From Skeletonema tropicum (lineage: Eukaryota; Bacillariophyta; Thalassiosirophyceae; Thalassiosirales; Thalassiosiraceae): a stretch of DNA of 64,000 bases. The notes under the pieces were generated by a model, which was given only the letters and a program-made list of their open reading frames with translations, did not search any database and was not told the origin of the DNA. This document shows, one piece after another, positions 1 through 64,000 of this stretch. The DNA lies in contig CM074143.1 in assembly GCA_037178625.1 (NCBI GenBank), positions 1,302,001 through 1,366,000 of the forward strand. The letters are read 5' to 3'. Both the position numbers and the translations under genes were made by a program. How positions within the stretch are numbered: the stretch's first letter is position 1; every line of letters begins with the position of its first letter.

Positions 1-782
1 GTCACCCCTCCACTACTACTACCATCACTATTCTCTTCTATGCCGCTGCAACAATTTCCCAAATGTCCGTAACGCCTGCAATGGAGAGATTTCACTTGAT
101 GCAATGAATCCGCCATGGCCACTTGAAACTCTGCTGTGATGATATCTGAGTCGATACTCGTTCCTTATCCATTGATAATGCCAACGCTAATATCCCACAT
201 GCAGCGCAAACATGATGTACCTCCAATCCTTACAGTGTTATGTACCGCATAATATTATACTCCCCCTGGCAAACACCAGACGCGACAACCAACGCTTTGC
301 ACCACAGGCGCAAACTGGGCCGAAAAGTACTCCCCCAGGATTAAGTTCACCCTTCTCTGATGACCCACGGGCTGACTACTGCATATGTACCCCATCAACA
401 GTGTCAATGTATGATGTGCCCAAAATCGGCAAAATCGATGCTGCTTATGTATGTAACGACCGATACTTCTGTCGTCTCAAAAAATATCGAACCGCCGATA
501 GCATTATCGGAATCAGCGTTGAAAACTGGTCTAGATATTACGTTATGGCGTTGTGTTATTGTCATTACTTCATGTTATGCACCCCACTACTTAGTGTACT
601 GTGTAGGAGGTGCCATGGCGGCGGCGCGGTGAGTTTTGGATATTTGGAAAAAAAATTGGTGACCGAAGGAGCTCTTACTTATCCAAGCATTAAGTAAGTA
701 GGTATGTGTCAAATCTGGTGGCTCATGAAATAGGCATTGATTGAACTTCTAATTGTCAGGGACTGTCCTTTTCTTCACAATT
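1..782. other. No supported gene
   Basis: I see no convincing protein gene here. The longest open frame (about 212-697, plus) has no recognisable domain, and its composition resembles non-coding DNA. It is the upstream flank of the tRNA locus at 783. It could hold the untranslated region of a gene lying outside the window. Confidence 0.5.
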
Positions 783-854
783 GGGGATGTGGCACAGTGG
801 TAGCGCGTCCGCTTTGCATGCGGAAAGTCCGGGGTTCGACTCCCCGCATCTCCA
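783..854 (+). tRNA. tRNA-Ala (anticodon UGC)
   Basis: This is a complete 72-nt cloverleaf. The acceptor arm GGGGATG pairs with CATCTCC and contains the G3:U70 wobble pair, the classic alanine identity element. The discriminator is A854. The D-arm GCAC/GCGC has one A-C mismatch. The anticodon stem TCCGC/GCGGA is perfect around loop TTTGCAT, giving anticodon TGC. The variable loop is 5 nt and the T-arm CGGGG/CCCCG encloses TTCGACT. There is no intron and no encoded CCA. No T-run follows the gene. The next tRNA begins 8 nt downstream, so the two are probably made as one pol III transcript. Confidence 0.97.
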
Positions 855-862
855 TCGCAATC

Positions 863-940
863 TTCGAATGGTCACGTGTTCGACTCACGTTGGGTGCTAC
901 TGTCGCACTTATAGCTCAGTGGTAGAGCGTTCGATTGCAG
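863..940 (+). tRNA. Permuted tRNA-Cys (anticodon GCA), 3' half upstream of 5' half
   Basis: The two halves are in reversed order. Positions 863-898 hold the 3' half: T38, anticodon-stem strand TCGAA, variable TGGTC, T-arm ACGTG-TTCGACT-CACGT, acceptor TGGGTGC and discriminator T73 (U73 is usual for tRNA-Cys). A 6-nt spacer ACTGTC (899-904) follows. Positions 905-940 hold the 5' half: GCACTTA, TA, D-arm GCTC-AGTGGTA-GAGC, G26, TTCGA and TTGCAG with anticodon GCA. Joined at canonical position 37/38 they give a 72-nt cloverleaf in which every stem pairs; the acceptor has two G-U pairs. The flanks form a bulge-helix-bulge: TTGC (935-938) pairs with GCAA (857-860), with 3-nt bulges AGA (939-941) and TCT (861-863). 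Cutting after the second bulge base falls exactly at 37/38. Maturation would go through a circular intermediate, as described for permuted tRNAs in Cyanidioschyzon and prasinophytes. Confidence 0.93.
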
Positions 941-944
941 AATC

Positions 945-952
945 TTTTTTTT
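945..952 (+). terminator. RNA polymerase III terminator (T8)
   Basis: Eight consecutive T residues begin 4 nt after the permuted tRNA's 5' half. This is the first T-run of four or more after the tRNA-Ala. It suits a single pol III transcript covering both tRNAs. Confidence 0.85.
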
Positions 953-1442
953 ATACGCCCCATCTCATTATTCTTTTGCATTGCAGCGGAAGGTATCATG
1001 GTGAACTATGCGTCGAAGGTACTTATTGCTTTTATGTTTTTGCTGCTGACGATTGTGAATTGTGATCTCTTCCTTCCTCGTGTTACATTGGCATTGTTCA
1101 TTGTTCTTTTCGTGTATCAGACAGCACCAATGATTTTCGGTTTATACATATATCTCTGACGACTATGCCAAGCCAAGTGACTATCAATACAACCTCAACA
1201 CCATCCCATGCCAGGATTATATTCAGATTCAGTACCTCTAGCACTCATTATCTTGTAGCACTATTCTCTTTATTTTTAGCTTATGGATGCCATAACATAT
1301 GGCCAAATAATGTAATCTATATAACCAAACAGGATGATGATGCAACAAAAGTCTAAAGATGCTGTAAATCCTTCATTGGCAGGACAAAAAAAATATCCCA
1401 TATAATGTGTATGCACGATGTTCAGAAAACCCACCAATTCTC
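953..1442. other. Intergenic, no gene seen
   Basis: This is AT-rich sequence between the pol III terminator and the 3' end of the minus-strand gene ending at 1443. The short open frames show no domain. It probably contains the 3' UTR and terminator of that gene. Confidence 0.5.
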
Positions 1443-3590
1443 TCAATGGGTACCTGACGATTCTTTCAACTCTTCATTGAGTTCAGGACAATAAATAATG
1501 CCCTTCTTTTCTCCGTCGACAGTCTGCCAGTCACGGAATCCTTTACGGAGCGCACTCTCAGTCCAATAGTTCTTGTTCCCACGGTTCATTCCCTCCTTGC
1601 AAGTCTTGAGGTAATCCAACTGGTCTCGGAGTTCTTGAGGAATGTACTTGCAGGCTTGGATGTGCTTGCTTTGGAAGCGAATGTTGGCACGGTAGAGGCC
1701 CTTGATAGACTCGGGGTAAATGACAGAGAGGTCACCCTGTTCTTCCACGTGTTTATCCTTGCAGTAACGACAGCGGAAGCCAACCTTTCCTGCATAGCGT
1801 CTTCGACGTGCAGTCTTCTTCTTGCCTTCACCGCTGAGGTCCTCGTCTTCCTTGGGAGCGATAGTGACAAACGCCTCCAAGATGTCACGACGGATGATGG
1901 CATGAGATGGATGAGTATTCTGCTCATCCTCCTCTGAATAAAGACTTGGATACGTAACCTCAGAACTGCTGGAAGGAGGTTTATTGACAGAGCCAAAGGC
2001 ACTTCCTTGCTTTCCAAATGATGGCTTCTTGCTTGCTTTTCTGGGACGGCCTCTGGTACGTTTCGCTGGAACAACACTAGCAACAGCAGCAGCAGCTCCT
2101 GCAACAGAATTCTTTTGTAATTCAGACTTGCACACAGTCTTGGTTGCCGTTTCGAGTGCTGCCACACCATCACGAGTGAATGCCGTATTTTTCATCTGCT
2201 GCTGCTGCTGAGCTCGCCTTTCACGCTTCTGTTCACGTTTCTGTTCCATCTCCAATAGCCTTTGCTGCTCATCTTCTTCTTGTAGACGAACGACAACCTT
2301 TTCACTCTTAATTTGTGCTCGTAGACTGAGTACCTCGGCCCATGCAGAAGACTTGGTGATACACGTGGTCCCAATAACAAGTGTTTCTAGAAGGGCCTCC
2401 CTAGTCATGGATGAGACAGAATTAGCGTCCATAATACCTCTTGCCACGGCCTCCTCCTTCAATACCTCCAACTGTAGACTCTTGGTCACCTTCACCTGCT
2501 GCTCCTCACCAACAAATCGAGTAGGCGTAGGGGATCTAGAGGAATGCCTCTGTCTCTTATTCTGACGTTCCATCCCTTGCAGTCGATGAAGTTTTTCCTC
2601 AAGATTGGTATTAGCTGCAGTGAGAGAGTTCACCTGTGCCTTGCGACCACTTAGGAGTTGCTTCAGATCATTAATTTCCATGAGTAGTTTGGTTTTAATG
2701 TCGTCTTCTGCTGCCTGTTCCACGTAGCTGGCGATACCATTGTGGATGTGCGTGTTATTATTGGTAGCGGTGGTAGTAGCAATGGTGGATGAAGCAGAAA
2801 GGAATGGAGCGGCTGCTACACCCTGTTGCTGCTGTACTCTATCATATGCGGTGTTATTGTAGGCACTGCGTATAGTCAGGAGGGGGAGCACCACAGTGCT
2901 AGGGGAAGTAATATCACGTATCGGCGCCGGCTTTGAAGCCGCAACCTGTTTGATGGCCGTAGAGGAGTTATCGGCGGTGCGGCGGAAAATGGGTGTTTCC
3001 AAAGCCTCCGCCCCTCCATTGACGTTGGTGGACTCCACATCACCCTCTTTTTCTAACTTGACCTGCTGCTTGGTGGTAGAATTTTCAACAGCGGCTATGC
3101 GGGAGGCAGCGGCGCCGGAGACAGCCCTAGCAGCGGCGGAACGGTTGCGGGTGACACGTGGTATCTTGATGGTCGATTTGGGCGTGACAATAGATGATGA
3201 TGCAGATGCACCCTTGATATGAGGAGAGAAGAGTGATCGGGAAGATGTGCGGGTGGTAGCAGAGCTTTTGGAGGGAGGAAGAATTTCATCATTTACAGGG
3301 TTCGGATTTGTGTAGACCGCCTCGTTCTTTGCGTCCTTCTTGTTGGGTGACATGCTGATGGCAATCAGAGTTTCCGACGCAGTTAGCTCGTCCTTTGCAG
3401 CGGTGGAACGGGTGCTGCTCATCGTTGGCTCACTATTCTGACGGCTCTCTATGTTGTAATCCGTGTTCCTATGATGTGTACACAAAATAAGCACATGGTT
3501 GGAGACCTTGCCTTTGTCTTGGCATGAGATGTGTTTCTGGTTTCTTCGACCTTCTTTCCTTCTCGTCATTGTTTGAAATTCATGATTCAT
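1443..3590 (-). CDS. Low-complexity protein with AT-hook and diatom-type Cys/His C-terminal domain
   Basis: This is an open frame of 715 codons. Translation more likely starts at the in-frame ATG at 3422 (Met57, MSSTRST), because the preceding residues look like 5' UTR. The N-terminal half is Ser/Thr/Ala-rich. Residues around 310-350 are coiled-coil-like. A segment near 375-410 (LEVLKEEAVARG) resembles a SAP-type helix pair. A basic AT-hook-like RTRGRPRK lies near 525. The last 130 residues hold a compact domain with GFRCRYC, a following His, HIQACKYIP and KNYWTESALRKGF. I recognise this arrangement from many diatom proteins of unknown function; it is probably zinc-binding. Overall this suggests a nuclear DNA- or chromatin-associated protein, but that is inference. 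Confidence 0.8.
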   Translation of the reverse strand: MNHEFQTMTRRKEGRRNQKHISCQDKGKVSNHVLILCTHHRNTDYNIESRQNSEPTMSSTRSTAAKDELTASETLIAISMSPNKKDAKNEAVYTNPNPVNDEILPPSKSSATTRTSSRSLFSPHIKGASASSSIVTPKSTIKIPRVTRNRSAAARAVSGAAASRIAAVENSTTKQQVKLEKEGDVESTNVNGGAEALETPIFRRTADNSSTAIKQVAASKPAPIRDITSPSTVVLPLLTIRSAYNNTAYDRVQQQQGVAAAPFLSASSTIATTTATNNNTHIHNGIASYVEQAAEDDIKTKLLMEINDLKQLLSGRKAQVNSLTAANTNLEEKLHRLQGMERQNKRQRHSSRSPTPTRFVGEEQQVKVTKSLQLEVLKEEAVARGIMDANSVSSMTREALLETLVIGTTCITKSSAWAEVLSLRAQIKSEKVVVRLQEEDEQQRLLEMEQKREQKRERRAQQQQQMKNTAFTRDGVAALETATKTVCKSELQKNSVAGAAAAVASVVPAKRTRGRPRKASKKPSFGKQGSAFGSVNKPPSSSSEVTYPSLYSEEDEQNTHPSHAIIRRDILEAFVTIAPKEDEDLSGEGKKKTARRRRYAGKVGFRCRYCKDKHVEEQGDLSVIYPESIKGLYRANIRFQSKHIQACKYIPQELRDQLDYLKTCKEGMNRGNKNYWTESALRKGFRDWQTVDGEKKGIIYCPELNEELKESSGTH

Positions 3591-4396
3591 TCTTATGTGG
3601 GCGAATTAAGCTCTATTAGCTTATTTGTGTCTGCAGGACGATAAATTGTGCTACTCCGAGTAGTTAATAGAGTAAGCTTAAATATGACTAAATTAAGTGC
3701 TTAATATGTATTTGACACCGGTCTTTTCAACGGATGCCGTTTGAAACGTCTGGCGCCGGTGTCAGACATTCAAATGGAGAGTGTGAGATTTGAATCAAAA
3801 CCAAGAAGAAATCTGAAGACACCGTTCGCGAACTCTTTAAGATGGGTGTCTTTTACAAAGCCGACGTCGGAATTTGTATTATTGTGTATGTACCTTCTCT
3901 CATCTCCTTCAGGGGCCATTTACATCTTCGTGCAGGAATTACTTTCTCACTTTGCCTGCAAGTAAGTAAGACTGCCAGTCTCGATTCTTACCCACATTTC
4001 TCTCTACTCAGAACTCGTTTCAAAATTGTTCCCTACGAACTTCTTTCCAAGTAAACTCCCTCCAAGCCAACTCATGGTTGCAGTGCGTTCGTCACTCGAA
4101 TAAGTGAGCTGTCCGTCCCCCCAAGCCAAGAGCAACCGGATATAGAGCATCTTTTATGTTGTTGATGCGAACTACTCCTATTAACGAGTGTGGAAGGATT
4201 TGTAGATTTCTCTCTCACTCTAGAAAAGCTCGAACTTAAAAACATGATGTGGTACTTGTGTGTACCTATAAGTATCTGAAAAGTGCAGTAGCATACTTAT
4301 TATTTGTTTGCCATACTTTTACTTAATCAGATTAGTTAAATCCATATAATCCGACACAAGTAGCTAAGTAGACAAGGCAAGCTCAGCCTCTAGATC
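3591..4396. other. Intergenic, no supported gene
   Basis: This is the region between two genes on the minus strand. Short plus-strand frames at 3741-4054 have no recognisable domain and no gene-like context. The 5' flank of the upstream gene and the 3' flank of the TLDc gene lie here. Confidence 0.45.
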
Positions 4397-6412
4397 TCAA
4401 AAGTCCAATGTGAAACCCCAAACTTCCAAATCTACAACATCAAAATAGCCTTCCTCACATAGAGGGTCATTTTCAAATGTAGAGCAATGACCAGTCGTAC
4501 CCCTCCGAAAGTCATCCTCAATGCACAATCCAAAGTCTCCATCATCACCACCTCCACCAAACGCCACAGCTCGTTTGTAAGCATCACATAGTTGAATATA
4601 CCGGTTGGCTCCAGACCATCTGTAAATCACAACCTCATTATCATCCTCCGACGTTGATGCACCGGAAGTCATTGCTTCTCCACTGCGAGGGAACCGAAAC
4701 AAACAAGCTTGAGCACTCCCATAAAAACCATCTGCTTGTCTATTCTTGTGCCGTGCTTCCCATCGCGTATCCGCATATCCACCAAACAATCGCCCCGCTG
4801 TGGATTTTACCACAAGTACTGTTCGGTTGTGGCCTTCTACCATCCGTAAGAAGGTTTCAAAAGAGTCTCCATCACGTGAGAGACTGTACAGTCTTTTCCA
4901 TTTGCAATAGTTGAGTGATTGGGGTAATGCACCCGATTCCAATAGTGCCTTCATTTGGGGCGGCAGCAATATGAAAGGGTTGGCAACCGAGTTCTCATCC
5001 CTGCGCGGTTCCGGAACAATTTTGATATCCACATGTGTTGGATCTGTACTACCATCTGACAGTGATAGGTGGTCTTCGGGAATTTCCACATCGACTGACA
5101 TTCCTTTCCCCGTCATTGTAATCTTTGGTGTTCGTACGGTCATGTAGTCTCCTTCCTCGTACCCTTCCTCATCGTCTGAATCATCTAGGTCGCGACTGGG
5201 CATCATTTCCACAATATTCCCAGCGGAATCAATCCTAGCCACGCCGGAATAATCAGACGCATCATCATTTAAGGCTTGTGCGTAGTTTCCACCAAAGCCA
5301 CAGAGAAGGAGTGAATTGCTTTTACTGGGACTTTTTTCCGGCTCTTCTGATTCCTCTTCTTGACTCGGACAACAACTTCCATTCATATAAACCAAAGACG
5401 ATGTCGCAACCTCATCCCCTGCAATGGCACTCGAGGCAACTGCCGATTGATGTTTGGTGGGAGACCCAGGAGGTGAGACGGCATATCCCCGATCACGTCG
5501 TTTTTCTGCCTCCAACTCACGTTGTTTGCGACCCTCCTCGACCAATTTTCGCCGTTGTTCTTCCACCTGCCGTTCTAATTCAAGTCTGTGCAGTTTTTCA
5601 CGTTGGTTTTGGAGCCAGTTGGATGCTATGGAAAATATTCCCCCACCTTGATTCTTGTTGTTGCTGTTGGTATGATGGTGCCTGTTAGTATTGTTGTGGC
5701 TACCGTCCAAATGACCTCGGTTGGGCGACCGACCATGCCCTCTCCCATATCTATTCGCATAGGCACTCACCCGATGATGCTGATAATGGAACATTTCTTC
5801 CTCAGTGGGGTTATCATTGCTATAATACGGCGGGTCTTCGTAACCCTCATCATCATCGTAATAGGAGGAGCCATCGTCATCTTCGTAGCCGAAATATCCC
5901 TCATCCTCCTCTGACGTGTCGTCCCTACCCCATGCATCGGCTAGTCGCTTTGCTTCGGCAGCGGTGTATTTCCCCCGTGCAATGCCGCGATTTCCGCTGG
6001 ATGGAGGGGCGGTTGGACGTGGGTTTTTCTGTTTCGGAGTGTTATCATTATTCTGGTGTTTGTTGTTACTTTTGGCATCGGCAGCCGCTCGTGAACGTGC
6101 CGCCACACTCATCTTTCCCCGAGGCGGCGTCGACGGATGAGGTGAATTCTGTGGCTGCCTCTTTTTCTTGTGCTGCTGCTGCTGTTGAGGAGATGCAGCA
6201 GCAGCCAACACTTGAGCCGTTTCAATATTCATTTTCTCTCTGACGGACAATGGGGATTTCGCATGCTGTAACTCCTCTTCTTTTCGTTTTTCGTCACGTT
6301 CCGCTTCCTTGCTGGCGGCTTTGGTGACGGGACCGTAGAGGTCTTCATCGGCCCGCTCGTGTTGAGGGCTCATGGGTGGGGGTGGAGGGGCTAGTATTTC
6401 GGAACTCATCAT
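4397..6412 (-). CDS. TLDc-domain protein
   Basis: This is a 671-residue single-exon protein starting MMSSEIL at 6412. The first 330 residues are low complexity: Pro-rich, Gln/Asn/His-rich, acidic DDDGSSYYDDDEG runs, and a charged coiled-coil-like segment near 270-310. The C-terminal 190 residues are a recognisable TLDc domain: LPQSLNYCKWKRLYSLSRDG, then SFETFLRMV, VLVVKSTAGRLFGGYAD, ACLFRF, the IQLC region, GLCIEDDF and a closing EVWGF. TLDc proteins such as OXR1 and TBC1D24 act in oxidative-stress protection, and some bind the V-ATPase; the role here is inferred only from that family. The low-complexity N-terminus has no recognisable partner domain such as LysM or TBC. Confidence 0.88.
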   Translation of the reverse strand: MMSSEILAPPPPPMSPQHERADEDLYGPVTKAASKEAERDEKRKEEELQHAKSPLSVREKMNIETAQVLAAAASPQQQQQHKKKRQPQNSPHPSTPPRGKMSVAARSRAAADAKSNNKHQNNDNTPKQKNPRPTAPPSSGNRGIARGKYTAAEAKRLADAWGRDDTSEEDEGYFGYEDDDGSSYYDDDEGYEDPPYYSNDNPTEEEMFHYQHHRVSAYANRYGRGHGRSPNRGHLDGSHNNTNRHHHTNSNNKNQGGGIFSIASNWLQNQREKLHRLELERQVEEQRRKLVEEGRKQRELEAEKRRDRGYAVSPPGSPTKHQSAVASSAIAGDEVATSSLVYMNGSCCPSQEEESEEPEKSPSKSNSLLLCGFGGNYAQALNDDASDYSGVARIDSAGNIVEMMPSRDLDDSDDEEGYEEGDYMTVRTPKITMTGKGMSVDVEIPEDHLSLSDGSTDPTHVDIKIVPEPRRDENSVANPFILLPPQMKALLESGALPQSLNYCKWKRLYSLSRDGDSFETFLRMVEGHNRTVLVVKSTAGRLFGGYADTRWEARHKNRQADGFYGSAQACLFRFPRSGEAMTSGASTSEDDNEVVIYRWSGANRYIQLCDAYKRAVAFGGGGDDGDFGLCIEDDFRRGTTGHCSTFENDPLCEEGYFDVVDLEVWGFTLDF

Positions 6413-6864
6413 TGTTTTTATGTGCGTGTGTTGTGTTTGTGTTTTTCTCAGTGAATGTGTGTGGGGCTTTAGGTTATTTCTGTGCTACGGTAAACTACGT
6501 ATCACTGGTATTGCAAACAAGAAAAGAATCGTGGATACGCCTTCGCTTTTGGGGGGGCTGAGACGACTCTTGAGTCGACTGAGAGCTACATACTTCTTTG
6601 TGAAGTAGATCTGCCACCTGTACTGGAAAGGCTTCTGTTCGGTACTCAAGAAGTTTCTTTCTGCTGCACTAGTTCAACTTGCAGCTTAGAAGTTAAAGTA
6701 ATGAAACTTCACAAGTACCATACATAAAAGATTGTCGGTCGTGTTTCACTTGTAAGTACTTCTTGATCTTGCTGTTCTTTAGTTGGAGTTGGACCTCTCG
6801 AGAATGTAATGAATGCAAGTAGATTGAATCAAATCACTGAATTAGATATTTATGCTTCATAATA
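6413..6864. other. Intergenic between two minus-strand genes
   Basis: About 450 bp containing the promoter side of the TLDc gene and the 3' flank of the TPR-like gene. I see no gene and no obvious repeat. Confidence 0.45.
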
Positions 6865-8895
6865 CTACTTCCTTTCAAAGTCAATTGGATTAAACAGCCA
6901 TAGAGAAGAAATCATTCCAGATATGCGTTTCTTCTTCTTCTTTTCTTCTTCCGAAAGGGAAGAGTATCCCTGAAATATCATTTCCTCGTCAATCCTTTGT
7001 GCATCAGCAAGCAATCTATCCGCATCACCCTTCCTCTTTTCCCAATTATTGCACAGCATGGCATACCACACTCTCACATCTCGTGCAATCAATCCCAAAT
7101 TTGGTGATGATAGTGCAATACCTTTTCCATCATCCGCAACAACCACATTACTGTTACTACTGCTGCGTAGTTTTTGTCCCATGGGGTACGATGCTGAAGC
7201 ATCCAATGCTGATTGGAATAGACCCTCGGATGTGACAGCTGCTCCTGCTTGAGCGTAGCAGTGTGCCACAAGACCTAATGCTCGTGCACTCTCGCAGCGA
7301 TGATAGTCGATCCATAGTTGAGACAGGGCAACTTCCGGAGGTTTCTCCTCGTCATCTGATGATTCTTGCTTCTTTTTCACTTCTTCCTTTAGAATTCGTT
7401 CCCACTCTTCCTTATCTTCATCAGTATTATCAGTAGGATTGCCATCTTGCTTAGTATCGTCACTACCACCACCATTATTCTCACCTCTCAATATCTTGGC
7501 ACCATTAATCAACTCATCATAAATATCCAAACCCTTCTTCGCCGCCTCACTAGCATGCTTCAACGTCTCCTCCTCCAACTGCTTCTGCTTCTTCTTCCTC
7601 GGCCCACCACCACCATCCTGCTGCTGTTGTTCTTCTTCCTCCAACCCCAATAACAAACAGGCAATATCACAATGCAATCTAGCCCTCACACTCTCCATCC
7701 ACAAAAACTTATGCCGTGGAATAATCATTGCCATATTCATTGCATCACCCAACAAATTATCCAACGTGTCCAATCCCTGTTTCCACAATTCGATAGATTT
7801 GACCTTGTTATTTAGTAGTGTGCAATGGACGATGCCGAGGTTGGTAAGTGAGATGGACGCAGCGATGCCTAGATCGAGAGCGAGTACGGCGTGTTGTGGT
7901 GAGTTGAGTGCATCACGACGTGATTCAAGGAGCATTTCGGTGGATGTTTCAATTGCTTCCATGATTTCATTTGTAATTGTTGCACTAGTAGTACCAGCAG
8001 CATCATTGTCAGTATCAACTACTACTACTACTTGTTCATACAACACCAGGAACAACTTGGTCAATCCCACCCCCGTCAACGTCGCAGCACCATCAATTAC
8101 TGATACCCCCCGTGATTCTTCACTCCTTTGTTGATTCTTCATTTGGTGTTGGACACGTTGTTCCATGATATCTAATAAATCTTCATATTCGGATAGTGCA
8201 TGTGTGAATTGTCCGGAGAGGAGGTACATTTTCGCCTTGAGGAATTGTAATTGAAGTTGCTGTTGTTGTTTGTTCTTCTTCCCTTTCGTTTGTTGGTGTT
8301 GTTGTTGTAACGAATGATGATTGTATCGAGCCAAACTCTCCAATGCCAAATCATACTTCCCTTGAAGTGCATACAGATCCATTGATATCAAATAGGTAGC
8401 CGAATGTAATTCTGGAAGAGATTGGAGTATATCTCTTGCTCGTTGTAGATTGGTGTGCACTTGTTGAATCGAGGTAGAGTTAGTGGTATCATTGGAATAT
8501 AAAGTGTCCAACGCCGATTTGATTTCGGGAAGGGATTGTAAGGATTCGATGGTGGAGTTGGATAGAAGTGATGTGGCGGAAATGTTGGATGGGGTTAGTG
8601 GAGCTGCGGGAAGGATAGAAGATGGAGAAGTAGTTGTATTTGAGCTTGAGCTGATATTGTTAGATAGCTCATCATCTTGTTGTGAGGAGGAGGATGATGA
8701 GGACCAGAAGGATCGTGATGGCTGTGATGTTCGGTGGTGTGGAAGAAGTGATGGGTGGGAGAGATGTTTGAAGTTGCTGCTATTATGCCCATTTGTGTTA
8801 TCGTTAATAGCACCAGCAGTAAGAGGAGATGATACTGATGCTATGAGGCGATGATGGCCGCCAAGACGGACTCTGCTGTGGAGGGTTCGTATCAT
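6865..8895 (-). CDS. Predicted mitochondrial TPR-like protein
   Basis: The open frame extends to 9165, but I place the start at the ATG at 8895. From there the protein is 676 residues and begins MIRTLHSRVRLGGHHRLIAS, an Arg-rich, acid-free amphipathic leader typical of mitochondrial targeting. Ser-rich linkers follow to about residue 110. Helical repeats with TPR-like spacing come next: KSALDTLYSND, RDILQSLPELHSATYL, YALQGKYDLALESLARY, KAMYLLSGQFTHALSEYEDLL, LTNLGIVHCTLLNN and LGLVAHCYAQAGAAVTSEGL. The insertions are Gln- and Glu/Lys-rich. No catalytic motif is visible. TPR proteins are scaffolds for complexes, so a role in mitochondrial assembly is plausible but inferred. The sequence upstream of 8895 includes dense CT-rich DNA and is probably 5' UTR. 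Confidence 0.75.
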   Translation of the reverse strand: MIRTLHSRVRLGGHHRLIASVSSPLTAGAINDNTNGHNSSNFKHLSHPSLLPHHRTSQPSRSFWSSSSSSSQQDDELSNNISSSSNTTTSPSSILPAAPLTPSNISATSLLSNSTIESLQSLPEIKSALDTLYSNDTTNSTSIQQVHTNLQRARDILQSLPELHSATYLISMDLYALQGKYDLALESLARYNHHSLQQQHQQTKGKKNKQQQQLQLQFLKAKMYLLSGQFTHALSEYEDLLDIMEQRVQHQMKNQQRSEESRGVSVIDGAATLTGVGLTKLFLVLYEQVVVVVDTDNDAAGTTSATITNEIMEAIETSTEMLLESRRDALNSPQHAVLALDLGIAASISLTNLGIVHCTLLNNKVKSIELWKQGLDTLDNLLGDAMNMAMIIPRHKFLWMESVRARLHCDIACLLLGLEEEEQQQQDGGGGPRKKKQKQLEEETLKHASEAAKKGLDIYDELINGAKILRGENNGGGSDDTKQDGNPTDNTDEDKEEWERILKEEVKKKQESSDDEEKPPEVALSQLWIDYHRCESARALGLVAHCYAQAGAAVTSEGLFQSALDASASYPMGQKLRSSSNSNVVVADDGKGIALSSPNLGLIARDVRVWYAMLCNNWEKRKGDADRLLADAQRIDEEMIFQGYSSLSEEEKKKKKRISGMISSLWLFNPIDFERK

Positions 8896-9249
8896 CTTCA
8901 CTCTAGAGAGATTGAGGTCGATCCGAGAGGTAAGTAGGTGAGAGGCTGGTGAGAGGTAGGTGAGTGGAGAGGTTGGGGTGGCGGTGCGCGAAGGCAAATA
9001 CCGATTTTGTTGGGGGGCAATATTGTAGAAATTATTATCGGAAGCTCCTTTCTTGCAAGAGCCTACCAACGCAAACCACGACCAGCTAGCTGCAATGCGG
9101 CTCGAGCACGACAGCATCGGCATAATATAAGTAGTAGCAAGCAAGGCATAACAACCAAGATCCAAAGACTGCCCCTTTTATAACTGTCAACCATTTCATT
9201 GGACATAAAACATACAATATACTAGCAAGCATCATCAATACTATCTACC

Positions 9250-10169
9250 ATGGGAAACAGCATATCACTAGAAGAAGAGCTTGTCAATCTCAAAATAACT
9301 TCCAAGCAGATGCAACGTGCTGCCAAGAAGTGTGAGAAGAATGAAAAGGCTGCTGTTAACAAGTTGAAAAAGGTGTGTACGGATGTATATCTACTCTTAG
9401 AGCTGTTTTTATACTGTTGAGTGGTGCGCATATTTGCAGGAATGTCATGATGTATCGTGACCTCTCGATGTTATTATAATTCATATTTTTTTCGTATCTT
9501 TTGTATCCAGTGACCGAGTGCTCTATTTCTAATTCAACTCTCTTCTTTTCTCACTAATACACAGGCAATTGCACAAGGCAATTCCGAAGGTGCCAGAATT
9601 TATGCCCAAGATGCAATACGAGAAAAGAATCAGGTGAGTTCATTTATTCACGTGTATCCTCTTTTGAAATATAATATTGTTTGCAGAATTCTCAACAATA
9701 CAATGTTGTACTACACATATATTATGTGTATATCATAAACCTAATCAAGGCATTAAATTGTCTACGGCTAGCCTCACGAATAGACGCAGTAGCATCCCGT
9801 CTCGAAACAGCCGTCCGAATGAACACCGTCACCAAATCCATGAAAGGAGTTGTCAAGGGCATGGACAAAGGTCTCGCCAGCATGGACGTGGACAAAATAT
9901 CCTCCATTATGGATAAATTCGAACAACAATTTGAAGATTTGGATGTTAAGGCTGCTTACATGGATCAGGCGATGAATGCCACGACAGCGAATGCCACGCC
10001 GGTGGATCAGGTGGATGATTTGGTCAAGATGGTGGCGGATGAGAATAATTTGGAGTTGGGTGAGGCGTTTAGTGATTTGGGTCCTGTGGGGAAGATTAAG
10101 GAGCCAAAGAAGAAGGAGGAGGTGGCGGAGGATGATTTGGAGGCGAGACTTGCCAATTTGTCTCGTTGA
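9250..10169 (+). CDS. CHMP1: CHMP1-type ESCRT-III subunit (three exons)
   Basis: I join exons 9250-9372, 9565-9633 and 9750-10169 to give 203 residues, the usual CHMP1/Did2 length. Introns are GT-AG: 9373-9564 (GTGTGT...ACAG) and 9634-9749 (GTGAGT...CAAG). Exon 1 encodes MGNSISLEEELVNLKITSKQ and a basic helix. Exon 2 encodes AIAQGNSEGARIYAQDAIRE. Exon 3 begins ALNCLRLASRIDAVASRLET, all matching the ESCRT-III helical core. The acidic tail ends DDLEARLANLSR, which fits the MIM1 motif that binds the Vps4 MIT domain. CHMP1 recruits Vps4 and its regulators to endosomal, cytokinetic and nuclear-envelope membranes. The gene is divergent from the TPR-like gene, with about 350 bp between the two starts. 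Confidence 0.93.
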
Positions 10170-10429
10170 GTTTATATATTATGATAGTAGTGGGATGTGG
10201 AAGGGATGATTGGATGGCAAATATTTTGCCAATGATACAACAAATGAATTAGCTTTGTGTGTCCAACCTTCAGTAGTTGATGGAATTGACACTTACTGAC
10301 ATGGTTGCATTCACGGCTAAATGTGCGCATATTATGAGTGTCCGATTTGCCGATAAAAACTAACGTGTGTATTTTTGTAGAGAGTCAGTTCTGATGAATA
10401 AGTTCTGATTTATTTCTCTCTACATTTAC
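10170..10429. other. 3' flank of CHMP1
   Basis: This short AT-rich stretch follows the CHMP1 stop codon and runs up to the foldback element. No gene is seen. Confidence 0.4.
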
Positions 10430-10632
10430 TACTACACATTCGGGATCAATTTATTTTTTTTACACCTTTGGGTAGATTTTTTACATCTCGATCTATTGTA
10501 GGAATAGTATAAAAGATTTTTTACATACGATTTTTGCTTTTACTAGCGGTCGTACTATTCCTACAGGTGATCGAGATGTAAAAAATCTACCCAAAGGTGT
10601 AAAAAAAATAAATTGATCCCGAATGTGTAGTA
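10430..10632. repeat. Foldback/MITE-like element with about 80-bp inverted arms
   Basis: The left arm, starting TACTACACATTCGGGATCAA at 10430, is complementary over about 80 bp to the right arm ending TTGATCCCGAATGTGTAGTA at 10632. About 40 bp of loop separates them. Both arms carry the T/A-rich block beside ACACCTTTGGGTAG. There is no coding capacity. A TA duplication at the ends is possible but cannot be separated from arm sequence. It is probably a non-autonomous terminal-inverted-repeat element. Confidence 0.85.
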
Positions 10633-12189
10633 TCTCTTTATGTATCTCGAATAGGTTTGGTGGTTTTTGCCACCATTCTTGGGCCCGCCAAAAAAAACAG
10701 AAAACGTACCTAATTCCTATGTGAAAAGGGGGCATCCGGCATCCAAAAATCAAATCGGAGATAAGCACCATGACCGACCTCTTGTTACTGTGGCCATGTG
10801 TTCATACAATATCAGTGTTATGCCACCGGAAACTGCCGTAGTATGATCTCAACATATAGTAGCATCATATTTATTTTTGTTTGGGTCGCCAACTGTCATA
10901 TTTAAATTTTTATTCAGCATGTGAATGAGTTGGTATGCTGGTCAGGCATGTGTACCAATATTCGGTGCAATGATAGAACACATAATTACGGCACTATTTC
11001 GATATTAATTACCTCCCAAACGATCATCCAAACCCTTTAGGTTCCACCCATGTTCATATTCTAGCAAAATATTAACGTTGAACTTAAAACATCGAAGTAT
11101 ATACAACTTGCTTTGACGTATCATTGCCTGGGACGATGGATATTGCGAAGTTGATCTAGAATGTCAACTGAGCACGTAACAGTATTGCACAGATCGATAG
11201 TATTCATTGTTTGATATCATTGATCAGTAGTTGACATGCAGAAAACGGTGCATTGCATCCCATATCACAAAGAACAACACATATCCCATCTCTCTCAGGT
11301 ATGGGCAGAATGCGCAACGTCGTGCCATCACGTTTACCTCCAAACCACCCAATCATTTGCTCGTCAATTGAAATCGTATTATAGGTAGTGCTTGATTCAT
11401 CATCAACAGTGTTTGTGACCGTCTCCACCATTTCGTTGCCCTCCCTCTCCATTTGCATTCCACCATCTGTCAACATGGGTGAATTGTAGTCTTTATTTTT
11501 GGTGATACTAGGTGCATATTTCGGCTCCTTTGACAATAGTGAGCTTTCACAGTCACTAATTACTTCTATAGAGCTTATGGATGCTGGAGGAGTAACATTA
11601 ATGGCGGTGGTGATACCAAATGGCTCACTGCCAGGCTCGGCAGAACGGATGTAATGATGATGAAAATCATGTGGCAGCGGTGGCGGCTACGAAGGCGTTA
11701 AATGTGCAATAGGGCTAAATCAAGCCACCGGCCCCGTTGATTAAGACCTATTGCCATTAGTCTGCGCCGGTTGGGGAGACATTGGCAGTGCCTCGCCACC
11801 TGTAGAGGGGGGGTGTATCACCATGGTCGTTGTGTTGTTTTTGTGGTTGGCTCTACGTGAGAAAAACCCAATGTACGTGGGAATTAGTACGGGCGGGCTA
11901 TTTTTGAGACTTTCAAATAAGTATGGTAGAGAGCTCATATTTTTCGTCATTTAGCCAAAAAATAGCCCTACTTTGAGACCACAGTAGACTAAATTCTCTT
12001 GAAAATAACCATACAAACCCTAGTATCATATGAAAGCTTAGCTCCTGCTCTTTCTCTCGATGTGTCTAAATCCGTCTGGAGAAGCCGTCTTGTCGGTCAA
12101 AATGGCGCTAGAAAGTCATAATGTGGTTTTTTTTTGCAAAATGGTGGGAATCCCCACCATTTTGAGATAAAGAGACTATGCTTTTGTGG
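10633..12189. other. Intergenic; one weak open frame at 11204-11536 (minus)
   Basis: The only frame of note is 110 codons on the minus strand (11204-11536), with KRDGTTLRILPIPERDG and a Cys-containing tail. It has no family I recognise and no supporting splice context, so I do not call it a gene. The rest shows nothing except short local inverted repeats near 11706-11760. Confidence 0.35.
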
Positions 12190-12267
12190 TAGCACGGGAA
12201 CCTGGGGGTTGACACGTCTTGCTGAGAGATTTGTCAAGAGCTTGCCAGGAGTTTCAAGTCGTGTTTT

Positions 12268-12475
12268 ACAAAATCTAGCGTTGAGGTGCGTTGAGGATGG
12301 CCTGTTCCGTCAAAAACTTGCCGCCGACGCCACGGATCGGCCATCTGACACGGTGCGCCGCCAAGCAGCATGTCACTCGTGGCGGTGGCAGCAAGTTTGC
12401 ACGTTGGCGCAAGTTTTTGACGGAACAGGCCATCAGAAATCAACCTCAACGCACCTCAACGCTAGATTTTTTAGA
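12268..12475. repeat. Inner hairpin (MITE-like) within the left arm
   Basis: AAAATCTAGCGTTGAGGTGC at the left and its complement, ending CTAGATTTT at the right, form arms of about 50 bp. The arms also share GGCCTGTTCCGTCAAAAACT and its inverse. The hairpin lies only in the left arm of the larger inverted-repeat element, so it is probably a later insertion. Confidence 0.7.
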
Positions 12476-12600
12476 ACCACGGGAGCGCGGGAAAGGGGGC
12501 TCCCCGCACTTTCTGCTTTTTCACATTATCCGGTACTCAAGCTAGGAAAGTCCTGATATCAAGTAGTCCCATATAAAATCTCAACGCATATCGCCAATTG

Positions 12601-12712
12601 TTATGCCGGCCGGCGTAATCGTTATGCCGGCCGGCGTAACGGGCGTAAACCGGAGTAACGATTATGCCGCCCGGCATGAACCGGCATATCAATATGCCAC
12701 CCGGCATATCGA
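12601..12712. repeat. Left cluster of palindromic iterons (ATGCCGGCCGGCGTAA type)
   Basis: Repeated short units of the form TATGCCGGSCGGCGTAA occur in degenerate and palindromic versions, separated by ACCGG linkers. A matching cluster lies at 12998-13108. This subterminal position is where transposases often bind, but binding is inference. Confidence 0.7.
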
Positions 12713-12997
12713 GTTACACTGTCCGCTTTATTTCACAGTGTCTGCAGCCAACACTTTCATTGTTGAACACTTCCTACGAAGCGCTCTCATTTCATCGACA
12801 ACAGCTCAACGACAATGGCACTCAATCAAATCATCAATGGAAAAAGAAAGCATTTTTCTGTTTGATTTCACTGCATACACAAGAGATCAATCCACATGTA
12901 ATCTTCGTGATAATTTAGTTTATAGTTTATTGTAGGGCGTGGGCGTGTGTTGACAGGATGCAGGAAGGAAGATGTTACAACATCATACCATAGTCTG

Positions 12998-13108
12998 TTA
13001 CGCCGCCCGGCGTAAAGCATATGCCGGTCGGCCCGACCCGGCGTAAAGCATATGCCGGGCGGCATGAACCGGCGTAACCGGCGTAACGGTTATGCCGGGC
13101 GGCACATC
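12998..13108. repeat. Right cluster of palindromic iterons
   Basis: This is the counterpart of the left cluster, with units such as ACGCCGCCCGGCGTAAAGCA and TATGCCGGGCGGCATGAACC. Together the two clusters bracket about 285 bp of ordinary-looking sequence. Confidence 0.7.
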
Positions 13109-13348
13109 AAAATTTTTGGCGATGCGTGCGTTGGATTTTTTAACGGGACTACTTTACATAAGGTACGGCACTGCTTTTCTTGTAAAGGATCCTGCATGAA
13201 AATGGGGATGTAGCCCCCTTTCCCGCTCTCCCCACGACTTGAAACTCCTGGCAAGCTCTCGACAAATCGGCTGCTAACAAAAAGCAGCCACTGTCAACCC
13301 CAGGTTCCCGTGGTGGTAGATAGTGATAGTTTCAAAACAATAATAATT

Positions 13349-14782
13349 CTAATTTGAGCCGATGTAACCATAATCCCACGAAGTTTCCGTGAAACAAAGC
13401 CGAGTGGCAGACTCCAATTCTAGATCGCTTAAATCCACCCAAAGCTTTACCCATGCAGACCTAACCACATCAACGTGCCCTACGAGCTTGTGTTCCTTCA
13501 ACTGTTCGGCACTGTAAGACTTGTAATGATTGATCCAGCAATCATACACATCACAATTCCAACCAAGAAGTTGAATAGCTTGCCGTTGCGTATCGGTCAG
13601 TTGAGAACATGCCTTCCTCTCATTCTCATTCATGCCCAGGGAATCCCAATTTTCTTTTGTGTATCCAAAGTTTTCCTTCATGATTTCTCTTGTATGTGAG
13701 GAGAGATGTCCCCATTCCGTGAAACGAATTTTGGGGTAGGGGTAAGGAAAAGCGTCGCCAGCTGGGACCGGAGGGCTTAACTGTAGTCGAAGATCCTTCA
13801 AAGGTCGTAGCTCTATAGGTCCAAGGGCGGCAAATTGTTCCGCAAGAGTCTGTTTCCCATTTCCTTTACCCTCTTTCCTCTTGCTCTCTTGTGGCTGCGT
13901 CTCCGCAGCTGAGGAATTCTCTGCCGAATCATCATTTTCTTTCTTCAACTTGTCACGATCCTTCCTCTTCTTTTCGGAGGACTCTTCCGCGATAGGAGGA
14001 GTATTCACCTCTGGAATTGTCAGCTCAAATAAATCACGCTCTTGGTGGTAATTAAGATCTTCAGACATTCCTTTTGCATACAGAAATAAATTCTTTCCTG
14101 GCTTGATCTCGACCTCTCCATCTTCCTTCATGATCTTTGTGAACTTCAATACAGTTACATCATCGGCACCGTAGTAATTAACTGACGCGTCAATTAGAGT
14201 TTGCCTCCTTTTCTCCATAGCAACTACAGACGATTGATCGTATCCACCAAGACGATATTTCTCGGGAATTGTTCCAGGACCACCGAGGACGGCGTCAGAG
14301 TTCAACATCCGACCACTTTCAGAAAATCCGAGGCCTACCCACCTACTGCCTTCGCAGACAAGTACCATTGTAATAGTAGATGGGATGATGTTATTCACTT
14401 TGTATTCTACTAAGCAGGCATCAGAGAGCTGCTTATGGCAGAAATGGGAAGTACAATCCTCCGCGGCTGCAGCATATGTTACCATGCTTTGTCCATCATG
14501 TGCTGTCCTTTTCCTATTCTTTCGCTTATTTTCCTGCAAACGTCGCAATTGCTCTTTTGTGGCCATCTTTTGTTCCTTGAGTTCTGGTGCAAATATAGAT
14601 GCTACATTTACAAATCGTTCAGCAAGCGACTGCATATCGCTCTCGTTTGCTGGCAATTCAACTTTGTTATCCAAAAACATTGATGCCACAGCGGCAATCA
14701 ACACAGCGGCAACAAAGGTAGCTTTGGCTTTGACGGCCGTTCCATCACGGGAGAGGGTCGACCAGGGTGACCACATCATCAT
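13349..14782 (-). CDS. Membrane-anchored DOMON-domain protein
   Basis: I choose the ATG at 14782 (MMMWSPWSTLSRDG), giving 477 residues. The frame remains open upstream but looks like UTR. One hydrophobic segment near residues 17-35 (ATFVAAVLIAAVASMFL) suggests a signal anchor. Residues around 110-260 form a DOMON domain: HKQLSDACLVEYKV, ITMVLVCEGSRWVGLGFSES, GRMLNSDAVLGG, KYRLGGYDQ and LFLYAKG. DOMON folds bind haem or sugars in secreted redox proteins. A charged Lys/Glu linker follows. A C-terminal Trp-rich segment (ENWDSLGMNENERKACSQL, then LGWNCDVYDCWINHYK) resembles a repeat often attached to diatom extracellular or membrane proteins. The enzymatic role is unknown. Confidence 0.85.
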   Translation of the reverse strand: MMMWSPWSTLSRDGTAVKAKATFVAAVLIAAVASMFLDNKVELPANESDMQSLAERFVNVASIFAPELKEQKMATKEQLRRLQENKRKNRKRTAHDGQSMVTYAAAAEDCTSHFCHKQLSDACLVEYKVNNIIPSTITMVLVCEGSRWVGLGFSESGRMLNSDAVLGGPGTIPEKYRLGGYDQSSVVAMEKRRQTLIDASVNYYGADDVTVLKFTKIMKEDGEVEIKPGKNLFLYAKGMSEDLNYHQERDLFELTIPEVNTPPIAEESSEKKRKDRDKLKKENDDSAENSSAAETQPQESKRKEGKGNGKQTLAEQFAALGPIELRPLKDLRLQLSPPVPAGDAFPYPYPKIRFTEWGHLSSHTREIMKENFGYTKENWDSLGMNENERKACSQLTDTQRQAIQLLGWNCDVYDCWINHYKSYSAEQLKEHKLVGHVDVVRSAWVKLWVDLSDLELESATRLCFTETSWDYGYIGSN

Positions 14783-16516
14783 GATTGAAACTTTAATATA
14801 ATATTTAGTTCCCTTGATGTTGGTGCAACACAGGCTGATTTCTTCCAGCACATCACACTAGATGCCGAATTTTATGAGGCAAGTTTCGTGCCAAATATGT
14901 GAGTAAGGGAAGGTGCTTTTCTCGTCAAATGTCGCAACGATAGGTCACTCAGGGACTCCTTTCTTGCACGATTTCTGTGCGGCTCATAATACTGGCAGTT
15001 AGTAGCAGTCCGTCACTTCCAACAACCACAGCCTACTACTACTATCATCTTCATAATCATCTAATGGCAATCTCACTACATGAAGAAACTTCTGCAGCGT
15101 GCTCGCCGTCAGGCAGCAGCAACAGGCGCGCGACGGCCGACGCCGACGCCCTCTCCTCTCCAACACCAGCGGGCTCACCTCACCCTCACCCTTCCCCATT
15201 CTCCAAAAGCAAAAGGCCAATCATTTCAGGAACAACATCCTCCGTAACCGTAACGTCACCTTCAGTGTCACCTTCAGTGTCACCTTCGCTGCAACGTTTA
15301 TCCTCACGTGGAGGAGGAGACGCAGCCCGAAGGCGGAAGAAGAGGAAGAGGAGGAAGGGGAAGGCGTGCACATTTCGGTGGTGAGTGGTGGTGGTGAGTG
15401 GTGACACTGCAATGATAACATTAGGAAGCCAGCCGAGCCAATTGCAAAGCGCACGAAGAGGCATCAATGCGGCGTGAGGGTGAAATAGCATCTTTACCTT
15501 TACGGAGGCGAAATGAGCTTGTTGTCTACTGGAGCTTCACACAATGATTTCAATTTCACCATGACCATGAGATCACTAGCCTCACTGGCACTCGTGCTAG
15601 CCGCTGCATAAGGACTCTCCACTGGTATTCTCGCATACCAGTAGATCATCCTTATCTGAATCTCATTCTCGATCGATAGTCCGACAGAGTCCGGCGCATC
15701 ATCTTCTACTTCTATCTCTCGATAGCGATAGAATCCCGACGCGTCACCTCTTCACAGCATCTGTTCTTCGGCCATCTGCTGTTCCGATGCTGTTCGATGA
15801 GATCTTTTCCTCATCACGCCTCTTTCACTTTCACTCGATAATCGTAGATCATCTCATTCTCATAAAATAGTCATTCCAGCTCCGCATCAGCATCAATCTA
15901 TCGACTGATCCCACTGTTTGTCAAGTGGTGCTCCCATGTTTGACAACAACTCTCCTCCTCATCCGCTCTACCAATCATCCTTTACTGTCTACACCTACAC
16001 TGATAATTCGTCCGCCGCCGCTGCCTTCGCCGCCTGCTCTGACTCTTCTAATCAGCCTTCGCTGTCAATTGTCGTCGATACGACTTCTTCAACCCCACGA
16101 ACCCTTCGTGCCTTCTTCATCTTCACCTTCCTCGTTGACCTCCTCTACATCTACATCTACAATCTACGTTGAGTCAACTCAATCCTAACTTGCAGCGTTC
16201 CATCTACGCCAGCTCTGTCGTCCCATCATCACTCCATACTGATGACTTCACCCTTTGGAGTCTTCCCTCTCAAATCAAACATACGACCAGCGAGCCTCTG
16301 AAGCATGGAAAGCGAACACCACTTTTATCGACTTGATGCCGTTCACAGCAACAGCACCAAGGTGAATGCCCATGACAAGTTCCAATCTCTAGGCCAAATC
16401 CTCATTGGCACCCAGGTCAGTTCTAGGCTCTCCATCTGGACGATATTTCTTACTTCCCATTGGCAGAATCCTCAAACTTCGTCATCCTTGGCTTCTATGG
16501 TTCTGATGGTACTCCC
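14783..16516. other. Intergenic; no confirmed gene
   Basis: A plus-strand frame at 14977-15384 contains a small tandem repeat (GTCACCTTCAGT units near 15255-15290, translating as SPSV) but no recognisable domain. A short signal-peptide-like frame ending VLAAA stops near 15610. CT-rich sequence at 15700-16500 could be exons of an unrecognised gene just before the tandem array, but I cannot build a model. Confidence 0.4.
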
Positions 16517-16635
16517 CTCCCCCACAAGTGTGAACCGGTTCAGGTTCAGGAACACCAGCATGAACCATTTCATCAGGGGTTGGCCTCTTGATCCTGCCAT
16601 AATTTTATCAACAATCAAACGATAGCACAAAAATC

Positions 16636-17135
16636 ATGAAGCTTCATCTTATTATCTCCGCCGCCTTGGCTCTTCTCTCAGCCGCTCCAGGAGCTGTCTC
16701 TGCCGCTGTGACTGTAAGTTTGCATTGTTATATGCTCCGTCTCCGTTCGTTTGATAAGTCAGTTCATGTGCTTCGTCTTGCCTTGACCTTGCCTTGCCTT
16801 GCCTTGCCTTGCAGCCGTTCTAATGACTCAAGTTCAAGTTACTGACGCCTCTCACTTCACTCTCACTTGCATGCTATACATTATAGTATCCTGTCAGTGG
16901 ATTTGAAAATGACGGTGACGGAATTACTGCTCTGTCCGAGTTCGACGAATTCGATGAGTCCGAGGATGAACCAATTTTCCTTGCCGCTCGATGCAGGCGC
17001 AGAAAGATGAGGGGTTGCAGAAGGGCCAAAAGATGCAGGTGGATTAAGCGCAGGCGCAGGTGCGTAGCAAAACGCGTTGTCGTCAAAGACCTTGACGATG
17101 AGGATGAGGAGTTTGATTTCTTTGATGAGGAGTAG
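16636..17135 (+). CDS. Secreted acidic/Arg-Cys-rich precursor, copy 1
   Basis: Exons 16636-16713 and 16887-17135 give 108 residues. Exon 1 is a signal peptide, MKLHLIISAALALLSAAPGA, ending AVT at a GTAAGT donor. The intron ends ATTATAG; using the earlier CTTGCAG would give an immediate stop, so the later acceptor is required. Exon 2 begins YPVSGFENDGDG, continues with an acidic stretch (SEFDEFDESEDEP), then a core with four cysteines and about 17 Arg/Lys (RCRRRKMRGCRRAKRCRWIK, then RRRRCVAKR), and ends acidic (DLDDEDEEFDFFDEE). A cationic core between acidic segments resembles precursors of antimicrobial peptides or polycation-type wall proteins. The true function is unknown. Confidence 0.8.
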
Positions 17136-17371
17136 GTTAAGAGTAAGAGTGTTGGCGACTGGGGGCAATCAGGAAGAGAATTTTTTGAATGCACTCTATC
17201 TGTAGGAGCAAATGTGGGTGTTGGTGTTGGAGTAGTTGAGAGTGTTGGTGTTGGCGGCTGAGGGCAATCAGGCAGAGAACTTTCGAAAGCACTCTACTAT
17301 CTGGTAGGAGCAAATGTGTGTGCAGCTGCAGCTGCAGCGTCAGGTCACGTTCAAATACTTCTTATCCAATA

Positions 17372-17800
17372 GTAAAAACAATTCCTGAAAACTCGTCGCA
17401 AGAGTGAAATGCTGCATTATCTTTCATTGTAACGATTGTTGCCGCTCTTTTCAGCTCTCTTTCTACCATTACCATCACTTGTGTGCACCACGTATTGTTA
17501 TTGGTATCGGTATTGGTATTGGTATTGGTATTGGCATTGGCATTGGCATTGGCAGAAAGTCCAAGTCCAACCTTTTATCAGTTGTATCTGTATCTTCCTT
17601 TGAAATGGAAAGACCTACTTTGTCCCGCCTGCAACTGCAACTGCTGCAAGAAGGAACTTACCTGCGCCTGCGACTGCGAGGCCGGGTCAACGCTCCATTC
17701 ACGCTTGAGACAGGGAAATGAACAACAACAACACGCGTTCGCCTCCTACAGAGGGGAACGACGAGAAAAACACAAGTGTGAACTGACACAAATGTGAACC
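17372..17800 (+). other. Second block of the unit: CCAAT box and unassigned open frames
   Basis: This part recurs between gene copies. It starts with TATCCAATAGTAAAAAC, then a TTGCCGCTCTTTTCAG tract resembling a splice acceptor, a TTGGTATTGGCA microsatellite and a Cys-rich frame (CPACNCNC...CACDCEAG). That frame has no upstream ATG in frame. The alternative frame (MVIGIGIG) loses its ATG in copy 1. Indels among copies are multiples of three. It may be a leader exon, a second gene with an unseen first exon, or non-coding DNA. It is repeated at about 18655-19070, 19921-20340, 39192-39540 and 46044-46405. Confidence 0.4.
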
Positions 17801-17843
17801 GACACAAGTGTGAACCGACACAAGTGTGAACCGGTTCAGGTTC
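17770..17843 (+). promoter_or_regulatory. Iterons CACAAGTGTGAACCGA upstream of each MKLHLII gene
   Basis: Four near-identical 16-bp units lie about 100-170 bp before the start codon. Equivalents occur at about 19042-19108, 20309-20372, 39514-39570 and 46380-46425. Copy 1 keeps only one unit (16517). The regular spacing and position suggest a promoter element, but this is inference. Confidence 0.55.
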
Positions 17844-17931
17844 AGGAACACCAGCATGAACCATTTCATCAGGGGTTGGCCTCTTGATCCTGCCATAATT
17901 TTATCAACAATCAAACGATAGCACAAAAATC

Positions 17932-18436
17932 ATGAAGCTTCATCTTATTATCTCCGCCGCCTTGGCTCTTCTCTCAGCCGCTCCAGGAGCTGTCTCTGCC
18001 GCTGTGACTGTAAGTTTGCATTGTTATATGCTCCGTCTCCGTTCGTTTGATAAGTCAGTTCATGTGCTTCGTCTTGCCTTGACCTTGCCTTGCCTTGCCT
18101 TGCCTTGCCTTGCAGCCGTTCTAATGACTCAAGTTCAAGTTACTGACGCCTCTCACTTCACTCTCACTTGCATGCTATACATTATAGTATCCTGTCAGTG
18201 GATTTGAAAATGACGGTGACGGAATTACTGCTCTGTCCGAGTTCGACGAATTCGATGAGTCCGAGGATGAACCAATTTTCCTTGCCGCTCGATGCAGGCG
18301 CAGAAAGATGAGGGGTTGCAGAAGGGCCAAAAGATGCAGGTGGATTAAGCGCAGGCGCAGGTGCGTAGCAAAACACGTTGTCGTCAAAGACCTTGACGAT
18401 GAGGATGAGGAGTTTGATTTCTTTGATGAGGAGTAG
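17932..18436 (+). CDS. Secreted acidic/Arg-Cys-rich precursor, copy 2
   Basis: Exons are 17932-18009 and 18188-18436. The predicted protein matches copy 1 except for one visible substitution: CGC is CAC in the AKR|VVV region, changing Arg to His. The intron is 178 bp, the longest in the family, because it holds one more CTTGC unit. The iterons sit just upstream. It is intact and could be expressed. Confidence 0.8.
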
Positions 18437-19203
18437 GTTAAGAGTAAGAGTGTTGGCGACTGGGGGCAATCAGGAAGAGAATTTTTGAATGCACTCTATC
18501 TGTAGGAGCAAATGTGGGTGTTGGAGTAGGTAAGAGTGTTGGTGTTGGCGGCTGAGGGCAATCAGGCAGAGAACTTTCAAAAGCACTCTACTATTTGGTA
18601 GGAGCAAATGTGTGTGCAGCTGCAGCGTCGGGTCACGTTCAAATATTCTTATCCAATAGTAAAAACAATTCCTGAGAACTCGTCGCAAGAGCAAGAGTGA
18701 AATGCTGCATTATCTTTCATTGTAACGATTGTTGCCGCTCTTTTCAGCTCTCTTTTACTTTTACCATTTCCATCACTTGTGCACCACGTATGGTTATTGG
18801 TATTGGCATTGGTAGTGGCATTGGCAGAAAGTCCAAGTCCAACCTTTTATCAGTTGTATCTGTATCTTCCTTTGAAATGGAAAGACCTATTTTGTCCCGC
18901 CTGCAACTGCAACTGCTTCAAGAAGGAACTTACCTGCGCCTGCGACTGCGAGGCTGGGTCAACGCTCCATTCACGCTTGAGACAGGGAAATGAACAACAA
19001 CAACACGCGTTCGCCTCCTACAGAGGGGAACGACGAGAAAAACACAAGTGTGAACTGACACAAATGTGAACCGACACAAGTGTGAACCGACACAAGTGTG
19101 AACCGGTTCAGGTTCAGGAACACCAGCATGAACCATTTCATCAGGGGTTGGCCTCTTGATCCTGCCATAATTTTATCAACAATCAAACGATAGCACAAAA
19201 ATC

Positions 19204-19702
19204 ATGAAGCTTATCTTATTATCTCCGCCGCCTTGGCTCTTCTCTCAGCCGCTCCAGGAGCTGTCTCTGCCGCTGTGACTGTAAGTTTGCATTGTTATAT
19301 GCTCCGTCTCCGTTCGTTTGATAAGTCAGTTCATGTGCTTCGTCTTGCCTTGACCTTGCCTTGCCTTGCCTTGCCTTGCAGCCGTTCTAATGACTCAAGT
19401 TCAAGTTACTGACGCCTCTCACTTCACTCTCACTTGCATGCTATACATTATAGTATCCTGTCAGTGGATTTGAAAATGACGGTGACGGAATTACTGCTCT
19501 GTCCGAGTTCGACGAATTCGATGAGTCCGAGGATGAACCAATTTTCCTTGCCGCTCGATGCAGGCGCAGAAAGATGAGGGGTTGCAGAAGGGCCAAAAGA
19601 TGCAGGTGGATTAAGCGCAGGCGCAGGTGCGTAGCAAAACGCGTTGTCGTCAAAGACCTTGACGATGAGGATGAGGAGTTTGATTTCTTTGATGAGGAGT
19701 AG
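19204..19702 (+). pseudogene. Secreted precursor, copy 3, frameshifted in the signal peptide
   Basis: One C is missing just after ATGAAGCTT, where other copies read ATGAAGCTTCATC. The frame therefore leaves the signal peptide and stops within exon 1. Exon 2 (19454-19702) is otherwise intact. An assembly error is possible, but neighbouring sequence shows no comparable indel. Confidence 0.75.
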
Positions 19703-20469
19703 GTTAAGAGTAAGAGTGTTGGCGACTGGGGGCAATCAGGAAGAGAATTTTTGAATGCACTCTATCTGTAGGAGCAAATGTGGGTGTTGGAGTAGGTAAG
19801 AGTGTTGGTGTTGGCGGCTGAGGGCAATCAGGCAGAGAACTTTCAAAAGCACTCTACTATTTGGTAGGAGCAAATGTGTGTGCAGCTGCAGCGTCAGGTC
19901 ACGTTCAAATATTCTTATCCAATAGTAAAAATAATTCCTGAGAACTCGTCGCAAGAGCAAGAGTGAAATGCTGCATTATCTTTCATTGTAACGATTGTTG
20001 CCGCTCTTTTCAGCTCTCTTTTACTTTTACCATTTCCATCACTTGTGCACCACGTATGGTTATTGGTATTGGCATTGGTAGTGGCATTGGCAGAAAGTCC
20101 AAGTCCAACCTTTTATCAGTTGTATCTGTATCTTCCTTTGAAATGGAAAGACCTATTTTGTCCCGCCTGCAACTGCAACTGCTTCAAGAAGGAACTTACC
20201 TGCGCCTGCGACTGCGAGGCTGGGTCAACGCTCCATTCACGCTTGAGACAGGGAAATGAACAACAACAACACGCGTTCGCCTCCTACAGAGGGGAACGAC
20301 GAGAAAAACACAAGTGTGAACTGACACAAATGTGAACCGACACAAGTGTGAACCGACACAAGTGTGAACCGGTTCAGGTTCAGGAACACCAGCATGAACC
20401 ATTTCATCAGGGGTTGGCCTCTTGATCCTGCCATAATTTTATCAACAATCAAACGATAGCACAAAAATC

Positions 20470-20964
20470 ATGAAGCTTCATCTTATTATCTCCGCCGCCT
20501 TGGCTCTTCTCTCAGCCGCTCCAGGAGCTGTCTCTGCCGCTGTGACTGTAAGTTTGCATTGTTATATGCTCCGTCTCCGTTCGTTTGATAAGTCAGTTCA
20601 TGTGCTTCGTCTTGCCTTGACCTTGCCTTGCCTTGCCTTGCAGCCGTTCTAATGACTCAAGTTCAAGTTACTGACGCCTCTCACTTCACTCTCACTTGCA
20701 TGCTATACATTATAGTATCCTGTCAGTGGATTTGAAAATGACGGTGACGGAATTACTGCTCTGTCCGAGTTCGACGAATTCGATGAGTCCGAGGATGAAC
20801 CAATTTTCCTTGCCGCTCGATGCAGGCGCAGAAAGATGAGGGGTTGCAGAAGGGCCAAAAGATGCAGGTGGATTAAGCGCAGGCGCAGGTGCGTAGCAAA
20901 ACGCGTTGTCGTCAAAGACCTTGACGATGAGGATGAGGAGTTTGATTTCTTTGATGAGGAGTAG
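20470..20964 (+). CDS. Secreted acidic/Arg-Cys-rich precursor, copy 4
   Basis: Exons 20470-20547 and 20716-20964 encode the same 108-residue precursor as copy 1. The intron is 168 bp. The unit continues to 21251, where the Ty3/Gypsy element has inserted 11 bp downstream of GAAATGCTGC, in the spacer before the second block. Confidence 0.8.
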
Positions 20965-21246
20965 GTTAAGAGTAAGAGTGTTGGCGACTGGGGGCAATCA
21001 GGAAGAGAATTTTTGAATGCACTCTATCTGTAGGAGCAAATGTGGGTGTTGGAGTAGGTAAGAGTGTTGGTGTTGGCGGCTGAGGGCAATCAGGCAGAGA
21101 ACTTTCAAAAGCACTCTACTATTTGGTAGGAGCAAATGTGTGTGCAGCTGCAGCGTCAGGTCACGTTCAAATATTCTTATCCAATAGTAAAAACAATTCC
21201 TGAGAACTCGTCGCAAGAGCAAGAGTGAAATGCTGCATTATCTTTC

Positions 21247-21251
21247 ATTGT
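21247..21251. repeat. 5-bp target-site duplication ATTGT (left) of the Gypsy element
   Basis: ATTGT flanks the LTR start at 21252 and recurs at 39192-39196 after the other LTR. Removing the element restores the array sequence TTTCATTGTAACGATTG seen in other copies. Confidence 0.95.
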
Positions 21252-21547
21252 TGTCAGCGGCGGTAGCTGATACGGTGAGTTGAATGAATAACTTGGTTGT
21301 TATGAAATTATGCTAGTCTGCGTTAAGAGTGATCGATGCAGCTTCCGGAAGAAGATGGCTGAAGGAAGACACGTCATCGATTGATAACGGTGACGTACTG
21401 AGATCCTGTGGCTCTCGTACGTTATCTGTTACTTAATGTGGAAGGAAAGACAGACAATGACTTAGCGAGTCATTGGCGAGCTGGACCGTGTGCTAGGCTA
21501 CAGGAAACGGGATTGGTATCTGGCTAATGTAGCCAGTGCCTATGACA
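21252..21547 (-). repeat. 3' LTR of the Gypsy element, intact
   Basis: The 296-bp sequence has TGTCAG and TGACA ends. The adjoining GGGGGCGAG (minus strand, just upstream of the LTR) suits a polypurine tract. It pairs with the split 5' LTR at 32592-32637 plus 38939-39191. Confidence 0.93.
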
Positions 21548-21733
21548 CTCGCCCCCAAGTGTCGGGATCAAAGGGGAGAACACAAGGAGAAAACCACGTG
21601 GTATAAAACTCTTTGAGGAGTGACGGTCGGGGACTTTGTCCACGCACGGTGAGCTCTGGTAAAAAGACTTGTTGAAAAAAAACGTACTTGATACGTTGTG
21701 ATGTTTAATTTATATTGTACACACCCCCCTGCT

Positions 21734-23026
21734 CTATGATTCTTCATTTCTATCGAAGTATGGGGTTATTCTCCTAATGTTAATTCGTTCACTGATTGAA
21801 CCCTTTTGTATCCTGACAGTTCCATTCGTGTAGACTTCCGTAACAGCATAAGGTCCTTTGTTCCGGTCGTCGGCTTTAGGAAGCCGCTCACCATTAATGT
21901 CCTTAATGATGAGACACTTACTACCAATCTTATAATCATACGGTAGACGTCTCGAGTTTTCTCGGGCGTTGTCACTGTCCACTTGCATCTGTCGTCGACG
22001 GCCGATGTCAGCCCAGTCTGCCACATAAGGGATGTCGAATAACATGTCCCTACCGAATATAGCAGCACCAGGTGACGACTTGAGCACTGTGTGATGGGTC
22101 GCTCGGATTGCCCACGCTGTGTTGGTGATCCAATCGTCTATTTGAGCGTCAGTTACCTCATCGAGGTCATTGAGACCTGAGGTGCGCAACATGCTGTTGA
22201 CAACACCGTGCACACGCTCTAGAATAGCGTTTGCTTGAGGGTTTCTGCTGGAGGTCGGCTTTCTACCAATGGTGTAAGTTTTGCATAACTCGGCGAGGTG
22301 AAGTTTGAATTCACCTCCATTATCACACGTCACGTATCGTGGACGAGGATAACGACTCAACCAGCATTTGTTAAAGAGACGCGATATTGTCTCAGATGAT
22401 TTGTCGATGATCTCTGATTTTATCATTTTGTCTTCTTTCTTGTCGTATTTGTCGACGATTTTAGTTGGCAATTCGACGATCTCAAACCATCCCGTGGCCA
22501 GATCGATCATAGTCATGCACATGAAATCCATGCAAGTACCGGCTTTGTCCTCAATCTCAATTGGTCCAATGAGATCGACGCAGACGGTATGCCATGGTCT
22601 AACGATTGCATCTTTCGGCGGAAGATGGCCATATTTTCGCTTGCGCGACTTGCCCTTCTGACATTTATCGCAGGTTTTGACCAGCCGTTTTATTTGAGCA
22701 CTCATTCCGTGCCAATACATTACTGCGGAAATTGTTTCCATCATTCTGTCTCTACCGGGGTGTTGAAGGTACGTGTGATACCAAGCCAGCACTTTCTCCT
22801 GCAAGGAGTCCGGTATGACGAGTCTGGGTTGTCTAGTGTCTCTGCCCTTAACGAGGACTTCAACATCATCGTAGATCATAAGTTGGAACTGCGAGTCACG
22901 CTGAGGTTTCTCAAAGTGCTTTTTCCACTTTGCATCAGCACGCTGTTCGGCGGCAATCTCACTAATCGTGACAGGGTAGACCATGTCTTCCTGTTGTTCT
23001 ACTTGTGAGAAGAGATGCGTCATCAC
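21734..23026 (-). CDS. Gypsy integrase (C-terminal part of a split pol)
   Basis: This is the downstream half of pol. The frame continues upstream of Met to 23074 (KNDYDPEDS), where the inserted element begins, so it is not a free-standing gene. An HHCC zinc-binding region runs from HTYLQHPGRDRM to CDKCQKGK. The DDE core has VCVDLIGPI, YVTCDNGGEF and NPQANAILERVHG. A C-terminal basic region (GPYAVTEVYTNGTVRIQ) resembles the SH3-like integrase tail. The catalytic triad appears intact, but expression as part of pol is blocked by the insertion. Confidence 0.93.
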   Translation of the reverse strand: MMTHLFSQVEQQEDMVYPVTISEIAAEQRADAKWKKHFEKPQRDSQFQLMIYDDVEVLVKGRDTRQPRLVIPDSLQEKVLAWYHTYLQHPGRDRMMETISAVMYWHGMSAQIKRLVKTCDKCQKGKSRKRKYGHLPPKDAIVRPWHTVCVDLIGPIEIEDKAGTCMDFMCMTMIDLATGWFEIVELPTKIVDKYDKKEDKMIKSEIIDKSSETISRLFNKCWLSRYPRPRYVTCDNGGEFKLHLAELCKTYTIGRKPTSSRNPQANAILERVHGVVNSMLRTSGLNDLDEVTDAQIDDWITNTAWAIRATHHTVLKSSPGAAIFGRDMLFDIPYVADWADIGRRRQMQVDSDNARENSRRLPYDYKIGSKCLIIKDINGERLPKADDRNKGPYAVTEVYTNGTVRIQKGSISERINIRRITPYFDRNEES

Positions 23027-23432
23027 TTGTTTAGGTTGTGGTAATGACTGTGAGTCTTCCGGGTCATAGTCATTTTTCGGCCCTCGGGGCCCCGGGTCGA
23101 AACAAGCGCAGTGAAGTGTCGATAACGGGGCCGGGAGGTGCCCAACCCCTTATGGTCACAAATTCTCCATTTTTTTCCAAACTTTTTTCTACAGGGATCT
23201 TGGTAGGAATCAGTATAGTAGCTGTTTAGTGAGAAAGTTTACCTGCTGGACACGTAGAGGCTCTGTAGACCCATACCGCTGTAGGATTTGTACTTGTTCC
23301 TACGTAGAAAGCAAGAAGTACCTGGCTTAAAGGCGCTTTTTAGAAATTGATTGGCTATATCTGTCGAGGATACCATCATTTGCAGAAAGAAATACAGGTA
23401 CATTGTCATTATAGGTGACATGTTTCTTCATC

Positions 23433-24280
23433 ACGAGAAATATTCTCCCTTTGTTGTATCCTTTATTGATTGTCGTTAATTTGTCATGTTGCCGCGATTG
23501 ATAATAAATTTGTCTTGAAGACAAATTTATTTTCCATGCAAGTTGTGAATATCGCATTGTATCGTCCACTAGGCAAAATAATCGCGTGGCAATTGGTATT
23601 CTTTCTTCGTTTCTTTCCATTTTTTGTTTGGGCTGGTTATGATTTCGGTGATGCGGTTCGTCAGGTCCTCTCTATTCTTTATTAAAGTACCACTCACTGC
23701 CTTTTGATAAGTTGTTTTCGTCATTTCATCAAGCTTTCTTTTGTTGTATCTTGTCTTGGTTTCTTCTGCCTTGCCGTCAAGGTACTTGACCCATTTGTCC
23801 CGCTTCTTGAAGAGTTTGCAGAGTTGGCCATCTTGGTTCGTCTTGCAATTGTGTAACCATTCTACAGACACGCTCGGCCCTGTCCAATAAATGGCACTAT
23901 CCGTCGGGTGCATAACATTTTTGGAACCAAGTGTTTTGCCCCTGCTGGTAGCAACGTATCCTGTCCCAAGGCACTGGCTTCTCTCCCAGAGCTCATCTGA
24001 CGGATCTATCACCATGCGATTCCATCGATCGTCCTTGCCGAACCCGGCCTCCATGCCCTGGCAGCGGTGTATTGTGATTGCGAATGCAATTTGCAGGGGC
24101 ATGAACGTGGCAGTACAGCATCCCTTGTTGCAGATGTGAGTGTAGGGTGGTATTGGCACGTGCTGAGTGGAGTGGTGGAGTGGAGTGATTGCAAATTTGT
24201 GTAAAGAGGGATGATTGATCAGTGCCATGCTATATTTCGAATTCAAGAATACATTTCTACATTCACTCACCGTTGGATTC
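23433..24280 (-). repeat. Direct repeat, copy 1 (848 bp, helicase C-terminal region)
   Basis: The stretch from ACGAGAAATATTCTCCC to CACCGTTGGATTC recurs at 24616-25462 with a few substitutions. It covers the last 230 codons of the helicase fragment plus 3' flank. Confidence 0.9.
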
Positions 24281-24561
24281 TTTTTGTCCCAGGGTTCAAT
24301 GCCTTGCCGGGGTTTGAAGTATGGGAAATCAACGACTATATACTTTGGGAGGGATTCAACACCATTTGTGTTTGGTCCTACGGAGTGCTGCTCGTCATAA
24401 ACGATGTCAATCACCTTCCCAATCGCTCCAACGTACAGGCCAGAGTTCGGATCAATGTTCGCTGTCTCCAGGCACACGTGCACACCAACGGAAACGTCTA
24501 AAGTGTACAACATCTTTTTGCCGAAGAAATGCGACTGGTACACAGTGGGATTGCCAACCAT
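23569..24561 (-). pseudogene. PIF1-like helicase C-terminal fragment, longer copy
   Basis: The 330-codon frame extends upstream without a start (LSVPVARLRCQFKSN precedes Met), so it is truncated at its N-terminus. Motifs include YIVVDFPYFKP, FMPLQIAFAITIHRCQGMEA (helicase motif V/VI region with Gln-Gly) and GTGYVATSRGKTLGS (the Arg-finger region of PIF1-type enzymes). A basic tail follows. No Walker A or B segment remains. It is probably the remains of a Helitron-type replicase-helicase. Confidence 0.8.
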
Positions 24562-24615
24562 GTTGCTCTTGAATTGGCATCTGAGCCGTGCTACCGGTAC
24601 TGACAGCCGTTTCTG

Positions 24616-25462
24616 ACGAGAAATATTCTCCCTTTGTTGTATCCTCTATTGATTGTCGTTAATTTGTCATGTTGCTCGATTGAAAATAAATTTGTCTTGA
24701 AGACAAATTTATTTTCCATGCAAGTTGTGAATATTGCATTGTATCGTCCACTAGGCAAAATAATCGCGTGGCAATTGGTATTCTTTCTTCGCTTCTTTCC
24801 ATTTTTTGTTTGGGTTGGTTATGATTTCGGTGATGCGGTTTGTCAGGTCCTCTCTATTCTTTATTAAAGTACCACTCACTGCCTTTTGGTAAGTCGTTTT
24901 CGTCATTTTGTCGAGCTTTCTTTTGTTGTATCTTGTCTTGGTTTCTTCTGCCTTGCCGTCAAGGTACTTGACCCATTTGTCCCGCTTCTTGAAGAGTTTG
25001 CAGAGTTGGCCATCTTGGTTCGTCTTGCAATTGTGTAACCATTCTACAGACACGCTCGGCCCTGTCCAATAAATCGCACTATCCGTCGGGTGCATAACAT
25101 TTTTGGAACCAAGTGTTTTGCCCCTGCTGGTAGCAACGTATCCTGTCCCAAGGCACTGGCTTCTCTCCCAGAGCTCATCTGACGGATCTATCACCATGCG
25201 ATTCCATCGATCGTCCTTGCCGAACCCGGCCTCCATGCCCTGGCAGCGGTGTATTGTGATTGCGAATGCAATTTGCAGGGGCATGAACGTGGCAGTACAG
25301 CATCCTTTGTTGCAGATGTGAGTGTAGGGTGGTATTGGCACGTGCTGAGTGGAGTGGTGGAGTGGAGTGATTACAAATTTGTGTAAAGAGGGATGATTGA
25401 TCAGTGCCATGCTATATTTCGAATTCAAGAATACATTTCTACATTCACTCACCGTTGGATTC
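24616..25462 (-). repeat. Direct repeat, copy 2
   Basis: This is the 847-bp counterpart of 23433-24280. Beyond AATCCAACG it departs into the unrelated gene fragment at 25449-27123, so the junction lies inside a short shared sequence. Confidence 0.9.
24751..25452 (-). pseudogene. PIF1-like helicase C-terminal fragment, shorter copy
   Basis: At 233 codons it repeats the C-terminal part of the longer fragment (ATFMPLQIAFAITIHRCQG, GTGYVATSRGKTLGS). The upstream half is replaced by a different sequence. It begins MSECRNVF at a GTG codon, not an ATG, so it is unlikely to be translated alone. Confidence 0.8.
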
Positions 25463-27123
25463 CCTTTTCCGACAGCTCTCCCAACATAGATCCAATAGTT
25501 CCAGACGCTTTTGTGTTCTGTGGAATTTCTCCAACTCCAACTGGCCGAGCTGCATTGCCATTATTGCTACGAAATACACCAGCATCGTCTGCTTCCAAGG
25601 GGGCGTTATCAACATTACCAACACCCATATTGGTGCCATCATTATCACGTTCTCCTGACAGTCTAGCAACCGAAGTAGCATTACGACACGGATAATCCTT
25701 CACGGTAGAACCAGAAGACTCATGAAACAGGCGGTCGAGACAGCTGCGCGGAAGTCTACTGGTAGACGGAGAATCATATAAATGATCGCGAATGGTTTGG
25801 CGGCCCACAAGACTGCGATCTTCTGAGCAGCGGCGATATGCGCGAACAGTAGCAGGTTGTTCCCCAGCATGATACAGCAACGCCGGAAGATTAGTTGGGT
25901 CAACTGCTGACTCCTCATCAGAAGGAGTAGACGCTGGTATGTCCGTTTCAGACGGATGATGAGTATTCACTGGAGTTGCGGCACTACCATTGCTCTCTTT
26001 AGGGCACTGCTGTTCGATGTCATAATTTTTTGATGATTGCTTTAACTTTAACAAAGAACTCGCCTGCTCGACAACGTCATAATCATTATTATTATCGCAT
26101 GATCTCCATGATTTGCATGATGCATCAAATGCTTCTGCCTGCTCAAAGTTAGTGCATCTAACATGAGCGGGAGAGATGCAATCGCCTTGCTTTGTCTGCA
26201 GAAGAGGTATATCATGCTCGTTCTTGTTGTTGTTGTTGTCGACAACATCTTTTTTGTTGCCCGCTGTCACACCGCCATTGCTGAAGTAAATGAAAATAGG
26301 GATAAGTAAGGATAAGTGATTAGTTTTTGACATGACGACATTCATATGGGAGAAACAATACCAGTTCAAGTTTAAAATAAATTTGCATACATCACAATTT
26401 TATTTTTGGCATGAACTCTATGGAAGGTTAATACCACACAGCAAAAAGCGACTTAAATGTAGATGAATGAGCGATCCTTTCTATGTTCGTACGATCACTC
26501 TACGTAATGTTTTACGCAGTGTTAAGCGTTTCGCTTATACATGAAATTCTGAATCACATAAGACGCTTCTTCCAATTTCAGCTCATCTTAACAATACACT
26601 TTCGGACTTACCCATTAGACAATACGCTGGAACACTCTGGAGCAGCCAACGACTGCAAGTTATGACTGTTATTTATACAACGGCCATAATTCATTATTCC
26701 AGCTTTGCTTTCTGCATCCGATTTGTAGAACTGAGCCGAGCTTGAACCGTTACAGGTAACGTTGCGATTGGAAATGACATTGTAAGCGATAGATAATTGT
26801 TCCTGTCTGGTGCGATATAGATCCATTACGCATCCTAGCTCAGACAATACATGTTTTAGTTCACGCATATTGCAAGAGGAAAGAACAAGCCTCAGAAGAG
26901 TATGTGGATCAGTAGAGTGTTCGAAGCATGGATTGCGCGATGATTGTAAGTCTACTATTTCGCGGAAGATATGATCGCCTACACGCACTTTCGGCCATTG
27001 GACTTTGTAAATTATTTGACGAATAGACAGAAATGAGCATCTAACACCCTTCCGAGCGCTCTTGCTGTTCACGTCGGAAGAGGATGGTTGCTGTTGCTGC
27101 GCTTTCTCTCTTGAAGTGTGCAT
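25449..27123 (-). CDS. Two-exon gene of unknown function inside the Helentron-like element
   Basis: Exon 1 runs 27123 to 26612 (MHTSREKAQQQQPSSSDVNS...ECSSVLSNG). A GTAAGT donor and TTTACTTCAG acceptor define intron 26611-26281. Exon 2 runs 26280 to 25449, in matching phase. The predicted product of about 445 residues is Ser/Asn-rich. Exon 1 contains SIRQIIYKVQWPKVRVGDHI and a Cys-containing helical stretch. I recognise no family. The 3' end stops at the junction with helicase repeat 2 (LGELSEKGIQR), so it is probably a host gene fragment captured by the element and truncated. Confidence 0.5.
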
Positions 27124-28393
27124 ATTTTATACGGTCAATTTTGTTCGTGGTTTGGTTATGCCGGTCCGTAATGGTCACATATTTAAGATATTGATTTGCG
27201 TGCGAGGAATGTCATACGCAAGCCACTCATTATTATTTATGCACTCTTCTAATTGCATGTGGTGTTCCGTAGCATGATAGTCGATGAGTGGCTGCGCGGA
27301 AAAGTCACGGATGGTGGCGACATGTTCTTCCTGCCAGCAGAGAAGCTGACACGTTGAAGTTAGGAGAGGAACAAGTGACGTCATATATTTGAGAATATGT
27401 AAAACGCGATCGGTATAAAGTACTGTCAAACGCGATCGGTAAATTATTTCGTCAAAAAGCCAACTCGGTTTTTGCATGATCGATGATCGTGCAGAAAAAG
27501 AGAAAAAGATGCCACCACAATGGCCTACAATGGCACCCCTAGTATGGCCGCCTATCTCAGTCCATGAGTATATTTCATAAGGTATCGATGGCCCATCCCT
27601 TAAACGACATTATGGCGATTTTTTCGCAGCAGTGTGGCGTTTCGGCTGCTGTAGGGGTGGAGATAATATCATTGCAATCCACTTCATTGAGATTTGAAAT
27701 GAAAACAACCACCTTCCCTGCACCCATCGAAGATGATAAACATCTATAGGCACTACCCCTCCGCTACCCATCGCCGATGATAATATGAAGTGAGATTCTG
27801 GTTGCTCGGAATGACCATTAAAGCCCCCCCACACCTCCAAAATACCAAGGACACAAGATGTGCACAAAATTGCATAAATAATTTGACACTCTAACACAAC
27901 AATAAGCCTGTAGACGGCGGATCGAGCGGCTCTAAAGACCGCAACTCATCAACATTATTATATATAAGAAGTGTCGGCTATTTATTGTCCATAATATTGC
28001 AATAGGCTGGATAAAAATAGCAACATCATAGACAGAAATGACATTTATGTAGCATGTATTAGTCATTTATTAATGCGGTGTAGACAGTTGTAATAATAAA
28101 ACCCTGCGGCTGAATAGTTGCAAAGGGTGTTGTCTGCGATATAGTTCACTGGATATTACTATTGGTAGGGTTTGTGCAACGTGGTGGCTATGAGAGTAGC
28201 GGCTATGATGTTAGATACTGACTGTCGAACGAAAAAACATGCATGCATGCAGTTGTGCTCGGAAAGCGCGCTGCACTTTTTTGTTAGCTGCTATCAAAAT
28301 CTTATGCATCTACGATGCAATTTTGATTGGAACGGCTCTAAGTAAGTAAGTGAGTATGTACTATAAAACGTTTCTGTTATAAGAATGTTATTA

Positions 28394-28550
28394 AACAAGC
28401 ATTGCAGAGCAACTTTATAGACGGATACATTGCAAAAAAAAATCCAACACGAAATCCACAGAATAATTTTGTCATCATGACACATTTATGTTACAACAAC
28501 AAGCATTGCAGAGCAAATTTATAGACGGGTACATTGCACAAAAAAAAAAC
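28394..28550. repeat. Two direct copies of an about 50-bp subterminal repeat
   Basis: ACAAGCATTGCAGAGCAACT at about 28396 recurs as ACAAGCATTGCAGAGCAAAT at about 28499. Each is followed by TTTATAGACGG and an A-rich tract. They lie just inside the right inverted repeat of the Helentron-like element. Confidence 0.8.
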
Positions 28551-30890
28551 AGGCCCCGAGGGCCCGCGCCGCACTACACACCATACACAACATGCAGTCA
28601 CAAATCGCCGCGCGCACCATTTCATATAATGGCTGAAAAGGGAAACCATCGCGTTCCACTTCTCATGACGGTTGGTTTTCCAGTTGCCGTCATCATCCAC
28701 TTCGTCGTCTTTGTGGGGATTTGTCTTTGGACAGTAGTCAAGACGTGATATAGCGTCGGCTACTGTGTTATCAATACCTTTGATGTACCTGATGTCAGGT
28801 CCAAACTCATTCAAGATGACCATCCAACGGCGTGTCCGATCAGAAGATTGGCCGATGTTGTCTCTTGTGAGGTTGATATGATCAGTGTAGATGATAATCT
28901 TTTGACCCAAGAGCATGCTTCGGAATTCTTGAAGTAATTCGACGATAGAGAGGAGCTCTAGGTCCGTGACTGAGTAATTTCGTTGCGCCGTAGTCAGCTT
29001 CCTGCTGAAAAAGGCTAAAGGCCTATTTTTCTGTGTAATTACGCCCCCAAGCTGACGCTTGGACGCATCTGTGTAAATTACGAAAGGCTCATCGTCTTCA
29101 TATGACGGATATGCTAGGATTACGTCCCGTGCAATAATTTTCTTGATCTCTTCAAACGCTTCTTGGTGAATGCTGTCCCAATGCCAAGGCTTAGGCGCTT
29201 TACGTTGCGTCCCATCTTTCTTTTTCTTTTTTGAAAGCTTGGTAGATCCACATTCCGCTACGAGATCAGTGAGCGGAGCAAGAAGATCCGTACGTCGATG
29301 CCAAAGGTCTCGATAGTACTGAATTATTCCGAGAATGCGTTGTAATTCTTTGACGTTTTTCGGCGGCTGAAGAGCCAGAATTGCGTTGACTTTGCTCACT
29401 TGAGGTTTAATTCCCTCCCGTGACAGAGTACACCCAAGATACTCGACCTCTTCGGCAGCAAAGTTACATTTGGCAGCGTTAACTTGCAGACCTGCGTCAC
29501 GCAATCTTTGAAGAACTGTATTTAGTTTCTCCAGATGGTCCTCGAAGGTACCAGCGGTGATGAGCAACAAATCATCAATGTATGCTCTTACATATTCCAA
29601 ATCGTGGAATAGACCGTTCATTTTCGATTGAAAGATGTCTGGACTACAGGCGACCCCCATAGGTAGACGTTTGTAGCGATAGAGACCCCATGGAAACACG
29701 ATAGTGCAAATATCCATGGTTGCTGGGTCCAACCTAAGGTGATAGTATCCCATATTAAGGTCAATCGCTGTGGCCCATTGAAAGTCCTCGATCTCCTGCA
29801 ACGTCTGCGCAATCTTCGGCAACGGATAAGGCTTGCGAATCAGGCGTGCATTGAGAGCGCGGAAGTCCGTAAGGAAGCGGACTGTACCATTTACTTTTGG
29901 TATGACGAATGAGGGGGCTCCCCATTCGCTTTGCTCAATTGGTTCTAAGACACCAATGTCTATGAGTCTTTTTAGTTCTTTCTTGATTGTATCTCTGTGA
30001 ATTCGAGGAACGGGAAAGGCCCGACCTCGGAATGGCTTTGCCCCTGGCTTCAGCTCAAAATTCACGAATTCTTTGTCCCATGTCCCCAATTTGCCTTCAA
30101 ACATTGACTCATGGCGAGTCAATACTTTGAGGAGAGCTTCTTTCTGGCTATTGGTGAGGTTTGGGCAGTTTTCTTCGACCACTTTAGGCAGGTCTGCCTT
30201 TTCGTACTTGGCGTCTAATATCTTGACGACTCTTTCTGTTGCCTGTTTGGTTGAGGATGGTTCCATTGCCTCATTGTAGGTGTTGAAAAGATCGCGTCTA
30301 GATTGTAGCTCTTCGTTCGACTTCATTGGTGTCTGGATTCCATCGAGTGTTAATACTCGGTTTTCGAAATCCAAGAGTGCATTCCAACAGGCCAACGTCT
30401 CTATCCCTACAATGAGGTCGTACGTTGGGTTATCATTTACAGAAACAATCTTTACATCTGCTTTGCAGGAAAAAATCTTGCTCTGAGAGAGCTCGGGAAA
30501 GAGCAAGTCCATTTTGGCAACGTCGTTGGTGATGAAGTCTCCATTGGAGGTTGTCCATCGTGACGGTTGGCTCTTTCGTACCGCTTCAAATTTAAGGAAT
30601 TCAGAGCGGGTGAGGAAAGCTATGTCTCCATCACTCCCAGTGTCCAATAAGATTCGAAAGGGCCGAGTCCTCTTGTTAAGTCTCCTTTTAAATACGGGGC
30701 TGCCTAAGACGACGGTCTTGAGGCCCATCCCTTTCCTTACAGTAGCTTTAAGAGTAGCGTGATGAGCTTTTCTCCCACTGTAGTCAATGTTACAAGCGCC
30801 GTTTATCGGCTCACAATCATGGATATGCTTAAAGAGTTTCTTTCTAGGTTTAAGTTCTTCTAGTTGCTCGTATTCGGATTCAGTTTGCAT
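28491..30890 (-). CDS. Gypsy protease-reverse transcriptase-RNase H (N-terminal part of split pol)
   Basis: The ATG at 30890 begins MQTESEYEQLEEL. Aspartic protease motif LLDTGSDGD is near residue 85. RT begins near 270 (KPFRGRAFPVPRIHRDTIKK), has WGAPSFVIPK, the YIDD box in YVRAYIDDLLLIT, and ends with the thumb and connection. RNase H shows FVIYTDASKRQLGG, YSVTDLELLSIVELL and IIYTDHINL, and closes near DAISRLDYCP. Authentic pol ends at 28620 (SHYMK). The last about 43 codons are read from the inserted element. Catalytic residues look intact, but integrase is cut off by 5.5 kb. Confidence 0.95.
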   Translation of the reverse strand: MQTESEYEQLEELKPRKKLFKHIHDCEPINGACNIDYSGRKAHHATLKATVRKGMGLKTVVLGSPVFKRRLNKRTRPFRILLDTGSDGDIAFLTRSEFLKFEAVRKSQPSRWTTSNGDFITNDVAKMDLLFPELSQSKIFSCKADVKIVSVNDNPTYDLIVGIETLACWNALLDFENRVLTLDGIQTPMKSNEELQSRRDLFNTYNEAMEPSSTKQATERVVKILDAKYEKADLPKVVEENCPNLTNSQKEALLKVLTRHESMFEGKLGTWDKEFVNFELKPGAKPFRGRAFPVPRIHRDTIKKELKRLIDIGVLEPIEQSEWGAPSFVIPKVNGTVRFLTDFRALNARLIRKPYPLPKIAQTLQEIEDFQWATAIDLNMGYYHLRLDPATMDICTIVFPWGLYRYKRLPMGVACSPDIFQSKMNGLFHDLEYVRAYIDDLLLITAGTFEDHLEKLNTVLQRLRDAGLQVNAAKCNFAAEEVEYLGCTLSREGIKPQVSKVNAILALQPPKNVKELQRILGIIQYYRDLWHRRTDLLAPLTDLVAECGSTKLSKKKKKDGTQRKAPKPWHWDSIHQEAFEEIKKIIARDVILAYPSYEDDEPFVIYTDASKRQLGGVITQKNRPLAFFSRKLTTAQRNYSVTDLELLSIVELLQEFRSMLLGQKIIIYTDHINLTRDNIGQSSDRTRRWMVILNEFGPDIRYIKGIDNTVADAISRLDYCPKTNPHKDDEVDDDGNWKTNRHEKWNAMVSLFSHYMKWCARRFVTACCVWCVVRRGPSGPVFFLCNVPVYKFALQCLLL

Positions 30891-30917
30891 GATTGTGTTG
30901 GCGCTGCGCCAATCATC

Positions 30918-32511
30918 CTATTCGCTGTCGGAATCTTCTTCCTCTTCGCTGTAGCTCATGCTACGCTTCTTCTTCTTGGCACTACCCTTCTGAAGGGCAT
31001 GCACTGACTTTCTCAATTTCTTGTTATCGGCTTTCATGCTGGCTAGCATATCTACTACTTCTTTGTTGCTGTAGTTGTCACGACCGCGCTGACGTTTCAA
31101 GCTGCCATCTTCATTGTACTTTTGACAGTCAGCGGTATTGTGGTTGTGATGAGCGCCTCCAAACTTCTTGCAAAGTTTGCAATGTTTCGTTTCGCTGTCC
31201 GCTTGGTTTTGGTTTCCTTCACCATTCTTGCGGTTTCCACGTTGGTTGTTGCGGTTACTGGAATTCTTACCAGCACCACCACCTCCTCCTCCCCCCCCTG
31301 GGGTTGAGAAGCTTTCTGCTCGGTGCGCACTTGATCGACAAGGGGCTGAAGTTCATTCGCCAAAAGTTTGACGTCAAAACGTACAGTGTTGTTTGCATTA
31401 TGCGATTTGAACAGAGTCTGCACCTTTTTGGGCATGCAGTCGACCAGGATGTCACATAATTCCTTCTGGGTGAAAGGCTTGTTCCCCCATGGGACCTGAT
31501 CGTTATTGATATACATTGGATTATCCTTCGTGCTCGGCAACAAGGGAATGTTACGATTAATATCTTCCAGGAAGCCCACAAAGTCCTTCACTGGGATTTC
31601 GCCGTTGGGAGGAAAAAGAGCATGATTAGTCATCTTTTTCTTTTGGATTTCGGCACGGCCGTAACCCCCCTGATGCACAGCATGGCTGCGAATGGCGTTC
31701 ATGATGCCCTCAAAGGAAAGTCCCCGAGGAGCGTCAATCTCATGTGTTACTTCTTGCATTTCGTAGCGGAACTTGACGTCTGGATCGTTGAAGGTGACGT
31801 CGTCGACCCTGTCATCATACATCTCGATGCGACCTACTGGTTCGTCTTTGGTATTGTCCCACTGGAAAGCTACCTTTTTCAATTCATATGATGTAATTTC
31901 ATGCGTTGTAGGTTTAAGTAGGGTAGTTTCCACCGTGTCGGTGAAGGTTCCATGGAGATCCCCGATGAAGTTGATGTACATTGTGCGCATCTTTTCTACC
32001 CTGTCAAGAATACTGTCCTTGGTGCTTCTAGCGCCTCGGATTGTTGTTTGACTTCTTTTTTTGTTTTCTTGATGTCCTCTTCAGAACCACCAAACCTTTT
32101 GAGATTTTCGAGCTTGGCTCTTTGTTTGTTGTAGTTTTGTTGATGCGCGTCCCTGACGCTGACCAAATCTTCAAGCTGCGCAATGAGCTTGGTATCATAA
32201 TAGGCGTTGATGCATTCTGCTTGTTTTTGGATGAAGTCGTCGTAGGCTCTGCTGACGAGCGAGCTGACTTGTTTTTTTACACCTCCTATTTTGATTTCGA
32301 ACCGGTTGCCGGCAGTCGCTGGGCGAGCTTTCTTTGGGTCCCTGGAGAAACTGAACGTTACACGTTCTTCGTTCAGGAACCAGCCGCGTTCAACTTTAAG
32401 TTTTGGATTTGCAGTCTTGTGCTGATTGATTTGAGAGTACGTGTTCGCCGTGAACCGATCTCCTACCATCCAATTATTGCTGTCGTTGATTACTCTGAGT
32501 AATCTCGACAT
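30918..32511 (-). pseudogene. Gypsy gag, two frameshifts
   Basis: Three overlapping frames make up one gag: 32511-31996 (MSRLLRVINDSNNWMVGDR, coiled-coil end), 31990-about 31300 (MRTMYINFIGDLHG, capsid-like) and about 31290-30918. The last frame holds a zinc knuckle, HCKLCKKFGGAHHNHNTADC, then a basic and acidic tail (SYSEEEEDSDSE). The shifts fall near 32035 and in the G-run at about 31293-31302. The latter is homopolymeric, so a sequencing error or a programmed shift is possible. Confidence 0.85.
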
Positions 32512-32591
32512 CGTCTTCTCTTTATTTTAGAGGAATCTGCTACTTTCACTGCCTGTTCCTTGGGAACAGGACCAAGTAATAATATTATTAG

Positions 32592-32637
32592 TGTCAGCGG
32601 CGGTAGCTGATACGGTGAGTTGAATGAATAACTTGGT
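32592..32637 (-). repeat. 5' LTR of the Gypsy element, part 1
   Basis: The first 46 bp of the LTR (TGTCAGCGGCGG...ACTTGGT). The sequence resumes at 38939. The break carries a shared GGT, where the DIRS-type element recombined in. Confidence 0.93.
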
Positions 32638-32852
32638 GGTTGCACCACTTCTGTGATGCGCTGGATTGCTTCACTGCTCCCTCGGGAGGTATTTTTGTAT
32701 TCTAGTTGGTACAACAGGAAATTGGCAGAAAAGGGAAACTTTACTAGGAAAGTCACCCCCCTTTTCAGCTCCCAATGGCTGGGCTGATCCTATCGGGAAT
32801 TCGCTGTCCTTGCGGCAGTAGTTCTCCTAGCGGTCGCCAGCCATTGGTCTCC
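32638..32852. repeat. DIRS repeat A1 (terminal)
   Basis: Begins GGTTGCACCACTTCTG and ends CCATTGGTCTCC. It is identical over its length by eye to A2. Confidence 0.92.
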
Positions 32853-32865
32853 GGGCGGGAGGGTG

Positions 32866-33020
32866 GGTTTTATTAAGAATCTACAATCTATTTACTCTTG
32901 CGTTGATTTCAATTGCAATGCTTTTGCTGCACAAATTAATGGTCGAATTCATTTCATGGTCGATTTTTTTCAAGTTTCCGAGTGGTGAGGTGGCAGTTGC
33001 CGCCCCTACGCATCACAGAC
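32866..33020. repeat. DIRS repeat B1 (internal)
   Basis: Begins GGTTTTATTAAGAATC and ends CGCATCACAGAC. It matches B2 at 38784-38938. Confidence 0.92.
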
Positions 33021-33023
33021 GGT

Positions 33024-33238
33024 GGTTGCACCACTTCTGTGATGCGCTGGATTGCTTCACTGCTCCCTCGGGAGGTATTTTTGTATTCTAGTTGGTACAA
33101 CAGGAAATTGGCAGAAAAGGGAAACTTTACTAGGAAAGTCACCCCCCTTTTCAGCTCCCAATGGCTGGGCTGATCCTATCGGGAATTCGCTGTCCTTGCG
33201 GCAGTAGTTCTCCTAGCGGTCGCCAGCCATTGGTCTCC
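33024..33238. repeat. DIRS repeat A2 (internal)
   Basis: The second A copy follows B1 after GGT. B1-GGT-A2 preserves the expected junction of the circularised element. Confidence 0.92.
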
Positions 33239-33274
33239 ATTGGCCAAAGAGAAAGGGATTGGGTGGGTGGGCAC

Positions 33275-34471
33275 TTAATGCATCGGCACCAGCTGGTTGG
33301 GCGAGATGGTGTAGTCGGAGGAGAACATGCGTTTGGCGAAGTTACGCGTGATGGGTTCAGCTGTAAGGTGAAGGTAGCGGAACATCTCGTCCGACCGCCA
33401 GCGGCCGAGGAGCCGGATGACATCTGTGTCGACGTTGGAGACCAGGAGTGCCATGGCGCCTCCGGCGCGGAGGGATCGGGCTGAGACCTCAGCGGGGGTG
33501 AAGCCGAGGTCGGTGCCCAAAAAGCGGACAGCCGTTCGAAGATGGTAGGTGATGTCGGATGGGGTGACGCTTTTGGTGGTGCCCGATGCAAGAAAGACCC
33601 TTGCCAGTGGTGTGTGGGAAGGGGCATTGTTTGAACGAAGGTGGATGACCCGCCTGACGAGTGCCAAGGTGGGGCAGCAGAAAGGGTCGCCACTGCGACC
33701 AAGCCTGATGACTTCGTTCTCCACGCCGTTCTTTTGTTTGGTGAAGGTGAGGGAGGCTGACCTAGCCATGAGGAGCTCTTCATCAGTGGCAGTGTCAAGG
33801 TTGAGCCGGGTGGGTCCAATGAAGAGTTGGACATCACCCAAGGAGAAGGGTGTGGTGTCGGACGGTGAATCGGTGTATTCACCCGGGCGGAGGAGGTAGA
33901 AGAAAGCAATGATGATCATATCTGCAACCGCCTCCAAGAAGAAAGAGTTTGGTGGGAGCTCTTTCGCAATGAGGCAGATGCGGCGAATGACGGCCGTGGG
34001 AATAGGTTTGACCCGGGTTGGTGGAGGGTCTGCCTTTTTCCATGCTGCAAGCATTCGTTGGATACGAAAATCAATATCCCCTGCAGAGTTGTGCCGGGGA
34101 TCTACTTTACCCAAGGAGAGGTGCGTCTGCGCAACACTCCGTAGGTAATCTTCAGACGTTCGAGCCCTGACTGGATCTCGGTTGGCTGCAAGTTCTCCGG
34201 TACGAACTCGGAGGAGGAAGACTTGAAGGATGGGAATTTTGTCATGGAAGGCTTCGAGTAAGGGGTCGAGGCCCAAGTCATTGCAGAACTCTTCCCATTT
34301 ACTCCAATGGCCGACGGTGCTGCGGGCTCTACCAGAACAGACTCCCTTGCGCACTGTTTCCGTTGCAAGGCTGAGAGAATCCCTGAAATCAGCCGCGGTG
34401 GAGGCGTCCAGACTTGATAGCCATTGTTCTGTGGAAAGAGGTGGGCATGGTGTGAGTACAAATCCGACCAA
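33275..34471 (-). CDS. DIRS-type tyrosine recombinase
   Basis: The 398-codon frame has no ATG near its start (first codon TTG at 34471) and overlaps the RT frame, as is common in DIRS elements. It is probably made by frameshift or reinitiation. N-terminal SAM-like helices contain SGRARSTVGHWSKWEEFCND. The catalytic region has the first Arg in FFYLLRPGEYTDS, the second in SARSLRAGGAMALL, where the usual His appears replaced, and a likely Tyr nucleophile in GRWRSDEMFRYLHL. It would recombine the circular cDNA into targets sharing GGT. Confidence 0.92.
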   Translation of the reverse strand: MVGFVLTPCPPLSTEQWLSSLDASTAADFRDSLSLATETVRKGVCSGRARSTVGHWSKWEEFCNDLGLDPLLEAFHDKIPILQVFLLRVRTGELAANRDPVRARTSEDYLRSVAQTHLSLGKVDPRHNSAGDIDFRIQRMLAAWKKADPPPTRVKPIPTAVIRRICLIAKELPPNSFFLEAVADMIIIAFFYLLRPGEYTDSPSDTTPFSLGDVQLFIGPTRLNLDTATDEELLMARSASLTFTKQKNGVENEVIRLGRSGDPFCCPTLALVRRVIHLRSNNAPSHTPLARVFLASGTTKSVTPSDITYHLRTAVRFLGTDLGFTPAEVSARSLRAGGAMALLVSNVDTDVIRLLGRWRSDEMFRYLHLTAEPITRNFAKRMFSSDYTISPNQLVPMH

Positions 34472-36564
34472 GTCAGATGAAAATCTCTCGAGAAGGCATC
34501 GGCAAGAAGGTTAGATTTTCCCGCGAGATAGTCAAACCTTGGAACGTATCGATGGAAGCGTTGATGCAGCCCAAAGAGGCGTAGAAGATACGCTGGGACT
34601 GAGTCGGTCGTAGTACTGCCTTTCCGCTCCCAAAAGGTCGTGTTGAGATTGTCACCTTTGCTTACAACTGTGCGTTCACGGATGTCAAATGTTTGTGCTA
34701 TAGCTTCCAACTGAATGAGACCACCGGCGAGCTCCAAGTCCGAGTTTGTTATGTCACCTTTTGGATTCTCCGCAGAAACAAGACGCTGACGCACCCACTC
34801 TGGCCATTCCACTCTCCACACCACCGGGACATTTGGCTTCCAATCACCTCTAGGTACAAGTGTGTCCGAGGGAAACCACACTCCTCCTGCTCCGGCCCCT
34901 GAAGCATCATGATCACCTTCTGCACCAGGAAAAAGAGGGACCACCTCTTGTATTCGAGTCGGCCGGTCTGTCAAATCCTTGGCAATCCATCTGAAGTCAT
35001 CAAGTGCCTGATGCACACCCTTGTTGAGTGCTACCCGCGAAGTACCATCTAAATTGAGGGCATTTTGCAAGCGGCCAAACATGTTGCGTGAGCCAGGCAA
35101 GGCGATAGACATTGACCGAAGTTCACCCAAAACCTTATGCCACTTCTTGATGCTTGTCCTCTTCTGGCGACGAGGAATGCTGTTGAGGATTTCCCACAGG
35201 CGTTCCACCCGATGGGGAGGGAGTTGAATGGTCATGTTGACAGTGTCGACGATCCAACCCAAAATGAGCTTGATAGTACCCCAAGAACAGTCTCCTTTCA
35301 GCAGCTTCTTCATAGACACAGGCTCACGACGGTGTTCCGAGTCTGCAGAATCATTTGGCCGAAACACATCGTCGATGGCGTTGAGTAGGACTCGACGCAC
35401 CCTGCGGAGGAAGGGTTTCTGAGCAGCAGAGATAAAGTCATCCACAAAGATATCCACATATTGCAAGGGCTTGGTGGAGGCTTGCTGCAGGCAGGGGTCT
35501 CTCTCAGTTGGCACCTCGACAGAGCTGGAGGAAGTAGCAGTGACTGGGACTGCCGACTCCGACGGTACAGTCTCCGCCAGGTCGTCCAAGTGATGCGCAG
35601 CAGGAACATGAGTGGCATCTTCCAAGCGGGTGTTGGCCATATCAGCAACAGTTTCTGTGGCTGCGCAGAAATAAGGGGGACTCTCGGCCCAACCCATTGG
35701 CAACACCAGTGGGAATGCAATAAGTGGCTCGGCCTGTCCGGGTCGAGATGGGTAAATCACTCCTAGCTTTGGGATATCATCAGGGTTCAGACACTCTCTG
35801 TAAAAGCCATCGCTCAAATCAGTTTTGTTCAGGAAGACGGGACCGTACTTTGGGTCAGCCAGCAGGATTTCTCGAAGAACGCGCTCCAAGCAAGTTCCAA
35901 ACTGCATTGCCTCCTTAGGAGCTAGCTTGATGGTTTCTTGATTGACTCCAGACCATGTGTAGTCACAAATCCAGCGGGGACGGCGGTCGCGCTGTGGCAC
36001 CACTCCAGGGGGCGATACGCGGAGACCAACTAGTTTCCTAGCCACAGAAAGGGGTAACAAAGTCCATTGTTGCTTCTTTATCATGTCCGTGAATTCTTCG
36101 TCTAAAAAGTCGATGTACTCTGCACAAGACTTGTGGGGGCCTCGACGGACGGCCTCATCGATTTGTTCGGTTGTCCAAGGGGGCGTAGTGAACTTGACCG
36201 GAGCGCCTTGGTGCTTGAGTTTCCTCAATAGGCGGCGGGCTGGGTGGTTGACATTCTCGAGAGTGGAAAAATCGCCTCTGCCTCGACGTTGCTTGACGAA
36301 GGATCGCCATCCAACACGAGAAAGTAATTCAACATCACGACGTATCAACTCACCTAGTTCCTCAGAGGTCACACTACTTGGGAGGGTAGCACTGGAACGC
36401 TTGGACGGAGGCTGTGGACCAGCCGGCAGCGTTCTCTTTCCCTTGGGAGGGACAGGGGTTGTTGAAGGTTGGGGGGAAGTCAAATTACTATTGTGTTGGG
36501 GCGGCGACAGGAGAGTAGAATCCACCAAAGGTGCATCTAGCTTTAATTGACTGTGTATCTCCAC
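34102..36564 (-). CDS. DIRS-type reverse transcriptase-RNase H
   Basis: The 820-codon frame opens at a GTG directly after the gag-like stop, so translation probably depends on reinitiation or a shift. RT motifs are WICDYTWSGVN, KTDLSDGFYREC, PLVLPMGWAESPPYFCAA and the catalytic YVDIFVDDFISAAQK (FVDD box). The RNase H-like region includes AGGVWFPSD, ITNSDLELAGG, VVSKGDNLNTTFW and NLLADAFSRDFHLTW. Dam-type methyltransferase motifs are not seen after it. The tail overlaps the recombinase frame. Confidence 0.93.
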   Translation of the reverse strand: MEIHSQLKLDAPLVDSTLLSPPQHNSNLTSPQPSTTPVPPKGKRTLPAGPQPPSKRSSATLPSSVTSEELGELIRRDVELLSRVGWRSFVKQRRGRGDFSTLENVNHPARRLLRKLKHQGAPVKFTTPPWTTEQIDEAVRRGPHKSCAEYIDFLDEEFTDMIKKQQWTLLPLSVARKLVGLRVSPPGVVPQRDRRPRWICDYTWSGVNQETIKLAPKEAMQFGTCLERVLREILLADPKYGPVFLNKTDLSDGFYRECLNPDDIPKLGVIYPSRPGQAEPLIAFPLVLPMGWAESPPYFCAATETVADMANTRLEDATHVPAAHHLDDLAETVPSESAVPVTATSSSSVEVPTERDPCLQQASTKPLQYVDIFVDDFISAAQKPFLRRVRRVLLNAIDDVFRPNDSADSEHRREPVSMKKLLKGDCSWGTIKLILGWIVDTVNMTIQLPPHRVERLWEILNSIPRRQKRTSIKKWHKVLGELRSMSIALPGSRNMFGRLQNALNLDGTSRVALNKGVHQALDDFRWIAKDLTDRPTRIQEVVPLFPGAEGDHDASGAGAGGVWFPSDTLVPRGDWKPNVPVVWRVEWPEWVRQRLVSAENPKGDITNSDLELAGGLIQLEAIAQTFDIRERTVVSKGDNLNTTFWERKGSTTTDSVPAYLLRLFGLHQRFHRYVPRFDYLAGKSNLLADAFSRDFHLTWSDLYSHHAHLFPQNNGYQVWTPPPRLISGILSALQRKQCARESVLVEPAAPSAIGVNGKSSAMTWASTPYSKPSMTKFPSFKSSSSEFVPENLQPTEIQSGLERLKITYGVLRRRTSPWVK

Positions 36565-36573
36565 GCCGAGGAC

Positions 36574-38745
36574 TCATTCATCGGATCCCGGATAGCACTC
36601 CTCGCACCACTGAATGAGGGGCTTGTACTCCTCATCTTCATAGAAGATGTGGTCGTAACTGCGGGGGCATCGAATGTTGCACATCCCCTTACAATGGAAG
36701 GCCAGGCACATCCCGCCTTTGCCCGTCTTCGATTTGGGGATGGGTTTGTCAGCTTCCTTCTCGCGCACTTTCTTAATCGGGTACTCTTTGTTGGTGTCAG
36801 GGTCCTTCCTCCTTTTGAAACGTCCAAACAGCCTTGTTCCTTGCGTCAGGTAGCGAGTATTTTTCACCTGCGTGTCTTGCAGCTGTCCACCATCCTCACC
36901 ATTTGCGTTGCCGGGACCCACAACGTTGCCGAGACCCGCAACCGAGGCAGTGCTATCAGTCTTTTGTGGAACAATTTGGACCGTAGCTCGGTCTCCTTCC
37001 GATAAAATCCTATGGCCGCCAAAGACTCCTACAAACAAATCCAACTTCAACTGGCTGCGGTATCGGGGACTGAGATTGGGTTCCCAATGTTTCTTTCCTC
37101 GGATCAACTTAAAGACGCTGTTGCCATCCCAACCTGGAAGCAGGTCTCTTGACTTCTTTTGCTCACGCCAGTACTCATTCATCAACATATTGAGTGCCTC
37201 CAACAAGTAAATACCACGTGCCGGTTCGTTATCACCGATGGCCGCCTCATTGAACCGCCTCTCGAGATCGGTCCACTTGGAGATTACCTTTTTCAAGGAC
37301 TCAAGGTGGGGGTGGGCTGGACGCAGCACAGCCATCATGATGCGCAACATACTGCGAAGAGTCCAACCTACGTCCAGGATTGTGGGGACATAAACTTCAC
37401 CAGAATAGAGCCTTTTGAGTTTGTCTGAGTCGGGTGCGTTGGTGGCAAAGTGCGTCGTCTTGAACAGTTCCACCTGCTCCGCCGACTTAACACGATCTCG
37501 AGGGCCATGGAGGAACAAATTGCTTCCAAATCCGGTGATGAGAGAATCCGGGTCAAGCCTCTCCCAAGGTTTCAGAAATTCTTTCAACATCTGGGGTTCC
37601 ACTATCAACCTATCCTCATCCTCAATCTCCAGATCATCCGCCACCTTGTCCACGGCTTCCTGGAACGCCTCCAGAATATCATTGTCGTTGGTGGACTTAC
37701 ACTCCGCAAGGGCCTCGACCAATGGGATCTGTCTCAGCTTCAACTCCTCCACAGTGGTACAACCATTGTACTTTTGCAATCTGATGAGTGCCTGCTTCCC
37801 AAGCTGCTTCTCCAACGAGTACTTCTCTTCCTCCTTCAGCAGTCTTCTCTCCTCAGCCTTCCTGCTCCTTTCCTCGGCTTCTTCTGACTGGCGTTGCTGC
37901 ACCGCGACTATATTTCCAAGTTCCTTCGCAATCTCGGAGCCGTGACCGGGGTTGGGTGCCGTGCTGGGGAAAAGACGAGTTAGGATACTCTCGATGGCCT
38001 CATACACACTCTCGTCGCGCTGGATAGTTACAGGACGGGGTTTGTCAACCGCCGATGCCCCCCCCCCCCCCGCTACTTCTAGGGTGGACACAACCTGAAA
38101 ATATTTGATAAGGTGGTCGTACTCCGCCGTCTTTCCCTCACTAACAATCCAAGGATAAACTACCGTCCAGAAATACCTGGGAGTCATCCCAGCGGCTGGA
38201 CTCATGAGATCCCCTACTTCGTGAGGCACGAATACACCATACCGCGTCTTAATCTTCTCCTTATCGGCGTCTCCTGCCTGCGCTTCAGAGAAGGGCCCTA
38301 CGGTGGTGGCAGATCGATCACCGGCGTACAAGGCAGACATTGGGTCCGGTTTCAGGGTGAGGATGGCGGCCGTCTTTCGGAACAAATCAGGCGGCAATTC
38401 CACGACAGAATAAATCGGAGCTGTGCTTCCCATTAACTCTCCATCAATGCCAAGCAAATGATCCTCATATTGGCTGTTGGTGACGCCAAACACCGAGTGG
38501 TGAACAAATGGCAAGAAGATGCGCCTGAGATCGCCTCTCGCTAGGAGGAGGATGGAGGTGAGTCCCTTACCTTGCAAGGTGACGGCGGTGAGTTTGTTTT
38601 TAATGCTGGATGGTTCAGTAGGGTTGGCACCATTGGCATCGAAGAGAATTTGTGCGATGGTATTGTCTCCCCCAGTAGGATCATATTTCGGATCGGGATA
38701 CAGATTGGCGAACCTAAGACGGGTCTGAGTCTGTGACGGAGGCAT
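36574..38745 (-). CDS. DIRS-element gag-like protein
   Basis: 723 residues from the ATG at 38745 (MPPSQTQTRLRFANL). A Glu/Arg/Lys coiled coil lies near 285-325 (RQSEEAEERSRKAEERRL). A conserved C-terminal cysteine cluster (MCLAFHCKGMCNIRCPRSYDH, then WCEECYP) suggests a nucleic-acid-binding zinc site. Its position, first in the element and before RT, supports a structural role. A run of C/G near 38060 could be prone to indels, yet the frame is open throughout. Confidence 0.85.
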   Translation of the reverse strand: MPPSQTQTRLRFANLYPDPKYDPTGGDNTIAQILFDANGANPTEPSSIKNKLTAVTLQGKGLTSILLLARGDLRRIFLPFVHHSVFGVTNSQYEDHLLGIDGELMGSTAPIYSVVELPPDLFRKTAAILTLKPDPMSALYAGDRSATTVGPFSEAQAGDADKEKIKTRYGVFVPHEVGDLMSPAAGMTPRYFWTVVYPWIVSEGKTAEYDHLIKYFQVVSTLEVAGGGGASAVDKPRPVTIQRDESVYEAIESILTRLFPSTAPNPGHGSEIAKELGNIVAVQQRQSEEAEERSRKAEERRLLKEEEKYSLEKQLGKQALIRLQKYNGCTTVEELKLRQIPLVEALAECKSTNDNDILEAFQEAVDKVADDLEIEDEDRLIVEPQMLKEFLKPWERLDPDSLITGFGSNLFLHGPRDRVKSAEQVELFKTTHFATNAPDSDKLKRLYSGEVYVPTILDVGWTLRSMLRIMMAVLRPAHPHLESLKKVISKWTDLERRFNEAAIGDNEPARGIYLLEALNMLMNEYWREQKKSRDLLPGWDGNSVFKLIRGKKHWEPNLSPRYRSQLKLDLFVGVFGGHRILSEGDRATVQIVPQKTDSTASVAGLGNVVGPGNANGEDGGQLQDTQVKNTRYLTQGTRLFGRFKRRKDPDTNKEYPIKKVREKEADKPIPKSKTGKGGMCLAFHCKGMCNIRCPRSYDHIFYEDEEYKPLIQWCEECYPGSDE

Positions 38746-38783
38746 GGTGTGCGCAGCACTGCTTGGTGCAAATGCCGTAGGTC

Positions 38784-38938
38784 GGTTTTATTAAGAATCT
38801 ACAATCTATTTACTCTTGCGTTGATTTCAATTGCAATGCTTTTGCTGCACAAATTAATGGTCGAATTCATTTCATGGTCGATTTTTTTCAAGTTTCCGAG
38901 TGGTGAGGTGGCAGTTGCCGCCCCTACGCATCACAGAC
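38784..38938. repeat. DIRS repeat B2 (terminal)
   Basis: Right terminal copy of B, ending CACAGAC directly before GGT and the resumed Gypsy LTR. Confidence 0.92.
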
Positions 38939-39191
38939 GGTTGTTATGAAATTATGCTAGTCTGCGGTAAGAGTGATCGATGCAGCTTCCGGAAGAAGAT
39001 GGCTGAAGGAAGACACGTCATCGATTGATAACGGTGACGTACTGAGATCATGTGGCTCTCGTACGTTATCTGTTACTTAACGTGGAAGGAAAGACAGACA
39101 ATGACTTAGCGAGTCATTGGCGAGCTGGACCGTGTGCTAGGCTACAGGAAACGGGATTGGTATCTGGCTAATGTAGCCAGTGCCTATGACA
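38939..39191 (-). repeat. 5' LTR of the Gypsy element, part 2
   Basis: The rest of the split LTR (GGTTGTTATGAAATT...CCTATGACA). It differs from the intact LTR at three positions I can see (TGCGG/TGCGT, ATCATG/ATCCTG, TTAACG/TTAATG). Confidence 0.93.
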
Positions 39192-39673
39192 ATTGTAACG
39201 ATTGTTGCCGCTCTTTTCAGCTCTCTTTTACTTTTACCATTTCCATCACTTGTGCACCACGTATGGTTATTGGTATTGGCATTGGTAGTGGCATTGGCAG
39301 AAAGTCCAAGTCCAACCTTTTATCAGTTGTATCTGTATCTTCCTTTGAAATGGAAAGACCTATTTTGTCCCGCCTGCAACTGCAACTGCAAGAAGGAACT
39401 TACCTGCGCCTGCGACTGCGAGGCTGGGTCAACGCTCCATTCACGCTTGAGACAGGGAAATGAACAACAACAACACGCGTTCGCCTCCTACAGAGGGGAA
39501 CGACGAGAAAAACACAAGTGTGAACTGACACAAATGTGAACCGACACAAGTGTGAACCGACACAAGTGTGAACCGGTTCAGGTTCAGGAACACCAGCATG
39601 AACCATTTCATCAGGGGTTGGCCTCTTGATCCTGCCATAATTTTATCAACAATCAAACGATAGCACAAAAATC

Positions 39674-40168
39674 ATGAAGCTTCATCTTATTATCTCCGCC
39701 GCCTTGGCTCTTCTCTCAGCCGCTCCAGGAGCTGTCTCTGCCGCTGTGACTGTAAGTTTGCATTGTTATATGCTCCGTCTCCGTTCGTTTGATAAGTCAG
39801 TTCATGTGCTTCGTCTTGCCTTGACCTTGCCTTGCCTTGCCTTGCAGCCGTTCTAATGACTCAAGTTCAAGTTACTGACGCCTCTCACTTCACTCTCACT
39901 TGCATGCTATACATTATAGTATCCTGTCAGTGGATTTGAAAATGACGGTGACGGAATTACTGCTCTGTCCGAGTTCGACGAATTCGATGAGTCCGAGGAT
40001 GAACCAATTTTCCTTGCCGCTCGATGCAGGCGCAGAAAGATGAGGGGTTGCAGAAGGGCCAAAAGATGCAGGTGGATTAAGCGCAGGCGCAGGTGCGTAG
40101 CAAAACGCGTTGTCGTCAAAGACCTTGACGATGAGGATGAGGAGTTTGATTTCTTTGATGAGGAGTAG
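39674..40168 (+). CDS. Secreted acidic/Arg-Cys-rich precursor, copy 5
   Basis: Exons 39674-39751 and 39920-40168 encode the 108-residue precursor described for copy 1. The intron is 168 bp. It lies in the array segment between the Gypsy element and the 5.6-kb DNA transposon, which begins 275 bp after its stop codon. Confidence 0.8.
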
Positions 40169-40442
40169 GTTAAGAGTAAGAGTGTTGGCGACTGGGGGCA
40201 GTCAGGAAGAGAATTTTTGAATGCACTCTATCTGTAGGAGCAAATGTGGGTGTTGGAGTAGGTAAGAGTGTTGGTGTTGGCGGCTGAGGGCAATCAGGCA
40301 GAGAACTTTCAAAAGCACTCTACTATTTGGTAGGAGCAAATGTGTGTGCAGCTGCAGCGTCAGGTCACGTTCAAATATTCTTATCCAATAGTAAAAACAA
40401 TTCCTGAGAACTCGTCGCAAGAGCAAGAGTGAAATGCTGCAT

Positions 40443-40478
40443 GGAGCTTGGGACATTTCGGTTTGTTGGCCTGCGCGC
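40443..40478. repeat. Left terminal inverted repeat of the FEN1-DDE transposon
   Basis: GGAGCTTGGGACATTT, 7 variable bases, then TTGGCCTGCGCGC. It matches the complement of 46006-46041. Confidence 0.93.
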
Positions 40479-40690
40479 CACCGCTGCCCCGCAAAATTCA
40501 AAATTCAAAAAATTTGTAACGAATTAGTAACGACCATGGCCGAAATTCAATAGCATATAATCGCCCAGACGAAGAATATAATACGCTATAACACGTTTAC
40601 AACGTCACTCATTATCATGATGGGTTTGGGGAGTAATGGTAGTAAAGTCCTGTACTATTTGGTGCTGTCGTCTAGAAAGGATGCTTGCTG

Positions 40691-41070
40691 ATCATATGCG
40701 AAAGTCGTACCACTGAGCCACTAGACGTCTAGTGGCTCAGTGGTACGACTTTCGCATATCATCAGCATAAGTACATCAAGGAGCTCGCAGGTTCGGTTCC
40801 CAACCTCGGAAAGTGTTTATCCAGTGGCACTTCGCGCCAGATGCGCGACCGAGCGCACGCACTGGTTGCGTGTCGAATAGAAGCGTTCCACAAGTCGCTA
40901 GCGTTTAGGGCCAAACAGCCCGGAAGCACTCAAAGCGTGCGTACTACCAGCCAGAAGCATGAGTAGTGCCTGCTCCTTGATGTACTTTTGCTGATCATAA
41001 ACGAAAGTCGTACCACTGAGCCACTAGACGTCTAGTGGCTCAGTGGTACGACTTTCGCATATGATCAGCA
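40691..41070. repeat. Four alternating copies of a box-A-like module forming two long palindromes
   Basis: The sequence CTAGTGGCTCAGTGGTACGA and the following CTTTCGCATAT appear at about 40731 and 41031 on the plus strand. They appear inverted just before each (about 40695 and 40997). Each inverted pair meets at GACGTC and makes a near-perfect palindrome of about 60 bp. The flanks AGTACATCAAGGAGC also repeat inversely. TGGCTCAGTGGT matches the tRNA box A, so the module may derive from a tRNA gene. The second palindrome ends at the first ATG of the nuclease gene (41061). Confidence 0.85.
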
Positions 41071-42047
41071 ATGCTGCTACCATTGCTGCGTATCTGCGCC
41101 AGAGCGAAACTACAACGGCCGATACTGTGGCCGACCGCCCAGTTATCTATGTCGATGCAAACAATGTCATAAATGTTGTCAGTAGAAATGCAGTTAACCG
41201 GGTCGCCCACACGGCAGCATTTTGCAAAGAATGGGCGCAGGAAGGGCTCATAATTGTACCAGTCTGTGACGGTCCGAGGCCACAATCGAAGCTACAAACA
41301 AATAAGAGTCGGGCAGTGAGGCAAAAGGCAAAGCACAATGCAGTCATACTACGCCAAGATCTACGACGTACCGGCCGTCAGTTGAAAGAAGGTGGTGTAG
41401 ACGCAGACACTAGAAAAAGGCTAGAGATTGAGCAGGCAGAATTGTGCAAGAGCATAAAGAGGGCTGAGACACAATCACTCAATGCGGTGCCGCCGAACTT
41501 TCCGACACTATTGGAGGAAGAATTGATTAAAATATCTGCCCACGATGATCAAAAGGGCGGTGGATGCGTAAAGCCAGTTCTAACAGCTATGTTTGAAGCG
41601 GATGCTCTAATAAAAGGAGCATTCCAACAGGGGAAGTTTCAGCTGGTGATGTCTAATGATGCCGACTACCCAGCGGATTTAGGAGATAATTGTATTGCCA
41701 TCAAAGAATTCAAATCCAATTTCGTCATTAGCAGCACATGTCGGGAGACTCTTGAGAAGGCAATGTCGTCTCTTGGCCACGAAACGAAAGCAGAGTTGAA
41801 AGTGCCTGCACATCCAATATATGAAGGGGTTCAGCAAATGAAGACAAGAGCGCTCATATCTGTCATCATTGGATGTGATGTCTGTCCAGGCGGCTTACCC
41901 GGTGTCGGCTTGAAGACGTTGTCTCCAGAGCTTGCGAAACTTAAACAATCAGCGCCAACGATGAGGATCTGTATAATAACTTATTGGCTTACGCTGTCGA
42001 GGCAGGGCCGCCGAAATTCAGCAAGGAGGTATTATCCACGTTCGTGA
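41061..42047 (+). CDS. Transposon FEN1/XPG-like 5' nuclease region
   Basis: The first ATG is 41061, at the edge of a palindrome. The conserved acidic blocks of the FEN1/XPG family appear in order: VIYVDANNVINVV, VPVCDGPRPQSK, FEADALIKGAF, MSNDADYPADLG and IIGCDVCPGGLPGVGLKTL. The last of these resembles the helix-hairpin (H3TH) DNA-binding loop. A charged helical insert (about residues 85-150) sits where FEN1 has its arch. The family cleaves branched DNA flaps. Near 41950-41980 the frame shifts into the next open frame, which continues with AYAVEAGPPKFSKEV and IVYQPTNEF, typical of the end of this fold; codons after that point in this frame are probably meaningless. Confidence 0.85.
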   Translation: MISNAATIAAYLRQSETTTADTVADRPVIYVDANNVINVVSRNAVNRVAHTAAFCKEWAQEGLIIVPVCDGPRPQSKLQTNKSRAVRQKAKHNAVILRQDLRRTGRQLKEGGVDADTRKRLEIEQAELCKSIKRAETQSLNAVPPNFPTLLEEELIKISAHDDQKGGGCVKPVLTAMFEADALIKGAFQQGKFQLVMSNDADYPADLGDNCIAIKEFKSNFVISSTCRETLEKAMSSLGHETKAELKVPAHPIYEGVQQMKTRALISVIIGCDVCPGGLPGVGLKTLSPELAKLKQSAPTMRICIITYWLTLSRQGRRNSARRYYPRS

Positions 42048-44245
42048 ATGCAATTGTATATCAGCCTACAAATGAGTTTGGTTGCAAGGGTGAAATGACT
42101 TACATTGCTGGTTCGCCACCAGAACTACCCATGTATCTTGAACAATTCGCATCTGGCGAGACTATTATGAACACCGGGCCTGATGTTTTAGAATGCAAAG
42201 GCTCTTGCTACAGTCAGTCTCATAACTTTCTTGCCGCCACTAATCATCACCACTGCAGTAAATGCAATGAAGTTGTATGTCAGCTGTGCTCTACAAAACT
42301 TCACCAGTCTGGGAAGGAACAATATTGCCTACCGTGTTACGTGGATGAAAAACTGCTTCCTGAAGAAGAGAATGTAACTGCAAATCAGAAATCAATACAA
42401 CAAATGAGGAAGGAGCTTAAGGACGAATACAACTTCAATGGTGCAGATCAGCTGTCTGTAGATGAAGTGGAGGAAGCTTGGTTGGGCTATGCTCTCCAGC
42501 GCGCAATGGAGGAGATGACTGATGATGTTGAATTCCCGATCTTTAACGCATCAGCTATTGACGACGGAGAAAAATGGGATGTGCTTGCGGAGATTGATTT
42601 CAGTGAAGGCGGCTCATTCCTCCTCAATGAGGATTTAGACGAGAAGCATCTTCCAGATATACTCGAGTTATTTGCGGCGTTTGTTCGCTTCGGCTCACCA
42701 GAACAAAAGCACACTACTTGGCAGAAGGACGGTAGCGTTTATACAGCAATACCACAAATGTTTATTGACTTCGCAAAGAAGTGCCGGATCGATGAGAGTT
42801 ACCGTTTGTTGAGGCGATGCCTGCGCCATGCACTTGATAACAGAACTGAATCCTTAGACAACAAAACGGCGAAAATAGTTCTATGCAATGGAGAGGTTGG
42901 AATTCATTTGTCAACCCCAATCCCTGCCTCGATGAAGAAGGATATTTACGATGGCGACACAGTATTGACGAAGGATAAGATACTTTGCGCCAAGTGCGAA
43001 TGCAAGAGCGGTGCGCAGGGGAAGAATAGGAATGTGTGTGTCCATACCAAACCTCGTGGAATCCTGCTATCAATATTGCTTGCGGAAGATTTGGCTGAGC
43101 ATATGTTGCTTGAGTTAACATCAATGCTAACGTCCCCGGCAGTTGAGACTGATACTTGGAATGAAGAACAAATCCGGAAAGTGAAAGAGAGTGTACTAAC
43201 ATTGATGGAGGCAAGCGGCAGTACTGCGATTGCGAGAGAGGCCGCAAAAAAAGATACTCTCTATGATATGCTCCAACCGTACAAGACCGGCACACAGCAA
43301 CAAAAGCAATGGGATAGAAACCACAAGCCGCCGACTGCAGACGAGGTGGGTCCTTTTGATGAAATGATCTTTGATTCTCCAGAGCAGAAAGCGAAGGAGA
43401 TCTTCCACCGATCATCTTCCAAACCAGATCTGGATCCAGTAGAAGAAGTGATTACGTTTACGCCCAACTACATTAAGACTGGTATTGTACTAAATGCAAG
43501 TGGATTTGATCCATCAAAGTCAGATTTTGTCGGATTCAAGTTACTGGAACATCGTAGGAACAAACAGAAGGATGAGGTTGATTTGAATGCACTTCCACAG
43601 ATGATATCAGGAGCAGCATCTTGCTGGCAAGAACTGCTTCAGGAAGCAGAGTCACGCTCACGGCGACAATCCAATAAGCAGACGTCAAATCTAATACAAA
43701 ACAAAACAGTTGTATGGAAGCGTAAAAGAGAATCTTATGAGTTGCGGTCAGACCTAGTAACTCGTTCGAAAGCGAAAAAGAATAAGAGCGGGAAGAGTGG
43801 AGCAAAGCAATGTTCAAAAGTAGGTTGTACAAATGTCGAAGGCGATGGCATCCAATTCAATCGGGTTCCCCCTGCACCACCAGATTTGCCAGATGGTGTT
43901 TCACAGGATAGGAAGTTGACCCATAGAGCCAAAAGAGAGCTACATGCTGAGATGATGGAACGCATTGGTCGATCAAGGAGAGGTGATGACACGAAGGGTT
44001 TGAGGATTTGTAACTGCCATCCAACTGAGACAATCCATAGGAGAGTTTATGTTGAACATGACGGCATGACGGTATCGAAAGCATTTGATTTCACAGTTGT
44101 TGTGGGAGCTGGAGTTGCGTCGAGTATTAATCCATCGCAGGCTTCAAAGGGAGTGGGAAAGGATAGGTTGGTGCAGCAGCAACTAAATCAGTTGCGTGAC
44201 GATGAGGAGACTTGCAAGATTGCAGAAAGAGTCATCATCATGTAA
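41984..44245 (+). CDS. Transposon zinc-finger region continuing the nuclease protein
   Basis: This frame has no proper start (first codon TTG) and continues the nuclease protein through a frameshift. After the nuclease tail comes a Cys/His module (CKGSC, HHHCSKCNEVVCQLC, YCLPC) resembling B-box or FYVE-type zinc binding. Then come acidic helices, a SWIM-like CxC...CxH finger (CECKSGAQGKNRNVCVHT), and near the C-terminus a THAP-like segment (CSKVGCTNVEGDGIQFNRVP...CNCHPTE). The last frame residues run into the transposase by a second shift. SWIM fingers accompany the nuclease protein in several transposon families, which fits this context. Confidence 0.8.
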   Translation: MAYAVEAGPPKFSKEVLSTFVNAIVYQPTNEFGCKGEMTYIAGSPPELPMYLEQFASGETIMNTGPDVLECKGSCYSQSHNFLAATNHHHCSKCNEVVCQLCSTKLHQSGKEQYCLPCYVDEKLLPEEENVTANQKSIQQMRKELKDEYNFNGADQLSVDEVEEAWLGYALQRAMEEMTDDVEFPIFNASAIDDGEKWDVLAEIDFSEGGSFLLNEDLDEKHLPDILELFAAFVRFGSPEQKHTTWQKDGSVYTAIPQMFIDFAKKCRIDESYRLLRRCLRHALDNRTESLDNKTAKIVLCNGEVGIHLSTPIPASMKKDIYDGDTVLTKDKILCAKCECKSGAQGKNRNVCVHTKPRGILLSILLAEDLAEHMLLELTSMLTSPAVETDTWNEEQIRKVKESVLTLMEASGSTAIAREAAKKDTLYDMLQPYKTGTQQQKQWDRNHKPPTADEVGPFDEMIFDSPEQKAKEIFHRSSSKPDLDPVEEVITFTPNYIKTGIVLNASGFDPSKSDFVGFKLLEHRRNKQKDEVDLNALPQMISGAASCWQELLQEAESRSRRQSNKQTSNLIQNKTVVWKRKRESYELRSDLVTRSKAKKNKSGKSGAKQCSKVGCTNVEGDGIQFNRVPPAPPDLPDGVSQDRKLTHRAKRELHAEMMERIGRSRRGDDTKGLRICNCHPTETIHRRVYVEHDGMTVSKAFDFTVVVGAGVASSINPSQASKGVGKDRLVQQQLNQLRDDEETCKIAERVIIM

Positions 44246-45488
44246 TGCGTCACCGTTGGAGATGGCTGAGCGAGAGAATATTAGGCTGAAGGGTGAGGTA
44301 GCAAGTGCAAGGTTGGAAATGCAGCGACTTGCGGAGTTGACATCGGATGACAGCCATCACTCGTCTCTAATAACATGCCCTGCTGTGGAGAAGAGCGCTG
44401 GTTTTGTTGCAGGAAAGAATATGACATCAAATCTTGCACCCAATCAGAAGAGAAGGTTTAGATTTGTGGCAGTGAAGAACAGTCTCCTACGCACCTCGTC
44501 AAAAAATGCAGATAGCAAAAGGGGTCGCGAAAGGAAAGAAAAGAACGCACTATCTGCAGAAAAGCCGCCAATGGTACTCCCAAGCATGGCTGCTAGTGAG
44601 GTGAAGAGGAGGACTGGCTTCTGTGATGTATCCACACTCCTTGCATATGTTATTGTTGTTTGCAATGGCGACTTTGATCGGATGAGGCAGAAGAGAACTT
44701 CCTTGACCTGGTTTGAGGAATGGTTTCTTTACTTTGAGTGGAAGTATCACACAACAAATGTCCGGCAGCAGGACATGGAAGTGGCATGGGGAATTGAAAA
44801 AAAGTTCATTACTCAAGTGAAAGATTGCAAGGCAGCTCTTGAAATGGCAATGCTCCAAAGTTGGCCGACTTTTGCATCGTTTGAGGAAGATAAGGAATTG
44901 CGGAACCCGCAGAAATGGGCGAAATATGACAAGTATCGCGTCATTCAGTGGGACATGACCAACGTTCCTGCTCCTAAATTTGGTGACGCTAGCCTATACA
45001 GGGCTACATACAATCAATATTACGGAGAGAACTGCGGTAAACCTGGTGTGGGCATTCAGCTTTGTGGCTGGGTATTACTGTGGAAATTGTGGACCGGAGC
45101 AGTAGAAGATGGAACATATCATTCCAAAGCCGGATATATTGCAGCCCAGAAAAAGTTCCAAGAGGCTGATCTGGTTGATGGGAAAGTTATCAAGTTCCAC
45201 AATATATTGGATAGAGGGTACCGAGGCAATGTGACAGCATTTCGTGCTGATCAGGATTGTCTCCAACCACCGTCTTCTAGAAGTGACATGAGATTTACAG
45301 GCAAACAAACAATACACTCCGGCGCAGTTGCTCGTGATAGATCAGGAAATGAACGAGGAGTAAGGGCAATGAAAAGGTCTGGACTGTTCAGCAGAGGTTT
45401 CAAAGAGACCATGTCAGCAAAGAGATTTAGTGATGCCCTTTTGACATGGGGTTTACAAGTCAACTTTATGTATAAACCAGTACACTAG
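44202..45488 (+). CDS. DDE transposase of the FEN1-carrying element
   Basis: The frame begins within the preceding one. A coiled coil (ENIRLKGEVASARLEM) leads to a basic linker, then an N-terminal helical domain (RTGFCDVSTLLAYVIVV, SLTWFEEWFLYFEWKYHTT). The catalytic core appears as VIQWDMTNVPAPKFGD (first Asp), LWTGAVEDGTYHSKAGY (second acidic block), ILDRGYRGNVTAF (Asp-Arg-Gly-Tyr) and RSGNERGVRAMKRSG (Glu). This layout is that of Harbinger/ISL2EU-type transposases. The frame is open to the stop at 45488, 553 bp before the element's right end. Confidence 0.87.
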   Translation: MRRLARLQKESSSCNASPLEMAERENIRLKGEVASARLEMQRLAELTSDDSHHSSLITCPAVEKSAGFVAGKNMTSNLAPNQKRRFRFVAVKNSLLRTSSKNADSKRGRERKEKNALSAEKPPMVLPSMAASEVKRRTGFCDVSTLLAYVIVVCNGDFDRMRQKRTSLTWFEEWFLYFEWKYHTTNVRQQDMEVAWGIEKKFITQVKDCKAALEMAMLQSWPTFASFEEDKELRNPQKWAKYDKYRVIQWDMTNVPAPKFGDASLYRATYNQYYGENCGKPGVGIQLCGWVLLWKLWTGAVEDGTYHSKAGYIAAQKKFQEADLVDGKVIKFHNILDRGYRGNVTAFRADQDCLQPPSSRSDMRFTGKQTIHSGAVARDRSGNERGVRAMKRSGLFSRGFKETMSAKRFSDALLTWGLQVNFMYKPVH

Positions 45489-46005
45489 ACACATAATATC
45501 TATTGAATCGTGTAGTATGACTGGTATCATCAATAATAATTGTGAAGTACGACTGTATATTGTCTACAATTGACCTTGACCTCCTTCTTTCCTCCGAAAC
45601 AATTTTGTCATAATTTGTGCTGCTGAATGCAATCACATATCCTCCTATAATCAAATGCCTTGACACAAAGCGACACCGATGAGCCATAAAAGCGATATAT
45701 AATGAATATGTGTTATGATTAGTTTTACAAAGGCGCTCGTGTCGGCTTCTACTCATCCCCAGCCGACATTCGTTCAAAACGGAGCAGAAATCGTAGTGGA
45801 AGAGATTGGCACTAATACGTATGTAGGCATGATGTTTTGCCAATATCTGACGACACCATTCGATTCAGCATCAAATTATGGTCTAGAATACATGTTATCG
45901 ACGAATCATATCCGTAATTAATAGTGATATAGACTTGCTGCTCTATGGATGTGAGATGATGCGTCGGAGCGGAGGGTTTGTGAGTTGTGTTCTCAAAAAA
46001 AAAAG
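45489..46005. other. 3' non-coding part of the transposon
   Basis: About 500 bp between the transposase stop and the right inverted repeat. Frames here are short with no domains. An A-run lies at about 45996-46005 beside the repeat. Confidence 0.5.
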
Positions 46006-46041
46006 AGCGCGCAGGCCAATAGATCAAATGTCCCAAGCTCC
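46006..46041. repeat. Right terminal inverted repeat of the FEN1-DDE transposon
   Basis: Complement of the left repeat, ending CCCAAGCTCC at 46041, followed by AT and the resumed array sequence. Confidence 0.93.
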
Positions 46042-46523
46042 ATTATCTTTCATTGTAACGATTGTTGCCGCTCTTTTCAGCTCTCTTTTACTTTTACCAT
46101 TTCCATCACTTGTGCACCACGTATGGTTATTGGTATTGGCATTGGTAGTGGCATTGGCAGAAAGTCCAAGTCCAACCTTTTATCAGTTGTATCTGTATCT
46201 TCCTTTGAAATGGAAAGACCTATTTTGTCCCGCCTGCAACTGCAACTGCAACTGCAAGAAGGAACTTACCTGCGCCTGCGACTGCGAGGCCGGGTCAACG
46301 CTCCATTCACGCTTGAGACAGGGAAATGAACAACAACAACACGCGTTCGCCTCCTACAGAGGGGAACGACGAGAAAAACACAAGTGTGAACTGACACAAG
46401 TGTGAACCGACACAAGTGTGAACCGGTTCAGGTTCAGGAACACCAGCATGAACCATTTCATCAGGGGTTGGCCTCTTGATCCTGCCATAATTTTATCAAC
46501 AATCAAACGATATCACAAAAATC

Positions 46524-47013
46524 ATGAAGCTTCATCTTATTATCTCCGCCGCCTTGGCTCTTCTCTCAGCCGCTCCAGGAGCTGTCTCTGCCGCTGTGAC
46601 TGTAAGTTTGCATTGTTATATGCTCCGTCTCCGTTCGTTTGATAAGTCAGTTCATGTGCTTCGTCTTGCCTTGACCTTGCCTTGCCTTGCAGCCGTTCTA
46701 ATGACTCAAGTTCAAGTTACTGACGCCTCTCACTTCACTCTCACTTGCATGCTATACATTATAGTATCCTGTCAGTGGATTTGAAAATGACGGTGACGGA
46801 ATTACTGCTCTGTCCGAGTTCGACGAATTCGATGAGTCCGAGGATGAACCAATTTTCCTTGCCGCTCGATGCAGGCGCAGAAAGATGAGGGGTTGCAGAA
46901 GGGCCAAAAGATGCAGGTGGATTAAGCGCAGGCGCAGGTGCGTAGCAAAACGCGTTGTCGTCAAAGACCTTGACGATGAGGATGAGGAGTTTGATTTCTT
47001 TGATGAGGAGTAG
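46524..47013 (+). CDS. Secreted acidic/Arg-Cys-rich precursor, copy 6
   Basis: Exons 46524-46601 and 46765-47013 encode the same 108-residue precursor. The intron is 163 bp, the shortest. This is the last complete copy. Another partial second block follows and ends at about 47336. Confidence 0.8.
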
Positions 47014-47336
47014 GTTAAGAGTAAGAGTGTTGGCGACTGGGGGCAATCAGGAAGAGAATTTTTGAATGCACTCTATCTGTAGGAGCAAATGTGGGTGTTG
47101 GAGTAGGTAAGAGTGTTGGTGTTGGCGGCTGAGGGCAATCAGGCAGAGAACTTTCAAAAGCACTCTACTATTTGGTAGGAGCAAATGTGTGTGCAGCTGC
47201 AGCGTCAGGTCACGTTCAAATATTCTTATCCAATAGTAAAAACAATTCCTGAGAACTCGTCGCAAGAGTGAAATGCTGCATTATCTTTCATTGTAACGAT
47301 TGTTGCCGCTCTTTTCAGCTCTCTTTTACTTTTACC

Positions 47337-48000
47337 ACATGATGTTATGACCCACTTTGACTCTGTGATGTTGTTGACAAAATGACAAGGCATTCGGTCT
47401 AAATCGTTGTAGCGAGTTGACCAATGATAATATCTGCAGTTTGTGAAGCGGCCCATCGATGAGGCTCGGGACAAGAACAAAATAGAAAGTGATTGTGATG
47501 GAAGACGGGTACATGATGTTGAAGCAATGACGAAAGGAAGGCCAAATATAATTCTTTCCTTGCCATTGAAGAAGAAGGTGATATTTGAAAGAAGGCGGTG
47601 TGGAGTTGGAGAAGCCTTGATGCCTCTATTTCAATTATACAGTGTTAGGCCCTGTGACTTCTCAGCATCTAGCATTAGAAGTAGAAGCACTGGGGAGATA
47701 TACTTACAATTGCGCCGCCACAAGAGCGTGATCCAGACTGGGGAGATTGAAGATTCGGCTTAGAGCGATGCTAGTGCAGCCAGTGGAAGATAGCATCATA
47801 TAATCTCAAGATATTACAGATAGAATAGAAGTCACAAGAAAGTTGCCTCTCTCTCTTCGCTGCGAATTTGTGATCATCGAATCGAGATCTCTTATCCTTA
47901 TCTTACATAGCTGCAGATTCGGTCTTCTCGTCGAGTTGTTCAAGCTATATTATACTGTTACTGTGATGATTGACACTGCAACGAGTCGATACAATCTACC
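47337..48000. other. Right flank of the array, no confirmed gene
   Basis: A 106-codon plus-strand frame at 47443-47763 (MKRPIDEARDKNKIESDC) has no domain I recognise. It may be the remnant of a gene cut by the array end. The remainder shows nothing clear. Confidence 0.35.
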
Positions 48001-49092
48001 TCATCTACCAGAAAGTAAGCCCAACTCCTGCCTTCTCCTTTCATGTAACGAAAGTCCATCACCATCACTCTTTGCACTTACCAACACTGCAGCTTCTGTA
48101 CTACTGCTACTGCCTCGCTGCCGGGCCTTGAGCAGCATATGTTTCTCGACAGCCGACAGAGTGTGTGATCCAGAGGAGAGCATATCAGACAATACTTGTA
48201 CATCAACTTCTGCAGCTGCAGCTGCTTTCGCTTCGTCGTCATTATCATGAACATTATTCCCAGAACGTTTGGATGAGGCAACTACAAAAGAATGTTGTGT
48301 AGGATCCAAGTCCAATTCCATTTGTTGTAATGTTGAGCTTTTGTCATTGCTGTTGCCCTTCTTTTTCTTCTTCTTGAAAGTGCTTGTTTGTTGTTCCAAC
48401 GTTCCTCTTCGTAATGCTTCCAATTCTGTTGCAAAGGCATTCGTGGCGTATTCCATGTACACATGATGAAATTGTTGCTGTTGTTCGTCAACATCACTTT
48501 TGTTATCAGTATTATTTGTTTGATTCCATTTTTCATCATTGTCTTGACGGTTCAATAATAATTTCGTTTTTGATGGAAGGATTGTCTCCCACCATTCATG
48601 ATCATTATCACCATCCATTGTTTGCTGGTTATCATTGTCAACATTATCACTATTAGTATGAAACTTATCCCACGCCTGCACCATACCAGTACGAGCAGCT
48701 ACAATCTCATCTAACGCTGCGTCAACATTATTTTTCCATGGACTATTTGTTGCTGTTAGAATATCCTCCCATTTCGATGATGATGATGATGATGTATTAC
48801 CGCCATACTTGTTGATGACGTGAAACAATTGAGATGCTGCTTCGTGAATAGTTTCCATATCCTTACTTTGTTTTGTAGCTAGTGATTTTTGTTGCAATAG
48901 TTGGTGTTTGGATGGGGTGTAGTTGTAAATGTAGTGAGGTGTATTGTCATGATTTGATTCTTCGTCGTCGTCGTCGCTGTTGCTTCCTGACGCTGATGGG
49001 GGGCTGTCATCGTCGTGAAGTAATTCTTGCATGACTCCGTCGTCTAGCTCTAGATCCTCCTCCATTTTGACGTCATTGTACTTCTTTGGCAT
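48001..49092 (-). CDS. Acidic low-complexity protein, function unknown
   Basis: A single-exon frame of 363 residues starting MPKKYNDVKMEEDLELDDGV. It has acidic runs (NSDDDDEESNHDN), Asn/Gln-rich linkers, helical segments (KQSKDMETIHEAASQLFHVI, VDAALDEIVAARTGMVQAWD), a lysine block (FKKKKKKGNSNDKS) and a basic C-terminus (LSLHERRRQELGLLSGR). Alternating acid and base blocks suit a nucleolar or nuclear protein. I considered AATF/BFR2 but do not see its diagnostic motifs, so I leave it unnamed. Confidence 0.7.
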   Translation of the reverse strand: MPKKYNDVKMEEDLELDDGVMQELLHDDDSPPSASGSNSDDDDEESNHDNTPHYIYNYTPSKHQLLQQKSLATKQSKDMETIHEAASQLFHVINKYGGNTSSSSSSKWEDILTATNSPWKNNVDAALDEIVAARTGMVQAWDKFHTNSDNVDNDNQQTMDGDNDHEWWETILPSKTKLLLNRQDNDEKWNQTNNTDNKSDVDEQQQQFHHVYMEYATNAFATELEALRRGTLEQQTSTFKKKKKKGNSNDKSSTLQQMELDLDPTQHSFVVASSKRSGNNVHDNDDEAKAAAAAEVDVQVLSDMLSSGSHTLSAVEKHMLLKARQRGSSSSTEAAVLVSAKSDGDGLSLHERRRQELGLLSGR

Positions 49093-49202
49093 GATTATTA
49101 ACTTTAAGTATTGCGTATTGCAACGGCTTCTGGGGAGGATTGTAGCGTTGTGATGGAGAAGTTAGTTGGTGGTTGTTGTTGGCTTGGTGGTTGGTCACCC
49201 TA

Positions 49203-49313
49203 CATAGGATCTTCTGTCACATGTGGGAGTCCTCTCCAGAGGGACTCTGCACGTGTGCAGAGAGCTGAGTCCTCCAAGTGACTCAGACGGGTGTCTGAAG
49301 ATCCTATATTGAC
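49203..49313. repeat. Short inverted repeat between gene and hAT element
   Basis: ATAGGATCTTCTGTCAC at the left is complementary to GTGTCTGAAGATCCTAT at the right, with further internal complementary steps (GAGTCC/GGACTC). It may be the end of an older foldback element. Confidence 0.6.
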
Positions 49314-49322
49314 CTTTCCACG

Positions 49323-50261
49323 TAGTGTTGAAAAATTTCTAAGGGAGAAATTTCAGCACTGAAACTTACTGGAAAATTTCAGGCTGAAATTGTTGATAAA
49401 TTTGGCCAAAATTGAAATTCTCAAAAGTTCTGGCGGGAAGGCCAATATCGCTCCAATATCGCTAACACGAAAAACCAAAAACTGATCCCAGCGGATAGAA
49501 GGTTGGCTTACTCGATGAGCATCACTTGATGGCTTTCCTCTGTGACCCCAAGTCTCGTGCCTGGAGGAATGTATTCCACCTGCAGACAAACAAGGCCGCA
49601 CTTGTGAGAAAGATGATTGAGTGGTATGTGGCCTTGGGTGTTGATGGTTTGGACGAGATGCAGAAGAGAGTGCTCAAGGATTTCGAGAACTTTGATACTC
49701 AGTCGAATGACTGGTATCATTCTTTTGCAGATCCACTTCCGCTGGTTCCATCTTCTGAGGAACTGGAAAAGAGTAACAAGTCTTTCAGTATCAAAGAAGT
49801 GGTAAAGTATGCAAGAGGACTGGTGCTATTTCTGGACGCTTGGGGTGGTATGAGTGTTACGCAGGAATGTCCGACTTCTATCGACTCGTTGCAAAGCCTC
49901 TACTGTCCATGGGAACGGTGGAGTCTATGGATTGCGAACGTCGGGCCAAACCTTTGAAGCACACCATTCTTACTAAGGTCCGGAATAGGATGAAGGATGG
50001 CACTGGAATTGCCCTTCTTCGAAGATATGAAAACCTTCATCATATCATGCATGCGAAGAAGGTGCTTGGGAAGAGGATTTCTGAGACGCTTTGAGAGTGT
50101 GGTGGCTGGTTGGATTGTGAGTGTTTGTACAAGAGAAATTGTGTGGTCTTAAGTTTAGAATAAGCTGTAGTGAAATTTGTTTTTGAAATTCCCTTGAAGT
50201 TTTTGAAACTTCACCCTGTAACTTTCACAAATCTCAGAAAGGGTGAAATTTTTCAACACTA
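49323..50261 (+). mobile_element. hAT-type element, 939 bp, with 8-bp duplication TTTCCACG
   Basis: TTTCCACG at 49315-49322 recurs at 50262-50269. The ends are TAGTGTTGAAAAATTTC and its complement. An 8-bp duplication and TAGTG-type ends are hallmarks of hAT transposons. A degraded transposase tail lies inside. The element sits within the left end of an older inverted-repeat structure (TATTGACCTTTCCAC, matched inversely near 50855-50872). Confidence 0.88.
49526..50094 (+). pseudogene. hAT transposase C-terminal remnant, frameshifted
   Basis: Frame 49526-49957 (CDPKSRAWRNVFHLQTNKAA...) is continued by 49840-50094. The second contains YECYAGMSDFYRLVAKPLLS and ESMDCERRAKPLKHTILTKV, resembling the hAT C-terminal dimerisation region, where a Cys-Glu-Arg core is typical. 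There is no catalytic Asp region and no good start. Too short to act. Confidence 0.65.
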
Positions 50262-50269
50262 TTTCCACG

Positions 50270-51660
50270 GCAGCCCACTTTCTCTTCTCATCCACTTTTT
50301 CCCCGATTCTGTGACTACAGATCGATTTTTTATTTTTTCACAATTTTGTTAGAGCTTTCAGTTAGAGAGCAGCTCTCATGGCCAAAATTAATTCTCAGGA
50401 AGATGTCTAGTATGCATTTCCTGTACTACCAACCTTTCGTCGACTATATTGTCGACTCTATACATATGTTGGTCGGCCGAAAATTCCAATTCCCCGCTGA
50501 GAAATGCATGTGAGAGTACACTAGCTTTTTGCCATGTAAAAAACTTTGGCCATCAGCCATCAAAGCTAGCACCCAGTTAGAGAGCACCTTCAAATGCATA
50601 TCTCGACGAAAATATACGCCTTCACCACCTCCCACGCACAGTATATACTCACATAATAGTCACCTAAAGGATAGTATCTCGGGGCTAGCATTTAGACCAC
50701 TTCCCTGAAACTTAATTTTGGCCGCCATGGCCCAAAGCTAGAGGATTTTGCTAACAAAATTGTGAAAAAATCGATCTTAGTCACAGAATTTGGAAAAGTG
50801 GGGAAATATCACAAAATGCAAAATGATCACATAGCCCACTGGGCGTGCCCGCTGTGGAAAGGTCAATAGAAGTAGTAGGGTGGTGGTTGGTGGATGGTCG
50901 GTGGATGCGATGGGTGATGGGTTTGTGATAAGCCTGACCCGCCAAAACACGTGGGCGAACAAAACCATTTTTTCACCCACCTCAACCATAAGAGAGGTTC
51001 CACTGGTACAAAATTCACGTAGAAACTGCTCACCGTAGGAATTCAACCAAATTTGTAGGAATTCAAAACCTTGACGAAACGTGACGCGCCCTCTTCCCGC
51101 CAATTTTTTTATTAGTAAAATGCTCTAGCTTTGGGTCCGAGCGGCCAAAATTAAGTTTCAGGGAAGTGGTTTACATGCTATTCCCGAGATACTATCCTTT
51201 AGGTGACTATTATGTGAGTGTATACTGCGCTGGGTAGGTGATGAAAGCGTATATTTTCGTCGAGCTATGCATTTGAAGGTACCCTCTAGCTTCATGCTAG
51301 TCATGATGGCTGATGGCCGGCCAAATTTGTCTAGCAAAAAGCTAGTGTACTCTCACATGCATTTCTCAGCAGAGAGTTGGAATTATCGGCCAACCAACAT
51401 ATGTACAGAACCCCCATTACGGTCGACAAAAGGATGGTAGTACCTTTAAAGCCGGTACATCAACTCTGTCAATCTCGATTTTGGCCGCTCGGACCCAAAG
51501 CTAGAGCATTTCACTAATAAAAAAATTGGCGGGAAGGGGGCGCGTCACGTTTCGTCGATTTTTTTTTACGTGGATTTTGTACCAGAGTTCTACGTACGGG
51601 GTGGGTGAGCGTCTGGAACCCCGCTTATGGTAAATTGGCCGTAGGGAGGTCGATAGGCTG
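50270..51660. repeat. Nested foldback repeats
   Basis: Several inverted pairs are visible. 50290-50350 matches 50745-50815 (CGATTTTTT...CACAATTTTGTTAG). A stretch of about 330 bp at about 50400-50740 matches 51130-51450 inversely (GACTATTATGTGAGTATATAC and others). 50940-51130 matches 51480-51610 inversely (CCGCCAATTTTTTTATTAGT). I see no coding sequence. The block looks like two or three non-autonomous elements inserted into each other. Confidence 0.75.
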
Positions 51661-52434
51661 ACAAATGTACTCTACTTTATGCCCAAAACGATGATAGGAC
51701 CGTTTTAGCCTATATCTCAGGAGATGAATCCTAGTCAGGATAGTTTGGGTTGCATCAGCCCCCCAAGAAACAGTGGTTCCATTCTAAGCTAGAGCTTGTT
51801 AGCCAAATTTGTCTAGCAAATACTATGGGTAAACAAAAATGCATATCTCAGCGAGAAAATGAGATATTAGTACGATTCCTTTGTATACAACATTCACATT
51901 AACACACTCTAAAGGACTGTATCATTGTTTATGTCTATATCTTGTCTATATCTGAAATAAAATTCGGGGCTAGTTAGTAGGCCGCCATGGTGGAGGTGTC
52001 AAAAAAATGGTTGCGTGCGTCCAGGGCGCGCGTAAGACAGGCTTATGGCTCGGCGTCGGGCGGGCGCGGGGGCCTGCACTCGGAGGGCCAAATTGAGGAA
52101 AAGGTGAGTTCGATTACCGTAAATTAATCTTAACGGCACCCATAATAATGGAATTAGTACTACAGTAAAGATGCCGAATCATGCTCGCTGATTGCGCGCA
52201 CCCAAGACCGACGCGACCAACAGCATAGCCCACACGCACAGCCCACAAAGTACTATCAAGGAAGCCGGCTCAAAGCTCACTCAACAACAAAGCGAGGGCG
52301 AGCGAAGCCGTCAACGCACTAGATTTTTCACTCAACTTCATTGTCGTTGACATTGATACATTTAAAATTGGTCATTGACCGCATTGACTTCTCCATCCAT
52401 CTTGCATGCCATTGCTGAGCCAACAATAAAAATA
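51661..52434. other. Intergenic and promoter side of the RING gene
   Basis: No gene is seen. GC-rich sequence at 52010-52100 and TATA-like AT-rich sequence near 52355-52375 precede the start at 52435. Confidence 0.4.
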
Positions 52435-55400
52435 ATGGATGCCAATCAACCACCACCAACATCAAACAACAACAACCGCGGAGGCTGGATTTCCCTCCCC
52501 AACGATGCAGAACGGCAACGATCAGGAGATGATACTAACTCCGACGAAGACTCCAATCCATCATTCACGAGCTTTCCAGCCGGAGATGCATTTTTAGCTC
52601 CGGGTGCAGTTGCTCCGTCGAGACGTATTGTTCATGCGAGACGTCCTCCTCAATCGAATGAGAATAATAATAATTCATCCTCATCCAACAACAACACTGC
52701 GACCACCGGTGGATCTGCCCCTTCTTCTCGGCGAATCGTGTTTGATTTTGGTACTACTGGTGGTACCAATGCTGATACTAATCCTCCCCCAGTCTTTAGC
52801 TTTGGTAGTAGCAGCAATAATAATAATAATAACGGCGGTGGTGGTGACAGCAATACGAACGAAACTACCAACAGTAATAATAATGACAATGATGCACCTC
52901 TCCCGCGGTCAAGGAGAGTCACCAATGCTAACGATGACCAACGGCAGCAACAAGAAGAACCACCCGAACAACAGCCCTTGCCCCCGAATCCAATGGCAAA
53001 CGCAGAAACGAGACGAATGCTCGTACTAATGGCACAGCTATTGCCAGAGTTGCGAGATCCTTTCGAGGGAATTGATAGGGAGGGTCCACCAATAATCCTC
53101 CGTAATGACGATGATGAGGATGATGATGGGGGGAGCATGCCTCCGTTGGAAGATGTTCCTACCAACAATGACGCCCGCAATCAAAATGATGATAGCGGTA
53201 GTGACAACGATAGTGATGATGATTCCTCCAACAATGACAGCAGCGATGATGATGATGACATGCCACAATTACTCCATCGTGATGATAGCACCAGCTCTGA
53301 TGGTGATATGCCCCAATTAGTGGATCGGGATGATTCCAGTCACTCTTCTACGATACGCACCGATGATGATGATGATGATAATGATTCCATGCCGCATTTG
53401 GAAGATTTTGATACTGAGGGGGATGACACTGATGCAAACAATAATCGATTTGCTGTATTAAATAACGATGGGGATGATGATAGTAGTAGTGATGACAGTA
53501 GTGACTCATCATCATCAATTCCACCATTGATGAATCGTAATGGTCATACTGACAGTGATGATTCTTCCTCCGAAGAAGATGATGATACTGCACAACCACC
53601 ACCACCACCACCACGATTTGTGGTAGGTGGTGGTAACGGTGGTAGAATTAATCGTAATGCACGACGTGGAGGAAATGCACCGAGAGGATTGCGTGGTGGT
53701 GGTGGTGGTGGGAATAATACTCAACGTGGGCGGAATGCTGCTGCTACTACGAATAATAATAATGTTCGCATTGGTGGTGGTGGTGGGTTCATTCGTGCCC
53801 CTCCGGTTGATACGACTGGTCCACTGCCCGTTCCTCGTTTAGAGGATAATGAAGATGAAGAGGAGGAGGAGGATTCACTTTCAAGTGAAGAAGAAGAAGA
53901 TGATGATCGTATCCATATCATGGATGACAATGAAGATGATGAGGGGGGGGAACAAACTAATGGCAATGATAATAATCGACAAGGGAATAATAATAATGAC
54001 GATGATGGGGGGATACCTCCAGGATTTCGTCGTTTTATGGAAGATATGGCAGGAATTGGTCGTGCCGGCGGCGGTGGAGGAGGAGGAGGTGGAATCTTTG
54101 GTGGAATGCCCCCTGGCTTTTCCGGCTTTATGATGGGTGGTGGTGGTCGTGGTGGTGGACCCGGAGGCAATAATGATGATGATGACTTCCCCCCATTTGT
54201 TCCACCATTTTTAAGAAATATAATCAATATGCATGATGCATTGGAACAAGGAGGTGGGGGGAGGAATAATCGAAATGGTGGGAATAATGGACGTCAAAGC
54301 AGGTTGACTACCACCATCAAGCCTGATGGGTATGATAGTGGAGATGATTATTCCGATAGTTCTGAGGAGAATTTTGATGGGATTTGTACTGGTGCGAATA
54401 GGTGTGCTGCTTGCTTCCGTGCGGATGATCCGAGTGATGTGTGGAGACGTTTGGGTAAGTGGTTTGTGGTGCTCTGCTTCGTTTGTGTATTTATTGCTCA
54501 CGGAAATTCGTTGGTGTATTTATTGCTGATGGAATTTTTTGACTCATTGCAAACTTACCAAATACCTCTTCTTCTCTCTATTGGAACAGTAACACTGCCC
54601 TGCTGTGGAACGGATGGGAAAGAGGAATCTTCTTCCACTCGCTTTTGCGCTGCTTGCATGTTGCGCATGGCTACCGTGACTCGGTCCGATGAACCAGGCG
54701 CTACTGGCGAGTATGACAGATGGGACGATGAACGCTACGAGTATCCCGTCAAAAAATTCTACAACAAAGATAACATTGAGACGGAGAGTCGACGATTCAT
54801 TGAATGCCCACGATGCAGAAATCTACTAGTGGTGAAAATGATGGGCTTGAAGCTCATCCCCAATGATGATGATACCGACGACGAGGATGCATGTGATTGC
54901 TCCGATTGTGTTGCAGAAAGGAGAGAGCGTCGTGCCAACCGCCCAAAGGCAAAGTCGGTTGTAAGTATTACAATTACCAAACCCCCATTCAAGCAAAAGC
55001 GTTGGTACATTGGACGGAAGAAGGGGATTGCCAAACTTCTGTGGAGGTTGCTACACTCCAGTCATGGATTTATCAGTCTTGATGCTCTTGGTGGAGAGGA
55101 ACAAAAGACAAATGTGCTCAAGCTCGTTACTTGGGGAGTATTGCAAAAAGTGCCAGGGAAGAATAATGGCAATATTTATCGGATGGATAAAAAGGAGCAA
55201 GCTCTTTTGGCCCCACTATTCCAGCTCCCAAAGAATGCGTCGGATAAGGACAAAGAGAAAGAGAAGGAATTGTTCGGTAACGCCATGGTCGACACGCTGT
55301 ATGCATCCTATCAATTCTTGAAGGTATTCCGCATTGATCGCTCTCTACGAATGCTCAATCAACTTTGCGTTCTAAACTTGACGGCCTTTGGGGCATTGCC

Positions 55401-55878
55401 GCGTCTGCCTCTTTCGCAAGGTCAAGCTATTGTTGTGACCACATTGAATATCTACTTGGTATTGACAGTATTGCAACTGTTGATCATTGTTGTGGTGTAC
55501 CTATTCTTCTTCTTTTCGGTTGGATATAGTGTCTGCTACGGCGTGAAGCGCAGCAGGAAGACAAAGCTTGAGCTGTGGCAACAGGGCTGTATTGCGGTGG
55601 GTGTGTATGGGGTAGGCGCTACTTGCTATGCTGTCATTCGCAAGGTATCTTTTGGTTTGCTGTACGGGCTAGTATTCCCCAAGTCAGTCTCCTTGCTACA
55701 ATCGATCCATCGGCCCATTTTTCGAACCATTGATGCTTCTGTCGATACTGCCTGCGGTTCGTTACCCAAAGTTGGAGCGTTGCTACGAAATCCAGTTACG
55801 TGCCTTATCGCTCCATATGTGGTGGTTGGCATTTATGCCGGTGTCAAAGCCTTGTTGGGTTCTAGAAAGAATGGCTGA
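52435..55878 (+). CDS. Asn/Asp-rich protein with RING-like zinc finger and membrane-spanning C-terminus
   Basis: I start at ATG 52435 (MDANQPPPTSNNNNRGG). The longer open frame begins at a non-ATG codon. Intron 54455-54589 (GTAAGT...AACAG, 135 bp) is in frame and lacks a stop. Splicing gives DVWRRL-VTLPCCG. The first 650 residues are Asn, Asp, Ser and Gly-rich low complexity. A RING-like set follows: CAACFRADDP, TLPCCGTDG, FCAACMLRM and IECPRCRNLLVV, then CDCSDC. The C-terminal 200 residues hold three or four membrane spans (LVLTVLQLLIIVVVYLFFFF, IAVGVYGVGATCYAVI, CLIAPYVVVGIYAGV). It is probably a membrane E3 ubiquitin ligase; that role is inferred. Confidence 0.8.
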   Translation: MDANQPPPTSNNNNRGGWISLPNDAERQRSGDDTNSDEDSNPSFTSFPAGDAFLAPGAVAPSRRIVHARRPPQSNENNNNSSSSNNNTATTGGSAPSSRRIVFDFGTTGGTNADTNPPPVFSFGSSSNNNNNNGGGGDSNTNETTNSNNNDNDAPLPRSRRVTNANDDQRQQQEEPPEQQPLPPNPMANAETRRMLVLMAQLLPELRDPFEGIDREGPPIILRNDDDEDDDGGSMPPLEDVPTNNDARNQNDDSGSDNDSDDDSSNNDSSDDDDDMPQLLHRDDSTSSDGDMPQLVDRDDSSHSSTIRTDDDDDDNDSMPHLEDFDTEGDDTDANNNRFAVLNNDGDDDSSSDDSSDSSSSIPPLMNRNGHTDSDDSSSEEDDDTAQPPPPPPRFVVGGGNGGRINRNARRGGNAPRGLRGGGGGGNNTQRGRNAAATTNNNNVRIGGGGGFIRAPPVDTTGPLPVPRLEDNEDEEEEEDSLSSEEEEDDDRIHIMDDNEDDEGGEQTNGNDNNRQGNNNNDDDGGIPPGFRRFMEDMAGIGRAGGGGGGGGGIFGGMPPGFSGFMMGGGGRGGGPGGNNDDDDFPPFVPPFLRNIINMHDALEQGGGGRNNRNGGNNGRQSRLTTTIKPDGYDSGDDYSDSSEENFDGICTGANRCAACFRADDPSDVWRRLGKWFVVLCFVCVFIAHGNSLVYLLLMEFFDSLQTYQIPLLLSIGTVTLPCCGTDGKEESSSTRFCAACMLRMATVTRSDEPGATGEYDRWDDERYEYPVKKFYNKDNIETESRRFIECPRCRNLLVVKMMGLKLIPNDDDTDDEDACDCSDCVAERRERRANRPKAKSVVSITITKPPFKQKRWYIGRKKGIAKLLWRLLHSSHGFISLDALGGEEQKTNVLKLVTWGVLQKVPGKNNGNIYRMDKKEQALLAPLFQLPKNASDKDKEKEKELFGNAMVDTLYASYQFLKVFRIDRSLRMLNQLCVLNLTAFGALPRLPLSQGQAIVVTTLNIYLVLTVLQLLIIVVVYLFFFFSVGYSVCYGVKRSRKTKLELWQQGCIAVGVYGVGATCYAVIRKVSFGLLYGLVFPKSVSLLQSIHRPIFRTIDASVDTACGSLPKVGALLRNPVTCLIAPYVVVGIYAGVKALLGSRKNG

Positions 55879-56047
55879 AGAGCGTTGGGTTCGAGTGAAC
55901 ATGGTAAATAATGGTCGACGGAGTGGGGAGACTGAGAGCATCGGAGTGAATTCAGTCCAATCTATTTATACCTAAGACTAACTTTCATTTATTTTATCAT
56001 TGAATCGTTTCAAGTCAAGCACTTCAGCAGGTGAAATAAATTTTAGT

Positions 56048-59000
56048 TTACGTCAGCTCATTCACGCGCTTGTTCCACCAAACAGAAGGTCGGGTGGGGC
56101 TCTCTGCTTCTACCCAAGTTGGAGAGGGACTCCTCGTCGGTCGTGGAGTGGGTCTTCTTGTGGGCTTCATTGTTGGATGAATATCTGAATCAATACGACA
56201 ATACGTACAACACGTGCACACCCAGAAATACTCGACTGTTGGGGCTGCAGAGGGAGGAATCGAGATTGATGGTTCATCCGTGGGGGGTGTGGTAGGACTT
56301 TTCGTGCTATGTAAAAATTGATTTAAGTGCATGTATCGTGAGTTTAATGAGTGAAACAAAAGTGATCAACATTGATGCAATGGAATAATGCTTACGGCTT
56401 GGGTGAAGGTGGGAAAGTTGGAGACTCAGTTGGTAGTTTAGTGGGACTCTTCGATGGTCTTCTCGTGGGAGCAAACGTAGGTATGATTGATAACGTTGGA
56501 TCCGAAGTCGGCGAGCTCATCGGCCTCATTGAAATTGAAGGGTTTGGGCTTGGTGATTGAGAGTGAGCCTTTGATGGAGTGAATGAAGGTGGATGGGACA
56601 GAGCCATTGATGGAGTAAACGAAGGTGGGAAGGTAGGAGCTTGACTTGAAGGTGGTTCAGTTAGCTGTTGTATTACGGTGGCGTGGGGAGAAGAGCAGGA
56701 GATAGTGAGTGGGGATAAAAGGTCGATCAATTCAAAAGTGCAGAAATAAATAAATGTTTACCTGACTCGATGGTAACAACGAAGGGCCATCAGTTGGAGA
56801 GTTTGTCATGACATAGTCTGATGGATTTGAAGTTGGACTCGCGGTAATAGTAGGATCTATTTGAACCTGAATCGATGGCAACAATGACGGTCTACCAGTT
56901 GGAGAGTTCGTTCCTAGAGCATTTGGTAGCGATTGTAACAGAGACGGGGTCTCAGTAGGCAAGCTTGTCACGGGAGATTCGGATGGACTTGAAGTAATGA
57001 GAAGATCTGGTGGTTTTTCTTTCTCTTTTTCTTTTTCTTTTTGAAGGTTGCGATGATGCCGAACAAACCCTTCGCTCCACGTTGTGGGTTTGCGTGTTGG
57101 CCGTAGCGTGTTTTCTCTAGGCACATCGCAGTTTGCTGAAAGCTCGTCTAGTGACTCGCTTCTCAAAAGGCAGACCTCCTCGGGCATAAACCCGTAAAGG
57201 ACATTGTGTTCAGTGTAAAACTCCTCAAGATTTGCGAGATTTCCAAATTCATTCGGGATGGGTCCTGTCAAATCGTTGTAAGACACATCAAGAACAGTCA
57301 AATTGCGACACTGAGCCCAATCAGTTGGGATAGTGCCAATAAATGAGTTGTCGTGTAATTGTAATCGTTCCAATTCAAGCGATAGAAAGTTTGGAAGAGA
57401 GCCAGTCATGTAATTTCCCCAGAGCTGCAAATCCTTCAGCTTGGCCAAATTTTGTACAGAGCTTGGAATGGGGCCCTCCAACATATTCAGCACCAACCTC
57501 AGTTTGGAGAGATGTTCTAAAGTTCCCAGCTCCGACATCAACGTTCCTTCCACATAGTTGTTATCAAGCACGAGCTCTTCGAGCTGATTCAAGTTCATCA
57601 TTGTCGCAGGTAATTGCCCATAGATTCCTTTTGATTCGATCCACCCGCTGTCCGATTCGCGGTAATTGTTTTCTGCATGGAACGATTTGAGAGATCTGGC
57701 GTTACTTATCTCTGATGGGATAACAGATGACAAATAATTCGTTCCAAGGAACAGCGTGTTAAGATTCCCCAAATTGAAAATCTCTGGAGGGATGATGCCG
57801 CTAAGTTCATTGTCTTCCAGGTAAAGTTCTTCCATATTGACCATGGTTGTTAATTTCGTTGGGATTGTTCCATAATAATAATTTGTAGACATGTCGAGAG
57901 ACTTTAGCGTCGAACGTTTTAGCACAGGAGAAGATTCCAAATCTCCATCTGCGTATGTGATGTTTCCTCCTAAAAAGCCGCTAGTAATTTCGCCGCCCAT
58001 AATATTATCGAAGACATAAAGGTGTTGGAGACTTTGCATCTCGGCAGCGGGCCACAAGTCACCTGAGAGGAAGTTGTCTTCAAGGTCCAGCTCAACAAGA
58101 TTCGACATTTTGCTCATAAATTCAGGTAACGTATCCTCCAGCAAGTTTGTCCACAGCCATAGTACCTCCAACTTTGACAGCATTAAAATACTCTCTGGGA
58201 TCTCTCTAATTCTATTCCCAGCTAGGTATAGTTCTTTCACTTGATTTCGAATGGGAATCTCATCGGGTATTGTTTCAATCCCATTCCCATCCAAATCGAT
58301 CACTTCTAGTGTATACATTTCAAATAGCATCGGATCCAATCGACCAATACTATTCTCAGCCAAACCCAGATATTGCAGGCTAGGAAGCACCTTGAACTCT
58401 ACAGGAATATTCCGCTGCACGTGGTTTTGAGCTAATTCGATCCTCGTCACCATTCCTCTTTCGTTGCATGTCAACCCATACCAATCACATGCAGTGATGT
58501 TGTGCGAAATCTCCATCCAGTTTGTGTTATCATCCCAATGCACCCCAAGCGTGGCCTCAAAGAAACATCCCAGAGCCCAAAGTTGCAAACGCTCTTCGTC
58601 GGTGTAGTTATCATAGTCTGTTTCATAGTAGACCCACATCATCATTTTGTATTGGTATGCTCTTTCTCTGTGTAGTCTCTCTGCACTTTTCGGCGATGCT
58701 TTCTTCAGCATGGTTCTGAAGGGCTCAATTTCAAGCGACGGCATAGATGATGGCTGACTTGAAACTGATGGAGCGGACGATGGAGATGAAGTTGGAAATG
58801 ATGAAGGAGTGGCGGAAGGCTTTTATATCAAATAAAACAAGGTTGATTCAGTTAGAATACGCGCACACAGAGTTGAAAAAATACCAGAAGAGAAAAGCCC
58901 TTACCGAACCAGTAGGTGTTGCACTTGGTGATGCGCTTGGCATTGTCGAAATTGATGGTGATACACTTGGCGCGTCTGATGGAGCGGAAGAGATTGATGG

Positions 59001-60254
59001 AGATGATGTTGGCTCAGAACTGGGTTGACTTGAAGGCTGAGACGAAGGAGCGGCAGATAGTGTGGGAGGCATCGTAGTTGTTGGTGAAATGCTAGGCATA
59101 GTACTGATTGAAGGAGGAGCACTAGGTGTCGTCGATGGGCTCTCAGACGGAGATAATGATGGAAAATCTGACGGCGGAACTGACAATGAAGGTTCAGATG
59201 TTGGTGATTGAGTTGGAACGGGAATAATAAGTGTTGACGCTTTGTCAATATGGTTCAGCCCTCGGTCGACACCAACTCCCATTCCTGCAACAACTGCCGT
59301 GGTTACAGCCAATGCGCAAAGTATAAACATCAACTTTCGACGTTGATTTGTTCGACCAACAGTTTCGTCTTCATAGGGAAGATCTTCTCTCTCTAGCGAT
59401 TGACCCGGTGGTGTGTCGTTATTTTGTGGTACAGGAGTTGTATCAGTACATTGCGATTCTTCGTCAACAATAGCATGGCCAGATTGGTCACTGAACTTGT
59501 TTGTTTGCTGAGAGAGTGCACCTGCGACTACTGTGCCACAATATTCAGTTTGATCCTCATCCTGGATTTCATCCGGTTCCTCCTCCCCATCAATGCAGGT
59601 TGTGGACATGCCGTCGTTGCTTGTCTCTTCATTATTGTGATCGTTGCTTTTACTTCTATCATCATCCTCGCTCGGCGATTTTATATCGTCTGAAGTAGAT
59701 GAGTCTGACATTGCATGGACTTCTCCATCGTCATTGTCAGATTCAGCATTCATATCTTCGACGATCATGGCTGAGCCATTCTTATCGTCGCCTCCATTTT
59801 GCATTCGATTGGTTGAGGAAACCGCTGTCTTAGAAGCGATAGTGTTATCAACATCTACTTCTGCAGCAGCAGCATCGTTTCCTCCAGAGTTATCTGGCAC
59901 TGCATCTATCGTTTGCTCTTGAACATTAATATCGGAGTTTGATTGACAAGCGGCATCGTCTCCGTCATCATCATCCAGCACATCTCCGTTGCCTGCTAGA
60001 CTGCCGAGATATCGTTGCGCCACTGAACTCAGAGGTTGAATCTCTTCCTCTTCTTTCCCATCCGCATTATTACTTCCTATCGATTTTGCATAGTTAAAGT
60101 TACGTATGCGGTTCTCGGCGTCGCGACGGGCTTCCCTTTCCTTCCGCTGTCTCAATCTCATCATAATTTCTGTTATATTATTATGATGAGATTGAGATTG
60201 ACTAGTGTTCTGGAGGATGGAGTCCTGAACTTCGTTCGAATCATTTGATGCCAT
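56048..60254 (-). CDS. Transmembrane leucine-rich-repeat protein (four exons)
   Basis: Joining 60254-58905, 58819-56762, 56664-56396 and 56306-56048 gives 1311 residues. All three introns (85, 97 and 89 bp) are GT-AG with matching phase. The N-terminus is cytosolic, charged and acidic. One membrane span (LMFILCALAVTTAVVAGMGV) lies near residue 310. Then come extracellular Ser/Pro/Thr repeats (SPSESPSTTPSAPPS), a Trp/Cys capping region (HNITACDWYGLTCNERGMV) and about 18-20 LRRs of plant type (LQYLGLAENSIGRL, LEVIDLDGNGIETIP, LKSLDMSTNYYYGTIP). A second Ser/Pro region (TPSLLQSLPNALGTNSPT) and a final CTCCTYC motif close it. Such diatom LRR proteins are probably cell-surface receptors or wall-binding proteins. 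There is no kinase. Confidence 0.88.
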
Positions 60255-60661
60255 GTTGACTTCAATGACAGAGCAGTACTTTAAGAACTGCTGCTTCAGC
60301 TGCTGATAGATTTATGGGTTTTCGGAGGAGGAGTGAGCTTGCAGTGGCGGGCAAATGCAGCATTGCAACTTGCAACGATTGACCAACTTTGTCGGCATCT
60401 ACTTTGTTGGCATTTGCTCACCAAATTTGGCTTCTCACAAGAAAACGGCCCTTCTGCCTTCTGGCTTCTGACAACCCACCGCCACCGCCACCGACCACCA
60501 CTAGCACCACGGACTCCATCAGGTTGTTGCTCGTTGCTCGTTGCCGCTTGCCAACTACCAACTACCAGTTGTCAATACAACTGTAGAGGAGCGACGGATA
60601 CAGTAGCTTGTTTGATACGAAGCCGTCGTCTCTGCGGCGGCATTAATATACAATCGACAAC
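60255..60661. promoter_or_regulatory. Shared intergenic region of two divergent genes
   Basis: 407 bp separates the LRR gene start (minus) and the small gene (plus). It presumably holds both promoters. I see no clear TATA box; CCACCGCCACCGCCACCG and CAACT/ACC repeats occur at 60478-60560. Confidence 0.5.
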
Positions 60662-61085
60662 ATGACAAATAATAATACCACCACTGACAATCCACATCAG
60701 AAGGTGGGCAGTCAACAACTAACGCCAGAGCAAAGGAAAGAGGAACTAACAAAATGCATCCTTTCTCAATATAGATTATGTGCAGCTGGAACCATAGGAG
60801 GAGCAGGATTTAGCGTCTTGCGATCTCAATCAGTGCGGCCGACTGCGTGGCCAATGTTAGGTGGAGCAGTGAGTTCATCATGTCACCCCCCTGTTTGTTT
60901 GATTGAATTTTATGCACAAATTATAATATAATCGTGCATCAAAAAATTATTAATATTCGTCTCACCACATCGTATCTTTGTGTTATTGATCGCAGTTTGT
61001 AGGAACAATGGGAGATTTTATCTATGGCTACTTTGTTGAATGTGCCAGTTTAAGGGAGGGGATTAATGATGACAAAGAGTCTTAG
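60662..61085 (+). CDS. Small two-exon membrane-type protein, unknown function
   Basis: Exons 60662-60868 and 60996-61085 are joined by GTGAGT...TCGCAG, phase 0, giving 98 residues. The N-terminus is Asn/Thr/Gln-rich (MTNNNTTTDNPHQK), then a helix (LTPEQRKEELTKCILSQYRL), then two Gly-rich hydrophobic segments (CAAGTIGGAGFSVLRSQSV and PMLGGAFVGTMGDFIYGYFV), then Glu-Cys and an acidic tail (LREGINDDKES). Gly-rich paired segments suggest a small organellar or endomembrane protein with two spans. I do not recognise the family. It is divergent from the LRR gene. Confidence 0.72.
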
Positions 61086-61979
61086 TCTTAGTGTGTGATG
61101 TTATTGTTGTGCAAAATTATTCATTTTGTTTGGTCTTTGGTCCACCTTTCAAAAGAAATTTGAATAAAAACGAAGAGCTAGCAGCGTGGCAACTTTCTCA
61201 TGATGGCAACACGATCTATTCGCTCTCTGCGAATTTGAATATGAGAACAACTTACAATCTACATGCTCCATAGATGACATAACGTTGATCTGTGCTTCTC
61301 AATGATGCTTTGGTGGCAAAGAAAAGATTAATGGCCGTACTTCACTAGATACTGAAAAAAAGAATAGGCTTTTCAAAATAAATTCTTATGAAGAATCAAT
61401 GGTTTACACAATTTAAGTAGTACAATTGGTTTGACCTGGCTTGCGAACCAACCGATGGGTGTGTAAACCATAAGAAGTAATCAGTCGAAGTTGCCTCGTG
61501 TTCCATCCTCCCTCGGAACAATGTTGTGTTCATGTCTGGTTAAGGCTGAGAAAGCGGGCGGGAACAGCTCTCAAAGCTCACTATTCTTGCAACAGTAACA
61601 AAACGAGCGCAGGAGCTAGGAGAGGACAATGATTGTGTATTGTATTAGGACGTCCAGTAGAGAGAGCTCGATGGAGTGCGGCAGTACAGCTTTGTACTTC
61701 GTCACTCAATTATTCGCTTTGCAGTGTTGTTCAGTGTGAAAGCATCACACTAGCATAGAAGCAGTGGGGAAGTTGAATGCAGTCACATCGAAGATGGTCC
61801 CAACTCTCTATCTCGAGCGAGACATGGGTAAAGAATTGCACATTAATATCAAATATGTGGCTCCTATTTATCGTATCTTACCACCCAAAATGATTAACTT
61901 TGTATTTATTCAAAATGAGAGTAAACGCAACATAATTCCATTGAAATCACCCTAGCCCTCCAATTCTCCAATCATTCTT
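61086..61979. other. Intergenic, no gene seen
   Basis: Between two convergent genes. The 63-codon frame at 61764-61955 has no support. It probably holds the 3' flanks of both. Confidence 0.45.
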
Positions 61980-63353
61980 TTATCGTATGAATATGAACCC
62001 AAACAATAAGAAACCAAGCAAGCGTGCCGCCTCATTCACATTCAGATGTGTATATTCGTTCTCATAAAAAGACACATCATCTCCTTCATCTTCTTGAACT
62101 TGTTCGTCTGATGATGACTTGCCAATGGGGCGTGCACGTTGCAGCAAATCAATCAGCATTCTATGATGAATGGGATCTACAGGGACAAATTGATCTGCTT
62201 TCACGCACTTGGGACATCCAACCGAACCTTTCAGTCCCACCATAAACCTGCAACGAATGATACAGCCGTGGCAAAAGTAGTGTCCACACGAACCCAAGAC
62301 CGGCAACAACTCCCGACTCAATTGTTCTGAGCTCTCCATGTCGGTAGTGAATGATTTGTAACAAATACTGCAGTGCGTGTGGTCCTGATCCAATCTGAAA
62401 AGGACCTCCACACCGTCCTCTCTCGTATCAAGGTCGGGCTTCTCTTTCAGCTCTGTCGCTCCTGCATTTGCCAGCTCCAGCTCCCTGCGACGACAAAACG
62501 CACACAAACACATCCAAGCTAACAGGACATAGACCAAGCCGAAATTGTACAACATGTCGAGGTAATGCCGAATGACTTCAGTCATCCTTTGCAGCAACAC
62601 AAACATATGGGTGGGCATATTAGTCAACCAACCATCTTCCCATTCTCCTTCGCATTCGATCAAGTTCCCAAACAACGAGATCATGCCTTTGCCTTTCCCG
62701 TGCTTCTTGTCATCACTCCATTCTCCTTGATATTGATAGAGCTTCCACATACTAGTCTGCGTACCCAATCCGTCTCGTTTGTCATTCAGCCACATTCCAT
62801 CATAAAAATTCCCATTTGGCCAAGTGTACTTTCCGTTTCCATGCATAAGACCATCTCTGCACTCTCCATCATACACAGTGCCGTCTGCATAAGTGTATGT
62901 ACCATTTCCGTGCCTTTGATCATCTTTAAAATCTCCACTGTAAAAACTGCCGTCAGTCCAGGTGAATGTTCCCTTTCCGTGAAACAAACCATCTCGGAAT
63001 TCTCCATCATAAATGTCGCCATAAGACCAAGTGTACTTTCCCTTTCCATGCATGATATCATCTTTGAACTCTCCTTCATAAATGTCACCGTCGATCTTCC
63101 AAATGCCCTTGCCATGACGCTTATCAGCTAACCATTCTCCATCGTAAACCATGCCTGACCACGTTAAAATGCCTTTGCCATTCCTCAGACCATTATCATC
63201 CATCTCTCCCTCATAAGAGTCGCCGTTGAGATAGACTTTCGTCGAAACTAACGGAGTTCCTTCACCGATTAATGCTGAGTCTTCACTACTTGACGATATT
63301 ACGCCCACAAAGAGCATGAGGATTGCAAAGATACGCCACAGCAGTATATTCAT
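61980..63353 (-). CDS. MORN-repeat, membrane-spanning RING protein
   Basis: 457 residues from the ATG at 63353. A signal peptide (MNILLWRIFAILMLFVGVIS) is followed by nine or ten MORN repeats (residues about 40-245), each of the form Y(D/E)GE...HGKG: YEGEMDDNGLRNGKG, YDGEWLADKRHGKG, YEGEFKDDIMHGKG and so on. A membrane span (LVYVLLAWMCLCAFC) lies near 290. A RING-type finger follows: CSICYKSF, CGHYFCHGCIIRC, CPKC. A last hydrophobic stretch (LLGFLLFGFIFI) ends the protein. MORN repeats bind membranes or partners, and RING domains recruit E2 enzymes. An endomembrane E3 ligase with a lumenal or extracellular MORN domain is inferred. Confidence 0.9.
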   Translation of the reverse strand: MNILLWRIFAILMLFVGVISSSSEDSALIGEGTPLVSTKVYLNGDSYEGEMDDNGLRNGKGILTWSGMVYDGEWLADKRHGKGIWKIDGDIYEGEFKDDIMHGKGKYTWSYGDIYDGEFRDGLFHGKGTFTWTDGSFYSGDFKDDQRHGNGTYTYADGTVYDGECRDGLMHGNGKYTWPNGNFYDGMWLNDKRDGLGTQTSMWKLYQYQGEWSDDKKHGKGKGMISLFGNLIECEGEWEDGWLTNMPTHMFVLLQRMTEVIRHYLDMLYNFGLVYVLLAWMCLCAFCRRRELELANAGATELKEKPDLDTREDGVEVLFRLDQDHTHCSICYKSFTTDMESSEQLSRELLPVLGSCGHYFCHGCIIRCRFMVGLKGSVGCPKCVKADQFVPVDPIHHRMLIDLLQRARPIGKSSSDEQVQEDEGDDVSFYENEYTHLNVNEAARLLGFLLFGFIFIR

Positions 63354-64000
63354 GTTGTCCCTGCTATCTGCGATGCATCTGCTGGGGTGAGATCTGGGAA
63401 ATAGAGTTGTTGCAGCAAGTGTTACTTATCATTTACAGATTATGTCGCTCTGAGAGGGCCCACCAGTCGTATTTTGATATTTCTGTTACACTACCATACT
63501 ATCTTCTGCGATGCAACTGTTGTAGAAATGTGGTTTTTGCAACTACTTATTGAGCTCTGAGTGCTGCCCGTCGTCTGATGTCTTCGTTCGGCGTGTGAAG
63601 ACTCCAATTGTTGGTTCAATTATGTACCAAATTTGATATGATTTCATTCATCTTCCGATGACCGGAGCGCAGCTGCAAAAAATGAAAAGTCTATTTTGTG
63701 AGTAGAGTCGTTGTGACAGTAAAACAGAGCATATTTTCGCGAAACTCGTAGGAGTACCTACGCATCCGGTACAATATTCAGAGGGGAATAATCTTTGATG
63801 GTGCACGAAGCACGAAGCAAGCTAGCCAGCCAAACAGAACAGCATAAGTAGCCAACAACCACAAACCACAATCAACGACAACGAAAAAGAAGATAGCAGT
63901 TTCCAGTGCCCTGTTGGATACATTGACGTCGTGTTTGTGAGCTTTTTAGTCAGTTGGGCTCTTGCACGGATTATTCCGAATAGATATTGGTTATTAATTT
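63354..64000. other. Upstream flank of the MORN-RING gene
   Basis: No gene is seen. The stretch probably contains the promoter. AT-rich blocks and a CGAAGCACGAAGCAAGC direct repeat (about 63807-63822) occur. Confidence 0.4.

Follow-up and report, generated by a model that had tools for sequence, protein, structure and literature searches.

The window analysed here is a 64-kb stretch of DNA, corresponding to positions 1302001-1366000 of contig C17 in a genome of 78.4 Mb and 125 contigs. Close to its start, on the forward strand, lies a conventional tRNA-Ala(TGC) gene (783-854; Rfam RF00005, 64.3 bits; delimited as 782-856 by ARAGORN), which is the sole tRNA that ARAGORN and Rfam call in the native window and which is proposed below to be the first cistron of a longer transcript. 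The 3' half of a tRNA-Cys(GCA) starts 8 nt behind this gene (863-898, tRNA positions 38-73) and is followed on the same strand by a spacer of 6 nt (899-904) and by the 5' half of the same tRNA (905-940, positions 1-37), which carries the anticodon GCA at 937-939. Both halves were delimited with a permuted covariance model and with ARAGORN run on the joined halves. Ahead of the 3' half, the leader GCAATC (857-862) is composed of GCAA (857-860), the putative 5' strand of a 4-bp helix of the bulge-helix-bulge (BHB) type, and of TC (861-862), the first two bases of a 3-nt bulge (861-863), with a first cut predicted after 862. At the other end, the sequence suggests a second 3-nt bulge, AGA (939-941), with a cut predicted after 940, that is, after tRNA position 37. 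A run of eight T (945-952), resembling a Pol III-type terminator, comes next on the same strand, no earlier stretch of at least four T being present after the tRNA-Ala.

When the two halves are joined in the normal order, ARAGORN reports a tRNA-Cys(gca) in which every stem is paired (acceptor 7/7, including two G-U pairs; D 4/4; anticodon 5/5; T 5/5), with T at position 73, the anticodon GCA and the join at 37/38. The locus has therefore the order and cloverleaf expected of a type II permuted gene, with the 3' half before the 5' half on one strand, a short spacer between them and a complete cloverleaf after joining. At the level of sequence, the segment 863-940 is confirmed as a circularly permuted tRNA-Cys(GCA) gene of type II (37/38). 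A preliminary description of this DNA had proposed such a gene, and its coordinates for the two halves and the 6-nt spacer turned out to be exact, while its statements on the pairing of all four stems, on U73 and on the 37/38 join agree with the ARAGORN model of the joined halves. It did not mention the tRNA-Ala 8 nt upstream, and the four other copies of the gene reported below were beyond what was visible to it.

The permuted layout was represented by a covariance model built from 13 non-Cys tRNAs of the same genome (isotypes Ala, Arg, Asn, Met, Thr, Trp, Lys and Ile), which were permuted by script; no Cys tRNA was among them. On the 64-kb window this search, of the kind advised in the preliminary description, matched 863-940 over its full length, at 69.1 bits (E 1.7e-23, with rough calibration), and the sole other match at E up to 10 was half of the tRNA-Ala gene, with 22.6 bits. 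Besides the window, the model was applied to 23 loci (of 28) and to 39 sources. The 23 loci yielded 41 matches at E up to 1, among which seven rows at 69.1-71.6 bits represent the five Cys copies of the genome (the C13 pair being counted twice, with two loci overlapping), and the remaining 34 reached at most 30.1 bits. In the 39 sources, seven matches passed 1e-8, namely the five Cys copies and two others, L048 (51.8 bits) and L051 (45.1 bits). These two were rejected as permuted genes, being ordinary tandem tRNA pairs in which a normal tRNA-Ile or tRNA-Trp precedes the start of an apparent tRNA-Tyr(GTA), a reading made by eye. As a separate observation, the first members of these pairs, tRNA-Ile(AAT) and tRNA-Trp, are each closely trailed by what looks, again by eye, like the 5' part of an intron-containing tRNA-Tyr(GTA). 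Head-to-tail pairs of ordinary tRNAs are the false-positive class of the permuted model, and the Cys loci score well above them. Because a Cys-free model gives the locus 69.1 bits and four further copies exist in the genome, the arrangement is not a product of chance, and the circular permutation originally proposed for this tRNA-Cys is supported.

A BLAST search of the genome with the Ala-Cys unit returned ten places, which are the five Cys copies and five tRNA-Ala genes without Cys. The Ala-Cys arrangement is found in the window copy (C17:1302781), in a copy at C17:2134128 with 99% identity to the window unit, and in one at C13:1066306 with 95% identity, whereas the copies at C13:1066137, in tandem with the C13:1066306 copy, and at C12:2448613 are Cys-only. 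The two C17 copies are located within an inverted duplication that covers all 8,901 bases compared (99.7% identity over 8,219 alignment columns and 97.7% over 690) and that corresponds either to a recent duplication or to an assembly artefact. This duplication spans window positions 1-4400 and C17:2130688-2139589, has a length of at least 8.9 kb and lies about 10 kb from the contig end. Since the C17 pair is part of a near-identical duplication, conservation was counted over four non-twin copies.

Over these four copies, all 72 mature positions of the tRNA-Cys are invariant (36/36 in each half), as are the four bases of the GCAA leader. Invariance extends to one of the two leader bulge bases, to one of the six spacer columns, to none of the three trailer columns (+1 to +3, which include the last base of the second bulge), and to 3/40 columns further upstream and 2/40 further downstream. 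The variable spacer keeps a length of 6 nt in all five copies. Among the upstream flanks there is one close pair (95%), whose members share the tRNA-Ala. The conserved parts are those that a permuted tRNA needs, that is, the mature body and the helix strand presenting the splice sites; gene conversion could be an alternative cause of the identical halves. Within the 9-10 kb surrounding the two C17 copies and the C12 copy, a search for exact strings found a single occurrence of the core of each half, so that no intact outer half accompanies them, while outer halves are present at the C13 tandem.

With respect to the splicing motif, GCAA at 857-860 can pair with TTGC at 935-938, which leaves the two 3-nt bulges 861-863 and 939-941. 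The GCAA/TTGC helix and the first bulge are visible in the fold of 855-946, but the second bulge of the window copy lacks a flanking outer helix, meaning that the motif takes the relaxed hBH form and not that of a full BHB. The bulge-helix-bulge announced in the preliminary description is thus sustained as regards the helix and the first bulge, and has to be replaced by the relaxed form as regards the outer helix. The GCAA helix with its 3-nt bulge closes in cis in the precursor folds of all five copies. For the first C13 copy, the predicted structure also places two second-bulge bases in pairs with the leader. The acceptor stem is missing from the minimum-energy fold of both C17 copies, including that of the window, and forms in the folds of the three copies with other spacers. 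Fold z-scores across the set of five are modest (-0.9 to -2.2). Overall, these folds point to a BHB-type motif at 37/38 with a predicted second bulge.

In a permuted tRNA gene the B box is placed ahead of the A box. In this regard, three of the five Cys copies, the window copy included, lie 8 nt behind a complete tRNA-Ala(TGC), and in all three, four or more consecutive T first occur 90-91 nt behind the tRNA-Ala, past the Cys 5' half. The eight tRNA-Ala(TGC) genes found are without exception the first member of a pair: in three cases the second member is the permuted tRNA-Cys, and in the other five it is a tRNA-Leu(CAA) located 4 nt behind, with the first such T run at or just past its end. 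These pairs are distributed over contigs C9, C13, C17 and C19, and in none of them do four or more consecutive T occur until the second tRNA is complete. The second C13 copy and the C12 copy have no tRNA-Ala directly upstream and present the TATA-like motif TTATA at -35 and -49; the Ala-linked copies present no TATA-like element within the 60 bp upstream, where the tRNA-Ala lies. The earliest stretch of at least four T lies at +5 to +7 past the 5' half in each of the four non-twin copies (consisting of four T alone in two of them), so that a T run lies downstream of the 5' half and none between the halves. We infer that the tRNA-Ala promoter serves both the tRNA-Ala and the permuted tRNA-Cys. 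Given the two copies devoid of an upstream tRNA-Ala, this promoter cannot be the whole story.

The preliminary description had also called for a search for a conventional tRNA-Cys gene. A pattern describing an ordinary gene (GGTA in the D-loop, T or C before TGCA, and an intron of up to about 30 nt) matched the genome 18 times, versus 16 times for the same pattern read backwards. Eight of the 18 matches are the known tRNA-Ala(TGC) genes, and the pattern does therefore pick up ordinary tRNAs in this genome; at the loci of the ten others, ARAGORN found no tRNA. A stricter pattern gave five matches versus two backwards, all of them among those ten. A BLAST search with the joined mature tRNA-Cys at E up to 10 produced ten rows, all corresponding to halves of the five copies. 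In a whole-genome search for the tRNA family, 63 of 2517 candidates were scored, for which reason this search cannot show the absence of tRNA-Cys; 40 stretches chosen from its list contained 42 tRNAs, none of them Cys. In short, no ordinary tRNA-Cys was found by the patterns and BLAST, which are blind to a gene with another D-loop or a diverged sequence, and also to an intron of over about 30 nt combined with diverged halves.

The sole tRNA-Cys reading in conventional order was obtained at the C13 tandem (L095, c[1281,1438]), where ARAGORN, with introns of 0-200 nt allowed, reported a tRNA-Cys(gca) whose intron, at position 37, measures 86 nt. This reading takes its 5' half from the first copy and its 3' half from the second. 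The search for a conventional gene found no ordinary one, with the qualification that this locus can be read as an intron-containing tRNA-Cys. This intron form is doubted because the 86-nt stretch harbours T runs of 4, 4 and 5 together with the TATA-like element of the second copy. The stretches downstream of the two C13 copies are similar to each other (32/39, E 5e-06). The tandem resembles the intermediate of the duplication model put forward for the origin of permuted genes (PMC3978253), and the similarity of its downstream flanks is also consistent with a permuted unit having been duplicated in tandem later on.

It could be argued from the ARAGORN reading that the C13 locus alone represents a true gene, of the conventional intron-containing type, and that the other permuted units are broken leftovers of tandem arrays. 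Apart from the T runs in the would-be intron, this view is countered by the similar flanks after the C13 copies, which are expected from duplication of a permuted unit even if the other phase is still compatible with them. In addition, the two C17 copies and the C12 copy, which have no outer halves, retain the 72/72 positions and the GCAA leader despite unrelated flanks, something not expected of decaying leftovers, and we consider this explanation very unlikely. A layout like that of the window might also result from chance, or from two neighbouring ordinary tRNAs contributing the 3' half of one and the 5' half of the next, and the scores attained in the permuted model by L048 and L051 illustrate how far ordinary head-to-tail pairs can go. 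Such an origin is scarcely credible for the Cys loci, where the exact half cores are single within 9-10 kb at C17 and C12, where the acceptor and anticodon stems pair fully between the halves, and which number five.

Another view is that the halves are expressed and then joined in trans, as in a split tRNA, or act as tRNA-half RNAs; indeed, the sequence would be compatible with joining between transcripts of the five copies. This is very improbable when it is considered that in every copy the halves lie 6 nt apart in permuted order, that the GCAA helix closes in cis in all five folds, and that the pattern and BLAST searches found no other tRNA-Cys that could serve translation. The reading retained here, and held to be highly likely, is that the locus belongs to a set of five nuclear permuted tRNA-Cys(GCA) genes of type II (37/38), which together are probably the sole source of cytosolic tRNA-Cys, and that its product would be processed via a circle.

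In the pathway proposed for the permuted gene of the window, in which every RNA step is a prediction, RNA polymerase III would start at the tRNA-Ala(TGC) and run to the T run at 945-952, giving one transcript with both tRNA-Ala and permuted tRNA-Cys. Release of the tRNA-Ala 3' end by tRNase Z would leave an 8-nt leader that retains GCAA, which in turn would pair with U32-U33-G34-C35 of the anticodon loop. Cuts by the splicing endonuclease after 862 and after 940 would follow, and a ligase, possibly the RtcB encoded in the genome, would join position 37 to 38 and generate a circle. Finally, RNase P and tRNase Z would remove the 6-nt spacer, with CCA being added afterwards. As to the enzymes, the tRNA_int_endo domain occurs in two proteins encoded by the genome, scoring 67.5 and 30.8 bits, and there is a single RtcB ligase (561.9 bits), whose best match among solved structures is an RtcB homologue; the search for the Sen54 domain (PF12928) gave no match in the genome, nor did it give any in the controls. 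A more far-reaching version, towards which we lean only slightly, holds that all cytosolic tRNA-Cys derives from permuted genes, so that every Cys codon would depend on circularisation, and that most copies are transcribed as second cistron behind a tRNA-Ala promoter, which would solve the box-order problem.

Silicon transporters are mainly diatom proteins. The corresponding family (PF03842) has nine matches at seven places of the genome (best 818.5 bits), versus one match in the control, which stayed below the cut-off, and the genome is therefore very probably that of a diatom, in line with the diatom-like genome suspected from the beginning. At C18:254355-255802 a silicon transporter match appears in three pieces, two of which have an in-frame TGA, perhaps reflecting introns or a pseudogene. 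The chlorophyll-binding family PF00504 has 128 matches in the genome. One of these proteins was compared with solved structures and matched first five long LHCI chains of the entry 9vfj (up to 137.2 bits), the next best being a fucoxanthin chlorophyll a/c protein (101.7 bits). This antenna-protein evidence is compatible with a diatom without being decisive, and is weaker than that of the silicon transporters. Thirty-three of the chlorophyll-binding matches have an identical score (124 bits, 3.8e-34), with 13 on C6, 12 on C13 and others on C16 and further contigs, which perhaps indicates a large and young expansion of antenna genes. Elsewhere in the window, the minus strand of 21734-36564 carries retroelement genes, with matches to an integrase zinc-binding domain (PF17921) and to a reverse transcriptase with RNase H (PF00078, PF17917); two ORFs in 33275-36564 have no Pfam match and look by eye like those of a tyrosine-recombinase element.

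A review of permuted tRNAs counts 34 such genes in six algae and one archaeon (PMC3978253), and the same kinds of host are listed in a second one (PMC4033280). The former describes the pathway as shown biochemically in Cyanidioschyzon merolae and green algae, comprising the BHB cut, ligation into a circle and opening at the acceptor stem. Its Table 1 includes type II (37/38) permuted tRNA-Cys(GCA) genes in the prasinophytes Ostreococcus lucimarinus, O. tauri and Micromonas pusilla, which share with the present gene the isotype, the order, the 37/38 join and the hBH motif, a motif that the review gives for green algae; in O. lucimarinus an extra 5' half is found beside the permuted tRNA-Cys (PMC3978253). 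The comparison covered the published features of these genes. The spacers of these green algal genes measure 26, 38 and 12 nt, respectively, versus 6 nt here; the diatom differs also in having five copies, three of which stand behind a tRNA-Ala.

The genes of C. merolae (Soma et al. 2007, via PMC3978253) have in common with the one described here the order of the halves and the downstream T run; a splicing-dependent circular intermediate was shown there and is predicted here. The TATA-like element present upstream of most permuted genes of that alga may have a counterpart in the TTATA of the two copies without tRNA-Ala. The genes of C. merolae differ in that several junction positions are used and in that Cys is not among the isotypes of the 11 permuted genes. 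In the nucleomorph of Bigelowiella natans, type II permuted tRNA-Ser genes have spacers of 5 nt (PMC3978253), about as short as those found here, the differences being the compartment, a nucleomorph and not a nucleus, and the isotype, Ser and not Cys. A 2025 preprint on Auxenochlorella (PMC12633428) adds another green alga, in which the tRNAscan-SE set was likewise incomplete until the permuted genes were found; in the part of its text drawn upon here, only C. merolae and prasinophytes are named as earlier cases.

The kind of gene reported here, a type II permuted tRNA gene, is thus known, and it is the lineage that looks new, no permuted tRNA from a diatom or another stramenopile having been found in the part of the literature that was covered. 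As far as seen, that literature describes neither the linkage to tRNA-Ala nor the presence of several copies, nor a probable absence of an ordinary gene. Exact-pattern scans for the permuted tRNA-Cys in viral contigs and an exact-pattern scan for its 3' half in prokaryote genomes found nothing.

Software for finding tRNAs that lacks a permuted mode could miss tRNA-Cys altogether in such a genome, or report the intron reading of the C13 tandem alone. The five copies constitute a natural experiment in which the leader and the halves are constrained, the spacers vary freely and an upstream tRNA is present in some cases and absent in others; one member of the set, the C13 tandem, looks like an intermediate of the duplication model. 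The published hosts of permuted tRNAs, to the extent that the cited sources cover them, are one red alga, a few green algae, a nucleomorph of green origin and one archaeon. The diatom case would place permuted tRNA genes in the stramenopiles, and since isotype and junction are the same as in the prasinophytes, it makes the choice between transfer and convergence a testable one.
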